Below, piece by piece: positions 1-64,000 of a stretch of 64,000 nucleotides of DNA (its first letter is position 1; each line of letters starts with the position of its first letter). Below the pieces are notes generated by a model that saw only the letters and a program-made list of their open reading frames with translations, was not told where the DNA came from and searched no databases. Origin of the DNA: Chitinophagaceae bacterium. GTDB taxonomy: Bacteria > Bacteroidota > Bacteroidia > Chitinophagales > Chitinophagaceae. Where the stretch lies: contig JAIEMK010000015.1 of assembly GCA_019752295.1 (NCBI GenBank), positions 62,001 through 126,000 on the forward strand, in the 5' to 3' direction. A program made the position numbers and the translations under genes.

Positions 1-2
1 GT

Positions 3-890
3 TCGGATGCAATCAAAGAAAAATTTTTACACCCCATACTCGAAGGAAAAATCAGAAGTTGTTTCTCCATGACAGAGCCTGAGTTTCCGGGGTCAAACCC
101 TACAAGGCTTGGTACCACTGCTGTTCGGGAGGGAGACGAGTATATTATCAACGGGCATAAATGGTTTACCTCTTCGGCCGATGGCGCTGCATTTGCAGTG
201 GTAATGGCCGTAACGAATCCCAAAGCACTGCCGCACGAAAGAGCAAGCATGATTATTGTTCCTACTAATACTCCCGGATTTAAACTGGTAAGAAATATTC
301 CCATCTTTGGTGAAACGGGCGAGGGCTGGGCCAGTCATGCAGAAATTATTTATACCAATTGCAGGGTTCCTGTAACAAATTTAATAGGGGCAGAAGGTAT
401 GGGATTTCGTTTAGCACAAGAACGCTTAGGGCCTGGCAGGATACACCATTGCATGCGATGGATTGGCATTGCTGAAAAAGCATTTGACCTGATGTGTAAA
501 AGAGCTGTGACCCGAGAAATGGAAGAGGGTGTGATGCTTGGGCAAAAACAATTTATTCAGGGGTTTATTGCAGAGAGCAGGGTTGAAATAGATGCCGCCC
601 GTTTATTGGTTTTGAATACAGCACATTCCATCGATCAACATGGCGCAAAAGCAACAAGAGATCAGATCTCTGGAATTAAATTCTATGTGGCAAATATGTT
701 TTTAAAAGTATTGGATCGCGCAATACAGGTTCATGGTGGAATGGGACTAACCGACGAAACTATGCTCGCGAATCTGTACCAACACGAACGTGGTGCAAGA
801 ATCTGGGATGGTGCAGATGAAGTACATAAGCAAAGCATTGCAATTCATATTCTAAAAAAATATGGACTCGATTTAAAAAAGAAAAAATAA
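3..890 (+). CDS. Acyl-CoA dehydrogenase, ACAD10/11-like (5' end outside window)
   Basis: Flavoenzyme expected to oxidise an acyl-CoA thioester in the cytoplasm. The frame is open from the window edge, so the first methionine inside the window is internal. The stretch around it (IRSCFSMTEPEFPGSNPT) is the FAD/substrate-binding signature, and IHYRW-like and YQHERGARIWDGADEVH segments follow as in the C-terminal dehydrogenase domain. The usual IYEGTSE block is IWDGADE here, which is typical of the ACAD10/ACAD11 branch. Its stop overlaps the next start by one base (TAATG), so the two are translationally coupled. The partner is an APH-fold kinase, which in eukaryotic ACAD10/11 is fused to the dehydrogenase. 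Assignment to the family is strong; the exact acyl substrate is unknown. Confidence 0.9.
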   Translation, partial: SDAIKEKFLHPILEGKIRSCFSMTEPEFPGSNPTRLGTTAVREGDEYIINGHKWFTSSADGAAFAVVMAVTNPKALPHERASMIIVPTNTPGFKLVRNIPIFGETGEGWASHAEIIYTNCRVPVTNLIGAEGMGFRLAQERLGPGRIHHCMRWIGIAEKAFDLMCKRAVTREMEEGVMLGQKQFIQGFIAESRVEIDAARLLVLNTAHSIDQHGAKATRDQISGIKFYVANMFLKVLDRAIQVHGGMGLTDETMLANLYQHERGARIWDGADEVHKQSIAIHILKKYGLDLKKKK

Positions 891-1945
891 TGGAGTTAGA
901 CAGCACAGTGCCTTTAAAACCGACCGAAGGTTTTGATATTGATTTACTGAATGATTATATCGATCAACATATTCCTTCGATTAGCAAAGTACAGGCTATT
1001 ACACGTTTTCCGGGCGGATATTCCAATATTACTTATTGCCTGCAAACCGCCGAAGATGAGTTGGTTTTACGCATGCCTCCTGCAGGTGCGCATATACAAT
1101 CTGCGCACGATATGGGCAGAGAATTTAGGGTGTTGCGTTTGTTGGAACCGCATTATAAAAAAATTCCTCACCCGATACACTATTGCGAAACAGAAACAAT
1201 TTTAGGAGCTCCATTTTATTTGATGCAAAAATTGAACGGTGTGATTTTGAGAGCCGATAATGCTCCTGCAATGCAATTGAGTGCCGATGATATGCGCAAT
1301 ATTTCTATTGCACTTGTCGATAATTTAGTAGCGCTGCATGCTATTGATATTCATCAAACAGGACTGATACAATTAGGTAAACCGGAAGGATATACCGGAA
1401 GGCAGGTTTCGGGTTGGGTAAAAAGATATTATGCCGCCGAAACCGATACTATTGAAAATATGAACAGCATTGCAAAATGGATTCACAATAATTTACCCAA
1501 AGAACAGGAGCCTACCTTATTGCACAACGATTATAAATATGATAACCTGATGTTGGATCCGAAAAATCTTTCAACTATCGTCGGGGTATTGGATTGGGAG
1601 ATGGCAACAGTAGGCGATCCGTTGATGGATCTGGGTGCATCGCTCGCATATTGGTTCGAAGCAGGCGAAGAAAAAGTATTACAACACTATAATCTAACAT
1701 GGCTACCGGGTAATCTTTCGCGAAAAGAATTTGCAGACCACTATGCTGCTAAAACAAATAGAGACCTTTCTGATATTTTATTTTATTACGTGTTTGGCTT
1801 ATTTAAAAATGCGGTAATCGGGCAACAAATCTATCATCGTTGGAAACAGGGAAATAGTAATGACGCACGTTTTGGCGCTTTGTTGCCACTTATACAGTTG
1901 CTTGGAACAAAAGCGATTGCAGCATTGGAAAGAGGAACAATTTAA
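890..1945 (+). CDS. APH-fold small-molecule kinase (ACAD10/11-type partner)
   Basis: A 351-residue phosphotransferase of the aminoglycoside-phosphotransferase fold. The catalytic loop is LLHNDYKYDNLML near residues 210-222, giving the HxDxxxxN pattern. The metal-binding block is GVLDWEMATVGDP near 232-244. Proteins of this branch next to an acyl-CoA dehydrogenase are known to phosphorylate 4-hydroxyacyl-CoA intermediates (ACAD10/11, and LvaA of levulinate degradation), so a role in 4-hydroxy fatty acid breakdown is the best inference. Antibiotic resistance is much less likely given the coupling to the dehydrogenase. It ends convergently with the next gene, with a 4-base overlap. Confidence 0.82.
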   Translation: MELDSTVPLKPTEGFDIDLLNDYIDQHIPSISKVQAITRFPGGYSNITYCLQTAEDELVLRMPPAGAHIQSAHDMGREFRVLRLLEPHYKKIPHPIHYCETETILGAPFYLMQKLNGVILRADNAPAMQLSADDMRNISIALVDNLVALHAIDIHQTGLIQLGKPEGYTGRQVSGWVKRYYAAETDTIENMNSIAKWIHNNLPKEQEPTLLHNDYKYDNLMLDPKNLSTIVGVLDWEMATVGDPLMDLGASLAYWFEAGEEKVLQHYNLTWLPGNLSRKEFADHYAAKTNRDLSDILFYYVFGLFKNAVIGQQIYHRWKQGNSNDARFGALLPLIQLLGTKAIAALERGTI

Positions 1946-2721
1946 TTGTTATATTTTCTGGGTGTTCCGCTTTTATATTTCTTATCGGACCTATAAGCTT
2001 CAAAATTCTTTTCAATAAAATAACCCAGTTCCAGATCATTCATTGTTTGAACCAGTTCATAATCAGGTCTGTATGCTTTCATGAATTCGTCGAGCTCCGG
2101 GGAATCTAATTTGGTTACCTTTCTTACAAAAGCTTTACTGAAACGGTGATCTACGTATTTATCTTCTTCTTGTTGCAATAAGCGCTGCTGTAGATTTGCC
2201 AGACTCTTGTTGCGTTTAAAACGAAACATATTGATGATCTCATCCAGATCGAATCCAACAGAAACACCACCGGGATTGTAACTGTTATTTTCGCTCAGGC
2301 GAAGGCCAGGTTTCTTGTAATCAAAAAGTTTTGCATAGTCTCTCCGATTCTGTATCGAATCTAACTTATAATAACTATTACGCACCCTTACTTCGGGAAG
2401 ATCGAATGAGCGTACGTGCAACATAATATCGAAATTCTCGGTATTTGAAATAGTATCAACCGGATACTTCATGGTTGATTTACCGATCATCGAAAACCAA
2501 ATCGAATCTTTTAAAGAAACCCTAATCTCGTATTTTCCCAAAGAATCAGTAATAGTTCCTTTTCCTGAACTACTAATAACCGCCACTGCTTCAAGGGGGC
2601 GTCGTGCAGAAATATCATATACTATTCCCTTAATGGTAACGTTTTGTGCACCGGTTTTCTGAACAAACAGCAAACAACAGAACAATAATAAGGAGCCGGT
2701 AATTTGTAGCCTTTTTCTCAA
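1942..2721 (-). CDS. Exported carboxypeptidase-regulatory-like domain protein
   Basis: Unrecognised 259-residue exported protein. A signal peptide ends at KTGAQ (about residue 26). A carboxypeptidase regulatory-like beta-sandwich follows (VTIKGIVYDISARRPLEAV, residues 28-105), of the kind found at the front of TonB receptors. The C-terminal half is charged and helical, with no barrel. The only usable start is a TTG: an in-frame TAA lies four codons upstream and no ATG or GTG lies between. Related proteins are common in Bacteroidota and have no settled function. It is probably periplasmic or cell-surface associated. Confidence 0.75.
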   Translation of the reverse strand: MRKRLQITGSLLLFCCLLFVQKTGAQNVTIKGIVYDISARRPLEAVAVISSSGKGTITDSLGKYEIRVSLKDSIWFSMIGKSTMKYPVDTISNTENFDIMLHVRSFDLPEVRVRNSYYKLDSIQNRRDYAKLFDYKKPGLRLSENNSYNPGGVSVGFDLDEIINMFRFKRNKSLANLQQRLLQQEEDKYVDHRFSKAFVRKVTKLDSPELDEFMKAYRPDYELVQTMNDLELGYFIEKNFEAYRSDKKYKSGTPRKYNN

Positions 2722-2810
2722 ATATTCGAATTATGCTGTAATATTAAAACAGTAAGCGCAGAGTGCAAGAGCTCCTGAACTTATTAACTTGGTTTTTGCA
2801 GTATCGCCAA

Positions 2811-3542
2811 CTAAAACTTGCTGCCAATAATATACGGCAGCATTTTTCGCCAGGTGGGCCAATCGTGCGTGATATCATCTGCCCAAACTTCCAGATCATA
2901 CTGGATTCCCTTTCGATAAAGTATTCCCGCAAATTTTTTTGCCGCTTCCGGATCTTCGTAAGCGCCGCTTCCGGTATAAATATGAATATGTTGACTGGCT
3001 TTAATTTTATCGAGATAGTAGGGGTCTGTAAGTAATGGCATATAATGCTCAGGGCTATTATAAAATACCTGATCATCCCAAAAGCCCTTTGTGTATTCCG
3101 CTAAATTATATACGCCACTCATGCTGATTGCGCCGTTAATAATGTCGGGGCGTTTTAGAAAAAGGTTCATGGCATGCAGTGCCCCAAACGAAGCGCCACA
3201 AGTATAAATCATGATCTCGTTGCTCGTAGTATTTCTGATAAAAGGAATTACTTCGTTAAAAACGTATTCGTTAAACTGATTATGCCGGATGGCTTTGTGC
3301 GAAGGAACCATATCATTATTCATCCAGCTTTCTTTGTTCATACTATCAATGCTGTACACTCTTAATTTACCTGCATCAATTAATGGAGCAAGTGCATCGA
3401 TCAGTTGAAAACGGTCGTATTCCAGATAGTCTGCAGCGGCTGTGGGTACAAGCAATAATGCAAATCCATAATGCCCGTAGGATACGATTGGCATTTCCCT
3501 GTTCAAAGCCGGACTATACCAGGAATTAAATTTTTTTTCCAT
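2811..3542 (-). CDS. Alpha/beta-hydrolase of the esterase-D type
   Basis: A 243-residue serine hydrolase of the putative esterase family (COG4947-like). The nucleophile elbow is CGASFGALHA. The segment SMSGVYNLAEYTKGFWDD and the C-terminal ITHDWPTWRKMLP, which carries the likely catalytic histidine, are typical of the family. The frame stays open upstream to 3623, but that extension overlaps the ParA gene and resembles nothing. The ATG at 3542 gives the usual N-terminus (MEKKFNSWYSP) and a 32-bp gap after parA, so the two genes are probably co-transcribed. No signal peptide is present, so it is likely cytoplasmic. The substrate is unknown. Confidence 0.82.
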   Translation of the reverse strand: MEKKFNSWYSPALNREMPIVSYGHYGFALLLVPTAAADYLEYDRFQLIDALAPLIDAGKLRVYSIDSMNKESWMNNDMVPSHKAIRHNQFNEYVFNEVIPFIRNTTSNEIMIYTCGASFGALHAMNLFLKRPDIINGAISMSGVYNLAEYTKGFWDDQVFYNSPEHYMPLLTDPYYLDKIKASQHIHIYTGSGAYEDPEAAKKFAGILYRKGIQYDLEVWADDITHDWPTWRKMLPYIIGSKF

Positions 3543-3574
3543 TAGGGGTGGTTTCAATTGGTAAAGGATAATAA

Positions 3575-4318
3575 TTATCCCACACAGATTTTTCTGATCT
3601 CTTTCCAAAGATCGCGATAGCATTGAGCTGCGTAACTGCTATGCGCAAAGGTTTCGATCGGAGCTTCGTGTATTCCCATTTTTTCAATATCGCTCAAATA
3701 GGGAATATAATTTTTCAGAAAAATCTTGTCTTTATAAAATTGGTGAATTACTTCGTGATGCAGATTCTTACGATGGTCAACCATACTAAAAAAGCATTTG
3801 ATCTTTGCCAGATCCAGATCATTGTCTTTAAAATATTCAGTCACCGTATCGTAAGAACGAATCGACAGCGTTGTTGGAATATTCGGCATCAGGATCCAGT
3901 TGGATGCAAAAAAAATGGCTTCGTGCAGTAACGAAATCCCCGGAGGGCAATCCAATATTACAACGTCGTAATCTTTTTTAATGCCGGATAAAATACTGGC
4001 AATTTTTTTCTTTGCCTGCTTCATGTCGTTCAATAAAAGATCTGCATGACGGGCTGAAAGATCGGCAGGAATAATATCGAGTCCCTTGAATGCAGTGGGT
4101 TGAATGGCATCCACAATTCCCAACTCGCTGTTGAATAATTTTTTCGATTCATTCTTTACGGTTGGTGTGCTGCCAAAATAAAATGAAGCTGAACCTTGTG
4201 GATCCAAATCCCAGATCAATGTTTTTAATCCTTCGTTTGCAGACAGATACGCAAAGTTAACAGCAGATGCGGTTTTCCCTACACCGCCTTTCAGGTTGTA
4301 GATTGCCAGTGTGTTCAT
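3575..4318 (-). CDS. ParA/Soj-family ATPase, orphan
   Basis: A 247-residue P-loop ATPase with the deviant Walker A motif KGGVGKT at residues 10-16, a Walker A' DLDPQG at about 38-43 and a Walker B VVILDCPPG near 115. This is the ParA/MinD-type fold that dimerises on ATP and binds DNA or membrane. No ParB gene or parS-like array is adjacent, and the downstream neighbour is an esterase. It is therefore probably an orphan positioning ATPase rather than the chromosome segregation ParA. The ATG start and length fit small Bacteroidota ParA proteins. Confidence 0.88.
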   Translation of the reverse strand: MNTLAIYNLKGGVGKTASAVNFAYLSANEGLKTLIWDLDPQGSASFYFGSTPTVKNESKKLFNSELGIVDAIQPTAFKGLDIIPADLSARHADLLLNDMKQAKKKIASILSGIKKDYDVVILDCPPGISLLHEAIFFASNWILMPNIPTTLSIRSYDTVTEYFKDNDLDLAKIKCFFSMVDHRKNLHHEVIHQFYKDKIFLKNYIPYLSDIEKMGIHEAPIETFAHSSYAAQCYRDLWKEIRKICVG

Positions 4319-4371
4319 ACCCTAAGATACGTCTATTTTTAAAAAAATTGATCTCTTAACAATTGTAAAAT

Positions 4372-5628
4372 CTATATCAGCCAGCCTAATAATAGCGAAC
4401 CAATTACAATAAACGGAGCGGGAATGCGGTTGGTGTTGAGCAAAATAAAAGTTACAAACACCACAGCGAGGTCCATAAAAGCAATCCCTTTAAAACTTAA
4501 TAAGGGAAACAAAAAATTATCCTTGATCAGGTAACAGGTAGCACCAGCCATAATTCCAACCACCGCCGCGTTGATTCCCTCGAGCGATCGGAAGATAACA
4601 GCATACTTTTTCAGGTTATGCCAAACCGGGAAGAAAAATAGTACCAAAAGGGCACTGGGAAGAAAAATAGCAATCGTACCAATTACACAACCCAGTAGCT
4701 TCATTGCCAAACCATCGTTGCTCATAACCATTCCTCCGGTGAACGATCCTATTGAAAATACTGGCCCCGGTATGGCACGTACCAGTCCCGACCCGGTTAA
4801 AAAATGTTCTTTCTTGATCTTTAAAACCTCCCTGCCTGATTCTTGTATATGTTTGGTTTCTGGTCTGGTTACGTATTGCTCGTACATCAAAGGCATCAAT
4901 ACATCGCCTCCCCCAAATACCATACTACCATTTCGGAATGTCATCTCAAACAAGTTAAAAGGTTTTCTATTGGGCCAATTTTGCCTTGTAGCCGTTTCCG
5001 AAAGATAGCCGGCAATACCAAAGAGTGCCAGGAAAATCAACATATTCCCCCATTTGATTTTTTTGGGTGGTATGCCTTTTTGCGGAATCCTCCTGTCGCT
5101 GAAATTAGTTGTAATGCCCGCCAGCAAAATCAATCCCGGAAATACCCAAGGCGTTTTGAAGGCCAGAAAAGTAGCTAGGGTGGCCACGGCCATAATTACC
5201 TGCGTAATGGTATTGTGTACTGCGATTCCAAAAAAACGAAAACTGGAATAAGCAATAAACCCAATTGCCATGGGCTGCACAAACTGAAATATTCCCTCCG
5301 GCATATGCATATCATCCATATAATCGATCAGGAACGACAATGCACCCATGATAATACTCGCCGGTAAGATCCAAATAATCAGCGTTAGGATTGCCAAAGA
5401 CAATCCTCCTCTTTTATAACCAATTAGTGTAAGGGTTTGTGTGGATGATGCCCCGGGTAAAAGCTGGCAAAATCCGTTGTATTCCATCAACTCAGATTCA
5501 GTCACATCTTTTCTTCTGTTCACAAAAGTTTTCATCATCATTCCCATATGTCCCTGTGGGCCACCAAAAGCAGTGACGCTATGTAAGAATACTGCTTTTA
5601 GAAACGGGATATGACGAAATAAAATCAA
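4372..5628 (-). CDS. chrA: ChrA-family chromate transporter
   Basis: A 418-residue inner-membrane transporter of the CHR family (long, two-domain type). Each half carries the family signature: [11 protein letters not shown] at residues 21-31 and [13 protein letters not shown] near 232-244. Hydrophobic segments fill most of the rest. The family exports chromate, and some members probably handle sulfate-like anions. The start is a TTG at 5628, as no in-frame ATG lies upstream of the conserved N-terminus. It is 44 bp downstream of the oxygenase gene on the same strand, so co-transcription is possible. No chromate regulator or reductase is adjacent. Confidence 0.88.
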
Positions 5629-5672
5629 AGTAGTTAATAATAAATTTGAATAAGACAGATTAGATGTTGCGC

Positions 5673-6617
5673 TTATTTTTTTAATCCTATCTCTCGCAAT
5701 CGCTCGTCCAGATATTCTCCTGCCGTAATATCTACAAATGCTTTGGGGTGATTCTGATCGATACAGGATTCAAGGCAGGCCAAACTCATTTCGCTCTTGG
5801 GATGCAGAAAAAATGGCATCGAAAATCTGCTGGTATGCCAGAGATCGCGCGAAGGATTTACCACGCGGTGTGTTGTGCTCCTTAAACGGTTATTGGTTAG
5901 TCTTTGCAACATATCGCCTACGTTTACAACTATTTGTTCGGGCAGAGAAGTAACATTAATCCATTCATTTTGTTTGGTTAAAATTTGCAATCCGTCTGCA
6001 GATGCGCCTACTAATAAAGTAATCAAATTGATATCCTCGTGTTGCTCTGCTCTTATCGCAGACTTCGGTTCGCTTGTAATTGGCGGATAGTGGATACACC
6101 TCAAAATTGAATTCCCTTTTTCAATATAATGATCAAAATAGTGTTCATCTAGTTTGAGATATAAAGCGATGGCTTGCAGCAAAGCAGTTCCACTTTTTTC
6201 AAAATGTTGGTAAGCATCGAAAATGGTTTTGTTAAAAGCTTCTATTTCTTTCACCAAAACATTATCCGGGTAACTTGATTTTAGCGGGTCGCTGTCTGCT
6301 ACTGTTTGTCCGTACTGAAAAAATTCTTTCAGGTCCGCTGCTTCACTGCCCTTAGCATGTTCTCTTCCAAAACTGGTATAGCCCCTTTGTCCGGCAAGTT
6401 CGGGCATTTCGTATGCCAGTTTTTTTTCCAAAGGCAATGAAAAAAATTGCTGTACATATTCGTATTGTCTGGCAATCAGTTCTTCGGGTATACCATGATT
6501 TTTTACAGCAACAAAACCTACCATTTCATAAGCCATACCCAAATCACGAATAAAACTTTCTTTGCGCTGAGTGTGCCCGCTTAAAAAATCGGAAAGGTCT
6601 ACTACTGGTATGGACAT
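5673..6617 (-). CDS. 2-oxoglutarate/Fe(II) oxygenase, isopenicillin N synthase family
   Basis: A 314-residue non-haem iron oxygenase with the plant/IPNS-type two-domain arrangement. The N-terminal DIOX_N region is [12 protein letters not shown] to [12 protein letters not shown]. The 2OG-FeII core carries the iron triad: HED (about H194, D196) and a distal histidine in [12 protein letters not shown] (about 250). RFSMPFF follows, with the arginine that grips 2-oxoglutarate. The longer frame begins with TTG at 6641; the ATG at 6617 ([11 protein letters not shown]) is the usual start. Family members hydroxylate or cyclise small molecules. The substrate cannot be inferred from the neighbours. One copy of the 88-bp dispersed repeat lies upstream. 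Confidence 0.88.
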
Positions 6618-6712
6618 AGTGGAAGATTTAAACAGAGCCAAATAATTGTATAGCTAAAAATACAAAAGAACGAGCAAATTCTTTCTGATCTCCAAAAGAT
6701 GGCTGTTTTATA

Positions 6713-6797
6713 TTTTTATTGATTTTGGTCCCTAGTGCCCTGGATTCGCAAACATGCATTTCGCTTAGCGGCTAATATTTGTTGTGGCTCATTTCAT
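6713..6797 (-). repeat. Dispersed 88-bp repeat, copy C (diverged)
   Basis: Diverged copy of the element also found at 29090-29177 and 51900-51987, in the same orientation. Shared blocks, read on the minus strand: ATGAAATGAGC, AACAAA, GAAATG, GCGAATCC and GGGACCAAAATCAATAAAA. The central hairpin is kept in altered form (CCAG / CTAGG with a bulged A). Unlike the other copies, it is not immediately followed by a start codon. It lies between the divergent oxygenase and DUF3089 genes. Confidence 0.8.
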
Positions 6798-6819
6798 AAT
6801 TTTTTAGCAACTTTAAAAT

Positions 6820-7866
6820 ATGAAGCATATAAATATATTTATGCTGAGCATTGTTGTTTTTGCAATGTTCAGTTGCTCCAGGCCACCGCAAAAATTTGAG
6901 GGGAAAGAAGCCTATCAGATCAAAACCATCGAGGGCAAACCAGATTACTCCAACCTTAGTTTTTGGGCTGCCCATCCATATAAGCAAGATCCTTCAGATA
7001 GTGTACCAGCACCATTACTAGCCACTTATCATCCAGATTCTTCAGTAGATATATTTTTTATTCATCCTACCACATATACTTCCGAAGAACGAAGCTTTGG
7101 TTGGAATGCTTCTTTGGAAGATGCTGCTTTGAACGGAAAAACCGATTATACTTCGATCCTATATCAATCTAGTATTTTTAACGAGGCGGGCAGAATTTTT
7201 GCGCCAAGATATCGCCAAGCTCATTTGTCGGCCTATTTTCCAAAAACCAAGGACGATACAATTCAGGCAGCTCAGGCGTTTGAGTTGGCATATCTGGATA
7301 TCAAAACCGCTTTTGAATATTATTTGGCACACTATAATGGCGGTAGGCCAATCGTTATTGCCTCTCATAGTCAGGGAAGTACCCATGCAAAAAGATTATT
7401 AAAAGAGTTTTTTGATGATAAACCGCTTAAAAGCAAACTGGTGGTTGCATATGTAATTGGTATGTTTCTTCAACCGGATTATCTGTCCAATATTCCGGTC
7501 TGCAAAACCCCATCTCAAACAGGTTGTATTTGTAGTTGGCGGACTTATAAAAATGATTTTAAACCTGCATTTGTGGAGAAGGAAAATTTTAATTCGGTTG
7601 TGATAAATCCACTTACCTGGGATGCAACGATCCCTCATGCAAATAGGGATTTAAATAAAGGTGGCGTGCTAGTTAATTTCAACAAAATTGTTCCGAGGGT
7701 GAGTGATGCAACTGTTACTGATAAAGTATTATGGGCGGGTAAGCCGCACTTTTTGGGAAACTTGTTTTATACTACCAAGAACTATCATGTAGCCGATTTA
7801 AACCTTTTTTACCTGAGTATTCGTGAAAATGTTCAAACCCGAATCACTGCTTTCCGAAAAAAATAG
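6820..7866 (+). CDS. DUF3089 alpha/beta-hydrolase lipoprotein
   Basis: A 348-residue lipoprotein with a lipobox ending at Cys19 (FAMFSC). The mature part matches DUF3089, an uncharacterised alpha/beta-hydrolase family. The DIFFIHPTTY strand, the nucleophile elbow IASHSQGS with Ser184, and the late W-GKPHFLGNLFYTTKNYHVADLN segment carrying the likely catalytic histidine are all visible. It probably sits in the cell envelope. The substrate is unknown. A hairpin that could end transcription follows the stop codon and is shared with the convergent gene. Confidence 0.85.
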   Translation: MKHINIFMLSIVVFAMFSCSRPPQKFEGKEAYQIKTIEGKPDYSNLSFWAAHPYKQDPSDSVPAPLLATYHPDSSVDIFFIHPTTYTSEERSFGWNASLEDAALNGKTDYTSILYQSSIFNEAGRIFAPRYRQAHLSAYFPKTKDDTIQAAQAFELAYLDIKTAFEYYLAHYNGGRPIVIASHSQGSTHAKRLLKEFFDDKPLKSKLVVAYVIGMFLQPDYLSNIPVCKTPSQTGCICSWRTYKNDFKPAFVEKENFNSVVINPLTWDATIPHANRDLNKGGVLVNFNKIVPRVSDATVTDKVLWAGKPHFLGNLFYTTKNYHVADLNLFYLSIRENVQTRITAFRKK

Positions 7867-7889
7867 ACCCCATTCCGAAGAATAGGGTC
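7866..7889. terminator. Hairpin between convergent genes
   Basis: Inverted repeat GACCCCATTC / GAATAGGGTC with loop CGAA and one mismatch, starting at the last base of the DUF3089 stop codon. It sits between two convergent genes and has no strong T-run, so terminator function is only probable. Confidence 0.5.
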
Positions 7890-7917
7890 AAGCGGTTCTA
7901 CAATAGGAAATTGGATT

Positions 7918-8172
7918 TTATTGTTTGATAAACCGTATAGATTTTATAAAACTATCTTTAAAAAAAGCATTCAATACGTAGGCGCCACTACTCAAATCAC
8001 TCATATTCAGGTCGATTTGCTGGTTTCCTTCTTCAACGGCAGTAATTACCGTTTTTGCTAATCTACCATCAATATCCAGCACTTTCAGCACCAAACGTCC
8101 CGCTTTACTTTCTAAAACCGTTAGAAAGCTGCTATTTTCCACCAAACTAGGTTGCAAACTTTCAATGTACAT
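7918..8172 (-). CDS. Standalone type IX secretion C-terminal sorting-domain-like protein
   Basis: An 84-residue protein that looks like little more than a T9SS type A C-terminal sorting domain. It has LVLKVLDIDGRLAKTV, a turn, then IDLNMSDLSSGAYVLNAF and a final SIRFIKQ. These match the beta-sandwich signature normally found at the end of large secreted proteins. Here there is no signal peptide and no cargo domain; the ATG at 8172 is followed by only about 20 residues before the domain. It could be a real small protein or the remnant of a larger secreted protein. No matching upstream coding region is visible on this strand. Confidence 0.65.
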   Translation of the reverse strand: MYIESLQPSLVENSSFLTVLESKAGRLVLKVLDIDGRLAKTVITAVEEGNQQIDLNMSDLSSGAYVLNAFFKDSFIKSIRFIKQ

Positions 8173-8349
8173 GATCTGTGCATTTAAAAAATGAACGGGT
8201 TTTGGAATAAAAGCGGGGGGATCTAAATAAAAGACATCGTCAGAATGGAATCTGCTGCTTCAAAAACGAAATAAAACGGAAAACCGAAAAGAGGGAAATT
8301 GAAAAGTGAAAAATTGACAATATATAGCATCAAAATGCAAACATTGTTT

Positions 8350-8371
8350 CCCCCAATACCCTGGTTGGGGG
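8350..8371 (-). terminator. Putative terminator hairpin of the XRE regulator
   Basis: GC-rich inverted repeat CCCCCAA / TTGGGGG with an 8-nt loop, 15 nt past the stop codon of the XRE gene on the minus strand. No clear T-run follows. Confidence 0.4.
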
Positions 8372-8385
8372 TGGCCTGATACTGC

Positions 8386-8742
8386 TTATCTGGCTTTTTT
8401 CTTTGCCCCCTTTATCTCTGTTTTTAATAATTCCAGCTCTTTTTTGAGCAATAAAATCAGTTCATGCAGTGCTTCTATGTCTCTTTGCGTGGCAATTCCA
8501 TATTTTTTAATATCGTCTTCCGCCCTATTTTGGGGAAGAGGGGCTTCCTGAAAGAAAACACTAACTTCTACTTCCAGAATTTCAGCAATCTGAATCAGTC
8601 TTGTAGCCGAAGGGTCCGACTCACCTCTTTCGATTTTGGCATAAGCGCCTGCCGTAATACCAAGTTCTGAGCCCATGTTTTCCTGACTGTAATCTTTGCT
8701 TTCTCTGAGCTTTCTGATGCGGTTTCCAATGATTTTCTTCAC
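8386..8742 (-). CDS. XRE-family helix-turn-helix regulator
   Basis: A 118-residue regulator. Residues 1-65 form an HTH_3/XRE DNA-binding domain (IRKLRESKDYSQENMGSELG, then AKIERGESDPS). Residues 85-118 are a charged, leucine-rich helix likely to be a coiled coil for dimerisation. The start is GTG. A perfect 9-bp inverted repeat lies 6 bp upstream of the start codon, suggesting autoregulation. The gene is divergent from the type III mod-res operon, so it may act as a control protein for it. That link is inferred from position only, since XRE proteins of this size are also widespread as stand-alone regulators. Confidence 0.85.
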   Translation of the reverse strand: MKKIIGNRIRKLRESKDYSQENMGSELGITAGAYAKIERGESDPSATRLIQIAEILEVEVSVFFQEAPLPQNRAEDDIKKYGIATQRDIEALHELILLLKKELELLKTEIKGAKKKAR

Positions 8743-8748
8743 GAAATA

Positions 8749-8770
8749 AAATTCGTATACCTACGAATTT
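8749..8770. promoter_or_regulatory. Perfect 9-bp inverted repeat, candidate XRE operator
   Basis: AAATTCGTA-TACC-TACGAATTT: 9-bp arms with a 4-bp spacer, 6 bp upstream of the GTG start of the XRE regulator and about 110 bp upstream of mod. Its size and symmetry fit a dimeric HTH binding site. Confidence 0.6.
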
Positions 8771-8801
8771 TCGACTGTCTTTAAAATGATTATATCTGCA
8801 C

Positions 8802-8837
8802 TTTGAGTAATATTATTGTCTTTATAGTATATATTTG
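8802..8837 (+). promoter_or_regulatory. Candidate mod promoter (Bacteroidota type)
   Basis: A -7 box TATATTTG (8830-8837) matches TAnnTTTG. A TTTG at 8802-8805 could be the -33 element, but the 24-bp spacing is slightly long. Confidence 0.45.
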
Positions 8838-8842
8838 AAGTT

Positions 8843-8865
8843 AAACGACAGATCATTTGTCGTTT
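8843..8865. promoter_or_regulatory. Inverted repeat in the mod leader
   Basis: AAACGACA-N7-TGTCGTTT, perfect 8-bp arms, ending 12 bp before the mod ATG at 8878. It lies just downstream of the predicted -7 box. It could be an operator or an RNA hairpin near the translation start. Its sequence differs from the repeat in front of the XRE gene. Confidence 0.55.
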
Positions 8866-8877
8866 GGGGATCTGTTC

Positions 8878-10482
8878 ATGCCAACGCTACACTGGATAGG
8901 AAAGGATAAAGTAATTAATCACCATCTGGATGTTCCATTCAAGGTTTTGGAGCATCAATATCGCTATGCAGCAACTGAAAGCGAAAAAGAGACTCCCCAC
9001 TCAGGCAATAAAATTATACACGGCGACAATCTCGAAGCACTCAAAGCCTTAATTCCAGAATACGAAGGAAAGATCAAATGCATTTATATCGATCCGCCTT
9101 ATAATACAGGTAATGAAAACTGGGTATATAATGACAATGTGAACGATCCAAAAATTAAAAAATGGCTAGATTCAGTAGTAGGCAAGGAAGGTGAGGACTT
9201 AACGCGACACGACAAATGGCTCTGCATGATGTATCCCCGTTTAAAATTGCTGCACAAATTATTGGCGGATGATGGAGCCCTATTTATTTCGATTGATGAC
9301 AATGAACAGGCGAATCTGAAATTGATTTGTCAAGAAATTTTTGGGGCAAACAATCATCTTGGAACATTTTGCTGGAAACGAAGATCTTCATCGGCGCTGG
9401 CAGATAAATACCTTTCAAGCGATCATGAATATGTAGTTTGTTTTCAAAAAGGGAATTTCCAATCGTTCAAGGGGTTGGAAAAAACATACGAAAATTATAA
9501 GAACCCCAATAATGATCCCAAGGGAGCATGGATGTTGGATAATTTAACTGTTGGGATGAATAAGAATATGCGCCCCAATCAGTTTTACGATTTAGTAGAT
9601 CCAAAAACAGGGAATATATTTCCTGCAAATCCAAACAGGGTATGGGCATACATTCCAGAATCGATGAATAAAATGATTCAACAGGAAAGGATTTTTTTTC
9701 CATCAGATATTTCAAAAAAGCCGATGCTCAAAAGATACCAATCGGATCTAAAAAATACACACAATCCAATTTCCACATTCATTCCCACTAAATCGGAATC
9801 CAAAAAACAATCTTTCGGTATTGGTTTGAATTCCGAGGCAACAAAAGAGTTACAAAATATATTTAACGAAAAAAACTTCGACTACTCCAAACCCAGAGAA
9901 TTAATTGAATTTTTTGTTGATCAGGTCTGTAATTCAAATGACATTGTATTAGATAGTTTCGCCGGCTCAGGAACCACAGCACACGCGGTTCTTAACCTGA
10001 ATAAAAAAGATGGTGGAAATAGAAAATTTATTCTGATTGAATTAAAAGAATATGCCGAAGCTATTACAGCAGGGAGGATTGAACGTGTAATAAAGGGCTA
10101 TACTGGCACCGAAGGAACCGGTGGCAGCTTTGATTACTACGAATTAGGTGAGTCTTTGTTTAATGAAGATGGCAACCTCAATGAAAATATTGGTATCGAA
10201 AAAATCAAGGAATATATTTTTTATACCGAAACCAATCAAGCATTGGCAAGCAATGCCAATATTGATCATCCAGATTTCCTAAGTCTGTATCAAAACACCG
10301 CTTACTATTTTTTTTACCGCCCACATGAAATAACCACTTTAGATCATGTTTTTTTAGCTGGCATAAAAACAAAAGCGGAACTGTATATTATTTATGCCGA
10401 CAACTGCTTACTCACTAAAACATTTTTGAATAAACACAATATCATCTTCAAAAAAATCCCTAGAGACATAACCCGTTTTTAA
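8878..10482 (+). CDS. mod: Type III restriction-modification DNA methyltransferase (Mod)
   Basis: A 534-residue adenine N6-methyltransferase that recognises DNA and modifies it using S-adenosylmethionine. Motif IV is DPPY at about residue 72 and comes before motif I (SFAGSGTT, about 361). This is the beta-group order typical of type III Mod subunits. The region between carries the target-recognition domain. The ATG at 8878 (MPTLHWIGKDKV) is preferred over an upstream TTG that lies inside an inverted repeat. It is followed 10 bp later by the Res subunit. All key motifs are intact, so the system looks functional. The recognition sequence cannot be read from the protein. Confidence 0.93.
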   Translation: MPTLHWIGKDKVINHHLDVPFKVLEHQYRYAATESEKETPHSGNKIIHGDNLEALKALIPEYEGKIKCIYIDPPYNTGNENWVYNDNVNDPKIKKWLDSVVGKEGEDLTRHDKWLCMMYPRLKLLHKLLADDGALFISIDDNEQANLKLICQEIFGANNHLGTFCWKRRSSSALADKYLSSDHEYVVCFQKGNFQSFKGLEKTYENYKNPNNDPKGAWMLDNLTVGMNKNMRPNQFYDLVDPKTGNIFPANPNRVWAYIPESMNKMIQQERIFFPSDISKKPMLKRYQSDLKNTHNPISTFIPTKSESKKQSFGIGLNSEATKELQNIFNEKNFDYSKPRELIEFFVDQVCNSNDIVLDSFAGSGTTAHAVLNLNKKDGGNRKFILIELKEYAEAITAGRIERVIKGYTGTEGTGGSFDYYELGESLFNEDGNLNENIGIEKIKEYIFYTETNQALASNANIDHPDFLSLYQNTAYYFFYRPHEITTLDHVFLAGIKTKAELYIIYADNCLLTKTFLNKHNIIFKKIPRDITRF

Positions 10483-10492
10483 TACCCTTATT

Positions 10493-13084
10493 ATGGAATT
10501 AAAAAATTATCAACAAGCTTCCATTAACGATCTCGAAAGGTTTTTATCGGCCATTCAGGAAACAAAAAATGTATCCGCAGCTTTTGATAGTTTCTGGATG
10601 AATCATCCACTCACGCCCGTTCAACCCTTTCCGGGAAATGCTATTGAGCCTTATAAGAACAATATTCCCGGAGTACCTCATATTTGTTTTAAGGTTCCAA
10701 CTGCAGGAGGTAAAACATTTATTGCATGCAACGCCATTAAAACTATTTACGACGCTTTTCATTTCAATAGTAATAAAGCCGTAGTATGGTTGGTTCCTTC
10801 CATTACCATTTTAGACCAGACTATTAAAAATTTAAAAGATAGTAACCACCCCTACCGCCAAAAAATTAATACTCATTTTGGAAATAAAGTGGCAGTATTC
10901 GATAAGGCTGAATTACTTCAGGGTAGTGGTTTGAATCCGGGTAGTATTCTGGAGCAGTTAAATATTTTTGTACTCAGCTTCGATAGTTTAAGAGCAAAAA
11001 ATAAAGAAGACAGAAAGGTATATCAGGAAAATAGCAATCTACAAACCTTCGCCCCCACAATAGGTGATGAAGAAGTGATTACCCTTATGCGCGTGATCCA
11101 ATCATTGAATCCGGTTGTGATAATTGATGAGAGTCATAATGCAGAATCAGACCTGAGTATCGATATGATCAAAAATCTGAACCCTTGTTTCATACTCGAC
11201 CTCACCGCAACACCCAGAAAAAATAGCAATATCATTAGCTTTGTAGATGCAATTGAGTTGAAGAAAGCAAATATGGTGAAGTTGCCTGTAATTATTTACA
11301 ACCACAACGATAAAGAGGAAGTAATTAGTTCTGCTTTACAATTGCAACACAAACTAGAACTACAAGCAATGGAGGAACAAAAAAAGGGTGGCCTTTATAT
11401 TCGCCCAATTGTTTTGTTTCAGGCACAACCAAGAATCGCTGAGGATAATACCACTTTTGAGAAACTCAAAGAAACACTCATACAACTAAAAATTCCGGCT
11501 GAGCAAATCAAAATCAAAACCGCAAATCTGAATGAACTGAAGGGGATTGATTTAATGCGCTCTGATTGTCCTGTTCGCTATATTATTACGGTAAATGCAT
11601 TGAAAGAAGGATGGGATTGCCCCTTTGCTTATATCCTTGCATCACTGGCCGACAAATCATCACCGATAGATGTAGAGCAAATTTTAGGAAGGGTATTAAG
11701 ACAGCCTTATGTATCAAAACATCAGTTTCCGCTACTCAATCTATGCTATGTACTAACCGCATCAGGTAAGTTTTTAGAAACGCTTGATAATATCGTAAAA
11801 GGCTTGAACAAAGCTGGATTTAGCGACAAAGATTATACTATTGCAGATCCCGTACAAATTGAGATGGCGCAGCAATCAGATGCCATGCAACAGCTCGATG
11901 TATTTGCAGGAAAAATGGTTGAGGCAGAAGATGATACCAATTCAATTGACATTGACCTATCTCGAATTACACCCATCACAGAAATTCAAAAATCACATTC
12001 CGGGGTGGAGGCAATCGAAAAATCTGCCACAGAACAACATTCTGCATTTGAAAGCAAGATGGAAGAAGCTGCAAGAAATAATATAATTAGTTTACCCTCA
12101 GCTCTTGAAAAAATGATAAAGACTTATCCCATTAAAACATTCTTTAAAGAAGATGCTGCAAAAATTCTATTACCTCAGTTTTACCTGAAGCTACCTTTGT
12201 CTGAACTTTTTGGAGGAGACAAATTATTGGAGAAAGAAGAATTACTGGAGCATTTTAAATTATCGCAACAAAATTTTGAAATCTCATTCAACAATATTTC
12301 ATCTGAATTATATAAAATTGATCTCGATGAAACCAAAAGAGACCATACTCCTACATTCGTAAAATTAGATGGCAACCTGAAACAAAGTATTTTATCTTAT
12401 ATGCTGGATCCTTCCAGAAAAGATTCGAGGGTAAAGACTTTCACCAAAAGAATGATGGAGACCATTGGCAATCTATATCCGATTGCAGATAATGAAATTC
12501 AAAAATACATACAAAGGGTGCTTGAAGATTTTACGGACGAGCAGTTCACAGATATGTACAACCAAACATACAGCTATGCCAAGAAAATAAAAGATAAGAT
12601 TCAGTCACTCTCTGATGATTTTGCAGAAAAAAAATTCAGAGAATATTTAGATACCGATCAAGTGTTTATTAAACCATCCTACGAATTACCGCAACAGATT
12701 ATTCCTGGATTAATCGCCAAAGACATTACTAAATCCTTATACGAAAAAGAAGGAGCGATTAATGGATACGAAGAAAAGGTCATTGATACAATTGCCAATC
12801 TTCCGAATATTTTATTCTGGACGCGGAATATGGAACGAAGAGGGTTTTGCATCAATGGTTTTATCAATCACTATCCCGATTTCATCATCCAAACAAAAAC
12901 TGGTAAGACCGTAATCCTCGAAACAAAGGGAGATCATTTAGATGCTGAGCAAAAAATTCGCTTAGGCGAACAATGGGCCAAGAAAGCAGGAAATGATTAT
13001 CGCTACTTTATGGTGTATAATAACCGTGAGGTTGGGGGTGCATATACGCTTGATGCGTTTATGAATATTATTTCTAAAATGTAG
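10493..13084 (+). CDS. res: Type III restriction endonuclease subunit (Res)
   Basis: An 863-residue helicase-nuclease that forms the restriction complex with Mod and cleaves unmodified invading DNA. The superfamily 2 helicase motifs are visible: Walker A VPTAGGKTF (about 68-76), DESHN (about 211), LTATPRK, NALKEGWDCP and QILGRVLRQPY (about 397). The C-terminal nuclease has PDFIIQTKTGKTVILETKG (about 795-813), a PD-(D/E)xK site. All motifs are intact. It forms an operon with mod and is slightly shorter than EcoP15I Res. Confidence 0.93.
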   Translation: MELKNYQQASINDLERFLSAIQETKNVSAAFDSFWMNHPLTPVQPFPGNAIEPYKNNIPGVPHICFKVPTAGGKTFIACNAIKTIYDAFHFNSNKAVVWLVPSITILDQTIKNLKDSNHPYRQKINTHFGNKVAVFDKAELLQGSGLNPGSILEQLNIFVLSFDSLRAKNKEDRKVYQENSNLQTFAPTIGDEEVITLMRVIQSLNPVVIIDESHNAESDLSIDMIKNLNPCFILDLTATPRKNSNIISFVDAIELKKANMVKLPVIIYNHNDKEEVISSALQLQHKLELQAMEEQKKGGLYIRPIVLFQAQPRIAEDNTTFEKLKETLIQLKIPAEQIKIKTANLNELKGIDLMRSDCPVRYIITVNALKEGWDCPFAYILASLADKSSPIDVEQILGRVLRQPYVSKHQFPLLNLCYVLTASGKFLETLDNIVKGLNKAGFSDKDYTIADPVQIEMAQQSDAMQQLDVFAGKMVEAEDDTNSIDIDLSRITPITEIQKSHSGVEAIEKSATEQHSAFESKMEEAARNNIISLPSALEKMIKTYPIKTFFKEDAAKILLPQFYLKLPLSELFGGDKLLEKEELLEHFKLSQQNFEISFNNISSELYKIDLDETKRDHTPTFVKLDGNLKQSILSYMLDPSRKDSRVKTFTKRMMETIGNLYPIADNEIQKYIQRVLEDFTDEQFTDMYNQTYSYAKKIKDKIQSLSDDFAEKKFREYLDTDQVFIKPSYELPQQIIPGLIAKDITKSLYEKEGAINGYEEKVIDTIANLPNILFWTRNMERRGFCINGFINHYPDFIIQTKTGKTVILETKGDHLDAEQKIRLGEQWAKKAGNDYRYFMVYNNREVGGAYTLDAFMNIISKM

Positions 13085-13090
13085 GTTTAA

Positions 13091-13229
13091 AAGTCAAAAT
13101 TCAAAAGTTAAAATTCAAAAAAATACAATCTGCGTTATCCGCGTGCCATAAAAGCACGCTCTTGAGGCAATAGATGAAATTTGAGAGTGAAACTTACAAC
13201 CAAGGTTTTTTACTTTTTAATTTTGACTT
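13091..13229. repeat. 139-bp stretch with 11-bp terminal inverted repeats
   Basis: AAGTCAAAATT at 13091-13101 and its exact complement AATTTTGACTT at 13219-13229 enclose a small hairpin GCGTGC / GCACGC (13141-13159). It lies just behind the restriction operon. It is MITE-like in outline, but no target duplication is visible. The inner hairpin may serve as the end of the res transcript. Confidence 0.35.
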
Positions 13230-13286
13230 CAAAAATCCGTATTACTGGGTATTTTCTGAATCGCTGTTATTAAATACTTTTAGTGC

Positions 13287-14039
13287 ATGAAATACATGCT
13301 ACTTGTTGCCTCTGTGTTATTTTCTTTTTTTGCAATAGCACAAACCCCTATAAAAGTTGGATGCCTTTCCGGAAATTGCGAGAATGGAATAGGTAAGTAC
13401 CGGTTCAAAAACCTTGGTATTTACGAAGGTCACTGGAAAAATGCTTTACCAGACGGAGAGGGAACCATGCTCTATGCAGACGGCAGCTTATACTCGGGCG
13501 ATTGGAAAAATGGCAAGAGAAGTGGAACAGGAGAAGCAAAAGACAAATCAGGCAATATTGATTACGCGGGGCAATGGATAGATGACACCATGCTACACCC
13601 CGAGCTATCGGCCACTTATAAAGAGGAAAAACTTAAACTCTATGCTGATGTATTTAAGTCGATTTATGAAGGCTTTCAACAGTTGAAAATTGTGAATCAA
13701 AAAGGGGCTTGTAGTCTTGAGATAAACTTCAATTTAGAAGGGAAAGATTATAAAATGCACGGCTTTGCTATTGTAACACTTAAAGTAGATGGTAAAGACT
13801 ATACTAAAAAGGCATTGATTGAAGGAACTATCGACCCGCTTACAAATACCATTAATGCAAAGGAAACATTATACCTTTCAAAAGATGAACTACCTAGTCA
13901 ACTCAAATGGAATCAGGCAACCTATCAACTAACCATTTACACAGACAGCGATCATGCGGGTCATTATCTTCTTAAAGGAGTTTCAAAAGACGAAGATGCA
14001 TTCATCACTGAACTAAAAGAAAAAAATCTGCCCAAATAA
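13287..14039 (+). CDS. Exported MORN-repeat protein
   Basis: A 250-residue exported protein. A signal peptide ends at AIAQ (about residue 19). At least three MORN-type repeats follow: YEGHWKNALPDGEGTM, YSGDWKNGKRSGTGEA and YAGQWIDD (residues about 45-95). The remaining C-terminal domain of about 150 residues is not recognised. MORN repeats form extended beta-hairpin arrays that bind proteins or lipids. The stop codon abuts the recQ stop codon in convergent orientation. The likely location is the periplasm. Confidence 0.8.
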   Translation: MKYMLLVASVLFSFFAIAQTPIKVGCLSGNCENGIGKYRFKNLGIYEGHWKNALPDGEGTMLYADGSLYSGDWKNGKRSGTGEAKDKSGNIDYAGQWIDDTMLHPELSATYKEEKLKLYADVFKSIYEGFQQLKIVNQKGACSLEINFNLEGKDYKMHGFAIVTLKVDGKDYTKKALIEGTIDPLTNTINAKETLYLSKDELPSQLKWNQATYQLTIYTDSDHAGHYLLKGVSKDEDAFITELKEKNLPK

Positions 14040-16334
14040 TTAGTTACCATAGACGCTCAGGAATTTGATGCGCATAATTTTGAGTTGTTCCCAACTGTAA
14101 TCATTTTCGCTCAGTTCCTGACGTGCTATATCGAGAGAGGATGTTTGGCAGCTCTTGAAATATTCAATGATATCTTCCTGATCGTATTCATCGAGCCATT
14201 CGTCAATGGCATAGTCCAGATTCAGTCTAGTTCCGCTTGCAGCAATGGTTTCCATCTCTTCTAATAATTCATCGAGCTTGAGGCTTTTATTTTTAGCAAT
14301 GGTTTCCAGCGGAATTTTTTTATCTACATTTTGAATAATATAAATCTTATTGCTTCCCTTATTGGCCACACTGCGCATAACAAAATCGTCGGGCTTTTCA
14401 ATATCATTTTCTTCCACATACTTGGCAATCATCTCCACAAAGGGTTTACCATATTTGATGGATTTACCTTTGCTTACCCCCTGACATTTTTCAAGTTCTT
14501 CCAAGGTGGTAGGATACAGTGTTGCCATATCCTGCAAGCTGTTCTCGAGGAATATTACAAATGGAGGCAGGCTTTTTTTCTTCGCTTCTTTCTGGCGAAG
14601 TTCTTTAAGCATTTCAAATAATTTTTCATCAGCAGCCGCTCCTGTTTGAGATGCATTCTCTCCCTCATCATCATCGGCATTTGCTTCTTCAAATAAATTA
14701 TTTAAAACGATCTTGAAAGAACTTGGTTTCTTCAAAAACTTTTCGCCTTTCTCTGTTATTTTCAACAAGCCATATTCTTCAATATCTTTTCTAATCAAAT
14801 TCTCTAAAAGCATTTGCCTGATCAGGCTGCTCCATAAATGATATTCCTGATCTGCACCGATACCAAAAACGGGTAATGCATCGTGGCGAAACATACTGAT
14901 CTGAGGAGTAAGCTTACCCATTACAACACTTACAACATAATCGGTTACAAATCGCTCATCTAAAGCTTTTACAGTCTGCAAAATTTTTACGACACTATCC
15001 TTTGCTTCGATCTTTTCTTTTGGATTCAAGCAGTTATCGCAATTGCCGCAGTTCTTATTTTCCCAGTCCTCTCCAAAATAGTGCAACAATACTTTTCTTC
15101 TGCAAACCGCACTCTCCGCATAAGCTACCGTTTCATCGATCAACTGAGCTCCCACTTCTCTTTCGCTCAGGGGTTTATCGCGCAAAAAGTGTTCGAGTTT
15201 TGATACATCTTTATGTGAATAATACAACACGCATAATCCTTCCATGCCATCTCTTCCGGCTCGACCGGTTTCCTGATAATAATTTTCGATCGACTTTGGA
15301 ATATTAAAATGTATTACAAATCTGATATCAGGTTTATCGATACCCATGCCAAATGCAATGGTGGCAACAATTACCTGCACGTCTTCGTTCAAAAACTGAT
15401 CCTGTCGCTCAGCACGTAATTTCTGATCCAGTCCTGCGTGGTATGCAACTGCTTTAATACTGTTTGCTACGAGTAGTTCGGCAAGCTCTTCGGTAGTTTT
15501 ACGATTCAGTGTATAAATGATACCACTTTTCCCTTTGTGCCCACTAATAAATTTTACGATGCTTTTAACCGTTTGATCTTTCTTAATCTTGGGTTGAATC
15601 TCGTAATAAAGATTGGCTCTGTTAAAAGATGAGATAAATATATTTGGCTTTCGCAGGCCGAGGTTTTTTACAATATCGCTTTGCACTTTAGGTGTGGCAG
15701 TAGCAGTAAGTGCAATCACAGGAATATCAGGATTAATAATTTCCATCATCTCGCGTAAACGGCGGTACTCCGGTCTGAAATCGTGCCCCCACTCCGAAAT
15801 ACAGTGCGCTTCATCTACCGCAAAGAACGAAATATTCAAGTCGCTAAAAAATTCAAGGTTCTCTTGTTTTGTAAGTGTTTCGGGAGCCACGTATAAAAGC
15901 TTGGTCATGCCCGAAGTAAGATCGTCCTTAACAGCTTTGATCTGACCCTTATTGAGCGATGAATTCAGAAAATGCGCAACATCATCTTTTTCGCTATACC
16001 CTCTTACCAGATCCACCTGATTTTTCATCAATGCGATCAAGGGAGATACAATGATGGCACATCCATCCATCATCATGGCGGGTAATTGATAACACAAACT
16101 TTTACCCCCCCCTGTAGGCATGATCACAAAAGTGTCTTGTCCGTTCAGTAAGCTATTGATCGATTTTTCCTGAGTTCCTTTAAATTCTCTGAAGCCAAAG
16201 TATTTTTCGAGGCCGGCATAAATATCATATTTGTGCACGGTTGTAATTGTTGCGGTATTATCCTTTCTGGGAGAGCTTTTTTTGGTATTAGAAACGGTTG
16301 TTTTAGTAACTGTTTTTTTGGTATTCGTAGCCAT
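14040..16334 (-). CDS. recQ: ATP-dependent DNA helicase RecQ
   Basis: A 764-residue 3'-5' DNA helicase acting in recombination repair. A lysine/threonine-rich tail of about 35 residues precedes the core. Motifs in order: Walker A MPTGGGKS, VDEAHCISEWGHDFRP, LTATATP, ATIAFGMGIDKPD and QETGRAGRDG. A zinc-binding RQC module follows, with CRRKVLLHYFG and CGNCDNC. An HRDC domain lies at about 560-640 (LEKCQGVSKGKSIKYGKPF). The C-terminal extension past HRDC is typical of Bacteroidota RecQ. No adjacent recombination partner is present. Confidence 0.95.
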   Translation of the reverse strand: MATNTKKTVTKTTVSNTKKSSPRKDNTATITTVHKYDIYAGLEKYFGFREFKGTQEKSINSLLNGQDTFVIMPTGGGKSLCYQLPAMMMDGCAIIVSPLIALMKNQVDLVRGYSEKDDVAHFLNSSLNKGQIKAVKDDLTSGMTKLLYVAPETLTKQENLEFFSDLNISFFAVDEAHCISEWGHDFRPEYRRLREMMEIINPDIPVIALTATATPKVQSDIVKNLGLRKPNIFISSFNRANLYYEIQPKIKKDQTVKSIVKFISGHKGKSGIIYTLNRKTTEELAELLVANSIKAVAYHAGLDQKLRAERQDQFLNEDVQVIVATIAFGMGIDKPDIRFVIHFNIPKSIENYYQETGRAGRDGMEGLCVLYYSHKDVSKLEHFLRDKPLSEREVGAQLIDETVAYAESAVCRRKVLLHYFGEDWENKNCGNCDNCLNPKEKIEAKDSVVKILQTVKALDERFVTDYVVSVVMGKLTPQISMFRHDALPVFGIGADQEYHLWSSLIRQMLLENLIRKDIEEYGLLKITEKGEKFLKKPSSFKIVLNNLFEEANADDDEGENASQTGAAADEKLFEMLKELRQKEAKKKSLPPFVIFLENSLQDMATLYPTTLEELEKCQGVSKGKSIKYGKPFVEMIAKYVEENDIEKPDDFVMRSVANKGSNKIYIIQNVDKKIPLETIAKNKSLKLDELLEEMETIAASGTRLNLDYAIDEWLDEYDQEDIIEYFKSCQTSSLDIARQELSENDYSWEQLKIMRIKFLSVYGN

Positions 16335-16529
16335 GTATCAATATCTATTTTCATCCCATTTTAGGGGGATGGTGACAATTATTAAAAGTTAAATCTTTTT
16401 TCCCGAACACCCTAGTTAAAAATATAATCGATTGATTATTAAAGAGGTGTCGATATGGTAAAGCAGGTTAGCCCCACTCATTTTGGGAAAAATCCCCAAA
16501 AAATGGCTTACGAAGTTAACGAACTAAAG

Positions 16530-16567
16530 TTTGAATAGAAAGTCTAAGCTGTTAAAGTTTACATTTG
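16530..16567 (+). promoter_or_regulatory. Candidate promoter directly before the kpsF-like gene
   Basis: A perfect -7 box TACATTTG at 16560-16567 ends 5 bp before the ATG at 16573. A TTTG at 16530-16533 is a possible -33 element with a long spacer (26 bp). If used, transcription would begin at or very near the start codon. Confidence 0.4.
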
Positions 16568-16572
16568 TGCCG

Positions 16573-17535
16573 ATGAACTCATCTATTCAACAAACAGCCC
16601 TGCGCACCATTCAACTGGAAGCCCAATCTATAGCAGGATTGGCTGATTTTATTGATACTGATTTTGAAAAAGCCATTCAGGCGATCCATGAATCCAGAGG
16701 AAGGTTAGTAATAAGCGGCATTGGCAAAAGTGCAATCGTTGCTCAAAAAATTGTAGCTACTTTAAATTCCACAGGCACTCCATCCTTATTTATGCACGCA
16801 GCAGACGCAATACATGGCGATCTTGGAATGGTGCAGGATGAAGACATTGTAATGATAATTAGCAAAAGCGGAGAAAGCCCCGAAATAAAAGTATTAGTAC
16901 CACTTATTCAAAATTTTGGCAATATCATTATTGGAATGGTTGGTAATACCGAGAGTTTTTTGGCCCAAGAAGCTGCGATCGTTTTAAATACAACGGTTAG
17001 TCAGGAAGCCTGTCCGAATAATTTGGCCCCTACCAGCAGTACAACGGTACAAATGGTAATGGGTGATATTATTGCGGTTTGTTTAATGGAAATCAATGGA
17101 TTCAGTGGCAGGGATTTTGCAAAATATCATCCAGGTGGAAATTTGGGAAAACGACTTTATTTACGCGTAGAAGATTTAAGTAAAAACAATGCTAGGCCAA
17201 AAGTTTTGGCTTCAACTTCTATAAAAGAAGTGATTGTGGAGATTACTGAAAAAAGATTGGGATTGACTGCTGTGGTAGATGAAAAAGATCAGATTATAGG
17301 TATCATTACCGATGGTGATCTGAGGCGTATGCTTGAAAAAAGTAATAGCATCGAAAATATTACTGCATCAGATATCTTATCGCCACATCCCAAAACCATT
17401 GGCGCCGAAATGCTTGCAGTTGAAGCACTAGACATATTAAGAGAATACGACATTAGTGCATTGCTTGTGTCGGACCATAATATTTATCAGGGCGTAATCC
17501 ATTTACACGATCTTGTAAGAGAGGGAATTGTATAA
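16573..17535 (+). CDS. kpsF: D-arabinose-5-phosphate isomerase, KpsF/GutQ family
   Basis: A 320-residue isomerase that turns ribulose-5-phosphate into arabinose-5-phosphate, the first step to Kdo for lipopolysaccharide. An N-terminal SIS sugar-isomerase domain (ISGIGKSAIVAQKIVATLNS, then IISKSGESPEI) is followed by two CBS domains (about 200-320), including GIITDGDLRRML. A TTG 14 codons upstream extends the frame, but the ATG at 16573 gives the usual N-terminus. It lies 83 bp before a mannose-1-phosphate guanylyltransferase, which fits a role in cell-envelope sugar supply. Confidence 0.92.
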   Translation: MNSSIQQTALRTIQLEAQSIAGLADFIDTDFEKAIQAIHESRGRLVISGIGKSAIVAQKIVATLNSTGTPSLFMHAADAIHGDLGMVQDEDIVMIISKSGESPEIKVLVPLIQNFGNIIIGMVGNTESFLAQEAAIVLNTTVSQEACPNNLAPTSSTTVQMVMGDIIAVCLMEINGFSGRDFAKYHPGGNLGKRLYLRVEDLSKNNARPKVLASTSIKEVIVEITEKRLGLTAVVDEKDQIIGIITDGDLRRMLEKSNSIENITASDILSPHPKTIGAEMLAVEALDILREYDISALLVSDHNIYQGVIHLHDLVREGIV

Positions 17536-17618
17536 GCACTACAATAATTGCTTCTAAAAATCGTTTTTAATTACGCGTTATTTTTATCATTTCAGACAAA
17601 CATTCAAACCCCTCTTAC

Positions 17619-18701
17619 ATGAATAAGCATCACTATGTGGCGATTATGGCAGGCGGTATCGGAAGCCGCTTCTGGCCAAAAAGCCGTACCAGTTATCCCA
17701 AACAGTTTTTGGACATCCTGAATACTGGTAAGTCTTTAATTCGTTGGACCTATGAGCGCTATGCGGCATTCATACCCAATGAAAATATTTATATCGTTAC
17801 ATCGGATGAATATGTTTCTATCGTTCACGACCAATTACCCGAGTTGGCTATAGAAAATATTCTGGCAGAACCCAGCCGAAAAAATACCGCTCCTTGTGTG
17901 GCTTATATTTCTTACAAATTATTGCAGAAAGATCCTGAAGCAGCGCTGATCGTAGCGCCGAGCGACCACATGATTCTGGATAATGAAGCGTTTAGAAATA
18001 TCACCAATAAAGCTTTGGATTTTGTAACCCAAATCAAATCGTTGGTTACTTTGGGAATTAAACCAACACATCCAAACACAGGCTATGGGTATATTCAACA
18101 CGAAACACTTGCAGCAGGTGATGGCATTTATAAAGTAAAAACTTTTACAGAAAAGCCAAACCTTGAACTTGCTAAAACTTTTTTGGCGAGTGGCGACTTT
18201 TTATGGAACGCCGGTATTTTTGTTTGGCAGGTAAAAAATGTAATGAAGGCATTCGAGAAATATCAACCCGAAATGTTTGAATTGTTTGATAACGAAAAAG
18301 AACATTTTAATGCTGCCGGTGAAAAAGATGCAATCAACAGGATCTATCCTTTGTGTACAAATGTATCTATCGATTTTGCAATCATGGAAAAAGCAGACAA
18401 TGTTTTTGTAATTCCATCTTCATTTGGTTGGAGTGATCTGGGAACATGGAATAGCGCTTATGATAATCTTGACAAGGATTATCTGGGCAATGCTGTAACC
18501 AGCGAAAATGTAATTGTCATTGACGCTACCAGGTGCATGATTTCTGCACCACACGATAAACTGGTGTTATTGCAGGGTATTGATGATTGCATCATTATAG
18601 ATACAAAAGATGTTTTGATGATCTGTAAAAAAGAAAAAGAACAGGCCATCAAAGAATATGTTGCCGAGGTAAAAAGAAATAAAGGCGATAGGTATTTATA
18701 G
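17619..18701 (+). CDS. manC: Mannose-1-phosphate guanylyltransferase
   Basis: A 360-residue nucleotidyltransferase that makes GDP-mannose from mannose-1-phosphate and GTP, in the cytoplasm, for envelope polysaccharides. The signature MAGGIGSRFWPKSR is at residues 10-23, PSDH follows near 110, and FTEKPNLELAKTFLASGDFLWNAG covers the sugar site. The C-terminal isomerase domain of bifunctional ManC/AlgA is absent, so it is the short single-function type. A strong terminator follows. Confidence 0.92.
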   Translation: MNKHHYVAIMAGGIGSRFWPKSRTSYPKQFLDILNTGKSLIRWTYERYAAFIPNENIYIVTSDEYVSIVHDQLPELAIENILAEPSRKNTAPCVAYISYKLLQKDPEAALIVAPSDHMILDNEAFRNITNKALDFVTQIKSLVTLGIKPTHPNTGYGYIQHETLAAGDGIYKVKTFTEKPNLELAKTFLASGDFLWNAGIFVWQVKNVMKAFEKYQPEMFELFDNEKEHFNAAGEKDAINRIYPLCTNVSIDFAIMEKADNVFVIPSSFGWSDLGTWNSAYDNLDKDYLGNAVTSENVIVIDATRCMISAPHDKLVLLQGIDDCIIIDTKDVLMICKKEKEQAIKEYVAEVKRNKGDRYL

Positions 18702-18717
18702 TTACAAACTATTTATT

Positions 18718-18752
18718 AAAAAGCGATCAACTGTTAGTGTTGGTCGCTTTTT
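18718..18752 (+). terminator. Intrinsic terminator after the guanylyltransferase gene
   Basis: Stem AAAAAGCGATCAAC / GTTGGTCGCTTTTT (one G-T pair), 7-nt loop, and a further T-rich tail. It starts 16 bp after the stop codon. Confidence 0.85.
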
Positions 18753-18846
18753 ATTTTTCAGGAATTCATTTTCTCTATAATTCAAGTAGAATTTATCATT
18801 AAATTTGAAAGACACCTGCCATATTTAAGAAGCCAATAATTGAAGT

Positions 18847-19920
18847 ATGTCTTTAATCAGAACAGTAATTACTGGAACAGGAAGTTATATTCCTCCACAT
18901 ATCAAAACCAATAAGGATTTTACCCTATCAGTCTTTTATGGCGAAGATCATAAACCCTTACTTACACCCGCTGAAGAGATCGTAGAAAAATTTAAAGATA
19001 TTACCGGTATCGAAGAACGCAGGTATGCAGACTATCCATTAAACTCTTCTGATATGGCATTAGTGGCAGCAAAAAAAGCCATTGATGATTCAGGAATAGA
19101 TCCAGAAACAATTGACCAAATTATTTTTGCGCATAATTTCGGCAATGTAGTAAAGGATAGTATCCAAACGGATGTATTGCCCGCATTGGCTTCGAGAGTA
19201 AAGCACGGACTGGCTATTAAAAATCCTTCCTGTGTTGCTTATGATATTTTATTCGGTTGTCCCGGTTGGATTCAGGGTGTGATTCAGGCTCATGCATATA
19301 TTACTGCAGGCATTGCAAAAAAATGTTTGGTTATTGGATCTGAAACTTTGAGCAGGGTGATTGATGTACACGACAGAGATTGCATGATATTTAGTGATGG
19401 CGCGGGTGCATGCATAGTTGAAGCTATGGATACAACCAACAGCGGAATTATTTCAACCTCAGTTCAGAGTCATTGTATGGACGAAGCATTTTATTTGCAG
19501 ATGGGTCAGTCAAATCTGCCCGATGCCGATCCGAACGTGCGGTACATGAAGATGAAAGGAAGAAAAGTTTATGAATATGCTATCAAGCATGTTCCTGCTG
19601 CAATGAAAGATTGTTTAGACAAAGCAGGATTACATGTTACCGATGTAAAAAAATTCTTTCTACATCAGGCAAACGAAAAAATGGATGAAGGGTTTGTGAA
19701 AGCATTGTATCGCTTATATGGTATCAGAGAAGTTCCTCATCACATTATGCCGATGAGTATTCACAAACTTGGTAATAGTTCAGTTGCTACAATTCCTACA
19801 CTATACGATCTGGTAAAAAGAAATTTACTCGACGATCACAGCATTGCATCGGGCGACATAGTAATGTTTGCATCTGTGGGTGCGGGAATGAATATCAACG
19901 CTTTCTGTTATCGGGTTTAA
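18847..19920 (+). CDS. 3-oxoacyl-ACP synthase III family (FabH-like)
   Basis: A 357-residue thiolase-fold condensing enzyme. The catalytic triad is visible: Cys138 in ILFGCPGWIQG, His in FLHQANEKM (about 272) and Asn in KLGNSSVATIP (about 302). In the family this joins an acyl-CoA starter to malonyl-ACP. The long N-terminal insert (residues 20-48) and the divergent cysteine context differ from housekeeping FabH. It may be a second KAS III with another starter, or part of a specialised lipid or pigment pathway. No other fatty-acid genes are adjacent. It ends convergently with the next gene, overlapping by 4 bases. Confidence 0.88.
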   Translation: MSLIRTVITGTGSYIPPHIKTNKDFTLSVFYGEDHKPLLTPAEEIVEKFKDITGIEERRYADYPLNSSDMALVAAKKAIDDSGIDPETIDQIIFAHNFGNVVKDSIQTDVLPALASRVKHGLAIKNPSCVAYDILFGCPGWIQGVIQAHAYITAGIAKKCLVIGSETLSRVIDVHDRDCMIFSDGAGACIVEAMDTTNSGIISTSVQSHCMDEAFYLQMGQSNLPDADPNVRYMKMKGRKVYEYAIKHVPAAMKDCLDKAGLHVTDVKKFFLHQANEKMDEGFVKALYRLYGIREVPHHIMPMSIHKLGNSSVATIPTLYDLVKRNLLDDHSIASGDIVMFASVGAGMNINAFCYRV

Positions 19921-21764
19921 TATCCTCTAACATTTTTACCTTCCATATAATTCAGGAATGCTTTGTTAACTACCTTATTACCACCTGGAGTTGGATAATT
20001 TCCCGTGAAATACCAATCGCCGGTATTGGTAGGGCAACTATCATGAAGGTCTTCGATGGTTTGATAAATTACTTCTACTTTAGTTTCAACACCCGGAGGG
20101 GTGATCAAATCTGCAATCTTATCTGAAATTTCCTGGGGCGTAAAAGGTTTATAAATTTCTCTCACCACATTTTCTGCGTGCAATTGATTATTACGCTGCA
20201 TTTCTTTAATCTTTTCCTGCGACTCTGCTAATATATGTTCAAGGTTTCTATCTTTCAACAATGCAACGGCCGCTCTGAAAGCAATAAAATCGCCGAGCTT
20301 GCTCATATCAATACCGTAACAATCGGGATAACGAATTTGCGGAGCCGATGAAACTACGATGATTTTTTTAGGATACAGGCGCGATAACATTCTGATGATA
20401 CTTTCTTTTAAAGTAGTACCCCGAACAATACTATCATCAATTACCACAAGCGTATCCTCGCCTTTTCGAACAGTGCCATAAGTAATATCGTACACGTGTT
20501 GAACCATCTCATTACGGTTGGCATCTTCGGTAATAAATGTGCGAAGTTTTACATCTTTAATGGCAATTTTTTCCTGTCTAATCTTACGATTCACCATTTC
20601 TTCTAATTTCTCAGGAGAAAAATCTTTGCCCCAGCTCAATATCCTGTCTACCTTAATTTTATTCAGGTATTCTTCCATCCCTTTTACCAAGCCAAAAAAT
20701 GCTACTTCGGCAGTATTCGGAATATATGAGAAGATGGTATTCTTTAAATCGTAACTAATACTTTCGAGAACCGTTTTGCTTAAATGGTGCCCCAATGCAA
20801 TTCGTTCGCGATAAATTTTTTCATCACTACCGCGACTAAAATAAATGCGTTCAAAACTGCAAGCACGTCTTTCCTTGGGTTCCAGAATTTGTTCAACGCT
20901 ATAATTCCCCCTATCATCCACAACCAATGCCGATCCAGGCATGAGCTCCATTACTTCGTTTTCACCAACATTAAAAGTGGTTCTGATGGCAGCCCTTTCG
21001 CTTGATGCAACAATCACTTCATCGTCAATATAATAATATGCAGGACGAATACCGTGCGCATCTCGCATTACAAAACTATATCCGTTTCCAACCAAACCAC
21101 CGATGGTATAACCGCCATCAAAAAGTGGTGTTGCTTTTTTCAATACTTTGGTAATGTCTGCAGCATTCGGATTCAACTCATCTTCTTTTGATAAAAAGTG
21201 GTGAAGTACTTCCAGCATCGCAGCAAGATCGCTTTGCTTTTGAAAGTCGCCCGGACTCATATTGATCAGATCAAATAATTCGTCGGTATTTACCAGATTA
21301 AAGTTTCCTGCAAGAGCCAGATTTTTTCCCGGCATCAGGTCACGCTTAATAAAGGGATGACAAAATTCTACATTGTTTTTGCCTTGCGTGCCATATCTTA
21401 AATGACCCAACAAGAGTTCACCCAAAAATGGCAAGTGCCCCTTCATTAATCCGGGATGCAATTTGATATCGGGTTGATATTTCTCAAGTTCGCTTACTTC
21501 CTGCCCGATTCTAAAAAAAAGATCCGCAATTGGTTGAGGCGCATTACTACGCATACGGTGTAAGAATGGATTGCCGGGTTCAGTATTTAATTTAACAGAA
21601 GCCAGACCTGCTCCGTCCTGACCACGATTATGCTGTTTTTCCATTAGCAGGTAGAGTTTGCTAAGTCCGTAAGTAACAGACCCATGCTGCTGTAGGTAAT
21701 AGGAAAAAGGTTTTCTCAGGCGGATGTAGGCGAGCCCACATTCATGTTTGATCTCGTCGCTCAT
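19917..21764 (-). CDS. PurF-like amidophosphoribosyltransferase, long Bacteroidota form
   Basis: A 615-residue glutamine amidotransferase fused to a phosphoribosyltransferase domain. The N-terminal nucleophile would be Cys9 (KHECGLAYIRL) after removal of an 8-residue propeptide. HNRGQDGAG is the glutaminase block. The PRPP-binding loop is TLVVIDDSIVRGTTLKES. Ordinary PurF is about 470-510 residues; here the glutaminase half has inserts and the C-terminus carries an extra segment (SCPTNTGDWYFTGNYPTPGG). The housekeeping reaction is the first committed step of purine synthesis. This long version may be a paralogue with another role. Confidence 0.85.
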   Translation of the reverse strand: MSDEIKHECGLAYIRLRKPFSYYLQQHGSVTYGLSKLYLLMEKQHNRGQDGAGLASVKLNTEPGNPFLHRMRSNAPQPIADLFFRIGQEVSELEKYQPDIKLHPGLMKGHLPFLGELLLGHLRYGTQGKNNVEFCHPFIKRDLMPGKNLALAGNFNLVNTDELFDLINMSPGDFQKQSDLAAMLEVLHHFLSKEDELNPNAADITKVLKKATPLFDGGYTIGGLVGNGYSFVMRDAHGIRPAYYYIDDEVIVASSERAAIRTTFNVGENEVMELMPGSALVVDDRGNYSVEQILEPKERRACSFERIYFSRGSDEKIYRERIALGHHLSKTVLESISYDLKNTIFSYIPNTAEVAFFGLVKGMEEYLNKIKVDRILSWGKDFSPEKLEEMVNRKIRQEKIAIKDVKLRTFITEDANRNEMVQHVYDITYGTVRKGEDTLVVIDDSIVRGTTLKESIIRMLSRLYPKKIIVVSSAPQIRYPDCYGIDMSKLGDFIAFRAAVALLKDRNLEHILAESQEKIKEMQRNNQLHAENVVREIYKPFTPQEISDKIADLITPPGVETKVEVIYQTIEDLHDSCPTNTGDWYFTGNYPTPGGNKVVNKAFLNYMEGKNVRGY

Positions 21765-21782
21765 GATGTTTATTAAAAGAAA

Positions 21783-21806
21783 GTGGCGAAGTTACAACTC
21801 CGCCAC
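21783..21806 (-). terminator. Hairpin terminator behind the FMN reductase gene
   Basis: GTGGCGAAGT / ACTCCGCCAC with one mismatch and a 4-nt loop. T-rich runs lie on both sides (eight T on the plus strand, TTTCTTTT on the minus strand). On the minus strand it ends the reductase transcript 13 bp after the stop codon. Confidence 0.75.
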
Positions 21807-21818
21807 ATTTTTTTTATG

Positions 21819-22382
21819 TTAATTATAAACAGTTATCGGCTGAGGCTTAACAGACTCTGCCAGCCATAAGAACTCTTTGATAAAGATATCTACCATTTTC
21901 TGAAAGGATTCATCCACTAAATTTCCCTCTGCCGTAAACTTCTTATCCACAAAGGGAGTTATTAGCATATAGGGCGATGCAATACCAAATAAAGCGGATA
22001 TCAATAATAATAACTGCTGACTGGACCGCATACCACCCATTGAACCTACTGAAGCCGGAGCAATACCAAATGCTTTATGGCTTTGCTTCGGAAAATGGTC
22101 CAACAAGTTTTGGAGCGCCGGAGAATAACTGCCATTGTATTCAGGAGTTACCAGTATAAAAGCATCTGTTGCAAACATTTGTTTGGCTAAAGGCTTGAAT
22201 TCTTCGGGTGTTTTTTCAACTGAAACAAATACATCCTGCAATAATGGTAGATTCCATTCGCGTACATCAATAATATTTATTTTATGACTGGTCTTTTGAG
22301 CTAGTTGATTCTTCAGAAATAAAGCCAACCTATGTGTAACACTATCTTTTCTTGGGCTTCCTGTAATAATTGAGATATTCAT
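21819..22382 (-). CDS. NAD(P)H-dependent FMN reductase family
   Basis: A 187-residue flavodoxin-like protein with the FMN phosphate loop TGSPRKDSVTHRLA near the start. The family signature LVTPEYNGSYSPALQNLLDHF comes next, then APASVGSMGGMRSSQQL. Relatives reduce quinones, azo dyes or chromate using NAD(P)H and FMN. It lies 101 bp downstream of the yceI gene on the same strand, in a likely MarR-controlled group. An intrinsic terminator ends it. Confidence 0.88.
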   Translation of the reverse strand: MNISIITGSPRKDSVTHRLALFLKNQLAQKTSHKINIIDVREWNLPLLQDVFVSVEKTPEEFKPLAKQMFATDAFILVTPEYNGSYSPALQNLLDHFPKQSHKAFGIAPASVGSMGGMRSSQQLLLLISALFGIASPYMLITPFVDKKFTAEGNLVDESFQKMVDIFIKEFLWLAESVKPQPITVYN

Positions 22383-22483
22383 ATCCTATTTTTTTAAACT
22401 GCTTTCGTTTGAAAGCAAGTTTACTGATTAATCAACACAGTTATAACAATATATATTGCATCCTGTTCACTAAAAAATCAGCC

Positions 22484-23008
22484 TTAGTGTTTTATCATTT
22501 GAACGTTCAATAGTAGCTTCACTTCATCGCTTACTACTACGCCGCCTGCTTCAGTTACTGCACCCCAAGTTAAACCGAAATCTTTACGATTGATTTTACC
22601 CGAAATTTCGAATCCAGATTTCACCTGACCATAGGGGTCCGTTGCAGTACCACCGTATTCAACGGCAAATTCAACCGATTTTGTAATATCACGGATGGTA
22701 AGATCTCCGACTAATGAATAATCAGAACCCCCTTGGTGGCTAAAAGAAGTTGATTTGAAACTTAGTGCAGGGAATTTTTCTGCAGAAAAGAAATCGTCAC
22801 TTTTCAGATGACCATCTCTTTGTTCATTGTTGGTAGAGATACTGTTCACATCTGCTTCAAACGAAATGCGCGCATCGCTGAAATCAGCCGTTGCAGATTC
22901 CATTGTTGCATCAAATTTTGTGAAACTACCTGTTACATTGGTAATCATTAAGTGCTTTACTTTGAAAATAATTTCACTGTGTGCTGCGTCGATTTTAAAA
23001 GTTGACAT
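22484..23008 (-). CDS. YceI-like lipocalin-fold protein
   Basis: A 174-residue YceI family protein starting directly with the conserved STFKIDAAHSEIIFKVKHL. FSDARISFEADVNSISTNNEQRDGHLKSDDFF and the late GKINRKDFGLTWG segments follow. The fold is an eight-stranded barrel that binds polyisoprenoid or other hydrophobic molecules. There is no signal peptide, so this copy is probably cytoplasmic, unlike E. coli YceI. A palindrome similar to the one before the adjacent marR gene lies in its upstream region. Confidence 0.92.
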   Translation of the reverse strand: MSTFKIDAAHSEIIFKVKHLMITNVTGSFTKFDATMESATADFSDARISFEADVNSISTNNEQRDGHLKSDDFFSAEKFPALSFKSTSFSHQGGSDYSLVGDLTIRDITKSVEFAVEYGGTATDPYGQVKSGFEISGKINRKDFGLTWGAVTEAGGVVVSDEVKLLLNVQMIKH

Positions 23009-23074
23009 ATTTGTTTTTTTTATTTTTGAATTTTGAATTTTTACTTATCAGCTTATCTTGGTTTTATAATTAGC

Positions 23075-23088
23075 TGTACATACATGTA
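23075..23088. promoter_or_regulatory. Candidate MarR operator before yceI
   Basis: TGTACATACATGTA, containing the 8-bp palindrome TACATGTA, in the 95-bp gap between marR and yceI. It aligns at 11 of 14 positions with TGTACGTACATTCA in front of marR. Confidence 0.55.
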
Positions 23089-23103
23089 TTTAATTAAAAA
23101 AAA

Positions 23104-23562
23104 TCAATCCCCTTTGCTTCTTACTTTTTCCAGCAAACTATTTAATTGTACCGCATCGTGCTCCGTTAACAGCAGTGAGTGCTCCATTAGTTCATCCACT
23201 TTCTTCGTTGTTGCTTCCAGCAAAACCAAGCCACTTTGAGTAAGTGTTATTACCGTTTCTCTTTTATCGATATTCGATGTAGTTCGTTTTACCAGTTTTT
23301 TGATTTCCAAACGGTCTACAATCCTTGGTACGTTTGAACTTTTTTCAATCATCCGGCAGGCAACATCTCTAACGCAAATCTGATCGGGATACTTGCCTTT
23401 CAGGATTCTTAACACGTTATACTGTTCATGCGTTAAGCCAAACTCTTTTAATTCTTTGCTCATGATGGTTTTTAACCACCAGGCGGTATATAATATATTC
23501 AAACCGGCTTTATGACTCTGGTTTTTAAATTTGGTGCTTTGTATTGCTTGTTCCAATTTCAC
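23104..23562 (-). CDS. MarR-family transcriptional regulator
   Basis: A winged-helix regulator of about 152 residues. The MarR domain covers WWLKTIMSKELKEFGLTHEQ, then VRDVACRMIEKSSNVPRIVDRLEIKKLV and the wing TTSNIDKRETVITLTQSG. The frame opens with a TTG at 23589, but that start lies inside a perfect palindrome; the GTG at 23562 (KLEQAIQSTKF) is preferred. It is transcribed towards yceI and the FMN reductase, and similar palindromes lie before both marR and yceI. It probably represses the group and itself. Its ligand is unknown. Confidence 0.88.
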   Translation of the reverse strand: MKLEQAIQSTKFKNQSHKAGLNILYTAWWLKTIMSKELKEFGLTHEQYNVLRILKGKYPDQICVRDVACRMIEKSSNVPRIVDRLEIKKLVKRTTSNIDKRETVITLTQSGLVLLEATTKKVDELMEHSLLLTEHDAVQLNSLLEKVRSKGD

Positions 23563-23573
23563 AACACAAATGT

Positions 23574-23585
23574 ATGTACGTACAT
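23574..23585. promoter_or_regulatory. Perfect 12-bp palindrome before marR
   Basis: ATGTACGTACAT, a perfect palindrome 11 bp upstream of the preferred marR GTG start. It is the likely site for MarR autoregulation and is similar to the palindrome before yceI. Confidence 0.6.
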
Positions 23586-23618
23586 TCAATTTACCAAATT
23601 ATTTTTCTCCTTTTTTCC

Positions 23619-23650
23619 TGGCCGATTTTTAGAGTGCTAAAAATCGGCCA
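23619..23650 (-). terminator. Perfect 14-bp hairpin behind the TonB receptor
   Basis: TGGCCGATTTTTAG / CTAAAAATCGGCCA with a 4-nt loop. It lies 19 bp past the receptor stop on the minus strand. The T-run is inside the stem rather than after it, so it may be a terminator or an RNA-stability element. Confidence 0.6.
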
Positions 23651-23668
23651 AATGTCTTTTAAGAAAGT

Positions 23669-25843
23669 TTAAAATCGTGCGGCTATTCCCAGATATACGC
23701 TCCTACCAATGGATGGAATAATTCCAGGACCCGGATATTCATCTGTTCTTCTGGTGTAGTACGACTTATCGGCCAAGTTGTTTACACCAATCTTTACAGA
23801 ATAGTTTTTTATTTTATAAGTTCCGCTTAAATCTAAAACGGTATATGCGGGTATATATCCTGCAATAGGATCTTCGCTCTGTTTTACATTCGAAGCATCG
23901 CCATATGCATCACCCACAGAATTTACCTGAAATGTAGCAGAAAGTTTTTTGGAATTAAATATCAGCCCCACCCTGTTAATTGTATTGGCAGCGGCTTCAA
24001 CCCTTTTCCCCGAAAATTCGCCACTGGTATATCTGGCATCAATATAAGCAAAAGAATTAAAGATACTAAGACCATAGTGCGAATGATTATTCAAGTATTT
24101 TAAAAGATTAAATTCCACATAGGTTTCAATTCCTTTATGAACGCTGTTTGCAATATTCGTTCTAAGAGAATAAAGATCACCGGTAACAGGGTCTGTCTTC
24201 AACAATACACCGATTCTATTATTATATGCCATATAAAAAACACCGATATCAAAATTCAGAAAGTTTTTGATTGTGCCCCTGAACCCCAGATCAGAATTAA
24301 AACCATTTGCATCTTTCAATCCCGGGTCGATCTTTGAACTGATTCCAAAGGGTTCCAACTGGCCGTATTCAATAGGCTTGTAAGCCTGACTTATATTTGC
24401 ATATACATTCGCGTTCATGCTCGCTTTGTATTGCAAGCCCAAACCAAACAATGGAAATGATCTCACACGCTTTTCGTTCGACTCTAGTTTATTATTGTCG
24501 CTGATCTTATATCCTTTTGAAGTACTTTCCAAATACTCCAATCTAAAGCCTGGTGTAACAGAAAATTTTTCACTCACTCTAAATATATTCTCTATAAAAG
24601 TTGTCGTGTTTTTAGTTGTGAATTTTAAATCATAACCCCAGTTCCCGTTTATACTCAAATTAAAATCGGCCCCAGTTGTACCTTCACCCGCTCCCATTCT
24701 ATCGAACCAGGCATATGCCAATCTAACACCAGTTGCGAGGGTTGATTTCTGATTTCCTAAAAAGTAATTTCTGGAAAGTCTGATTTCTGTTGTGGAGTTG
24801 TGCATTCTTTCAACACCCACTTCTCTGGGAGTATATTCGTTCGTTACCGGATCTATCAGGTCTAATGCCGAAGGACCACCATCTTCGTTTCTCCAAACCA
24901 GCGATCGGCTGCTAAAAAGATAAGTTGATTTGATATTTAAACTTGTTTCTTCATCAATAGAATAGCTTGCATTGGCGGCAATAATATTCCATGGACTGCG
25001 AAGCCAATTTCTCGACCTTGTTGATATTTTGGCATCTAAATTAAACAAGCTGTCGGTTAGGCCACCGGGCATTTTCAATTGGTTTCGGAGTATAGAATAC
25101 TCTATCCCAAAATTTAATTTGCTAGATACTGCATATTGCAATTTTCCGAATCCCGAAAATTGCCATTGCCGGCTATTGGGGCGGTAACCATCCATATAGC
25201 GGTATTGCATAAACGCATAATAATTAAATTTCTTAAAGCTCCCCCCAATCGAATTAAACGAATTGAATAATCCAAAACTCCCAACCGTTTGTGAAGTATT
25301 CCATTCAAAAGATTTATTAACTGGCGCGTCTCTGATAACATAATTCACCAAGCCTCCAAATTGCGATCCAAATTGTAAAGAAGCAGCCCCACGCACCATT
25401 TCAATTCTTTGAACAGCTTCCATTGGGGGAATATAATAAGCTTCATTATAACCAAAAATATCGGCGCTGATATTGTATCCATTCTGCCTTGTATTCATCT
25501 CGATACTCTGAATAGGATTCAAACCCCTTGTAGCAATTCCATTTGCAGTAAACCCTCCTGTTTCAGTTTCCACAATATTCAATCCCGGAATACGACCCAA
25601 AATTTGCCGCGTATTATTAATGGCTTTATTGGCATCTAAACTGTCTACAATAATCAGTTCGCTTTTTTTACCGGCATAAATAATTCCATCTTTCAATTCG
25701 GGCATATGTCCGATGCCCCGAACAGTTTTGAATGCAGTAACAGTAACTTCATTCAGTCGGTGTACGGTATTTGAATCGTTTTGTGCAATGCTAACAAATG
25801 GTAGAGAGAATGATAAACTAACTAAAAATTTCCTGAGTCTCAT
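23669..25843 (-). CDS. TonB-dependent outer-membrane receptor, FecA-like
   Basis: A 724-residue outer-membrane receptor. A signal peptide ends at SIAQ (about residue 21). No carboxypeptidase-like domain precedes the plug, which has the TonB-box-like LNEVTVTAF and NNTRQILGRIPGLNIVE. GIATRGLNPIQSIEMNTRQN follows, as in ferric-citrate receptors (FecA). The beta-barrel ends in YLGIAARF with a terminal phenylalanine. The likely substrate is an iron chelate. No FecR/sigma factor pair or ABC transporter is adjacent, so the substrate is inferred only from resemblance. Confidence 0.88.
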   Translation of the reverse strand: MRLRKFLVSLSFSLPFVSIAQNDSNTVHRLNEVTVTAFKTVRGIGHMPELKDGIIYAGKKSELIIVDSLDANKAINNTRQILGRIPGLNIVETETGGFTANGIATRGLNPIQSIEMNTRQNGYNISADIFGYNEAYYIPPMEAVQRIEMVRGAASLQFGSQFGGLVNYVIRDAPVNKSFEWNTSQTVGSFGLFNSFNSIGGSFKKFNYYAFMQYRYMDGYRPNSRQWQFSGFGKLQYAVSSKLNFGIEYSILRNQLKMPGGLTDSLFNLDAKISTRSRNWLRSPWNIIAANASYSIDEETSLNIKSTYLFSSRSLVWRNEDGGPSALDLIDPVTNEYTPREVGVERMHNSTTEIRLSRNYFLGNQKSTLATGVRLAYAWFDRMGAGEGTTGADFNLSINGNWGYDLKFTTKNTTTFIENIFRVSEKFSVTPGFRLEYLESTSKGYKISDNNKLESNEKRVRSFPLFGLGLQYKASMNANVYANISQAYKPIEYGQLEPFGISSKIDPGLKDANGFNSDLGFRGTIKNFLNFDIGVFYMAYNNRIGVLLKTDPVTGDLYSLRTNIANSVHKGIETYVEFNLLKYLNNHSHYGLSIFNSFAYIDARYTSGEFSGKRVEAAANTINRVGLIFNSKKLSATFQVNSVGDAYGDASNVKQSEDPIAGYIPAYTVLDLSGTYKIKNYSVKIGVNNLADKSYYTRRTDEYPGPGIIPSIGRSVYLGIAARF

Positions 25844-25999
25844 ATAATTATTTGTGCAAAGAACTGACTATAGCAGTTGAGGCTATTGCGAGATAAGGAA
25901 TTAAGGTTTACGCAAACGGGAAATATTCATCAGGAATTATATTGAATCAGCAAGCATATATTTTAATGCCAGAACAATACATGCTAAGAAACTATTTTG

Positions 26000-27175
26000 T
26001 TATAAGTTTTCGAGATACTTATAACCGGTACCGGTATTTAAGAGTACAATTTTTTCGGAATAATTAATTTTTCCTGATGCAGTAAGTTGTCTTAAAGCCA
26101 TCCATGTTGCTGCTCCCTCCGGAGAAATAATCAGTCCTTCGGTTTTAGCAATTTCTTTTAACCCCTGTACAATATCCGCATCGTCAACCAAACAAACTTC
26201 ACCCTTCGATTCCTTCAATACCTGCAACATTAAGTCCATACCGAAAGGAAACGGCACAGCCAAACCGTTAGCGATAGTAGCGCGGGGAGTAAATTGCATT
26301 TTCCAATTGATTGGATCTTTAAAAGCTGCTGCAATGGGCCCGCAGTTAGTAGTTTGCACCGCTACCATTCTTGGTAATTTCCCCTTAATCCATCCAAGCA
26401 TTTTCATCTCTTTAAATGCTTTCCATAACCCAATCAGGCCAGTGCCCCCTCCTGCAGGATATAAAATAATATCAGGAAGCTGCCAACCCAATTGTTCTGC
26501 AATTTCATAACCCATCGTCTTTTTTCCCTCCAGACGGTATGGTTCTTTGAGGGTAGAAACATCAAAGAATGCATGATCAATATTCAACTCCGACACTTTT
26601 TTGGCGCAATCATTAATCAAGCCATCCACCAATATTAGCTCAGCTCCATACAAACGACATTCTTCTTTAAAAATTTCGGGCGTTTTTACTGGCATCACTA
26701 CAGTTGCTTCTATCCCTGCTTTTGCACAATATGCAGCCATGGCGCCGCCGGCATTTCCTGCAGTTGGAACAATGCATCTGTTTCTCTTAAATTCTTTAGC
26801 TTTTGAAATGGCCACACTCAAACCTCGGGCTTTAAATGAACCTGTTGGATTGAATGACTCATCTTTTAAAACAAGGTCACGATACCCATATTTGCCAGCT
26901 AGTTTGTTTAATGTAAGCAAGGGCGTATCTCCTTCGCCCAGGCTAATTTGATTCGCTTTGTCAAAAACAGGCAAGAGGGAAGCATAACGCCAAATGCTTC
27001 TTTGATTGGTTAAAATTTCTTCCGGACGAATTGATTGATCCAGATCGTATTGCACCAATAAAGGTTTATTGCAACAAGTGGCATAGAGCTGTTCTTCTTT
27101 TATTGAATAAGTTTTTTGACAGTTCGAGCAAACCAATTCGCTTGCGAGTGTAGTGGGTATTAACAGGCTTTCCAT
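26000..27175 (-). CDS. thrC: Threonine synthase family PLP enzyme
   Basis: A 391-residue PLP enzyme expected to convert O-phosphohomoserine to threonine. A short zinc-ribbon-like N-terminus (Cys16, Cys19, Cys34, Cys35) leads into the fold. The cofactor lysine is Lys115 in FNPTGSFKARG, followed by the VPTAGNAGGAMAAY block and the late LLNTGTGYKYLENL. It lies downstream of, and on the same strand as, a LysR regulator. No other threonine genes are adjacent, so a related role such as cysteate synthase cannot be fully excluded. Confidence 0.88.
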   Translation of the reverse strand: MESLLIPTTLASELVCSNCQKTYSIKEEQLYATCCNKPLLVQYDLDQSIRPEEILTNQRSIWRYASLLPVFDKANQISLGEGDTPLLTLNKLAGKYGYRDLVLKDESFNPTGSFKARGLSVAISKAKEFKRNRCIVPTAGNAGGAMAAYCAKAGIEATVVMPVKTPEIFKEECRLYGAELILVDGLINDCAKKVSELNIDHAFFDVSTLKEPYRLEGKKTMGYEIAEQLGWQLPDIILYPAGGGTGLIGLWKAFKEMKMLGWIKGKLPRMVAVQTTNCGPIAAAFKDPINWKMQFTPRATIANGLAVPFPFGMDLMLQVLKESKGEVCLVDDADIVQGLKEIAKTEGLIISPEGAATWMALRQLTASGKINYSEKIVLLNTGTGYKYLENL

Positions 27176-27240
27176 TAGCCAAAAATACCCGGATAGTTAT
27201 AACCAAACGAGTTCATTTAATTATATACCATAACAATAAG

Positions 27241-28137
27241 TTATACTGAGTCTGAACAAATCTTCATAAACAACTTGTTCAGGTCGCTGTTTTCCGAGCC
27301 GTGTCTTTGTATAAAAAAGAAATCCCGAACGATTTCAAAGTCCTCAATTTTAATAGTAACCAGATCCCCATCTTTTAATTCTTTAATGATGGACCCTCTT
27401 GGCAGAAAGCCTAAGCAGGCATCTTCGCGTAAAAAATTCTTGAGTGCTTCTGTTCCACTTAGTCGCACATCTACTTTAAGATCAGAGAGTTTGATTCCTT
27501 TTTTCCCAAGATTATATTTCAATGCAGCGAGGGTTCCTGAACCCTGTTCCCGAAGTACAACAGGAAAATTGAGTATGTCTTTTACAGCAATTGATTTTCT
27601 TTTTGCTATATAACTATTCGCACTGCACACGGCTACAACTTCATCTTGTATAAATGGTTTGTACAGAATAGATGAGTTCTTTTTTTTGCCTTCCACAATT
27701 CCGATATCAATCTCCTGATTAATGAGTGCTTGCACAATCGTATCGGTGTTCCTATTGAGCAAACTAATTTTTACCGCCGGATATTTCTGGTGAAAGGAAG
27801 ATAAAATTTTTGGTAAAATATATAGGGCAACCGTAGTGCTGGCACCCAGTTTTAATTGGCCTTTAGCGTTTAATTGATTTTTTAAAATACTGATGTCGAA
27901 TTCAAATTGGTTTTGAATTTTTTTTACCTCTTTCAGCTTATTATACAGCATTATGCCTCCCACAGTCAGGCTAATGCTATTTCCCGAACGCTCAAACAAA
28001 GCGGTTTTATAAAAAGTTTCAAGGGCTTTAATGTGTTTGCTGATTGCAGGCTGACTTATAAATAGCGACTCGCTGGCTTTCGAAAAACTCAGTTTACCGG
28101 CAACTTCCATAAATATTTCATGACGAATCGAGATCAT
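27241..28137 (-). CDS. LysR-family transcriptional regulator
   Basis: A 298-residue regulator. The N-terminal winged helix-turn-helix (FMEVAGKLSFSKASESLFIS, then QPAISKHIKALE) is followed by a linker helix and a periplasmic-binding-like effector domain (GQLKLGASTTVALYILPKIL). CysB/CbbR-type members share this build. It is transcribed towards threonine synthase, 65 bp away, which may be its target, but LysR proteins usually act on divergent genes and none is divergent here. Confidence 0.9.
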   Translation of the reverse strand: MISIRHEIFMEVAGKLSFSKASESLFISQPAISKHIKALETFYKTALFERSGNSISLTVGGIMLYNKLKEVKKIQNQFEFDISILKNQLNAKGQLKLGASTTVALYILPKILSSFHQKYPAVKISLLNRNTDTIVQALINQEIDIGIVEGKKKNSSILYKPFIQDEVVAVCSANSYIAKRKSIAVKDILNFPVVLREQGSGTLAALKYNLGKKGIKLSDLKVDVRLSGTEALKNFLREDACLGFLPRGSIIKELKDGDLVTIKIEDFEIVRDFFFIQRHGSENSDLNKLFMKICSDSV

Positions 28138-28222
28138 ATTAAAGGAAAGATCGGTGTTTTAGAGCAGTACTAAATGTTTTACAAATGTGAATGAAATAAA
28201 TTTATTCAATTAATTGTAACTA

Positions 28223-29089
28223 CTAATTAACACCTAGCTTTTTTAATTTTTTGATTTGTCCTACGAGGTAAATTAATACTCCCCATACCGCCACAACAAT
28301 TGAATAAGCCAACAATTCTAACCACATGGGAGATTTCCCTCTTCTAGCAAACAGCGTACGTTTATCAAATTCTGAGTAATATTTAAAAGACTTTCCCCAG
28401 GGAACTACTTTTTCTGCACTCAGGTTTCCGTAAAGATCGTTGTCTTCTACTTTAGCGATCAGTGTTAAATTTCCTTTCGCATCTCCGGGCAGGCTATCTC
28501 TTTTAAAATCTGCACTGGCAATACCCAGTGAATCTGTGGCATAGGTTGGTGCGTCTGCAACATTCAGATCAGCATCTAGTCGCTTGATTGCGATCTTAAC
28601 ATCTACCGCTTTTACGGGAGTCCATACAGAGTCTTTCAGTTCCATCACTGTTGCAGTAATCTTTTTGTCGGCAGCAGTATCGATCAGTATTTTGGCTTTT
28701 GTAAGATCAAAACTGCCCTTTGCCTCATCAAATAATTTTGTGCTCGCTGAAGAAACCAGAAAACCAACTTTTGCCGATTTCATCCATTCATCTTTTGCCT
28801 TCGGTGGCATAAAGATCAGCGCTTCTCCTTTATCGTTTGTAACTGCTTTCCCCAAAAGATTTTCTGGTGTTTCAGTACTAATATAAAAACTCACGCTGAT
28901 GCCCGGAATCATTTGAAACTTACCATCGATCTTCGACTTTGCACGGGCAATCAGATACTGTGTTTGATTATTGCTATTAAAATAGCCAACACTTAGCGAT
29001 AAAGAATTTTTTTCAGCTTGGGCAAATACTGCGTTTACTAATAGTTGCAATAGTATAGCTGAAAGAAAAATTTTGCTATGTTTTTTCAT
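28223..29089 (-). CDS. Unknown exported protein with C-terminal membrane anchor
   Basis: Unrecognised protein of 288 residues. A signal peptide ends at AVFAQ. Beta-rich domains of transthyretin/Ig-like type follow (GISVSFYISTETPENLLGKA). A C-terminal transmembrane helix (MWLELLAYSIVVAVWGVLIY) ends in a short basic tail. It is the last gene of the NrfD/cytochrome cluster. The open frame extends upstream through a dispersed repeat to 29155; the ATG at 29089 comes directly after that repeat and precedes a proper signal peptide, so it is the start. It may be an accessory subunit facing the periplasm. Confidence 0.8.
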   Translation of the reverse strand: MKKHSKIFLSAILLQLLVNAVFAQAEKNSLSLSVGYFNSNNQTQYLIARAKSKIDGKFQMIPGISVSFYISTETPENLLGKAVTNDKGEALIFMPPKAKDEWMKSAKVGFLVSSASTKLFDEAKGSFDLTKAKILIDTAADKKITATVMELKDSVWTPVKAVDVKIAIKRLDADLNVADAPTYATDSLGIASADFKRDSLPGDAKGNLTLIAKVEDNDLYGNLSAEKVVPWGKSFKYYSEFDKRTLFARRGKSPMWLELLAYSIVVAVWGVLIYLVGQIKKLKKLGVN

Positions 29090-29177
29090 GTGTCTTTTAT
29101 TGATTTTGGTTCCGAGTGCTCGGGATTCGCTAACTAACATTTCAGTTGGTGTCAAATTTTTGTTATGCTCATTTCAT
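29090..29177 (-). repeat. Dispersed 88-bp repeat, copy B
   Basis: Matches copy A (51900-51987) at 81 of 88 positions, same orientation and same length. Its promoter-distal end encodes the last residues and stop codon of the NrfD gene, and its other end abuts the ATG of the next gene. The central hairpin is CCGA-GCAC-TCGG with a mismatch outside. Confidence 0.92.
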
Positions 29178-30474
29178 GTTCTTCGATTTCAGTGATGGTT
29201 TCCTGTATTGGTATGATTGGGAAAATTCGTGCAAAAAGGGTTACAATAAGCAACGCTCCTGCTAAAGAGCCCAACGCAATCGCCCACTCCTGCCATGTTG
29301 GAAAATAGTGTTTATACGCTTCCGGCACATCGTGCATTGGTAAAAACGGATGCAATAATGTGGGTGTTACAATCAGGTATCTTTTAAACCATGAACCAAT
29401 CACCACCAATAAACCTGCAATGAAAGCAGGTAGCGGCTTTCTTCCCCTCTTGGTTATCAAAATTAAGATTGGAATAATCATTGCCGTAGAAATTGCAAAC
29501 CAGAATACGGGTGCAAATTCGCCGGTAAATAAGCCCATCAAATGCTCTTCTTCCGATTTCTTCATCTTGAAAGCAGGTACCAGAAATTCGTTTACATTAA
29601 AGTACAAGTATAGCAAGGCTAACATTACCAATACTTTTCCCATCTTATCGAAGTGCTCGTTCTGTATATATTTTTCGAGGTGATATGCTTTTCTAAAAAC
29701 ATACATTGCTACTACTACAGCTCCGGCGCCCACTAAGAATGCTCCCGAAATAAAGTAAGCACCGAAGTTAGTACTGTCCCAGCCGGGGCGATAGGTTGTT
29801 GCGAATAACCAGGATGTTACCGTGTGTATTGCAAATGCCACAGGAATAATAGTAATCGATAAAATGTTCACTGCTTTTTCGCTGATATGGATCTGCGCTT
29901 TTGTATTTTTCCAGAACGATCCTAAGAATGCATACATTTTATTTAACCAGGCCATCCCGGTTTTGTCTTTAAATTTCATCAGGATTGCCATATCGGGCAA
30001 TAAAGGGAAATACAATAAAAGTATACTTACAAAAAAGTAAGTGGTGATAACGATAACGTCCCAAACAATTGGTGATTGCAAACGTGCGTGTATGAACAGA
30101 TTGTAGAACCTGTCGGGTCTACCCATATCAACCACAATAATAATTGATGCAAATGTGATTGCTGAAACGGCAATGATTTCTGCGATCCTAGTTAGTGGGG
30201 TGCTCCACTTGGCCTGACTTAATCGAAGTACTGCAGTGATAAGAGATCCAACCAAACTGATGGCAACAAAGAATACAAAGTTTGAAATATAGATTCCCCA
30301 TGATACATAATCGCGCATGGCTGTTACAACCAAACCCTTCGACAATTGCATGCAATAAGCTACAAAGCCCAGTGTGCAGAATGCTAGTAATATTACAACC
30401 CAAATCTTACCCGCTTTACCAAACTTCTGTGGCAGGAGGTCTTCAATAATTTTTTGTTTTGCTAAACTTTCCAC
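29152..30474 (-). CDS. nrfD: NrfD/PsrC-type quinol-interacting membrane subunit
   Basis: A 440-residue integral membrane protein of the NrfD/PsrC/ActC family, with about ten hydrophobic helices (for example ISNFVFFVAISLVGSLITAV). Such subunits exchange electrons and protons between the quinone pool and an Fe-S partner on the periplasmic side. The partner gene is directly upstream, 16 bp away. The start is GTG. The final residues (EMSITKI) and stop codon are encoded by the 88-bp dispersed repeat. Its length is nearer to the ActC/PsrC type than to short NrfD. Confidence 0.9.
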   Translation of the reverse strand: MESLAKQKIIEDLLPQKFGKAGKIWVVILLAFCTLGFVAYCMQLSKGLVVTAMRDYVSWGIYISNFVFFVAISLVGSLITAVLRLSQAKWSTPLTRIAEIIAVSAITFASIIIVVDMGRPDRFYNLFIHARLQSPIVWDVIVITTYFFVSILLLYFPLLPDMAILMKFKDKTGMAWLNKMYAFLGSFWKNTKAQIHISEKAVNILSITIIPVAFAIHTVTSWLFATTYRPGWDSTNFGAYFISGAFLVGAGAVVVAMYVFRKAYHLEKYIQNEHFDKMGKVLVMLALLYLYFNVNEFLVPAFKMKKSEEEHLMGLFTGEFAPVFWFAISTAMIIPILILITKRGRKPLPAFIAGLLVVIGSWFKRYLIVTPTLLHPFLPMHDVPEAYKHYFPTWQEWAIALGSLAGALLIVTLFARIFPIIPIQETITEIEEHEMSITKI

Positions 30475-30490
30475 GATCTATGATTTAGGG

Positions 30491-31426
30491 TTAACTTTTT
30501 TTGTTTTCCTCTTTTTCTTCTTTGTTTTCAAAAGGGAAGTTTCTGTTTACTGGTGGCAAGTAATACACACTTGGTTTTGTGCCCAGATCTTCCATCAGTC
30601 TGTAACCGGCTTTGTCGCGCACCAGTTCGCTGAAGCGGAAAGTCTCAGAACCATTGGTTACCGCATCTTCATTCAGATCGCCAAACATGAATACTCCGTT
30701 CGGGCAAGCAGAAACACAATGTGGCAGTTCGCCTTTTCTGGCCATATCCGGACAGAAATCGCATTTACCAACTGTACCTTTTTTTTGTGGAACACTTGTT
30801 TCGCAGGAATAAGGTTTCTCTGCAATTTCTTTAGGCAAATTCAACTCTTCCCAGTTAAATACGCGTGTTGAATAAGGGCATGCTGCCATACAAAATCTGC
30901 AACCGATGCAACGGTCACTATCGATCAACACAATACCGTCTTGTCTTTTGAAAGTGGCATCCACCGGACAAACTTTAACGCAGGGTGGTTCATCACAGTG
31001 CATACAGGTGGTAGGTTGCCAATAAGGAGCCGTGTGATCAGCTTCTTGTTGTGGATATACTTTAATCCAGTTTTGACCCGGATGAATGCTGTGCATATGA
31101 TTGCAGGCAGATTGACACTTCTTCAGACTCTTACATCTGGAAAGGTCAATGACCATCACGAATTTTTTTCCGGCAATGCCTTGTCTGGCAAGTTGATTAG
31201 AAACCTGCGGTAATTCTGGAACCGGCTTTAAAAAAGCTTTATCAACTTCAATCACTTCACCATTTACAGAAAGAAGTTTTACCATTTCGCCAGAAGGTTT
31301 AACGGTTTCAAGTGTTGCAGTATCCGGTTGAAAAGGGTTTTTTCCCGAAGAGCAACCTGCAACAGCTAATCCGGCCAGCACTGTAGCCGAAATAAATTCT
31401 CTTCTCGAAGTATCGTTGGTTTTCAT
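30491..31426 (-). CDS. Periplasmic 4x[4Fe-4S] electron-transfer subunit with Tat signal
   Basis: A 311-residue Fe-S protein of the NrfC/PsrB/DmsB type. The N-terminus has a twin-arginine signal (TSRREFISATVLAG) followed by VAGCSSG, a possible lipobox. Four cysteine groups are visible: CKSLKKCQSACNH, CMHCDEPPCVKVCP, CIGCRFCMAACP and CDFCPDM...CVSACP, enough for four clusters. It should relay electrons to or from the NrfD subunit encoded next. No molybdopterin catalytic subunit is encoded in the cluster. Residues about 45-60 (VKLLSVNGEVIEVD) resemble part of the neighbouring 89-residue protein. Confidence 0.92.
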   Translation of the reverse strand: MKTNDTSRREFISATVLAGLAVAGCSSGKNPFQPDTATLETVKPSGEMVKLLSVNGEVIEVDKAFLKPVPELPQVSNQLARQGIAGKKFVMVIDLSRCKSLKKCQSACNHMHSIHPGQNWIKVYPQQEADHTAPYWQPTTCMHCDEPPCVKVCPVDATFKRQDGIVLIDSDRCIGCRFCMAACPYSTRVFNWEELNLPKEIAEKPYSCETSVPQKKGTVGKCDFCPDMARKGELPHCVSACPNGVFMFGDLNEDAVTNGSETFRFSELVRDKAGYRLMEDLGTKPSVYYLPPVNRNFPFENKEEKEENKKS

Positions 31427-31445
31427 TGAAACTATTTAATGATGA

Positions 31446-31715
31446 TTACCTTTTAACCCATTCTTGCATTTCTTTATTAGAAGCTTTTTCTTTTAAAGAA
31501 TTGACTTTAGTGATATCAACTTCTACAAGCTGACCATCTTGGGTTAAAAATTTCATGGTTTTTTTTTCATCGGGACCGGGGGCACAAGCGATTACATTCT
31601 TTTTTCTGGTAAAGAATCCCATTGTGAAAAAACTGAAGATCGACATGATGCCAATTCCTAAGAGCACCGTCCTTCTAGTATTTTGTTTTGTTGAAACCGG
31701 TTCTAATTCTTGCAT
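31446..31715 (-). CDS. Small RR-signal membrane protein of the respiratory cluster
   Basis: Unrecognised 89-residue protein. NTRRTVLLG and the hydrophobic stretch after it (GIGIMSIFSFFTMGFF) form a Tat-like signal or membrane anchor. The periplasmic part carries MKFLTQDGQLVEVD, which resembles VKLLSVNGEVIEVD in the Fe-S protein encoded 19 bp downstream. The close spacing suggests co-transcription and a shared complex. It could be an anchor or assembly subunit. Confidence 0.75.
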   Translation of the reverse strand: MQELEPVSTKQNTRRTVLLGIGIMSIFSFFTMGFFTRKKNVIACAPGPDEKKTMKFLTQDGQLVEVDITKVNSLKEKASNKEMQEWVKR

Positions 31716-31758
31716 GGACTAAACTTGAAAATGGTGAAAAGATTTACGCAATGGAGTT

Positions 31759-31797
31759 TTTATTTGAAAGGCAGTATTAAACTGCCTTTCAAATAAA
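31759..31797. terminator. Perfect 17-bp intercistronic hairpin
   Basis: Arms TTTATTTGAAAGGCAGT and ACTGCCTTTCAAATAAA with loop ATTAA, in the 101-bp gap between the cytochrome c gene and the small RR-signal gene. No separate T-run follows on the minus strand. It may be a partial terminator or an RNA processing/stability element dividing the cluster. Confidence 0.6.
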
Positions 31798-31816
31798 CTA
31801 CAATGAATAATTAGTG

Positions 31817-32218
31817 CTACTTCTTTTTAAAAGTGCGCATGTAATTAATCACACTCCAAATTTCCTCTGCATCCGGAATTTTCTTTTTGAAAGAAGGCAT
31901 GTCTTCTCTTCCTTCAGAAACTTTGTAAAACATAGATCCGTCGGACTGCGACTGCATTGCTGCAGTTGAAAGGTCTTCGGGTTGTGTTTTTAATTGTGCA
32001 GCTTTACTACCGTCGCCCATACCGCTTTTACCATGGCATGAAGAACAGTGCTGACTCCAGATAGCTTTACCTGCTGAAAGAGATGATGCATCTACTTTAA
32101 CCGGGTTGGGTGTTTTTGCAGCCTTCTCCGGAACAGGCCAAGGCTTTCCGGGATTCAGCGTAAAACTCGCAGCAATTACAAATACTGCTAAAAGTGCAAT
32201 GGTGAACAGATGTTTCAT
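31817..32218 (-). CDS. Monohaem class I cytochrome c
   Basis: A 133-residue periplasmic cytochrome c. A signal sequence (LFTIALLAVFVIAASFTL) precedes a single CXXCH motif (QHCSSCHGKSGMGDG). The distal methionine is probably in EDMPSFKKKI, and the domain ends with the usual helix (EEIWSVINYMRTF). It is likely a soluble or N-terminally anchored electron shuttle for the cluster. It lies between the DUF5777 barrel and the RR-signal protein, all on the minus strand. Confidence 0.9.
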   Translation of the reverse strand: MKHLFTIALLAVFVIAASFTLNPGKPWPVPEKAAKTPNPVKVDASSLSAGKAIWSQHCSSCHGKSGMGDGSKAAQLKTQPEDLSTAAMQSQSDGSMFYKVSEGREDMPSFKKKIPDAEEIWSVINYMRTFKKK

Positions 32219-32268
32219 TTGTGTTTGTTTTATTTACCAAAAATTTACAACAATTTAAATTTATTAGA

Positions 32269-33195
32269 TTAAAAATTCCACAACCGTGAAATGTTGAATC
32301 CAATTACATATTGTCCTTGTTGGAAGTCGTTTGTGCTATACAATGAGTTATACTGCGGAATAGTATTTCCATAGTTTCCAAAGAATACCTGAAAATCGTG
32401 ACCACTTGATTTCATATCCAGACCCAGACTTAAATTAGGATATACATTGTTTAAAGGATGTTGGGTTAATGGTTGTTCGTAGTTTACAATGATGGAAGTC
32501 TTCGGTGAAATTTTATACCGTCCGCCTAATGAGAATGACAGATGATCATTTTTCATAGCAGGCTGAATTACTTTATTGGCATCATAATATCCATCCACAT
32601 TATTAAAGTGGATATAGTTGAATGATCCCTGAACAGAAAATGCTTCCGTAAATTTTCTTGCTATAATAATTTGATTAAAGAAACTCATCCTGTCTGCTGT
32701 AGTTACAATGGGTAAGGAGGGATCTTTTGCCCTTGTATCCATTGCTGCATTTCCATAATAAGTAACCGATACAGGAATCGTTTTATCTTTAGTTTGTTTC
32801 AGTAGCGCATATTTAGCGCTCCAGTCAACAATCATATTATAATTGTTAACCCCAAATCCAATCTGCAAATTTTTAACAGGAGCATAGCTGAAACCCAAGC
32901 GCATATTAGCTCCTGCAAATAAGCCAAACAAATCTTTGAAGTTATGATCAATGGTTCCGAAGCGGTGATTGATATCGAACTCAAAAGTTCCTTTAATAGG
33001 TACCATTACGGTTTGATTGTCGATCAGGAAATTTCCCTCGAATGTATTTTTTACATAGGATTTCTTTTTGGCCACCGGCGCAGTAGCGGTAGAATCCTGA
33101 GCCTTCAGTTCAGTTCCGGCGATAGCGGCAGCTACAATCAGAAGCAGCAGAAATCTTAGCTGAATAGAAGGGAAATGAATTTTATATTTTTTCAT
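32269..33195 (-). CDS. DUF5777-like outer-membrane beta-barrel protein
   Basis: A 308-residue protein with a signal peptide (LRFLLLLIVAAAIAGTELKAQ) and alternating beta-strand pattern to the end (QYVIGFNISRLWNF, terminal Phe), typical of an outer-membrane barrel. It resembles the DUF5777 family, which often sits with haem proteins in Bacteroidota. About 270 mature residues would allow roughly 12-14 strands. It is encoded between two cytochrome genes, 10 bp after the upstream one, so a pore or scaffold role for electron transfer is possible but unproven. Confidence 0.8.
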   Translation of the reverse strand: MKKYKIHFPSIQLRFLLLLIVAAAIAGTELKAQDSTATAPVAKKKSYVKNTFEGNFLIDNQTVMVPIKGTFEFDINHRFGTIDHNFKDLFGLFAGANMRLGFSYAPVKNLQIGFGVNNYNMIVDWSAKYALLKQTKDKTIPVSVTYYGNAAMDTRAKDPSLPIVTTADRMSFFNQIIIARKFTEAFSVQGSFNYIHFNNVDGYYDANKVIQPAMKNDHLSFSLGGRYKISPKTSIIVNYEQPLTQHPLNNVYPNLSLGLDMKSSGHDFQVFFGNYGNTIPQYNSLYSTNDFQQGQYVIGFNISRLWNF

Positions 33196-33205
33196 TGTAG
33201 TTTAT

Positions 33206-33604
33206 TTAATTGTTTTTTGCACCTTGTTTAATCCAGGCAAACACTTTTGCGTTGATACTCTGAATTGGACCAGTTCCTAGCGGCATTGCAGGAGATTTCT
33301 TTCCGGCCATCCACTGGTAAACCGAACTATTATCCGGATCACTAGCTTTGAGGTAGCCTCCCCCTGTTAATGCTTTGTATGAATTTGCCGCAGTCAGGTC
33401 CGGCGCTTTTGCACCTGCAACATGACAACCGCTTAATGCGCAACTCTTATCGAAAATCGGTTGTATATCTTTTGCGTAACTCATTTCAGTAGTAATACTA
33501 TTACCCGGGTTGATAACCAGTGTAGTAGTTTTATAACATCCTGAAAAAATGAGCAGCATTATCGTAACCCCGACTGATAATAGCGCTGTTTTTTTCTTTA
33601 ACAT
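33206..33604 (-). CDS. Lipoprotein with cytochrome-like CX4CH motif
   Basis: A 132-residue lipoprotein (lipobox IFSGC, about residue 23) followed by a compact cytochrome-like domain. AKDIQPIFDKSCALSGCH gives a CX4CH haem-binding candidate, and SPAMPLG could provide the distal methionine. The ordinary haem motif is CXXCH, so the spacing is unusual. The ATG at 33604 is preferred over a TTG two codons upstream. It is packed tightly between the EB_dh-like and DUF5777 genes (32 and 10 bp gaps), so it is part of the operon. Confidence 0.8.
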   Translation of the reverse strand: MLKKKTALLSVGVTIMLLIFSGCYKTTTLVINPGNSITTEMSYAKDIQPIFDKSCALSGCHVAGAKAPDLTAANSYKALTGGGYLKASDPDNSSVYQWMAGKKSPAMPLGTGPIQSINAKVFAWIKQGAKNN

Positions 33605-33636
33605 GATCAATTGTTTTTATTAAAACAGAGGGTTAC

Positions 33637-34929
33637 TTATTTCGCAAATTTCAAAAGCAGGTTTGGCTGAATACCATGTTGATAGTTAGCAGTATTGAAT
33701 ATTGCTATACCAAAAGGCTGATCAGACAGGCTGCTGAAATCGATATCCTGTTTCAAAACATCCGGTGTTTTTAATAAACGTTTGTATTCCAAAACCCAAC
33801 CTGTGCCGGTATATTTTCCCTGAGCTACGATATCTGCGCGACCCATGGTTAAAGGAGCAGATATAAAAGCAGGAATACATTTTGTACCAACTGTTGGAGC
33901 AACACCTGCATTGTCTAAATATTCTGCCTTACCATTTGGATCCAAAGTACCGCCAACATAAGTCAATACACCTGTACTGCTAATGCCTGTAACTTTTAAT
34001 GCCTTACCACCTGGAAGTGTATCGGTAGCTAAATAATATAATTGACCAACTGCATCCGGAACAATCCATTTAGGAACATTAACTGAAGCGCCGGTTCCAT
34101 CCAATTTTAAGCTCTGTGTGTTGTTAAAAGCACCATTGCTGGTATTTGTATTGGTATTTACATAAGCAGTGCTGAATGGAACTGGGGGAACCAAATCGTC
34201 TGCGTGGCGGCCATTTCCTGATCCACCTACTGTATCTGTTACAGAAGGTCCACCAGCCCAATCCTGATATTGATCATCCATCTGGCCGGTTACTAAATCT
34301 TTGTTTAAATGACACCACCACATATCAATTTTTTCGTTAGGTCCGTTTGTATAGTGGTTACCACTTTTATTTGGAACCATTACACCAGAGAAGTTTCTGT
34401 ATGGAGTAAATATGTGACAACTGGCATAACATGTTTGAGTAATAAATTTAGGAGTTGAATTATCAATATTCCAAAGCATTGCCAACTGATCCTGACCCAT
34501 GCCTTCTTTGGTTAATACGCCATTTACATCGAACTGTTTTGCATTTGCTCTTTGTGCCCAACGCTGAGTAGTAGGGTTAAAGAACCAAGGCTGAACCTGA
34601 TAGTTACTAGGGTCGTTCCATTCAGCCAAAAAATAAATATACTGATCATCATACATAGCGCGTATGGTGGCCGGATATTGCGTACCCTGATATCCTGCGA
34701 ACAATCCGTTTCCCGGATCAGGTACGGTAGGAGTTACAGCAAGTTTAGTTGCATTGTCCCAAATGGCATCCACAACACCATCAATAGTGGGTGCTGCACT
34801 TGTTTTATATGAAATTAATTCGTTTGTACTGGCCGTTTCTGTCGGAGCAACAATCTGTGCGGTCTTAGTACAGTAAGCAAAAAATACTGTAACTGAAATA
34901 AAAAAGAAAAGAACAAAACTGGTTTTCAT
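33637..34929 (-). CDS. Ethylbenzene-dehydrogenase-type haem lipoprotein (EB_dh)
   Basis: A 430-residue lipoprotein (lipobox FFAYC, about residue 20). The core matches the EB_dh family, the haem-binding subunit of DMSO-reductase-type enzymes. It has APTIDGVVDAIWDNA near the start, YDDQYIYFLAEWNDPS, and a C-terminal YKRLLKTPD strand. A CYASCH segment (CX3CH) and WWCHLN near the middle may bind haem. The family normally transfers electrons from a molybdenum enzyme to cytochromes, but no such enzyme is encoded here. As first gene it is the likely head of the operon. Confidence 0.85.
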   Translation of the reverse strand: MKTSFVLFFFISVTVFFAYCTKTAQIVAPTETASTNELISYKTSAAPTIDGVVDAIWDNATKLAVTPTVPDPGNGLFAGYQGTQYPATIRAMYDDQYIYFLAEWNDPSNYQVQPWFFNPTTQRWAQRANAKQFDVNGVLTKEGMGQDQLAMLWNIDNSTPKFITQTCYASCHIFTPYRNFSGVMVPNKSGNHYTNGPNEKIDMWWCHLNKDLVTGQMDDQYQDWAGGPSVTDTVGGSGNGRHADDLVPPVPFSTAYVNTNTNTSNGAFNNTQSLKLDGTGASVNVPKWIVPDAVGQLYYLATDTLPGGKALKVTGISSTGVLTYVGGTLDPNGKAEYLDNAGVAPTVGTKCIPAFISAPLTMGRADIVAQGKYTGTGWVLEYKRLLKTPDVLKQDIDFSSLSDQPFGIAIFNTANYQHGIQPNLLLKFAK

Positions 34930-34932
34930 AAA

Positions 34933-34966
34933 TGTCTGTTTAGTGATAAATAAATAAAGACAGACA
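34933..34966. promoter_or_regulatory. Inverted repeat in the leader of the EB_dh operon
   Basis: TGTCTGT and ACAGACA, 7-bp perfect arms with a 20-bp AT-rich spacer, starting 4 bp upstream of the EB_dh start codon. It could be an operator or a leader hairpin overlapping the translation start region. Confidence 0.45.
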
Positions 34967-35619
34967 AATGTTCAAACTTTAAGGAGCGGGTTCATATGAT
35001 GGTTATCAGACAGTTCTATGACATTAATCATGTTTATGTTAATAAATATTAACAACCCTTAATTCATAGTTTAAACATTCACAGGAGATTAGCAATTTTA
35101 AAAAGCACAACTAATTTTGTAATTCGTTGTCATTAAACAAGTTGAGAAAAATGTGTTGACGAAGTGGTGCTATCATGAAAAAGAAAAACCCCGGAAGAAA
35201 CCAGGGTTGTCTTTAAATATAAAACTGAACTACAAATGAAATGCAACAATAAAAAGGGTTATACCGGCACAACAATTCACATATCCCTGCTTGTACAAGG
35301 AATTATTTTTCATGAATCAACTAAGCTTCTAACCGATAAGGCAATAAGTATGACTTTTAACTAATTGCCTTTTAAACAAAACCATCCATTTAGTTTGTTC
35401 TGCAATAGTTTAGGTGGGATCTAAATTTGATTCGAAGTTATTAGTGTATAATTGACAATTAAATGACAACAGGCATTTAATTTTATGATTTTTATCATAC
35501 AATCGCGAACGAATGCAGTTTTTTAAAGAAAGCATCCACACTCTAAAAAAACAAGCTTTGTACATATTTTACTAATGATTTGATTTTACGGTGTATGTTT
35601 GATACCCAAAACCTGATTT
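34967..35619. other. Long AT-rich non-coding stretch with several structured sites
   Basis: No convincing gene is present. The stretch holds an 18-bp near-palindrome (35037-35054) and a hairpin with a T-rich tail on the minus strand (35187-35208, AACCCCGG / CCAGGGTT). A second hairpin has a TTTT tail on the plus strand (35338-35371, AAGGCAATAAGT / ACTAATTGCCTT). A -7-like TATGTTTG lies at 35594-35601 before the oxidoreductase gene. A small RNA or a long regulated leader of the respiratory operon is possible. Confidence 0.45.
35037..35054. promoter_or_regulatory. 18-bp palindrome upstream of the respiratory cluster
   Basis: TGTTAATA-AA-TATTAACA, perfect 8-bp arms with a 2-bp spacer, 108 bp upstream of the EB_dh start. 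The half-site resembles the palindrome before the SusC-like gene at 63594-63618. Confidence 0.55.
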
Positions 35620-36645
35620 ATGCCAAAACTACTTTCCCAGAAAAAGGCAGATACAATTAATTGGGGGATTATCGGATGTGGCAATGTAACCGAATTTAAA
35701 AGTGGCCCTGCTTTTAACAAAGCCCCACAATCTTCGCTGGTAGCTGTAATGCGAAGAGATGAAGAAAAAGCCAGAGACTATGCACAACGGCATCGGGTAA
35801 AAAAATGGTATCGTGATGCCGATGAGTTGATTAATAATCCTGAAATCAATGCCATTTATATTGCTACCCCTCCAAAATTTCATGAAGAATATGCAATAGC
35901 TGCCATGCAGGCGGGTAAACCGGTTTATATTGAGAAACCGATGTCGGTTGATGTGGCAGCATGTATCCGCATGCTAAATTTTTCAAAGAAAAAGGGAGTT
36001 AAATTAACCGTTGCGCACTATCGTAGAGCGCTCCCAATGTTTCTCAAAATAAAAGAACTTCTTGCCGAACAGATTATCGGTGATATCAGATTTGTAAATA
36101 TCAGGTTTCTGCAAAAAGATCAATCAGAGCAGGTTTCAAAAACAGAAAAAAACTGGCGGGTAGATCCTGCTATTGCAGGTGCCGGTTTGTTTTATGATCT
36201 TGCTCCTCACCAATTGGATCTGGTATTCTATTTCTTTGGAAAAGAACAAAACGCCTGCGGCTTTGCAACAAATCAGGCGGGATTATATCAGACAGAAGAC
36301 ATTGTTACGGGAAATATGTTATTACAGAACAACATTTTATTCAATGGAACCTGGTGTTTTACTGTTCCGGAAAATTTAGAAGAAGACCTTTTTGAAATTA
36401 CAGGCTCTAAAGGAAGGATCAGCTTCCCCGTTTTTGGGCATCGCATTCTTATTGAAACTGCCGAAGGAAAACAACAGCTCGATTTTGAGAAATTGCCACA
36501 TATCCAACAACCCATGATTGAAAAAGTTGTGCAATATTTTTTGGGGAATGGAAACAATCCCTGTTCTGCACTTGATGCAATACAATCCATGTCGGTGATG
36601 GAAAAATTTGTGTATGGCAGTCATATAAAAGCCGGCTCTTTATAA
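35620..36645 (+). CDS. Gfo/Idh/MocA-family oxidoreductase
   Basis: A 341-residue NAD(P)-dependent oxidoreductase. The Rossmann loop WGIIGCGNVTEF is near residues 11-22. The conserved VYIEKPMSVDV block (catalytic lysine in EKP) is near 106-116. A C-terminal alpha/beta domain includes DLAPHQLDLVFYFFG. Family members oxidise or reduce sugars and inositols. There is no signal peptide and no sugar cluster nearby, so the substrate is unknown. It is followed by the CDGSH gene after about 40 bp, so co-transcription is possible. Confidence 0.9.
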   Translation: MPKLLSQKKADTINWGIIGCGNVTEFKSGPAFNKAPQSSLVAVMRRDEEKARDYAQRHRVKKWYRDADELINNPEINAIYIATPPKFHEEYAIAAMQAGKPVYIEKPMSVDVAACIRMLNFSKKKGVKLTVAHYRRALPMFLKIKELLAEQIIGDIRFVNIRFLQKDQSEQVSKTEKNWRVDPAIAGAGLFYDLAPHQLDLVFYFFGKEQNACGFATNQAGLYQTEDIVTGNMLLQNNILFNGTWCFTVPENLEEDLFEITGSKGRISFPVFGHRILIETAEGKQQLDFEKLPHIQQPMIEKVVQYFLGNGNNPCSALDAIQSMSVMEKFVYGSHIKAGSL

Positions 36646-36684
36646 GCAGGATGCCCGTTATGGTATATCTTGCAGCAAATTAAA

Positions 36685-36912
36685 ATGATGCCCACAAAAA
36701 TAACCGTCAACCCAAACGGGTCGCTAAGAGTAGAAGGTGATTTTACAATTGTAGACAAAACAGGAAATACCTACGACCTTGCAGGAAGAGAAGTCGTAGG
36801 TCTTTGCCGCTGCGGATTGAGTAAAAACAAGCCTTTTTGCGATGGCTCGCATAAAGAGCATTTTATACACGAAGCAGTTGCTTTTGCACTGCCTCCAAAG
36901 AAAACCCTTTAA
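36685..36912 (+). CDS. CDGSH iron-sulfur domain protein
   Basis: A 75-residue protein with one CDGSH motif, CRCGLSKNKPFCDGSH, whose three cysteines and one histidine bind a labile [2Fe-2S] cluster. The N-terminal strand region (ITVNPNGSLRVEGDF) is the usual lead-in of short bacterial CDGSH proteins. The ATG at 36685 (or the next one, 36688) is chosen over a TTG at 36670. Cytoplasmic roles in redox sensing or cluster transfer are known for the family; the role here is not known. Confidence 0.92.
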   Translation: MMPTKITVNPNGSLRVEGDFTIVDKTGNTYDLAGREVVGLCRCGLSKNKPFCDGSHKEHFIHEAVAFALPPKKTL

Positions 36913-36914
36913 CC

Positions 36915-37370
36915 TTAAATCAGTTCCACTTTTGTCATAATATCCCCGCCCTTGATGGTATCAATGATGTCGATGCCATCAATTATTTTGCCAAAACAAG
37001 TGTGTACCCCATCAAGATGACGAGTGCCTGCACGATTATGACAAATAAAGAACTGAGAGCCGCCGGTATTTCTACCCCTGTGTGCCATTGACATAACACC
37101 GCGGTCATGAATTTGTTTCACTCCCTTTGTTTCACATTCAATCGAATATCCGGGCCCACCTGCACCTGTACCATCAGGACATCCACCCTGAATCATAAAG
37201 TTTGGTATCACGCGGTGAAAACTAAGTCCATTATAAAATCCCTGATTGATGAGTTTCTTAAAATTTGCAACAGCTATTGGTGCATCATCATCGTACAATT
37301 CAAATGTCATAACGCCTTTCGCAGTATGAATTTTCCCTTGGGTTAAAGTTTGCTCGCTCATAATATTCAT
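36915..37370 (-). CDS. Cyclophilin-type peptidyl-prolyl isomerase
   Basis: A 151-residue cytoplasmic cyclophilin (PPIase B type). It catalyses cis-trans isomerisation of proline peptide bonds. Signature blocks: LSFHRVIPNFMIQGGCPDG with the catalytic arginine, then GVMSMAHRGRNTGGSQFFI and HLDGVHTCFGKIIDG. The longer frame to 37454 adds an unrelated N-terminus; the ATG at 37370 (MNIMSEQ) or 37361 (MSEQ) is the true start. It has no signal peptide. It is convergent with the CDGSH gene, 2 bp between stops. Confidence 0.93.
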   Translation of the reverse strand: MNIMSEQTLTQGKIHTAKGVMTFELYDDDAPIAVANFKKLINQGFYNGLSFHRVIPNFMIQGGCPDGTGAGGPGYSIECETKGVKQIHDRGVMSMAHRGRNTGGSQFFICHNRAGTRHLDGVHTCFGKIIDGIDIIDTIKGGDIMTKVELI

Positions 37371-37482
37371 TTTGGCGAAACTACTGTAACAATGGCAATT
37401 GAACAATACTAAGTAAAAAGAATCCACAGTATTGCGTTTAATTAATTCCTGCACTTAGTTTCGCATTATTGCGATTCGCAGC

Positions 37483-38118
37483 ATGATTCTTAAACAAACA
37501 ATTTTGCAGCAAAAAAAAATAGAACCGTTTACGTTTGATACTATTCAAATTCATCTCTGGATACCCGACTTGGAACATATACAGAACGAATATGTGGCCG
37601 ATAAGGCGAAAAAAGATTTCCCATTTTGGGCAAAGGTTTGGCCTTCGGCAATTGTACTAACCGAATTTTTGAAAGATCATCCTCTTCTCATTAGCAATAA
37701 AAAAGTTCTGGAGTTGGCTGCAGGTTTAGGGCTACCCTCAATTTATGCTGCTCATTTTGCAGAATCAGTTTTGTGCAGTGACTATATTTCAGAAGCAGTT
37801 GGGTTTATCAGCGAAAATATTAAACTCAATAAATTGCAGAATATGCAAAGTACCTGTATCGATTGGCATAAAATACCCTCTACTTTAAAGCCAGATGTTT
37901 TACTACTCAGCGATATCAATTACAACCCTTCGGATTTTACAATTCTTATTCAGGTGTTAAAGAACTTCCTTCAGCAAAATACTACCATTATTTTAAGTAC
38001 ACCCCAACGCCTAGTTGGAAAACCATTTATCACCGAACTATTACCATTCTGTGAATTCTACGAAGAAAGATTCTACGAACAAATTTCTGTTAATGTATTG
38101 GTATTGAAACAGGTTTAA
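37483..38118 (+). CDS. Class I SAM methyltransferase, lysine-methyltransferase-like
   Basis: A 211-residue protein with a Rossmann-type SAM fold. FWAKVWPSAIVLTEFL precedes the SAM-binding motif VLELAAGLGLPSIYAA (about 78-93). DVLLLSDINYNPSDF is the post-II region. The arrangement is that of the METTL/Nnt1-like protein methyltransferases (Methyltransf_16), which methylate lysines or small amines. The substrate is not evident. The giant signalling gene follows after 52 bp on the same strand. Confidence 0.82.
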   Translation: MILKQTILQQKKIEPFTFDTIQIHLWIPDLEHIQNEYVADKAKKDFPFWAKVWPSAIVLTEFLKDHPLLISNKKVLELAAGLGLPSIYAAHFAESVLCSDYISEAVGFISENIKLNKLQNMQSTCIDWHKIPSTLKPDVLLLSDINYNPSDFTILIQVLKNFLQQNTTIILSTPQRLVGKPFITELLPFCEFYEERFYEQISVNVLVLKQV

Positions 38119-38170
38119 AGTTTTTTTTAACATTTCTTCGAAAGAAATACTTTCCGTATTTTTCATAAAC

Positions 38171-41100
38171 ATGGTGTTAAATCAACTCGATTCGGAATTG
38201 TATTTTGAAACAGTGTGCGCTGTTTTTAAAAAGGAAGTGCTTGATGATACTTCTTCATGGGTAAAATATTATAAAGAGGATTGGCAAAGCATAGCCGAAA
38301 AAGAACTTAGCAATATCAAATATTTACCCCGTCATGAATATTTCTTAACCCCCTTCCCTTCTTCTCAGGTTCAAGATTTTAAATACCCCTACCACCATTT
38401 TAAAACCCTCGATGACTGGATCGAAGAGCAGGCAATTGATGCTGACTATACGGAGAGGGCATTTGGCATTGCTAAACAGATGCTACTATTGATTAAGCTG
38501 TTACACCAGCATCAAATGATTCATGGAGCTGTTAATACATCTCATTTTTTGGTTTCAGAAAGAGATAAGGTCTTTTTAAGCGAATGGGGTTTTTTAACGA
38601 GAACAGTTCAACCCGAATTAACTCAGAAGGAATTATATTATTCAAAAGGCATTATCAATTATATTGCCCCTGAGCAAACAGGAAGAATCGATAGTAAAAC
38701 CGGTTTTTATACCGATCTCTATTCTTTAGGCGCCTGTTTTTACAAGCTTTTTACAGGTCATACCATCTTTGAAGAAACTGATCCAATCAGTATCATTTAT
38801 AAACATTTAACTTTTGATCCACTACCAGCCGACCAACTAAATTCTTATATGGGGAAGGCCGCTGCAAATGTGATTAGAAAGTTATTAAGCAAAGAGCCGC
38901 AAAAAAGATTCATTAGTGCAGAAGCAACGCAATCAGCCCTTGAGCAGGCCTACGAAAGGTTTAAAAATAAGGACCTTTTTAACGGGCTTGAACAAATCGA
39001 TGCTGCAAACTTAAATAGGTTTAGTCTAATACAGCATTTCCCGACGCTGATCGAAAATAAAATTTATTATTTTAAGAGTCAGTATCTGCAGGCTGTTGAA
39101 AGCAATGAGTGCTTTCTTTTTTTTATTCAGGGTCTCACCGGTTCCGGAAAGCAATTTGCCGTAACACATTTTTGTGAACTTATTTCAGACAGAAAAACGT
39201 TGGTATTGAATACCTTTTTTTATAAAGATGAACCAATACCTTATGAACCCTTTAAACTAATCTTAGATCAGGTTACCCGATATTATTTATCGCAGGAAGA
39301 AGAAGAATTAATCAATTTTAGAAATATTTGCAGCGAAAATTTAGGAAGTTCTATTAATATTTTACTTGACATATGTCCTGATTTAAAACATATCATTCCC
39401 TATGCAAAACAGAATAAGGAAGAAGGTTTGATAGAATTGCAGAATCAATTAATTTATGCTTTCGCATCACTACTAAAAATAATTTTGAGCAGTGGTAAAA
39501 AATTGGTTCTCTGTTTAAAAGACATTCATTACGCCACTGCGGGCGTATTAAAAATCATTGATGGAATACTCAACGAATTTCCTTCAACAAGAATCAACCT
39601 AATTTTTAGTTACGAAAATCGATCGTTGAAACCCAACCAACTCAGTTATATTTTAAAGTGGCAAAATCAACAACAGCCTGGTTTTACCAAGGGAAAGATT
39701 GAGCTTGTGCCACTTACAAATTTTCAGACTTCAAAATTATTTGCTGCTGCCGGATTGATTGAAGATGATCTGGAAACCTTAACAGATATATTGTTTCCAA
39801 AAACAAATTGGCTGGTATTATTGATGGATCGAGCTTGTGAGACCTTGGTTGCAAATGATGCCCTTTATTACGATTCTGAAAAATCTAAATGGAGATTAAA
39901 ATATGAGAAAGCGATTATTAGTAACATCAATTTCGTTAACCCCGCATCTTACTTTGAGGGACTGATCGCAAAATTATCGAACGAAGAATTGATCTTGCTT
40001 AGTTACGCAACAGCATTCGGAAAAAGTTTTTCTTTTGACATCATAAAAACAGCGATCAAAAATGAAAGACTTGCAATAAATTTATTGGATCAGTTAATAC
40101 ATAAGGCAATTTTAAAGGAGTCGGGCAGAATTGGGTTCTACGATTTTTGTGAACCCGATCTTTCAAATTTCATCCTCCAAAATATTAACGGGAAGGCTTT
40201 AACCGAAATCTATTTCGCCATCATTGAAGCCTATACTCGCATGCCCGACTTAGAAATTTCTGATGAGGACTTTTTTAACCTACTCGACAAACTATTAAAT
40301 ATTCCTCCCAATCAGGCAAAATCATTTGTATCTATTTTGTGGATGGGAATTGAAAAAACAAACAAACTTGCTTTGTTTGACATCAACTATCAATGCTATA
40401 CACACTTAATAAGAATGGTGGAAGATGATGACTGGATCACAAACAAAGAAGCACTCATTGATCTTTATATCGAGTATATCAAGTCGGCATCTCTCGTAAT
40501 GAAATTTGATGTTTGTGAGCAATCTTATACATTTTTGAGGCGCCTTCCTTTAACAAAATTGCAGTTGGGTAATCTGGGTTATAGCTATGCCAATGCCCTT
40601 TTTATAAAACAGGATTTTAGAAAATCTATTTTGGTTTTGGCAGAAATACTTTTGGAATTAGGAATTCCACTCAACACAAACCCTTCGCTTTTTAAAATCA
40701 TTTTGTCGATGCTTTCGCTGCGCAGTAAGATGCGCGGAAAAGATATGGCTTATATCGAAAAACTTCCTCTTGCTAGTGATGACCTGTCATTCGTAAAAAT
40801 CAAATTGCTGCAAAACGCAATGGGCGCGGCATATTTCTATGCCCCAAAAATGGTTCCTGAATTAACTTTGAAGCAATTGAGTCTTTCCTTAAAAAGTGGC
40901 GCATCGGATTTATTCGGCGTTTGTTTAACCTGCTATGCTTTTATTCTGAGTATTTATACAAACTCAAAAGAAGCCGAAAAGATTTATTCAATTGCTCGAA
41001 CAATGAATGACCGTTTTGGGGATCCTGTTGCAAAAGCCACTTCAGAATTTCTGTATAGTACTTTTATCGGCATCAATCATTTGCCTTGGAGAGAATGTAG

Positions 41101-43765
41101 CGAAAAGCTATATAACAATTATATTTTTAGCCGGCAAATAGGTCAGGTAAATATTGCATTCTTTAGCCTCATTACACACTTTACCAACCAATTTTATTCG
41201 GAATCCAATATCGAAAGATTGGCGGAATCAATAGAGGAATTATTGCCAATCATTCAATCCAACAAACAAGAAAATGCTTTTTCTTTCCTGAATATTTTAT
41301 TGAGCTGTACAAAAGATCTTTTAAGCGATCACATTCCGGCTATTAAACTGGCAACTCATTTTCCAACTATTGAAACAGTTAAAAAGCTGGCAAACGATCA
41401 ACAGGAATTTACAACCCTAAATCATATATACATACTGGAGGAAATGCTTGACTTTTTTAATGACGATTATGCAGTTGTTAAAACCCGTGTGAAGAAGATG
41501 CAGGAAATGAAAAGTCAACTTGGTATGGTCAACAGCTTTATCATGCATCATTTTTTTATCGGCCTCAGACTCTTAAAAAAAGAGGGGGCACTTAAATTTT
41601 GGGAGCTTTCATTTATCAGAAAAACAATGCGACTGCTTGCAAAAACAACGAAGCAACAAAAGGAGAATGGTTATGCTAAATATCAATTGCTAAAAGGTTT
41701 TTATATTTTAAGAAAAAACAAAACGGTTCAGGCACTGTTTCATTTACAAAGCGCTTACGATTTTGCTGTTTTAAACGATCAGTACATGACTGCCGCAATT
41801 GCTTCGGAAGGAATTGCAACCATTTACCGAAGGGGGGGGATGATAGAATCAGAAAAGAATTATCTCAGAAATGCACATACTCAATATAATTTCTGGGCCG
41901 CAAAATCGCTAACCCGAAAATTGGAAGAGGCGAATTCTTTTTTACAAACAGGTAATGAGGCGACTGAGAGTCAAAAAGAAAATTCGGGGCCATCGGCATC
42001 CGTTCAAAACTTTATCGCTGAATCGAATGCGCTAAATGCAGAAGCAGGTTTACAAAATCATTTGGAAAACCTGATCACTATTTTGATTGAAAATGCGGCT
42101 GCCGAAAATGCTTTTTTTATCATTGTTGATCATAACAATCAATTTATTATATACGCTTCGAAAAGAGGCAATGGCCCGATACAAACCGAACAAGTGCCTG
42201 CAAATAAAGCAGCCCTTCCCTTAACCGTTATTCAGTACGTTTTTAGAACCAAAAAGGGGTTGCAACTCAACAATGCTTCAAAAGATGCAGTTTTTAAAAC
42301 AGATACCTATATATCAGAAAATCAGGTGTGTTCAATACTTTGTACGCCTGTATTAAAGAATAACCAGATAAGGGCTTTGATACTGTTAGAAAATAATCAG
42401 ATTACACAAGCATTTACTCACGAAAAATCGGAGCTTGTTCAAGTGCTAGCTTCACAGATTGCCATCTCGTTCGAGAATATGGCATTATTTAATTCAACAG
42501 AAGAAAAGACTATTCTGAGTGGCCAAAATCTAGCAAATAAAAAATCCATAGAATTAGAATTGAACATGATACCGTTCGAAATTGCAAAGGAACTTCCTGA
42601 GAAAGAAAGTCAGGATACAAAATTGCACAAAAACGTAACGGTTCTATTTGTCGAATTTATAAATTTTAAAAGCATTGCAGAAAAACACTCTTTTCAGGAA
42701 TTGATAGTGGAGCTGGACTATTGTTTTAAAAGTTTCGACCAGATTATCAACCAATATGGACTGCAAAAAATTAAGACACTTAATGGTGCTTATCTGGCAG
42801 TATGCGGTTTACCAATTCAAACTGAGCGCCACGCCGAAAGGGTTGTGGAAGCAGCGCTGGATATTCAAAAATTTATTCAGGAAAATAAAAGAATTAAAAA
42901 GGCTGCAGCGAAAATTTACTTTGATACAAGAACGGGTATCAGTTCTGGTTCTGTTGCAGTAATTGCTGACACTAAAAAACATTCGCTTGATATTTGGGGA
43001 TCTGCTGTTAATCAGGCTTCAGTCCTCATGGAAAATTGCGAAGCAAATAAAATTAACATCAGCGCAGATACTTTTGAATTAATAAAAGAATGGTTTGATT
43101 GTGAACTGCGCGAGAAAATTAAAAGTACAGGGAACGATTCAATAGCAATGTATTATGTTAACGACCAGCAGATCTTTTATAAAATAAGACAAAGGGTTTT
43201 TCTAAGAATGCAGGATCTGGATTCCGGTTTGTATTATCATTCTATCTGGCATACGACCGATGTATTGAATCAAGCCGAAAGAATTGCTCTGGCGGAAGGT
43301 ATCCACAACGAGCGCCAATTATTGCTACTAAAGATTGCCGCCTTATACCACGATATCGGATTTCTGAATACTTATATCAATCATGAAGAAGAAAGTTGCC
43401 ACATTTTCTTATCCGACGCAGAATCGCAGGCCTATGAATTAACGATCAACGAAAAGGATTTGATCTGTAATATGATTATGGCTACAAAAGTTCCGCAAGA
43501 CCCACAGTCAAAACTAGAACAAATACTCTGCGATGCAGACCTTGATTATTTGGGTAGGGATGATTTTTGGCTGGTAGGAAAAAAACTTTTCTCAGAAATG
43601 TTCGCCTACGAATTTTTAGAAACCGAAAACGAATGGAACGAAATGCAGATTAAATTTCTAAAGACCCACCGGTATTGTACTGAAACTTCTTTGCGATTAA
43701 GGAACGAGAAAAAAGAAACATATTTGCAAATCCTCATTGAAAAAAGAAATAAGGATTTTTATTAA
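38171..43765 (+). CDS. 1864-residue pseudokinase-STAND-GAF-cyclase-HD fusion
   Basis: Giant cytoplasmic signalling protein. Residues 1-260 are a Ser/Thr-kinase fold that has lost its catalytic residues: the HRD loop is HGAVNTSH (118-125), DFG is EWG (138-140), but YIAPEQTGR is kept. A P-loop at 321-328 reads GLTGSGKQ, in a STAND-like ATPase (about 290-740). Helical repeats fill about 750-1285. A GAF domain covers about 1290-1440. A class III cyclase domain covers about 1485-1660, but its metal sites are E1495 and G1539 instead of two aspartates. The C-terminal HD domain (about 1685-1830) keeps HTTD, YHDIG (about 1726) and DADLDYLG (about 1788). Only the HD site looks intact. The HAD gene follows after 9 bp. 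Confidence 0.88.
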   Translation: MVLNQLDSELYFETVCAVFKKEVLDDTSSWVKYYKEDWQSIAEKELSNIKYLPRHEYFLTPFPSSQVQDFKYPYHHFKTLDDWIEEQAIDADYTERAFGIAKQMLLLIKLLHQHQMIHGAVNTSHFLVSERDKVFLSEWGFLTRTVQPELTQKELYYSKGIINYIAPEQTGRIDSKTGFYTDLYSLGACFYKLFTGHTIFEETDPISIIYKHLTFDPLPADQLNSYMGKAAANVIRKLLSKEPQKRFISAEATQSALEQAYERFKNKDLFNGLEQIDAANLNRFSLIQHFPTLIENKIYYFKSQYLQAVESNECFLFFIQGLTGSGKQFAVTHFCELISDRKTLVLNTFFYKDEPIPYEPFKLILDQVTRYYLSQEEEELINFRNICSENLGSSINILLDICPDLKHIIPYAKQNKEEGLIELQNQLIYAFASLLKIILSSGKKLVLCLKDIHYATAGVLKIIDGILNEFPSTRINLIFSYENRSLKPNQLSYILKWQNQQQPGFTKGKIELVPLTNFQTSKLFAAAGLIEDDLETLTDILFPKTNWLVLLMDRACETLVANDALYYDSEKSKWRLKYEKAIISNINFVNPASYFEGLIAKLSNEELILLSYATAFGKSFSFDIIKTAIKNERLAINLLDQLIHKAILKESGRIGFYDFCEPDLSNFILQNINGKALTEIYFAIIEAYTRMPDLEISDEDFFNLLDKLLNIPPNQAKSFVSILWMGIEKTNKLALFDINYQCYTHLIRMVEDDDWITNKEALIDLYIEYIKSASLVMKFDVCEQSYTFLRRLPLTKLQLGNLGYSYANALFIKQDFRKSILVLAEILLELGIPLNTNPSLFKIILSMLSLRSKMRGKDMAYIEKLPLASDDLSFVKIKLLQNAMGAAYFYAPKMVPELTLKQLSLSLKSGASDLFGVCLTCYAFILSIYTNSKEAEKIYSIARTMNDRFGDPVAKATSEFLYSTFIGINHLPWRECSEKLYNNYIFSRQIGQVNIAFFSLITHFTNQFYSESNIERLAESIEELLPIIQSNKQENAFSFLNILLSCTKDLLSDHIPAIKLATHFPTIETVKKLANDQQEFTTLNHIYILEEMLDFFNDDYAVVKTRVKKMQEMKSQLGMVNSFIMHHFFIGLRLLKKEGALKFWELSFIRKTMRLLAKTTKQQKENGYAKYQLLKGFYILRKNKTVQALFHLQSAYDFAVLNDQYMTAAIASEGIATIYRRGGMIESEKNYLRNAHTQYNFWAAKSLTRKLEEANSFLQTGNEATESQKENSGPSASVQNFIAESNALNAEAGLQNHLENLITILIENAAAENAFFIIVDHNNQFIIYASKRGNGPIQTEQVPANKAALPLTVIQYVFRTKKGLQLNNASKDAVFKTDTYISENQVCSILCTPVLKNNQIRALILLENNQITQAFTHEKSELVQVLASQIAISFENMALFNSTEEKTILSGQNLANKKSIELELNMIPFEIAKELPEKESQDTKLHKNVTVLFVEFINFKSIAEKHSFQELIVELDYCFKSFDQIINQYGLQKIKTLNGAYLAVCGLPIQTERHAERVVEAALDIQKFIQENKRIKKAAAKIYFDTRTGISSGSVAVIADTKKHSLDIWGSAVNQASVLMENCEANKINISADTFELIKEWFDCELREKIKSTGNDSIAMYYVNDQQIFYKIRQRVFLRMQDLDSGLYYHSIWHTTDVLNQAERIALAEGIHNERQLLLLKIAALYHDIGFLNTYINHEEESCHIFLSDAESQAYELTINEKDLICNMIMATKVPQDPQSKLEQILCDADLDYLGRDDFWLVGKKLFSEMFAYEFLETENEWNEMQIKFLKTHRYCTETSLRLRNEKKETYLQILIEKRNKDFY

Positions 43766-43774
43766 TTACGATAT

Positions 43775-44389
43775 ATGACGAAAGTAAAAAACATCATTTT
43801 TGATCTGGGTGGGGTTTTTTTAAACATCGATTTTGCAAAAACCGAAACTGCTTTTAGAGAACTAGGTGTCGACAGCTTCTCAGAAATGTTTACACAACAC
43901 CATTCAAACGAGCTATTTGTTCAATTGGAAACAGGAGCAATTAGTCCTGAGATGTTTTATGAAATATTCAGAGAAGCTACCGGTAGCAATCTCAGTGATG
44001 AGTCGATTAAAAATGCATGGAATGCACTCCTGCTCGACTTTCGTTTGCCTAGTCTTGATTGGTTAGAGCAGATAAAAGACCGTTATCAAATTTTTCTTTT
44101 TTCTAATACCAACCAGATTCACCACGACGAATTTCTGGAAATCTACAAAAGGCAAACAGGCAGAAGCAATTTTGATGATTTTTTCAAAAAAGCCTATTAC
44201 TCACAAAAAATCGGGATGCGCAAACCCAGTCTGGAGCCTTTTCTGTACATTTTAAAGGAACAGGAACTCAAGGCAGAGGAAACTTTGTTTATCGACGATA
44301 CCATCCGAAATATTATGGCAGCTAAGGAAGCAGGCATGCAAACAATACACTTGCAATGGCCTCAAACGGTTCCCGATCTTGGTCTTTAA
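43775..44389 (+). CDS. HAD-superfamily hydrolase, YihX-like
   Basis: A 204-residue HAD IA hydrolase. Motif I is IIFDLGGVFLNID (nucleophile Asp at about 10; the usual second aspartate is Gly, as in YihX). Motif II lies in LFSNTNQ, the lysine in KIGMRKPS, and motif IV in FIDDTIRNI. YihX-type enzymes release phosphate from glucose-1-phosphate and similar sugars. It begins 9 bp after the giant fusion gene, so it is probably co-transcribed with it. Whether it works with the fusion protein is unknown. Confidence 0.9.
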   Translation: MTKVKNIIFDLGGVFLNIDFAKTETAFRELGVDSFSEMFTQHHSNELFVQLETGAISPEMFYEIFREATGSNLSDESIKNAWNALLLDFRLPSLDWLEQIKDRYQIFLFSNTNQIHHDEFLEIYKRQTGRSNFDDFFKKAYYSQKIGMRKPSLEPFLYILKEQELKAEETLFIDDTIRNIMAAKEAGMQTIHLQWPQTVPDLGL

Positions 44390-44412
44390 CTTAATGAAGC
44401 CAGAAAATGTTG

Positions 44413-44646
44413 CTATGGTTTTACTTCCTCAAACTCGATATAATCCTTATCTGTACTGGGTTTCGAAGCTTTAACGGGCTCTTCAAAGGGCTTTGACGGT
44501 TGCTGCTGAAAGTTCTGCTGCTTTTGTTGCATTTCCTGAATTTTTTCGCGCATTTGGGCACTTGCCTTACTTACAGGAATTAATAGTTCGAATACCAGTT
44601 TATAAACCAGGTAAATTACCAGCCCATAAAAAATAAACTTGATCAT
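44413..44646 (-). CDS. DUF4834-like small membrane protein
   Basis: A 77-residue protein. An N-terminal hydrophobic helix (IKFIFYGLVIYLVYKLVFELLIP) is followed by a charged, glutamine-rich helix and a proline-rich tail ending in DYIEFEEVKP. This outline fits DUF4834 of Bacteroidota. The ORF extends to 44757, but the ATG at 44646 fits the family. It is divergent from the rimP-nusA-infB operon. Function unknown. Confidence 0.75.
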   Translation of the reverse strand: MIKFIFYGLVIYLVYKLVFELLIPVSKASAQMREKIQEMQQKQQNFQQQPSKPFEEPVKASKPSTDKDYIEFEEVKP

Positions 44647-44772
44647 AATATAACAAAGATAGTAACCGTCGGCAGTTTGTGTTGTTAAAGAGATTAAAAT
44701 CGTCTGATTCCATTTTTTTAATGGTTTTGAAGGCCGATATGCGGTAAGAAATACCAATCAGCGGAAAGCAGA

Positions 44773-44805
44773 TTTGGAAGTTTAATAGCTATTTCATTAC
44801 ATTTG
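44773..44805 (+). promoter_or_regulatory. Promoter of the rimP-nusA-infB operon
   Basis: TTTG at 44773-44776 and TACATTTG at 44798-44805, separated by 21 bp, match the Bacteroidota consensus TTTG / TAnnTTTG. Transcription would begin near 44811, about 120 bp before the rimP start codon. Confidence 0.65.
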
Positions 44806-44824
44806 CACTGGAAATAATCAACTG

Positions 44825-44847
44825 AAGGGAACGGCTACCGTTCCCTT
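44825..44847 (+). terminator. Terminator-like hairpin in the rimP-nusA-infB leader
   Basis: AAGGGAACGG-CTA-CCGTTCCCTT, a perfect 10-bp stem, followed by CTCCTTTTT. It lies about 14 nt past the predicted transcription start and about 85 bp before rimP. No plus-strand gene ends here, so it is a candidate attenuator or 5' stabilising hairpin. Confidence 0.65.
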
Positions 44848-44931
44848 CTCCTTTTTACATACCTGAAGTTTTTGCGGCAATTGCCCTAAAAAGCAGGGTT
44901 ACCGGCAGCAATACTGCCAGAATTTTTGGAA

Positions 44932-45396
44932 ATGGAAGCAAGAGTACGACAGATAGAAGCTTTACTAAATCAGTTACTGGCTGAAGAGCCATCCTATTTT
45001 TTAGTGAGCCTCAAGATTAAGCCTACAAATAATATTAGAGTATTCATGGATGGTGACGAAGGCATATCAATTGAAAAATGTGTAAAATTCAATCGTCAGT
45101 TATACAAACTGATTGAAGAAAAAGGATGGTATCCCGATGGTGAATTTTCGCTTGAGCTTTCTTCTCCCGGTATTGAAGAGCCCTTGCTTCTGCACCGTCA
45201 ATACATGAGAAATGTAGGAAGGGATCTTGAAATTGTATTTACTGATGGCTCCATTAAGATCGGAACACTGATTGCCGTTACTGCTGCAGATATCCTGATT
45301 CAGTCGACCGAGGGAAAAGGAAAAAAAGCAGTGACACAACAATTACTTATTCCATTTAATAATATAAAAACAGCAACGGTTCAAATTAAATTTTAA
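44932..45396 (+). CDS. rimP: Ribosome maturation factor RimP
   Basis: A 154-residue protein needed for 30S subunit maturation. The N-terminal domain carries NNIRVFMDGDEGISIEKCVKFNRQL. The family motif FSLELSSPGIEEPL follows, with a C-terminal SH3-like barrel (GTLIAVTAADILIQ). A TTG two codons upstream opens the frame, but the ATG at 44932 is preferred. It is the first gene of the conserved rimP-nusA-infB operon, 43 bp ahead of nusA. Confidence 0.93.
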   Translation: MEARVRQIEALLNQLLAEEPSYFLVSLKIKPTNNIRVFMDGDEGISIEKCVKFNRQLYKLIEEKGWYPDGEFSLELSSPGIEEPLLLHRQYMRNVGRDLEIVFTDGSIKIGTLIAVTAADILIQSTEGKGKKAVTQQLLIPFNNIKTATVQIKF

Positions 45397-45439
45397 TCAG
45401 ATGCAAACACAGTTTGCAGAGCGAAAAAAAAATTAAGTT

Positions 45440-46690
45440 ATGGCTAGTATTAACCTGATTGAGGCATTCCAGGAATTCAAAGACGCAGAAAATATTGATC
45501 GTCCTACGATGATGAAAGTGGTTGAAGACGTATTCAAAACTTTATTGCGCAAGAAATTTGGAAGCGATGATAATTTCGACGTAATCGTAAATGCCGAAAA
45601 AGGCGATTTGGAAATCATTCGTCGCCGGATGATTGTGGATGATGGCGAAGTATTAGATCCCTTAGCTGAAGTAGCATACACAGAAGCCGCCAAGATTGAA
45701 CCCGATTTTGAAGTTGGAGAAGAATTATACGAAGAAGTAGATATCCTCGATTTCGGTCGTCGTGCCATACTTGCTGCAAAGCAAACGCTGGCAAGCCGTA
45801 TCAGCGATCTGAAGAAAAACGTTTTGATTCAGAAATATGGTGCGCGCGTAGGCGATATTATCAGCGCTGAAGTGTATCAGGTTTGGAAAAAAGAAGTTTT
45901 ATTGCTGGATGAAGAAAGCAATGAGCTGATCCTTCCTAAATCTGAACAAATTCCTCAGGATTATTTCAAAAAAGGCGAAAATATTCGTGCTGTTGTTGCA
46001 AGGGTTGACCTGAAGAATAATAATCCCGTAATCATACTTTCTAGAACCAGTCCCTTATTCCTTTCTAAATTGCTTGAGATTGAAGTACCGGAAATTTTTG
46101 ACGGATTAATCGCCATCAAAAAAATTGTTCGCGATCCAGGAGAAAGAGCCAAAGTGGCTGTAGAAAGCTACGACGATCGTATCGATCCGGTGGGAGCTTG
46201 CGTAGGTATGAAAGGAAGCCGTATTCATGGTATTGTTCGTGAGTTGAAGAATGAGAATATCGATGTAATTAATTATACCACCAATATCCAATTATTGATT
46301 CAGAGGTCGTTAACACCCGCCAAAATCAGTTATATGGAGTTGGATAACGAGAAGAAACACGCAGAAGTATATCTGAAGGCCGATCAAGTTTCATTGGCTA
46401 TCGGACGTCGCGGTGTAAATATCAAACTAGCTTGCGAATTAACAGGTTACGAGATTGATGTATTCCGTGAAGACGAAGAAGTGGTAGATGAATTTGATAT
46501 CGATCTGGAAGAATTCAGCGATGAAATCGAAACCTGGATCATCGATGAGTTTAAACGCATTGGTTGTGATACTGCCAGAAGCGTATTGAAATTGTCGGCC
46601 GAAGAATTAGAAAGAAGAACGGATCTGGAAAAAGAAACCATTGCCGAAGTACGCAAAGTATTGGAAGAAGAATTCAATACCGAAGAATAA
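45440..46690 (+). CDS. nusA: Transcription termination/antitermination factor NusA
   Basis: A 416-residue RNA polymerase-binding elongation factor. Order: N-terminal polymerase-binding domain (1-130), S1 domain (GARVGDIISAEVYQVWKKEVLL, about 133-200), then KH1 and KH2. ACVGMKGSRIHGIVREL is in KH1 and LAIGRRGVNIKLACEL in KH2. A short helix-hairpin region (AEELERRTDLEKETIAEV) closes the protein, without the acidic repeats of E. coli NusA. Gene order rimP-nusA-infB is conserved. Confidence 0.96.
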   Translation: MASINLIEAFQEFKDAENIDRPTMMKVVEDVFKTLLRKKFGSDDNFDVIVNAEKGDLEIIRRRMIVDDGEVLDPLAEVAYTEAAKIEPDFEVGEELYEEVDILDFGRRAILAAKQTLASRISDLKKNVLIQKYGARVGDIISAEVYQVWKKEVLLLDEESNELILPKSEQIPQDYFKKGENIRAVVARVDLKNNNPVIILSRTSPLFLSKLLEIEVPEIFDGLIAIKKIVRDPGERAKVAVESYDDRIDPVGACVGMKGSRIHGIVRELKNENIDVINYTTNIQLLIQRSLTPAKISYMELDNEKKHAEVYLKADQVSLAIGRRGVNIKLACELTGYEIDVFREDEEVVDEFDIDLEEFSDEIETWIIDEFKRIGCDTARSVLKLSAEELERRTDLEKETIAEVRKVLEEEFNTEE

Positions 46691-46807
46691 GCAGCTTATT
46701 AGAAGCTATCTTTGTCAAAGTCTTGATCCTGTATCAGCTTTTAAAGGATAGAACAAGCGAATATAAAAACGGGATTAGGTCCTGTTTTGTTGACTAAAAA
46801 AAACTGA

Positions 46808-49800
46808 ATGTCAGATCTGAAATTACCAAGACTGTTAGCAGCCGCCAAAGAATTCAACATTGGTCAGGATACCCTGATCGAATTTTTGGTGAAGAAAGGA
46901 TTTAGCCGCGATGACCTGAAGCCTACCGCAAAGCTTACAGAAGACCATTACTATGCTTTACAGGCAGAGTTCCAAAACGATAAACAGGCCAAAAACAAGG
47001 CCGATCTGGTAGAGATACCTAAAGGAGCTCAGGGCGAAGCAAGAAAGAAAAAAGACGAAGAAGAGATTTCCTTCATCAAAAAAGAGGAAAAACCAGCACG
47101 CCCCGAGCCCCCAAAACCGGTTGTAGAAGCTCCTGTTGTGGAAATACCCGAACCGATTATTCCAGAGCCGGTAGTGGTGGAGGTTGCCCCTGTGGTTGTT
47201 GTTGAAAAAGTTGTTGAACCCGAAGTTATTCCAGAACAAATTCCGGTTGAACCTACCGAACAGGTTGTTACAAAAATCGATGCCCCCGAATTGGAAGCAC
47301 CGAAAGTTTTGAATAAAATTGATCTTTCTACCATTGATTCTTCCACCCGTCCTAAGAAGTCGGCTAAAAAACAGGAAGAACCTGCTGCTCCAAAAGAGAA
47401 GCATAAGCCGGTAGAAACGCCCAAACCCATTCCTGCTCCTGCACCAACACCTGTTCAGCATATTGTTGAAACCCCCACTACCACTACAGACGAAGCCGGT
47501 CCACTAATCGAAAATATCAAAGCAGAAAAACTAGAAGGCCCTAAGATCTTAGGGAAGATTAACCTGCCTATTAATAGCGATACCCGTCCTAAACCGATGG
47601 GCAGGGACGAAAAGCGCAAACGCAAACGCATTCCGATCGATAAAAAACCGGATAATGCCGGTGGAAATAACCAGCACCAACCACATGGAACCGGCGCTGC
47701 CAGTGTGGGCACTCCGGCAAGACCAACCGGACCTAACAGACCCATCGTTCCCGCTAATAACAACGGCGGATTCAATCGTGGCGGTGGCGGTCAGCAGGGT
47801 GGTGGTGGATTTAATCGCGGCGGACAGGGCGGTGGAAATCGTGGCGGCGGACAAAACAGAGATCGTTCAGCAGCTCCTCGCAGAGGCGATGATAATAAAG
47901 AAATTGATCAGAAAGCAATTCAGGAAAAAATACGCGAAACACAGGCCAAACTATCCGGTACAGGTGGTCGTGGAAAGAGCCTGAAAGCCAAATACAGAAG
48001 AGCAAAACGTGATGAAGCTGCCGAACAGATGGGCGAAATGACAGATGATAATAAACTACAGGTTACTGAGTTTGTTACCGTAAGTGAATTGGCGAATCTG
48101 ATGGATGTAAGCTTTGCAGATGTCATCGGAAAATGTATGGGACTGGGTATTATGGTATCTATCAACCAACGTTTGGATGCAGAAGTAATTGAGCTTGTAG
48201 CTAGTGAATTTGGATTTGAAGTTGAGTTTATCGGTCTGGAAGACGCTGCCGAAATGGAAGAAGACGAAGAAGATGAAGATGATCTGGAAGCAGTTGAAAG
48301 AGCTCCGATAGTTACGATCATGGGGCACGTTGACCACGGTAAAACATCTTTACTGGATTATATCAGAAGTGCCAATGTGGTAGCAGGCGAGGCCGGCGGT
48401 ATCACACAGCATATCGGCGCCTACGAAGTAACCCTTCCAAATGGTAAAGCCATTACTTTCTTAGATACTCCGGGTCACGAAGCATTTACGGCCATGCGTG
48501 CCCGTGGTGCCAAAGTAACCGATATCGCAATTATCGTAGTAGCAGCCGACGATGCAGTAATGCCTCAGACTAAAGAAGCAATCAGTCACGCTCAGGCTGC
48601 TGGCGTTCCAATGATCTTTGCAGTCAATAAAATTGATAAAGACGGATCTAATCCGCAGAAAATATACGAACAGCTCTCCGGAATGAATATTCTGGTAGAA
48701 GCCTGGGGTGGTAAATACCAGAATCAGGAACTCTCTGCAAAACAAGGACTGAATGTAGACCTGCTGCTCGAAAAAGTATTGTTAGAAGCTGAATTATTGA
48801 ATCTAAAAGCAAACCCTGAAAAAGAAGCCACCGGAACCATTATCGAAGCATCTCTGGATAAGGGACGCGGTTATGTGGCCACTATTCTGGTTCAGAACGG
48901 AACCCTAAATCAGGGCGACCTGATTGTTTCGGGTCAGCACTACGGACGTGTAAAAGCCATGTTCAACGAGCGTAACCAACGTATTGATACCGCTCCTCCT
49001 TCAACCCCTGTAGTGATATTGGGATTGAACGGCGCTCCACAAGCAGGTGAGAAATTTAAAGTGTTTGACGACGAAGCCGAAGCAAAAGAAATTGCCACAA
49101 AACGTGCGCAGATTATGCGCGAACAGGGCTTACGTGCAAGAAAACATATTACACTGGATGAGATCGGCCGTCGTTTGGCACTGGGTAACTTTAAAGAACT
49201 AAACATCATCATCAAGGGTGACGTGGACGGTTCTGTAGAAGCATTGAGCGATTCATTACAGAAATTATCGACCGAAGAAATTGCGGTACGCGTGGTACAT
49301 AAAGGGGTTGGACAGATCTCCGAATCGGACGTATTGTTAGCAACCGCTTCCGATGCCATCGTGGTAGGATTTAACGTTCGTCCTTCTATGCAGGCCAACC
49401 GACTTGCAGATACCGAAGGGGTGGAAATTAAACTGTACTCAATCATCTATCAGGCTATCGACGAAGTAAAGAGCGCGATGGAAGGTATGTTGGAACCTAA
49501 GTTCCAGGAGAAGATTACGGCTAACGTAGAAGTGAGAGAAGTTTACAAATTCGATAAAGCTACCGTTGCCGGATGTTTTGTACTCGATGGTAAAATTTCG
49601 CGTAACTCTAAGATTCGTATCATCCGTGATGGTATCGTTGAATATCCGAAGGGCGAAGGTCAGGCAGCCGAACTGGGCAGCTTGAAACGCTTTAAAGATG
49701 ATGTAAAAGACGTGGCATCGAATACTGAGTGCGGATTAACTATTAAGAACTATTCTGATATCAAGGTTGGAGATATTGTAGAAGCCTTCGAGGAAGAAGA

Positions 49801-49819
49801 AGTAAAACGTACTTTATAA
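46808..49819 (+). CDS. infB: Translation initiation factor IF-2
   Basis: A 1003-residue GTPase that brings initiator tRNA to the ribosome. The N-terminal 490 residues hold IF2_N, a long proline/valine-rich stretch and an RGG-type glycine-rich patch (about residues 322-352, [20 protein letters not shown]). The G domain follows: G1 [10 protein letters not shown]3 DTPGHEAF and G4 NKID. Domains II-IV then carry the C1/C2 fMet-tRNA site. Repetitive N-terminal DNA creates several long antisense frames that are not genes. A strong terminator follows. Confidence 0.97.
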
Positions 49820-49839
49820 GTTTTGTTAAAAGCAATGTG

Positions 49840-49863
49840 AATCAGGCCGTGCGCGGCCTGATT
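49840..49863 (+). terminator. Intrinsic terminator after infB
   Basis: AATCAGGCCG-TGCG-CGGCCTGATT, a perfect 10-bp stem, followed by TGCTATTTTTG. It ends the rimP-nusA-infB operon before the SurA-like gene. Confidence 0.85.
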
Positions 49864-49890
49864 TGCTATTTTTGAATGATATTGCAATCT

Positions 49891-51264
49891 ATGAAGCAGG
49901 CACTAATTATTATTTTATTGGTAAGTGGTTTTTTGAGCGCGTCAGCTCAATCTAAAAGAGTTGTAGCAGACAAAATTATTGCGCAGGTAGGAGATAAAAT
50001 TATCCTGCACTCCGACATTACCAACGCCATTTCGGATATTAAAAGGCAGGCCCAGGGGCAGGAAGGGGCGGTGATACCAACAGAATGCCAGATACTCGAA
50101 GGGCAGCTCATTCAGAAAGCGCTGGTGTTACAAGCAATGAAAGATTCCTTGACCGCAAACGATGACGATATCGAAAACGACATGGAAAACCGTATCCGCA
50201 AATACATAGCTTCTTACGGTTCTAAAGAAGTGCTGGAAGAAATTGCCGGTAAAACAGTGTATCAAATGAAAGAAGATTTTAGAGATGCATTGAAAGAACA
50301 AAAGCTGGCTGAACAAATGCGTGGTAAAATCGTCGACAATATTAAAATGACTCCAACTGAGGTAAAAGCTTATTATAGCAAAACACCGAAAGACAGTTTG
50401 CCATTTTATGAAAGCGAAATTGAAGTAAGTCAGATCGTTATTCAGCCAAAAGCAAATAAAGATGTGGAGGAATATGTTTCAAAACAGTTGTACGATTATA
50501 AAAAGCAGGTAGAAAGCGGTGCAAAAAAATTCGAACAATTGGTTAAATTTTATTCAGAAGACCCGGGCAAAGCTGAAAATGGCGGGCAATATAATTTAAA
50601 CAGGAATGATAAAAATATGTGGGATCCCGCATTTTTATCAGGAGCATTCAGATTAAAAGAAGGGCAGATTTCGGGGATTATCAAATCTAAATTCGGCTTA
50701 CACATTATTCAAATGGTAAGTCGCGCCGGTGATGATGCAGTAGTGCGACATATTTTAAGAATTCCTCCGGTTGCTGAGGAAGAGATCAATGAAGCAAAAA
50801 CAAAACTTGATTCCATCAGAGCAAAATTGGTTGACGGCAGTTTGAGTTTTGGAGCAGCAGTAAATAAATTCAGTGACGACGAAGGAAGTAAATTTAGCGC
50901 CGGTTCCATTTCAGGAAGAGACGGCAGCACACTGATTACACTGGATCAGGTGGATAAGGAAATGGTAATTGCCCTGAAAGATATGAAGCCCGGTTCTTTT
51001 TCAAAACCGCAGGTTTATACCGATGAACGCGGGGGTAAAAAGGTTCGTATCATTTATCTTAAAACCCGCACTGAGCCTCACCGCGAGAATTTAAAAGAAG
51101 ATTATAACAGAATTGCTTCAAGAGCTTTGGAAGACAAAAAAACTGTTGCCTTGGAAAAATGGTTTAAGGAACATATTCCTACTTACTATATTTCGATCGA
51201 TAAACAATTCTCGGGTTGTGCAGGTTTGGAAGAATGGCGAAAAGCATCGAAAGAACAGAAATAA
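49891..51264 (+). CDS. SurA-like periplasmic peptidyl-prolyl isomerase
   Basis: A 457-residue periplasmic foldase with signal peptide (ALIIILLVSGFLSASAQ), expected to chaperone outer-membrane proteins. The N-terminal SurA-like helical domain (VVADKIIAQVGDKIILHSDI) is followed by two PPIC parvulin domains. One contains EIEVSQIVIQPKAN and KFYSEDPGKAENGGQYN; the second begins RHILRIPP. The ATG at 49891 is preferred over one five codons upstream, since it gives a normal signal peptide. It has its own terminator. Confidence 0.9.
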   Translation: MKQALIIILLVSGFLSASAQSKRVVADKIIAQVGDKIILHSDITNAISDIKRQAQGQEGAVIPTECQILEGQLIQKALVLQAMKDSLTANDDDIENDMENRIRKYIASYGSKEVLEEIAGKTVYQMKEDFRDALKEQKLAEQMRGKIVDNIKMTPTEVKAYYSKTPKDSLPFYESEIEVSQIVIQPKANKDVEEYVSKQLYDYKKQVESGAKKFEQLVKFYSEDPGKAENGGQYNLNRNDKNMWDPAFLSGAFRLKEGQISGIIKSKFGLHIIQMVSRAGDDAVVRHILRIPPVAEEEINEAKTKLDSIRAKLVDGSLSFGAAVNKFSDDEGSKFSAGSISGRDGSTLITLDQVDKEMVIALKDMKPGSFSKPQVYTDERGGKKVRIIYLKTRTEPHRENLKEDYNRIASRALEDKKTVALEKWFKEHIPTYYISIDKQFSGCAGLEEWRKASKEQK

Positions 51265-51265
51265 T

Positions 51266-51297
51266 AAAAAGTCCCTCAAAATTGGAGGGACTTTTTT
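51266..51297 (+). terminator. Intrinsic terminator after the SurA-like gene
   Basis: AAAAAGTCCCTC-AAAATTG-GAGGGACTTTTTT: perfect 12-bp stem with a T-run, 1 bp after the stop codon. Confidence 0.92.
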
Positions 51298-51317
51298 ATG
51301 GACTAAATATTTTTATA

Positions 51318-51899
51318 CTAGCCTTGTTTTCTTACATATTTGGTAAGAATCACAATGGTTTGTCCTTCAATCTTGCCTTCAATTTGTTCTGTATTATTTT
51401 CAACAAGGCGAATGTTTTTTACAACCGTGCCCATTTTAGCATTCAGCGTAGATCCTTTTACATCAAGCGATTTGGTTAACACAATGGTATCTCCCTGTTG
51501 TAAAACTGTTCCATTAGCATCTTTGTGAAGATCAACGCTGGCATCATTCTCATGATCTCCTGTGGCTTTGGCCCAAGCCAGTTTATCGTCATCCAAATAC
51601 AGCATATCCAGTAAATCTGCCGCCCAGCTTTCAGCGCTTAGTCTGCTTAATATTCTCCAGGCAACAACCTGCACACCCGGAACTTCGCTCCACATCGATT
51701 CGTTAAGACATTTCCAATGTGCCTGATCCAGTTCGGCTTTCTTTTCAATCTGATTCAAACAAGTGGCACAAGCAACAATGCAATTCTCTTCACTGGTTTT
51801 TTCCTGTGGAGGAACTTCATATACTTTAACGGACTCGGATGATCCGCATAGTTCACACTTTTTTTCGCTTCTGTTTAGAATAGTTTCTTCGAATTTCAT
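51318..51899 (-). CDS. PhnA-like zinc-ribbon protein
   Basis: A 193-residue protein of the PhnA/YjdM type. A treble-clef zinc ribbon (KKCELCGSSESVKVYEVPP with CIVACATCLNQ) comes first. A middle region resembles a repeat of the same family (WKCLNESMWSEVPGVQVVAWR). The C-terminal SH3-like domain starts VLQQGDTIVLTKSLDVKGS. Despite the name, no phosphonate genes are nearby and the family's role is unsettled. The ATG at 51899 directly follows copy A of the dispersed repeat; the open frame through the repeat is not counted as coding. Confidence 0.85.
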   Translation of the reverse strand: MKFEETILNRSEKKCELCGSSESVKVYEVPPQEKTSEENCIVACATCLNQIEKKAELDQAHWKCLNESMWSEVPGVQVVAWRILSRLSAESWAADLLDMLYLDDDKLAWAKATGDHENDASVDLHKDANGTVLQQGDTIVLTKSLDVKGSTLNAKMGTVVKNIRLVENNTEQIEGKIEGQTIVILTKYVRKQG

Positions 51900-51987
51900 G
51901 TGTTTTTTATTGATTTTGGTCCCGAGCACTCGGGATTCGCTAACAAACATTTCAGTTGGTGACAAATCTTTGTTATGCTCATTTCAT
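51900..51987 (-). repeat. Dispersed 88-bp repeat, copy A
   Basis: 88 bp ending exactly at the ATG of the PhnA-like gene. Read on the minus strand it has ATGAAATGAGCATAACAAA, a perfect hairpin TCCCGA-GTGC-TCGGGA, and ACCAAAATCAATAAAA just before the start. It matches copy B at 81 of 88 positions and copy C in its conserved blocks. Confidence 0.92.
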
Positions 51988-52050
51988 TTTATAAATTGAG
52001 GCCGCAAGTTAAGAAACATTCAACAGTTAAAGAATCGGAATTCTTGGTTC

Positions 52051-52986
52051 TTAAAATTTAAAGAAAATTCCGGCCTCGGCATAAAAAACGTTTCCAAAAC
52101 GTTCCTCACTAAGCGTTCCAACGGTTTTACTGTGCGCAACCCCATTTGTAATGGTAGTGGTTGTGGTATTTGTAACATAAGTAATAGCACTCTGGGGTAT
52201 CGCGAAACTCGGGGTTAAATAGCATCCCCATTTTTTGCCATAATAATAAATGGGCAGCGACAATTCGTAAGCCATTACAACAAATTGCTCGGGGTTCATG
52301 GCATTAACAGTGGTTGTAATGGTGGTTGGGCCAATGGTATTACTGCCCGAACCCGTTTTCTTTTTCCCGTTTTTTGTTTGTCTTACGCTGATATATTTAT
52401 CGTAATAGTTTCTGGTACTAATGCTCGTTGAAACAGAGGGTTCAATACTCCACGCTTCATCAGCAAAACTAAAATCGTGCGAGAGGGCGAAATCAAAATT
52501 CAGATCTGTTCTACTACCACTAAACATGGCATACAAATCAGCACTTGCGTTAAGGTAGTCGCTAGTATAAAAACCGCCAATACTTGCATTACCCATTATT
52601 TCAGAGCGAACAGAAACACTATTAGGATTATAAAAACTTTTGTCGATGCTGGCCGAAATAGCAAAATGATCATCAAGCGATTTTTCATAACCTATCGATA
52701 GATTTACCAAATCAATTCGCTGCGCATAATCACTCATTAGATAAGATGCGCTTGCCTTAGCATAAAACCCCGACAAATCAAGATACCTGAATGAAGTACT
52801 GAGATAAGGTACCAATAAAGAATCTTTTCTTCCATGATACACTTCATTAGAGAGGTAATTGAGTCCCACTTTAAAACGAGATCGTTTTTTTGGTAACGCA
52901 TTTTCGTCCTGCGCTTTCACGGAAAGTGAGGAAATCATCAGTACAAAAAATGGCCAATAAATGTAATTGAGTAAAATTTTCTTCAT
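52051..52986 (-). CDS. Putative outer-membrane beta-barrel protein
   Basis: Unrecognised 311-residue exported protein. The signal peptide ends at SVKAQ (about 26). Alternating beta-strands run to the end (FYAEAGIFFKF, terminal Phe). The middle has low-complexity threonine stretches (TIGPTTITTTVNAMNP and TNTTTTTITNG), probably surface loops. It may be an outer-membrane porin-like protein of unknown cargo. No partner gene is adjacent. It is followed, on the same strand, by the repeat and the PhnA-like gene. Confidence 0.72.
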   Translation of the reverse strand: MKKILLNYIYWPFFVLMISSLSVKAQDENALPKKRSRFKVGLNYLSNEVYHGRKDSLLVPYLSTSFRYLDLSGFYAKASASYLMSDYAQRIDLVNLSIGYEKSLDDHFAISASIDKSFYNPNSVSVRSEIMGNASIGGFYTSDYLNASADLYAMFSGSRTDLNFDFALSHDFSFADEAWSIEPSVSTSISTRNYYDKYISVRQTKNGKKKTGSGSNTIGPTTITTTVNAMNPEQFVVMAYELSLPIYYYGKKWGCYLTPSFAIPQSAITYVTNTTTTTITNGVAHSKTVGTLSEERFGNVFYAEAGIFFKF

Positions 52987-53062
52987 GTATTAAATTCGAT
53001 TCATTTGAAAACGTTTATGCGCAAATTTATTTAAGAACAGCTAACCGAACCCAATATATAAC

Positions 53063-53079
53063 GGTTTATTGTATAAACC
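53063..53079. promoter_or_regulatory. Inverted repeat before the KD-rich secreted protein
   Basis: GGTTTAT-TGT-ATAAACC, perfect 7-bp arms with a 3-bp spacer, about 110 bp upstream of the KD-rich gene and 77 bp upstream of the divergent barrel gene. Confidence 0.35.
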
Positions 53080-53186
53080 ATAAGAGGGCTTTAAGAAAAA
53101 TTTAAGAAACAATTTTGCCCTAACGTTAAACTGGCAGGATGTTTGTAAGTCTGACTTTTATAAATAACAAAACAAAAAATAAGAAA

Positions 53187-53684
53187 ATGAAAAAACTAAT
53201 TCTATTCTCCGCAATCGCTATCGCTAGCTCCTCAATGCTGTTTGCACAAGAAAAGCATGATCATCATGATAAAGCCGAAAGAACGGATATGAAACACGAC
53301 AGGGCTGATATCAAGCACGACCGAAAAGATCTCAAAGTCGACAAAGATGATATCAACAAAGACAAGCTTGCAGCAGCTAAAACAAAAAGAGATCTTGGCA
53401 AAGACAACAAGGAGATCTCAAAAGACAAATCTCAATTGAACGAAGACCTGAATGAGAAAAAAACGGATCTTGCCAATAACAATAAAAAAGCAGCAAGCAA
53501 AGAACAATCAGAAATCAACAAGGATAAAAAAGAGTTGAATAAAGAACGTGCCGATCGTAATGCTGATAAGAATAAATTGAACAAGGAATTAAAAGACCTC
53601 AACAAAGACAAGAAAGATACCCGCAACGACAAAAAGGATTTGAAAAAAGACAAGAACGACTTGAAAAAAGATACTGACCACTAA
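53187..53684 (+). CDS. Secreted lysine/aspartate-rich heptad-repeat protein
   Basis: A 165-residue protein with signal peptide (LILFSAIAIASSSMLFAQ). After a His-rich stretch (HDHHD) almost all of it is seven-residue repeats of the form D-[IL]-K-x-D-[KR]-x, for example DMKHDRA DIKHDRK. A near-identical set returns at the end (DLNKDKK, DLKKDKN, DLKKDTD). The pattern suggests a long, highly charged helix in the periplasm or outside the cell. The ATG at 53187 is chosen because it starts the signal peptide. Function unknown. A good terminator follows. Confidence 0.78.
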   Translation: MKKLILFSAIAIASSSMLFAQEKHDHHDKAERTDMKHDRADIKHDRKDLKVDKDDINKDKLAAAKTKRDLGKDNKEISKDKSQLNEDLNEKKTDLANNNKKAASKEQSEINKDKKELNKERADRNADKNKLNKELKDLNKDKKDTRNDKKDLKKDKNDLKKDTDH

Positions 53685-53709
53685 TCTCTTTTTTGCAGTT
53701 TAAGAGGGG

Positions 53710-53740
53710 CCGTCTCAATAAAAGTTGAGGCGGTTTTTTT
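53710..53740 (+). terminator. Intrinsic terminator after the KD-rich gene
   Basis: CCGTCTCAA-TAAAAG-TTGAGGCGG with one T-G pair and a run of seven T. It ends transcription of the secreted repeat protein. Confidence 0.85.
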
Positions 53741-53775
53741 ATGGCTAAAATTAATTGATTTAAGGTGCGGGTGCT

Positions 53776-54138
53776 CTACCCCATCTCAGCTTTCAGAGAG
53801 GCCACTTCTTTGCTCAACTGTTGTTCCAATAAGCTGAATTTTTTAAAAAATTCGGGCAAGAGTGTTTCCACTTTTTCCAAATCTTTTTCCATACCCGAAG
53901 CAATTTCAATTTGTTCCAATATGGCTACCATCTTGATGGCTTTTAGCATGGCCAAAGAACCCTTCATTTTATGGGCTTTATTAAAAATCGCTTTGAGATC
54001 TTTTTCGGAAATTGATTTTTCCAGATCTCTGATATCTTTCGGGGAATTGTCTAAAAAGAAAGTTAGCACGATCAAGATACTTTTCTTATCGCCCAGTTCC
54101 TTTAATAAGCCGGTATTGAACAAGTTTTCTTCTTCCAT
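53776..54138 (-). CDS. Hpt-domain phosphotransfer protein
   Basis: A 120-residue single Hpt protein that passes phosphoryl groups between histidine kinases and response regulators. The phosphohistidine motif is NKAHKMKGSLAML (HxxKG type) near residue 56. The rest is an antiparallel helical bundle (LFNTGLLKELGDKKSILIVL and EKDLEKVETLLPEFFKKF). No kinase or receiver gene is adjacent, so its partners are elsewhere. Confidence 0.85.
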   Translation of the reverse strand: MEEENLFNTGLLKELGDKKSILIVLTFFLDNSPKDIRDLEKSISEKDLKAIFNKAHKMKGSLAMLKAIKMVAILEQIEIASGMEKDLEKVETLLPEFFKKFSLLEQQLSKEVASLKAEMG

Positions 54139-54288
54139 TGGGTATTATTTCCTTTTCTCTGACCAATAAAAGTACTTAAAAATTAGCTTTAGCGCGATTA
54201 AAAAGGATAATCCGCTTATAATTTCATGATCGGTGTATTAATACAGAATTGCGGCTTACTTTTACTGCCCCATATCAAAAACCTGAGT

Positions 54289-55515
54289 ATGAAGTTTAAA
54301 GTGATTTTTGCGGTATTGGTAATGTTTATTTGCCATCAACTCTATTCACAAACATTTATTACAGTTAAAGGAAAAGAGATCATCGGTACAGATGGTAAGC
54401 CATTTCTAATGAAGGGTACCAATTTAGGGAATTGGTTATTGCCCGAAGGATATATGTTTAAATTTAAACAGGCTTCTTCACCCAGATTAATCAATGAGTT
54501 GTTTTCGGAATTATTCGGGCCTGCAGAAACCAAACAATTCTGGAAGCAATACTTAGCAAACTATATTACCAAAGGAGATATCCATTATCTACGCAGTCTG
54601 GGCATGAACTCCATTCGCGTTCCATTTAACTACCGCTTATTTACCGACGAATATTATATGGGTGATCATGGTATTCAAAGAGGCCTTGCATTATTAGACT
54701 CAGTGGTTAAATGGTGTGCCGCAGAAAAAATGTATGTATTGCTGGATATGCATGCTGCTCCGGGCGGACAAACCGGCGATAATATCGATGACAGTTATGC
54801 TTATCCCTTTTTGTTTGAAAGCAAAGATGATCAGGAATTATTGTGTTCTATTTGGGTAAAGATTGCAACACATTTCAAGAACAACACCACCATCATGGGA
54901 TACGATTTGTTTAATGAACCGATTCCACACTTTTTTGATGCTGCTCATTTTAATCCCTTGCTGGAACCATTATTCAAAAAAGTAACTGCTGCAGTACGAA
55001 CAGTAGATAAACAGCACCTGATATTTTTGGAAGGAGCTCAATGGGCTTCGAATTTTTCTGCTTTTGGAAAACCTTTTGATGACAAGCTGGTATATCAGTT
55101 TCACAAATACTGGACAGCTACCACCATCGATGTGATACAACCCTATATCGATTTTCGAAACAAATACAATGTGCCCATTTATTGCGGAGAAACGGGAGAG
55201 AACGATGATACGTGGGTAGAAAGTTTCAGAAAATTATTGGAACAAAATAATATCGGTTGGCATTATTGGCCTTACAAGAAAATGAAAAATACCCGCGGAA
55301 TAGTAAGCTTTGATCAACCGGATAATTATGAATTAATCATTCAATATGCCGACACAGTCCGCAATAGTTTCGAAGCCATTCGAAAAAACAAGCCTGCAAA
55401 CTTGGATGCAGCAAAAAAAGCCTGGTATCAATTCATACAAAATAGCAGGTTCGAGCACATTTTGCCAAATAAAGAATATATCAAAGCCCTAGGTTTAAAG
55501 GCAGCAGCTTATTAG
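54289..55515 (+). CDS. Secreted GH5-family glycoside hydrolase
   Basis: A 408-residue secreted glycosidase. A signal peptide ends at LYSQ (about 20). The (beta/alpha)8 GH5 barrel holds LMKGTNLGNWLLPEG, RVPFNYRLF and VLLDMHAAPGGQTG. The acid/base glutamate is in YDLFNEPIP (about 207) and the nucleophile glutamate in IYCGETGEN (about 300). It likely cuts beta-glucan or mannan chains. The ATG at 54289 gives a proper signal peptide; the longer frame from 54226 does not. It has no carbohydrate-binding or sorting domain. It is convergent with the next lipoprotein gene. Confidence 0.9.
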   Translation: MKFKVIFAVLVMFICHQLYSQTFITVKGKEIIGTDGKPFLMKGTNLGNWLLPEGYMFKFKQASSPRLINELFSELFGPAETKQFWKQYLANYITKGDIHYLRSLGMNSIRVPFNYRLFTDEYYMGDHGIQRGLALLDSVVKWCAAEKMYVLLDMHAAPGGQTGDNIDDSYAYPFLFESKDDQELLCSIWVKIATHFKNNTTIMGYDLFNEPIPHFFDAAHFNPLLEPLFKKVTAAVRTVDKQHLIFLEGAQWASNFSAFGKPFDDKLVYQFHKYWTATTIDVIQPYIDFRNKYNVPIYCGETGENDDTWVESFRKLLEQNNIGWHYWPYKKMKNTRGIVSFDQPDNYELIIQYADTVRNSFEAIRKNKPANLDAAKKAWYQFIQNSRFEHILPNKEYIKALGLKAAAY

Positions 55516-56210
55516 TCTTCTTTTAATATAGCTTCTCTCTCTTTTAAGAGATAAGTAATTTCTATATTTCCGCCGCTTTCGGTTGTTTGTTTTAGTTCTC
55601 GCATCTCTCTTTTCTCCGACTTAATAAAAATTGGACCGGCCTTCAATAATTGCAGATCCTTTGCAGCAATTGTTATTTGCCCGGTTTTAACTATTTCGGG
55701 TTGCACAAAATCCGGAGTAGCATCTGAAGTGTCTTTTATAGTTACCGAAATAATATCCCCATCCTGCAAACCGGCATAAGATAGTGTCAGGTCTGTTTTT
55801 TTTGATATCTTATCCAGATTTGGATTGTTCATTTCAAAGGGCGCAAACAAAAATTTCTCTATGTACTTTTTGCCATTCCCTGCTACAAATATAAACTGGT
55901 GTTCGCCTTTTAAATCTTCCACTTCGGGAGAAGCCGTATAATATGCTCCATTAAAATAGTCGCTCTTGGATGTCAAAGGTTTATCATCCAGCAGAATGGA
56001 AGCGGGCTCATTTAAAACCAAAGTAGTTCCCCTATACCCTGAAAATCTGAATTGGGCTTTTATCTTCGTCAGCGCGTTTCCTTCAATATAGTCGATGGTA
56101 TATTTTACATATATCTTGTCGGCATTAACATCCTTACTATTAGCAATTTCATTGCTGCTGCAGGATGTTATCAACAGATAAAAAAATAGTACTGTGGGAA
56201 TTGAACGCAT
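55512..56210 (-). CDS. Unrecognised lipoprotein
   Basis: A 232-residue lipoprotein (lipobox ITSCSS, about Cys17). The mature part is beta-rich (KAQFRFSGYRGTTLVLNEPA), without a recognisable family. It contains no obvious catalytic motif. It may be an envelope protein of unknown role. The stop overlaps the GH5 stop codon by 4 bases in convergent orientation. Confidence 0.7.
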   Translation of the reverse strand: MRSIPTVLFFYLLITSCSSNEIANSKDVNADKIYVKYTIDYIEGNALTKIKAQFRFSGYRGTTLVLNEPASILLDDKPLTSKSDYFNGAYYTASPEVEDLKGEHQFIFVAGNGKKYIEKFLFAPFEMNNPNLDKISKKTDLTLSYAGLQDGDIISVTIKDTSDATPDFVQPEIVKTGQITIAAKDLQLLKAGPIFIKSEKREMRELKQTTESGGNIEITYLLKEREAILKED

Positions 56211-56312
56211 AAACCTAATTTAGATGGCATAAATTTATCCCATCGCTAACAACTCAATATCCCCTGATGAGGGTATTTTTATAAAATTGGTATATTTTAG
56301 ATTTACGACTGA

Positions 56313-58109
56313 ATGAAAAAGCTATTTCTTGTTCTAGGGTTTCTTTCTCTGAAAACATGCCTGTTTTCTCAACTTAATACCGACAGCCTTCATTCTTTAA
56401 TCAAATCTGGCGATTCATATAGCATTAAAATAAAAGCCGCTCTAGCTATTCTAACAAACTACGAAACAAAGAATTTTGATTCCACAATTTATTACGGTAG
56501 TCAGGCATTAAGTTTAGCCAGAGAAAATGGCGATTCTACTGCTGTTGCAAATATTAAAAGACATATTGGTCTTGCACACTACTTTAAAGGAGACTATCAT
56601 ATTGCAGCTAAATATTTTTTTGAGTCGATCGATATATTAGAAAGAAATAATGATAAAAAAAACTTGGCACCTACTTATAACGAGCTGGCAAAACTTTACA
56701 GAAGAATTAAAGAGTTAGACAAAGCCATTGATATTTACAACAAAGCTTCCGTTATATACAAATCTTTAAAAGATACTGCTGGTTTGGCAATGATCTTGAA
56801 TGAATCGGGTGTGGCGTATGAATATCAGGAGAACTATCAGGAAGCGCTAAGCAGGTACAAATCTTCGTTAATGCTGGCTCAATCTATCGGTGATTCATTA
56901 AGTGTTTCTTATTCGCTTAGTAATATTGCAGGCATCGATATCATCAGGCAACAATATTCAAGGGCCGAGGAAAACTTATTGCGTGCATTAAAGATCCGCC
57001 AAATTTTAAAGGATAGTTTTTCAATTGCAATCACTTACTCAGATCTGGGGAGCACTATGAGTAAAAAGGGTGACTATGAAAAATCTATCACCTATTTTTT
57101 GGAAAGTAATCGTTTGGCCGAAAAAATAAAATACTTAGAACTTCAGTCCAATAATTATAACGAGTTATCCATTGTAGCTCAAAAGCAGGGAGATTTTCAG
57201 AAGGCTTTAAACTTCTTTTCAAAAAGTACTGCACTACACGATACGATATATAATATTGAAAAGAACAAGCAAATTGAAATGTTGAATTCGCTTTACGAGA
57301 ATTCAAAAAAAGAGCATCAGATTTCGGAGCAAAATAGCAGGATCAAATTACACAATTACCTGTTTTTAGGCATTGGCTTATTGATTTTACTTGCCGCAGT
57401 ACTAATCTATCTTTTGTATAAAAAGTATACCCTTAAAAAAGAAAACCAGGTGCAAAGCATATTGATGCATCAGCAGGAGTCGGCAGCAGTTTCCATTATG
57501 GAGGCAGAAGAAAACGAGCGCAAGCGGATCGCTACTGATTTGCACGATGGAATTGGACAAATGATGAGTGCCGCCAAACTAAATTTGAGCGCATTAGAAG
57601 ATCAATTGGTTTTTTCGGGCATAGAACAGAAAAACCACTACGAGAATATCATTTCAATGGTTGATGATAGTTGTAAAGAAATTCGAAGCATTTCGCATAG
57701 TATGATGCCCATTGCGCTAATCAAATCAGGATTAGCCCAAGCTGTAAAACAATTCTTAAATAACCTGAATGGACTTCCCATTAAAATTAATTTTTACACT
57801 GAGGGTTTAACAGAAAGAGTTGATAGCAAAATTGAAATCATTCTCTTTAGAATTATTCAGGAAATCGTAAATAATACAATCAAACACGCTGAAGCAAGCA
57901 GGTTGGATATTTCTTTAACAAAGGAAATCCATTCTATCAATTTAATTATTGAAGACAATGGAAAAGGTTTCGATATAACCCTTGCAAAAAACAAAGAAGG
58001 GATCGGACTTAAAAATATTGAATCCCGTGTTAACTTCCTGAAGGGAACAATTGAGTGGGATTCAAAAATTGGTGAAGGCACGGTTACCGCCATCTATATA
58101 CCACTCTAA
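56313..58109 (+). CDS. TPR-containing sensor histidine kinase (HisKA_3)
   Basis: A 598-residue kinase. A signal sequence is followed by about seven TPR units in the periplasm (residues about 25-330, e.g. SYSLSNIAGIDIIRQQYSRA). A transmembrane helix lies at about 347-370 (YLFLGIGLLILLAAVLIYLL). The dimerisation domain has the phosphorylated His in KRIATDLHDGIGQ (about 411), and the HATPase has EIVNNTIKHAEA (about 517), DNGKGFDI and GIGLKNIESR. It is NarL/DegS-like in its kinase core. No response regulator gene is adjacent. Confidence 0.9.
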   Translation: MKKLFLVLGFLSLKTCLFSQLNTDSLHSLIKSGDSYSIKIKAALAILTNYETKNFDSTIYYGSQALSLARENGDSTAVANIKRHIGLAHYFKGDYHIAAKYFFESIDILERNNDKKNLAPTYNELAKLYRRIKELDKAIDIYNKASVIYKSLKDTAGLAMILNESGVAYEYQENYQEALSRYKSSLMLAQSIGDSLSVSYSLSNIAGIDIIRQQYSRAEENLLRALKIRQILKDSFSIAITYSDLGSTMSKKGDYEKSITYFLESNRLAEKIKYLELQSNNYNELSIVAQKQGDFQKALNFFSKSTALHDTIYNIEKNKQIEMLNSLYENSKKEHQISEQNSRIKLHNYLFLGIGLLILLAAVLIYLLYKKYTLKKENQVQSILMHQQESAAVSIMEAEENERKRIATDLHDGIGQMMSAAKLNLSALEDQLVFSGIEQKNHYENIISMVDDSCKEIRSISHSMMPIALIKSGLAQAVKQFLNNLNGLPIKINFYTEGLTERVDSKIEIILFRIIQEIVNNTIKHAEASRLDISLTKEIHSINLIIEDNGKGFDITLAKNKEGIGLKNIESRVNFLKGTIEWDSKIGEGTVTAIYIPL

Positions 58110-58196
58110 TTTTTCAGCCAATATTTTCTACTGCAAAGCCAAGTAATGATAGTTGGCCTTTTTATAACATTTAACTATATTCGTAAAAAGAACTAT

Positions 58197-59447
58197 ATGT
58201 TTCAAAGGTTACTAGCTACACTTATTTTAATTTTTAGTTTTTCTTTTATTCATGCACAAACCAATTTTTCTTCAGGTTGGGTTGTTTTGAATTCGGGAGA
58301 TACCATTCGTGGAGAAATACTAGAAAAAGATTGGAATATCAATCCAAAAGAAATAAAGTTTAAAAAAGTAAATACTGTTACTTATAAAATAAGTGATTTA
58401 AAAGCCTTTGGAATAAATGGTGAGTCACTATACCAACGATTCGCTATTATTTACCATTTACTACCTATTGACGAAGCAGTCAACTATGCAACAAACCAGA
58501 ACCTTTATGATACTGACACAGTTTGGCTAAAGGTATTGGTTAGCTCAACCATCTCGCTGGGCGAATTCAGGAATCAAAATAGGGTCTATTTTTATTCAAT
58601 TACAAATAACAATACAGAAGAGTTAGTTTACGGTAAAGGACTAAAATCTTTTACTGATAAAAAATATGAGAGTGATGCACGTTATGGCACTAACGCTATT
58701 GAAGAAAATCTTACTTATAAACAGCAGTTGTTTGCTCTGAATAAAACCTCAAAGGGTGATATTAGTAATTCAATTAACAGCACAGAATACAATTCATTTA
58801 GCCTGGCTGAGGTATTTAATAAACTGAATAAAAATGAAGGGGCTACTTATGGCAAAGATGCTAATTCATTCATAATCGGACTGGGGGTTTCTTATTATAC
58901 ACACAATCCCAGCGGCAGTCCATCCTCATACCTCTCAAATGCAACCATCAATAGTAATGTATCGCCTTATATCATGTTTGGTTATTTATTCAAGGGTTCC
59001 AAAAAAAGCAGTAAACTAGCTTTTTATATTGAATCCGCATTGTCCACATTAAATACAAAAGGATACCAAAACTCCATTGTTTCCGGAAGAATAGATTTTG
59101 ATATTAAAAATATTTTTCTCGAGCTGCAATTGTTAACATCTTACACAGTCAACCCTTTTGATAGAACTAAGTTCTCGCTTGGCTTTGGAATGGATATTAT
59201 GACTAAAATATCCGGCGGAAATACTGCAACAAGTTATCACGGGCCAACTTATACAGAAGTAATTCCGAATGTGCCAATGCAGAATAGTGTAATTGCCAGT
59301 CCTGTTTTTACAACAAATGTTTTACATAATCGTTTTATCTACTTTGCAAATTACCAATTTTCAAAAAATCTCAATCATAACATGAATGAAGTATGGGGAT
59401 ATGGAAGACTTACTGCAGGTATTTCTTATAAATTAAAAAAACAGTAA
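58197..59447 (+). CDS. Unrecognised exported protein
   Basis: A 416-residue exported protein with signal peptide (FSFSFIHAQ). The first 130 residues resemble a small beta-domain (SGWVVLNSGDTIRGEILEKD) seen in some Bacteroidota envelope proteins. The C-terminal half is beta-strand rich and ends in ISYKLKKQ. It may be an outer-membrane barrel. The ATG at 58197 is preferred over one 17 codons upstream. It follows the histidine kinase on the same strand after 87 bp. Confidence 0.7.
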   Translation: MFQRLLATLILIFSFSFIHAQTNFSSGWVVLNSGDTIRGEILEKDWNINPKEIKFKKVNTVTYKISDLKAFGINGESLYQRFAIIYHLLPIDEAVNYATNQNLYDTDTVWLKVLVSSTISLGEFRNQNRVYFYSITNNNTEELVYGKGLKSFTDKKYESDARYGTNAIEENLTYKQQLFALNKTSKGDISNSINSTEYNSFSLAEVFNKLNKNEGATYGKDANSFIIGLGVSYYTHNPSGSPSSYLSNATINSNVSPYIMFGYLFKGSKKSSKLAFYIESALSTLNTKGYQNSIVSGRIDFDIKNIFLELQLLTSYTVNPFDRTKFSLGFGMDIMTKISGGNTATSYHGPTYTEVIPNVPMQNSVIASPVFTTNVLHNRFIYFANYQFSKNLNHNMNEVWGYGRLTAGISYKLKKQ

Positions 59448-59567
59448 TCCGTTTTATTTTACCAAAAAAAAATTGCTGAAATTTTAAACCAAAAGAATAT
59501 GCAGATGAGTAAGAAGATAGATTTATGAGAAAGATCATCGCAAAACCTTATACGGAGAGTTAAAAGG

Positions 59568-59873
59568 ATGGGAGTTGATCTGGGTTATAATGGTTACATG
59601 CTTTTACCCCTAAACGATTTTAATAAAATCAGAGAATCAAAAAAGGTTTTCGCCAGTACATCACAATTAAGTACTCCTGCCAGCTCAGAAATTATTGACA
59701 GGTTAATGCTTCTTGATACTGTTAATATCAATCATGACAGGTTTTCTGTAGTGGTATCATCCAGCGAATCGATCAAGGAGCGATTGATTGGCTTACTATT
59801 CTTTAGAAGATTCGATTATGTAATATTCGACTTTATCAATAAACAGATTTATATTCCCAAAAAAGCCGGCTAA
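59568..59873 (+). pseudogene. Truncated retropepsin-like aspartic protease remnant
   Basis: A 101-residue frame whose start GVDLGYNGYMLLP resembles the active-site strand of clan AA aspartic proteases (normally D-T-G). Its end (LIGLLFFRRFDYVIFDFINKQIYI) resembles the final strands of such a domain. The first strand before the catalytic Asp is missing. The frame opens just upstream at 59529 after a TGA. It is more likely a decayed or truncated gene than a working protease, but a short real protein cannot be excluded. Confidence 0.5.
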
Positions 59874-59984
59874 AGTGAAATGCTTTGCCATTATACACTT
59901 TGTATATTGAGTTTTAAAGGTAGCCACCCAAAGAAAATTCAATTATTCTGCAATTCCTCAGCTTTTTAATCAATAAATTTTTGC

Positions 59985-60031
59985 AAATTTAAAATATATT
60001 TTTAAATTATTTAAAATATTGTTTTAAATTT
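59985..60031. promoter_or_regulatory. 47-bp imperfect palindrome before the DUF4143 ATPase gene
   Basis: An AT-only stretch centred at 60008. The outer arms AAATTTAAAA / TTTTAAATTT and inner arms TTTAAAT / ATTTAAA share the same centre, giving 19 of 23 complementary positions. It ends 5 bp before the start codon, so it is a candidate operator or unwinding site. Confidence 0.55.
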
Positions 60032-60036
60032 ACAAT

Positions 60037-61296
60037 ATGGCACATATTCCGCGTCATATTACAAAACGATTATTAGAGGCTTTAAGAATAAGTCCAATAG
60101 TGTTTTTAAACGGAGCCCGGCAAACAGGAAAAAGCACACTTGTAAATGAATTGGCTAAGGAAATTGGTAGAAACAATACACCTGCATCATACACAACTTT
60201 CGATCGGCCCACTGTTATGGCTGCGGCAACATCAGCGCCCGAGGCATTTCTTGCTGGCTATCTTAAACCCCTGATTATTGATGAAGTGCAACTGGTACCT
60301 GAGATTTTTCGAGCACTAAAAATTGCAGTTGATAACGACAGATTGGCTAATAAAGAACCTGTTAATGGCAATTATTTATTAACCGGTTCAGCAAATATTT
60401 TATCGGTTCCAAAGCTTTCAGACTCTTTAGTGGGTAGAATGAACATACTTACATTGTATCCCTTTACCGCCGCAGAAGCAAGTCAAGGACAAGGAGATGG
60501 GCTTGAACGACTTATGCGCTTTGACTTTGCAGGAATCGCAGATCGGGGATTGAAGTTATTAGATGCCATACAAATGGCGGGATTCCCAGAAATCTATCAA
60601 AAGGACAAAAAAACGAAGGCTGTTTGGATGGATGGTTATTTGTCTACCATGCTGTTGAGAGATGTAAAACAAATAGCTGAATTAGAAAAGATTTCTGTTT
60701 TACCACAACTTTTACGGATACTCGCTACAAGAGCTGGAGGATTATTAAATGATTCGGATATCGCTCGAGAAATAGGGTTAACCTCTATTACTACAAAGAC
60801 TTATCGGCATATCCTGAAAATGATGTTCCTAACTTTTGACATTAATCCCTGGCATAGAAATATTGGTAAGCGTTTAGTAAAAACCCCTAAAGGATATATT
60901 ATAGATACAGAATTGCTTTGCCATATGCTTGACTTAAGCATAACCGATATTGCAACCAAAAAACCGGAATTATTTGGTCATATTTTGGAAAACTTTGTAG
61001 CAACTGAATTATTAAAACAAATAAATAATGGTGGAATCAATGCAGAACTATATCATTTCAGAACCAGCGATGCCAAAGAGGTAGATTTTATAATCGAAAA
61101 ACCGGATGGTTCTGTTTTTGCCATCGAAGTAAAAAAATCCGAAACAGTAACGATGACTGATTTTAAAGGCATCAAAGTTTTTGCTGAGTTGACAGGCAAT
61201 GATTTTAAGGGTGGCGTTGTTTTATACTCTGGAAAAGAAGTAGTTCCATTTGGGAAAAATCTTTGGGCCTTACCGCTCTATGTTTTGTGGCAATAA
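60037..61296 (+). CDS. AAA ATPase with DUF4143 domain
   Basis: A 419-residue ATPase of the AAA_14/DUF4143 type. Walker A is GARQTGKST at residues 26-34, and PLIIDEVQLVPEIF (about 77-90) contains Walker B. A sensor-like YLLTGSANIL follows. The C-terminal DUF4143 region (AKEVDFIIEKPDGSVFAIEVKKSE) looks like a nuclease-like D-ExK fold. Such proteins are common in bacteria with unknown roles. A large palindrome directly before the start suggests tight control. No toxin or antitoxin partner is seen. Confidence 0.88.
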   Translation: MAHIPRHITKRLLEALRISPIVFLNGARQTGKSTLVNELAKEIGRNNTPASYTTFDRPTVMAAATSAPEAFLAGYLKPLIIDEVQLVPEIFRALKIAVDNDRLANKEPVNGNYLLTGSANILSVPKLSDSLVGRMNILTLYPFTAAEASQGQGDGLERLMRFDFAGIADRGLKLLDAIQMAGFPEIYQKDKKTKAVWMDGYLSTMLLRDVKQIAELEKISVLPQLLRILATRAGGLLNDSDIAREIGLTSITTKTYRHILKMMFLTFDINPWHRNIGKRLVKTPKGYIIDTELLCHMLDLSITDIATKKPELFGHILENFVATELLKQINNGGINAELYHFRTSDAKEVDFIIEKPDGSVFAIEVKKSETVTMTDFKGIKVFAELTGNDFKGGVVLYSGKEVVPFGKNLWALPLYVLWQ

Positions 61297-61401
61297 AATG
61301 ATTTACTAAAAAGTAGCAAAACAAATGAAACGTAAACGCTACAATTACTAATGATTCAAGGAATAATATTCTAACTCTTTACTTTTCTTGTTTGTATTTC
61401 G

Positions 61402-62115
61402 CTACAGATTAAATCCTAATCCAAACCCGACATGAAAAGAACCGATGGAAGATTTTGTATTGAGGCTATTGGTCCATGAATATTTTCTAATGCCTAAATC
61501 AATATAAAAAGTTGTTTTCTTCCCGATTGCCAAGGCAGGCGCACAACCATAGCTGAACATTGTTGCAGTTCGGAATACATCGGGCGTAGGTTTTTCAATT
61601 AATGCCGCATGCGTTGCTCCGAAGTCAAAATAAAGTCCCGACAAAACCTTGGTGAAAATATTGCTAAGCTCTGCTACCTCTACATTAAGCTGTGTTGGCT
61701 CTACATTTCCTTTGTGGGTATGAATAGTCATGTTTGCAAGCGGCCGAACCCTAACACCTACCGAAGTAAGTTTTGCATCTAACCCGTCAGTTGTAAAGTT
61801 GTTAGAAGAGAAATTTGCTTTTTCGTGATCCAGAAAACCGGCAATACTTAACCCGAGGTTAGTTTTTTTATTATACTGAACAAATGCAAACGGTACATCA
61901 ACACCGTAATATAATTGCATCGCATTGCCTAATCCATAATAATTTTTTAGTTCATTCTTTGGACTTGCAAAGGCAAAGTCGGCCCATACATTAATTTTTT
62001 TAATCCCAATCTTGCTTTGAGCATCTGTGTTTGTAATTAAAATCATGCAGAGCATTGAAAGAAACAACTGTCTATACGAGCTTACTGATAAATTTTTCAT
62101 TCGGTTTTTTTTCAT
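61402..62115 (-). CDS. Unrecognised exported beta-rich protein
   Basis: A 237-residue exported protein with signal peptide (LFLSMLCMILITNTDAQ). The mature part is beta-strand rich (FAFVQYNKKTNLGLSIAGF and GSFHVGFGLGFNL) and may be an outer-membrane barrel. The frame begins with TTG at 62121, and the ATG at 62115 or 62100 is the start. It is convergent with the DUF4143 gene and divergent from the exporter genes. Function unknown. Confidence 0.7.
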   Translation of the reverse strand: MKKNRMKNLSVSSYRQLFLSMLCMILITNTDAQSKIGIKKINVWADFAFASPKNELKNYYGLGNAMQLYYGVDVPFAFVQYNKKTNLGLSIAGFLDHEKANFSSNNFTTDGLDAKLTSVGVRVRPLANMTIHTHKGNVEPTQLNVEVAELSNIFTKVLSGLYFDFGATHAALIEKPTPDVFRTATMFSYGCAPALAIGKKTTFYIDLGIRKYSWTNSLNTKSSIGSFHVGFGLGFNL

Positions 62116-62255
62116 TAACAAATAGAATAATTACCGGTGTTTTGACAATACCCTCTGCACGGTATTTTAATTAATGAGATAAAGTTATTCTAGTAATTCA
62201 GCCATTTAAATAAGTTTACCTTTACAGCAAGTTTTCAATCACCAACATTTTTTTG

Positions 62256-63029
62256 ATGGAACAAAACAAGGTTGCCGAGGCAAAAGAATTTGGATCATTG
62301 CTATTAGACGTGGGCGTTTCTCTTTTAAGTTCTGGTGCAAGCTGCAGCAGGATCAGGCTCACGATGAAAAGATTATCTATCACCTACCACTATCAGGCAC
62401 ATATTTCAATTGCACCAAAATCAATCACGCTTACTTTAAACGATGAGGATGATAATGCAGTTTTTAATGGTATGCGAAGCACTCCTTCGCAAGGAGTGAA
62501 CTTTAAAACTATTTCGGGTATCAGTCGCTTAAGCTGGGACGCTGTTGAAAATGATTTATCCTTTCATCAAGTTCGCGATGAATTGAACAGATTATTGGCA
62601 TTACCACATTATCCCCGCATCATTGTTCTGCTTTTTGTGAGCCTTGCAGGCGCAGGATTTTGTTTTTCGTTCGGCGGTAAATTGCCCGAAATGATTATTG
62701 CTTTCGGCGCAACTTTCTGCGGATTATTTATACGACAAGAAGCCATCAAACAAAAATTCAATCCTTATTTCTGTGTATTCTTCGGATCATTAACTGCATC
62801 CTTATTTGCAGGTGCATTTATTAAAGCAGGATTGCATATCAATTTCGAACACGCTTTTGCAACATCGGTTTTGTTTTTAATTCCCGGTGTTCCACTGATC
62901 AATAGTTTTACCGATCTGATCGATGGCAATATTTTAAACGGAATTGTTAGAGGCATTAACGCTTTGATGTTTTCGATGGCTATTGCATTTGGATTATTGA
63001 TTGCAATGATTATTTATAATTTGAATTAA
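62256..63029 (+). CDS. Threonine/serine exporter, N-terminal half (ThrE family)
   Basis: A 257-residue membrane protein carrying the DUF1212 (ThrE) domain. A cytoplasmic N-terminal part (LLLDVGVSLLSSGASCSRIR) is followed by about five hydrophobic helices (IIVLLFVSLAGAGFCFSFGG and LFLIPGVPLINSFTDLIDG). ThrE exports threonine and serine; the split form needs a small partner. The ATG at 62256 is chosen over a TTG one codon upstream. The partner gene begins 5 bp later, so both are co-transcribed. Confidence 0.88.
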   Translation: MEQNKVAEAKEFGSLLLDVGVSLLSSGASCSRIRLTMKRLSITYHYQAHISIAPKSITLTLNDEDDNAVFNGMRSTPSQGVNFKTISGISRLSWDAVENDLSFHQVRDELNRLLALPHYPRIIVLLFVSLAGAGFCFSFGGKLPEMIIAFGATFCGLFIRQEAIKQKFNPYFCVFFGSLTASLFAGAFIKAGLHINFEHAFATSVLFLIPGVPLINSFTDLIDGNILNGIVRGINALMFSMAIAFGLLIAMIIYNLN

Positions 63030-63034
63030 CGACT

Positions 63035-63511
63035 ATGGATTGGATCTTAATTCTCAGTAAAGCTTTTTGGTGCGGTTGGGCTGCACTTGGTTTTGGTATT
63101 TTATTTAATGTGCCGCCCCGCACTTTATTTGCTTTGTGGATTGGCGGCGCTATCGGTGCTTTTTTAAAATTCACTTTCTTACAAATGACAGTTAGCGTTG
63201 TGTTTGCTTCATTTATTGGCGCATCAGCAGTGGGCATTTTAAGCATTCCTATCGCACACTACAGACATGTTCCTCCAATGATCTTTGCCATCCCCTCTGT
63301 TATTCCACTCATCCCCGGGGTATTTGCTTATCGCACCATGTTGGGATTAATTAAATTAACTGGCTCGATTGGTACAGATTATAATGCAATCCTTTCCGAA
63401 ACGGTAAACAACGGTGCCAAAACATTATTCATCATCATGTCGCTTGCCATCGGCGTAGCCATTCCCATGCATGTGATGCGCAAAGAATCCGCAAAAAATA
63501 TAAGGCTGTAA
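63035..63511 (+). CDS. Threonine/serine exporter, C-terminal half (DUF3815)
   Basis: A 158-residue membrane protein of the DUF3815 (ThrE2) type with about five hydrophobic helices. The typical segment is MIFAIPSVIPLIPGVFAYRTM. It is the small half of a two-gene ThrE-like amino-acid exporter, directly downstream of the large half (5-bp gap). The pair should form a complete inner-membrane exporter. Confidence 0.88.
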   Translation: MDWILILSKAFWCGWAALGFGILFNVPPRTLFALWIGGAIGAFLKFTFLQMTVSVVFASFIGASAVGILSIPIAHYRHVPPMIFAIPSVIPLIPGVFAYRTMLGLIKLTGSIGTDYNAILSETVNNGAKTLFIIMSLAIGVAIPMHVMRKESAKNIRL

Positions 63512-63593
63512 AAAGCAGGAAATAATTTTAAATCATGCATTTTGGTAGCCTGTTGTGTAGGGGTCATACGTGTTATTTTGTTAGTTTTAGCCA

Positions 63594-63618
63594 AATTTGT
63601 TAAATATTTTAACAAATT
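63594..63618. promoter_or_regulatory. Perfect 25-bp palindrome before the SusC-like gene
   Basis: AATTTGTTAAA-TAT-TTTAACAAATT: perfect 11-bp arms with a 3-bp spacer, 164 bp upstream of the receptor start. The half-site resembles the palindrome at 35037-35054. Confidence 0.65.
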
Positions 63619-63638
63619 CTAAATATTTATTCATATAC

Positions 63639-63653
63639 TTGCGATAATCGCAA
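63639..63653. promoter_or_regulatory. Second palindrome before the SusC-like gene
   Basis: TTGCGAT-A-ATCGCAA, perfect 7-bp arms with a 1-bp spacer, 129 bp upstream of the receptor start. It is distinct in sequence from the 25-bp palindrome just ahead of it. Confidence 0.55.
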
Positions 63654-63781
63654 TTTTTAGGCAAAGCATATAGTTTTTTTCTAACTGATCCGCGAGGGAT
63701 TGCCACAGTATTACTTCAGATTTCTTCTTAGCCCATTAAGAAAAGGACACCGGATTGAATCACCATTAAAAACAGAAAATT

Positions 63782-64000
63782 ATGATGCAGAAAATGTCAT
63801 TAACTATTCTGGTTGCCTTGTTCAGTTTTATTGCAATGGCACAGAAAGTAAATGTAACAGGAACTGTTACTGACGAAAAAGGGAGGGCGCTTGTTGGCGC
63901 AGTTGTTTCAGTTAAAAACAGTAAAACAAAAACAGTTACCAACGAAACGGGTGCATTTACTGTTTCTGCTGAGAAAGGCGATCTGATTGTTGTTAATTAT
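63782..64000 (+). CDS. SusC-like TonB-dependent receptor (start only)
   Basis: First 73 residues of a protein cut by the window end. A signal peptide (LTILVALFSFIAMAQ) is followed by a carboxypeptidase-like domain (VNVTGTVTDEKGRALVGAVV), with FTVSAEKGDLIVVNY in the typical position. This is the standard start of SusC/RagA-type outer-membrane receptors, which take up glycans or peptides with a SusD partner. Two palindromes upstream suggest regulation. The barrel lies beyond the window. Confidence 0.8.
   Translation, partial: MMQKMSLTILVALFSFIAMAQKVNVTGTVTDEKGRALVGAVVSVKNSKTKTVTNETGAFTVSAEKGDLIVVNY

Follow-up and report, generated by a model that had tools for sequence, protein, structure and literature searches.

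The gene cluster considered here, from a Chitinophagaceae bacterium, raises the question of where the electrons of an NrfD/Fe-S pair would go when the neighbouring genes encode haem lipoproteins and an outer-membrane barrel and no molybdopterin subunit. The window, that is, the whole 64,000-nucleotide stretch of DNA that was analysed, contains the cluster as eight ORFs running from 34929 to 28223, all on the minus strand (as are all features given below). Their coordinates hold and, together with the Pfam matches, confirm the inventory of eight genes on one strand given in an earlier note on this DNA. The intergenic gaps, from the EB_dh gene to the gene of the anchored protein, are 26, 10, 50, 101, 19, 16 and -4 bp, and spacing in the range of -4 to 101 bp suits a single operon. 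No FNR/Crp palindromes were found upstream of the operon, and the window total was 14, with 15.7 expected. A search for a like gene order in relatives, as the earlier note had proposed, recovered it at 98 loci of related bacteria, those with a name being Bacteroidota, and an arrangement that recurs to this extent is not due to chance. A core of cytochrome c, small RR protein, Fe-S protein, NrfD protein and anchored protein is nearly invariant across these loci, with the anchored protein in 96, the Fe-S protein in 95, the cytochrome in 87 and the small RR protein in 83; all 98 carry NrfD by construction, and part of the other absences are due to contig ends. Cultured carriers of the operon include Limnovirga soli, Niastella vici, Mucilaginibacter flavidus and Solitalea agri.

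The NrfD-family membrane protein (29152..30474; PF03916, E 8.9e-32) is DsrP/ActC-like and has a predicted quinone site. Its best NCBIfam match is DsrP (142 bits, cut-off 350) and its best PDB match is ActC (6f0k_C, 275 bits). At the positions of His139, Ser164, Asp169 and Asp253 of ActC, from the quinone and gate residues used for comparison (PMC8076601), the window protein has Asp117, Ser134, Asp139 and Leu223, so that D117, S134, D139 and R365 are kept and ActC D253 is replaced. Most of the quinone-site residues are thus present in NrfD, which at the level of sequence is in keeping with an NrfD/Fe-S pair that exchanges electrons with quinones. The periplasmic multi-cluster Fe-S protein (30491..31426), which resembles DsrO and the ActB C-terminus, carries an RR signal and a lipobox-like AGC, and matches Fer4_11 (Pfam, E 1.5e-21), DsrO as its best NCBIfam family (187 bits, cut-off 200) and, in the PDB, the ArrB-type 6cz7_B, the PsrB-type 2vpw_B and ActB 6f0k_B. 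The earlier description of a four-cluster Fe-S protein needs a correction: not 16 but 15 ligand cysteines are conserved, since only 2 of 17 aligned sequences have Cys at position 101, and among the four clusters there is therefore probably one that is [3Fe-4S] or differently ligated.

The other core proteins flank this pair. The periplasmic monohaem cytochrome c (31817..32218; PF13442, E 4.5e-12) has the haem motif CSSCH and is similar to ActE (6f0k_E, E 1.9e-12); C58, C61, H62 and M107 are invariant among 23 sequences, and Met107 is the likely axial ligand. The small RR-signal protein (31446..31715; 89 aa, transmembrane segment at residues 16-36) is locally similar to the N-terminus of the Fe-S protein; of 63 loci, 61 show this at p<=0.01, and the window pair has p=0.012. 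The last gene (28223..29155) encodes a periplasmic Ig-like protein with a C-terminal transmembrane anchor (276-302), a Big_1 match below the cut-off (E 0.0013) and no solved relative by sequence search. Its start is probably ATG 29089, because Met23 is nearly invariant in relatives.

Orphan NrfCD pairs and alternative complex III are precedents for this locus. In Melioribacter roseus, the orphan NrfCD modules of the CISM family likewise pair NrfD with an Fe-S protein and lack a molybdopterin subunit; they were proposed to act as quinol:acceptor reductases that supply electrons to cytochromes of the periplasm and perhaps to an Fe(III) reductase in the outer membrane (PMC3534657). The acceptors named there are multihaem cytochromes, whereas in the window locus the pair has as fixed neighbours a cytochrome with one haem, the small RR protein, the anchored Ig protein and a DUF5777/haem lipoprotein cassette that can be swapped. 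Alternative complex III offers a partial parallel, in that the NrfD protein is ActC-like, with most but not all of the quinone residues, the Fe-S protein resembles the ActB C-terminus and the monohaem cytochrome is ActE-like, but the ActA pentahaem protein, the molybdopterin-like domain of ActB, ActD and ActF are missing from the locus and its conserved neighbours; the genome has a separate ActB-ActC-ActD set of the alternative complex III type. In DsrMKJOP, DsrO and DsrP are the best NCBIfam matches, both under their cut-offs, and DsrP1 has Asp at the position of ActC His139, as in the window NrfD protein, but DsrM, DsrK and DsrJ are not among the conserved neighbours.

The remaining three genes form an outer-membrane cassette beside the core, composed of a variable head, a CXnCH lipoprotein and a DUF5777 barrel. 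In the window the head is a 430-aa EB_dh-domain lipoprotein (33637..34929; PF09459, E 1.2e-18, over the cut-off). Its model is of modest confidence (mean pLDDT 61.6, residues 163-192 and 226-267 below 50) and has the fold of the gamma subunits EbdC (2ivf_C; Z 19.1, rmsd 3.0, 197 aligned) and NXR-C (7b04_C; Z 17.4, rmsd 3.0, 204 aligned). In known gamma subunits, which belong to a molybdoenzyme, haem b is ligated by Met and Lys (PMC8387239), whereas the window family consists of lipoproteins with a c-haem motif of the CX3CH form and, in the alignment columns of 54 EB_dh sequences, no conserved Met/Lys pair; unlike the gamma subunit of the type II DMSO reductase family, the window protein has no linked molybdopterin alpha subunit. 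The motif, CYASCH at residues 167-172, was absent from the earlier note, and its Cys and His residues are kept in 52 of 54 relatives, as is His418. EB_dh proteins occur in 14 of 199 genomes of the order, 13 of which carry the core (hypergeometric P about 4e-15, kinship ignored). Of 18 EB_dh proteins, 16 adjoin a CXnCH lipoprotein, and nearly all of these adjoin DUF5777 as well.

The small haem-c lipoprotein (33206..33610, true start likely ATG 33604) has the motif CALSGCH (CX4CH). The Cys, Cys and His are invariant among 25 aligned relatives with a spacer of 2, 4 or 5, and loci L170-L173 have the canonical CX2CH. The haem lipoproteins of the earlier note thus keep their haem motifs in relatives, as far as sequence tells. 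The barrel (32269..33195; PF19089, E 6.7e-75) has 12 long strands in its AlphaFold model (mean pLDDT 85.4), the best Foldseek match of which is NanC (E 9.7e-8). The head is an EB_dh protein, a YceI lipoprotein or a di-CX4CH protein, and in a distant relative a hexahaem lipoprotein (head position in L173; another adjoins the cassette in L170). Head changes on the core tree number at least 24, and within the genus itself EB_dh (genome G000), YceI (G126) and di-CX4CH (G186) heads all occur. The lipoprotein export signal of Capnocytophaga, C-X-K-(D/E)2 (PMC5080379), was not found in the window lipoproteins, and among lipobox-bearing relatives it is fitted by about 6 of 67 CX4CH proteins and 2 of 33 EB_dh proteins.

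The reading preferred here, given about an even chance, is a molybdenum-free quinone-linked electron-transfer system in which the core and the outer-membrane haem/barrel cassette would carry electrons outward. The NrfD protein would exchange electrons with quinone at the periplasmic face and pass them to the Fe-S protein, which would stay at the inner membrane together with the small RR protein and the transmembrane-anchored Ig protein, and from there to the monohaem cytochrome c, making the core a putative reduced relative of alternative complex III with ActC-, ActB- and ActE-like parts only. The cassette would then take electrons from the cytochrome, and the head, in the window an EB_dh protein predicted to hold its own c haem, would hand them on at the outer membrane or beyond it, each kind of head being suited to a partner of its own. 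We infer the formation of a complex, the direction from quinol to the outside, the surface exposure and the partner. A broader claim is more tentative: that Bacteroidota have here a modular respiratory system spanning the envelope that has not been described before, with a fixed molybdenum-free core and a 12-strand barrel with single-haem lipoproteins, whose heads (c-haem EB_dh, YceI, di-CX4CH, hexahaem) are swapped between close relatives to match extracellular partners. As in MtrAB and Cyc2, a barrel is encoded with haem proteins, but there is no decahaem MtrA, each haem protein of the window locus having a single haem-c motif, the barrel and monohaem protein are separate genes and not fused as in Cyc2, and the barrel has only 12 predicted strands compared with porin-cytochrome conduits. 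No match to an MtrC-like/PF22113 multihaem protein was found in the genome itself. Over the order, the MtrC-like domain was uninformative as a marker of extracellular electron transfer, because many matches resemble ActA of alternative complex III and lie near ActC. Literature searches for DUF5777 and for YceI, NrfD and outer membrane together returned no paper, and none of the papers searched had an NrfD core coupled to a swappable DUF5777/haem cassette.

Electrons could also flow in reverse, with the head oxidising an external donor such as Fe(II) or reduced humics and the cytochrome c passing electrons to a terminal oxidase, or uphill via the Fe-S and NrfD proteins to quinone at the expense of the proton gradient. 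This is considered unlikely. Among solved structures the haem lipoprotein is nearest to FoxE, with which a phototroph oxidises iron, and lakes and sand filters are the source of several of the named loci; the likeness to FoxE, however, is weak, being confined to a single segment (E 5.6e-7) of the common CXnCH fold, and lake sampling is biased. The dependence of PsrABC, an NrfD complex, on the electrochemical potential (PMC8076601) counts for reverse flow, while the Fe-S clusters and NrfD suggest a chemistry ill-matched to Fe(II).

Alternatively, the outer-membrane module may be an enzyme, fed with electrons by the core, whose redox substrates are isoprenoids, lipids of the envelope or small molecules, a reading also judged improbable. 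It is favoured by the YceI-type heads, since the YceI family binds isoprenoids; a YceI head has no haem motif and so need not be an electron exit. A house-keeping role would fit the spread of DUF5777, which 174 of the 199 genomes of the order have, mostly with no core. Units of DUF5777, YceI and haem lipoproteins that lack the NrfD core are likewise common in the order, so that the barrel module is not necessarily a conduit for extracellular respiration. Against this, the hexahaem, di-CX4CH and c-haem EB_dh heads look like electron carriers, and no catalytic site was recognised.

It is very improbable that a molybdoenzyme encoded elsewhere is the partner of the EB_dh protein and the Fe-S/NrfD pair, although other organisms have EB_dh and DsrO-like proteins as subunits of molybdoenzymes or related complexes. 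The earlier note had reported no molybdopterin subunit; the locus indeed has none, nor is one a constant member of it in relatives. Neither of the findings that the note named as refuting it, a fixed molybdopterin subunit or lipoproteins that bind no haem, was thus made at the level of sequence, and its interpretation is partly supported. Its suggestion of an enzyme encoded elsewhere is disfavoured in the molybdoenzyme sense, because no PF00384 match at all was found in 8 of 19 core-bearing genomes of the order sample and 13 of 50 others. A further 5 of the 19 and 19 of the 50 have weak partial matches alone, of the kind that ActB gives. The genome itself holds one full PF00384 protein, but this is of the NasA type, 1170 aa long and fused to Pyr_redox and Fer2_BFD domains; it is adjoined by a transporter gene and assimilatory in type. 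The PF00384 searches carry the argument by which this already largely refuted reading was rejected; a NasA tblastn over 111 loci was a weak test that detects near relatives alone. That the genes are unrelated and neighbours by accident, for which the odd mixture of parts is the sole point in favour, is refuted by the shared set in the 98 loci, in varied gene orders and strands and in several families, and by a 741-aa ORF that joins NrfD and the anchored protein in locus L047.

If true, the molybdenum-free outward system would connect the outer membrane to the quinone pool by a route of its own in Bacteroidota of lakes, soils and filters, which are usually viewed as aerobic polymer degraders. 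It would also place DUF5777, a family so far uncharacterised, and EB_dh proteins without a molybdoenzyme in a context for the first time, and the cultured carriers of the operon make this reading testable.

The eight genes listed in the earlier note were all confirmed on the minus strand of the window between 34929 and 28223, with short spacing, and encode an EB_dh lipoprotein, a CX4CH lipoprotein, a DUF5777 protein, a cytochrome c, a small RR-signal/TM protein, an Fe-S protein, NrfD and a periplasmic Ig-like protein with a C-terminal TM anchor. Domain searches gave firm assignments for the EB_dh, DUF5777, cytochrome c, Fe-S and NrfD proteins; DsrO and DsrP were the top-scoring families for the Fe-S protein and NrfD, respectively, yet fell under the curated cut-offs. 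The nearest solved structures are ActC for NrfD and ArrB, PsrB and the ActB C-terminus for the Fe-S protein; for the cytochrome c, the matches were c552 entries and ActE.

The search for orthologues covered 199 genomes of the order and a named genome collection, from which the best 80 loci among 585 relatives were used. The core, made up of cytochrome c, small RR-signal protein, Fe-S protein, NrfD and anchored protein, is nearly invariant in gene order across 98 loci, with the cytochrome gene lying ahead of or behind the rest. At almost every locus, the small RR-signal protein is similar to the N-terminal part of the Fe-S protein. One reading frame spans NrfD and the anchored protein in locus L047, which suggests that the two touch, although this single case may be an assembly error. 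Four of the five quinone-site and proton-gate positions assigned in ActC (PMC8076601) are kept in the window NrfD: His139 corresponds to Asp117 (as in DsrP1), Ser164 to Ser134, Asp169 to Asp139 and Arg395 to Arg365, while Asp253 is replaced by Leu223. In three distant relatives the Asp117 position is not kept either. Fifteen ligand cysteines are conserved in the Fe-S protein; position 101 is Cys in only 2 of 17 sequences, so one of the protein's clusters may be of the [3Fe-4S] type or have different ligands.

Several neighbouring features were recorded. Near some clusters (L050:12066-13734, L051:977-10800, L166:4826-6501, L053, L064, L108, L133) lie genes for FNR-like regulators rich in cysteine, or for CheY-Crp regulators together with a PAS kinase, which hints at oxygen or redox control. 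In L115, L125:2331-7819 and L126 the genes immediately upstream of the core encode a multihaem protein with paired CXXCH motifs and a repetitive Ig-like protein of ~1580 aa. The window carries FMN reductase, YceI, MarR and TonB receptor genes at 21819-25843, and in L057, L058 and L060 the core is followed by MarR, YceI and FMN reductase. A NorC/NorB-like pair (COX1 domain, CTSCH) lies downstream of a core-type locus (L171:13161-14907), CRISPR-like arrays of short direct repeats adjoin the core in a more distantly related member of the phylum (L172:1-2100), and a 1864-aa protein at window 38171-43765 reads as a kinase/ATPase/GAF/cyclase/HD fusion.

Adjoining the core is an outer-membrane cassette of a swappable head, a CXnCH lipoprotein and DUF5777, present twice in several loci. 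DUF5777 is predicted, with good model confidence, to be a 12-strand barrel nearest in fold to NanC and other porins. In most loci the haem-c motif of the small lipoprotein has a 4-residue spacer; one locus has 5 residues, and L170-L173 have the canonical 2, which argues for a real haem site. The head is EB_dh in most loci and elsewhere a YceI-type lipoprotein or di-CX4CH protein; a hexahaem lipoprotein replaces it in L173, and another adjoins the cassette in L170. Three members of the window's genus each have a different head (EB_dh in the window's genome, YceI in G126, di-CX4CH in G186), and at least 24 head changes were counted over 71 labelled loci on a quick NrfD tree, with labelling limited to 9 kb.

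DUF5777 occurs in 174 of the 199 genomes, mostly without the core. Twelve core-less loci (L174-L185) combine it with YceI, usually with CXXCH/CX4CH lipoproteins and a small membrane protein (~140-150 aa), so the barrel/haem/YceI unit reaches beyond the NrfD link. This wider reach is the main ground for retaining the less likely alternative that the outer-membrane module is a redox enzyme for envelope lipids, isoprenoids or small molecules. The window's own genome has a second DUF5777 locus (L055:1045-7199, G000:C82) encoding a Rieske-type lipoprotein, YceI, a related cytochrome c and a 427-aa porin-like protein.

The EB_dh model, of moderate confidence, is matched by EbdC at Z 19.1 and by NXR-C at Z 17.4. 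Whereas those proteins hold haem b through Met and Lys (PMC8387239), no such pair is conserved across 54 EB_dh relatives, and CX3CH and His418 are instead conserved in 52 of them; from these motifs we infer a covalent c haem. EB_dh was found in 14 of the 199 genomes, 13 of them with the core (P ~4e-15, uncorrected for kinship; G161 counted from its contig end). A CXnCH lipoprotein adjoins 16 of 18 EB_dh proteins, nearly all of which also adjoin DUF5777. In line with the earlier note, which saw no molybdopterin subunit here, no linked molybdoenzyme was recognised at the loci. Among the 19 core-bearing genomes of the order sample, PF00384 gave no match in 8, a full match in 6 and, in the other 5, only weak partial hits such as ActB yields; it was absent from 13 of 50 further core-bearing genomes (completeness not stated). 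The sole full match in the window's genome is an assimilatory-type fusion on a different contig and a very unlikely partner.

The observed set of genes, its conservation, the motifs, the head swapping and the predicted folds are best read as a core that would be a simplified relative of alternative complex III, free of molybdenum and oxidising quinol. Its proteins would form a complex passing electrons to the monohaem cytochrome, and thence to the outer-membrane haem/barrel module with its exchangeable head, which would be surface-exposed and face a putative partner. Orphan NrfCD pairs in Melioribacter roseus have been proposed as quinol:acceptor reductases, possibly with an outer-membrane Fe(III) reductase (PMC3534657); the window locus differs in its fixed coupling to a DUF5777/haem-lipoprotein cassette. 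In a literature search covering few subscription papers, this coupling, with its swappable heads, appears to be new, as does an EB_dh lipoprotein with a putative c haem.
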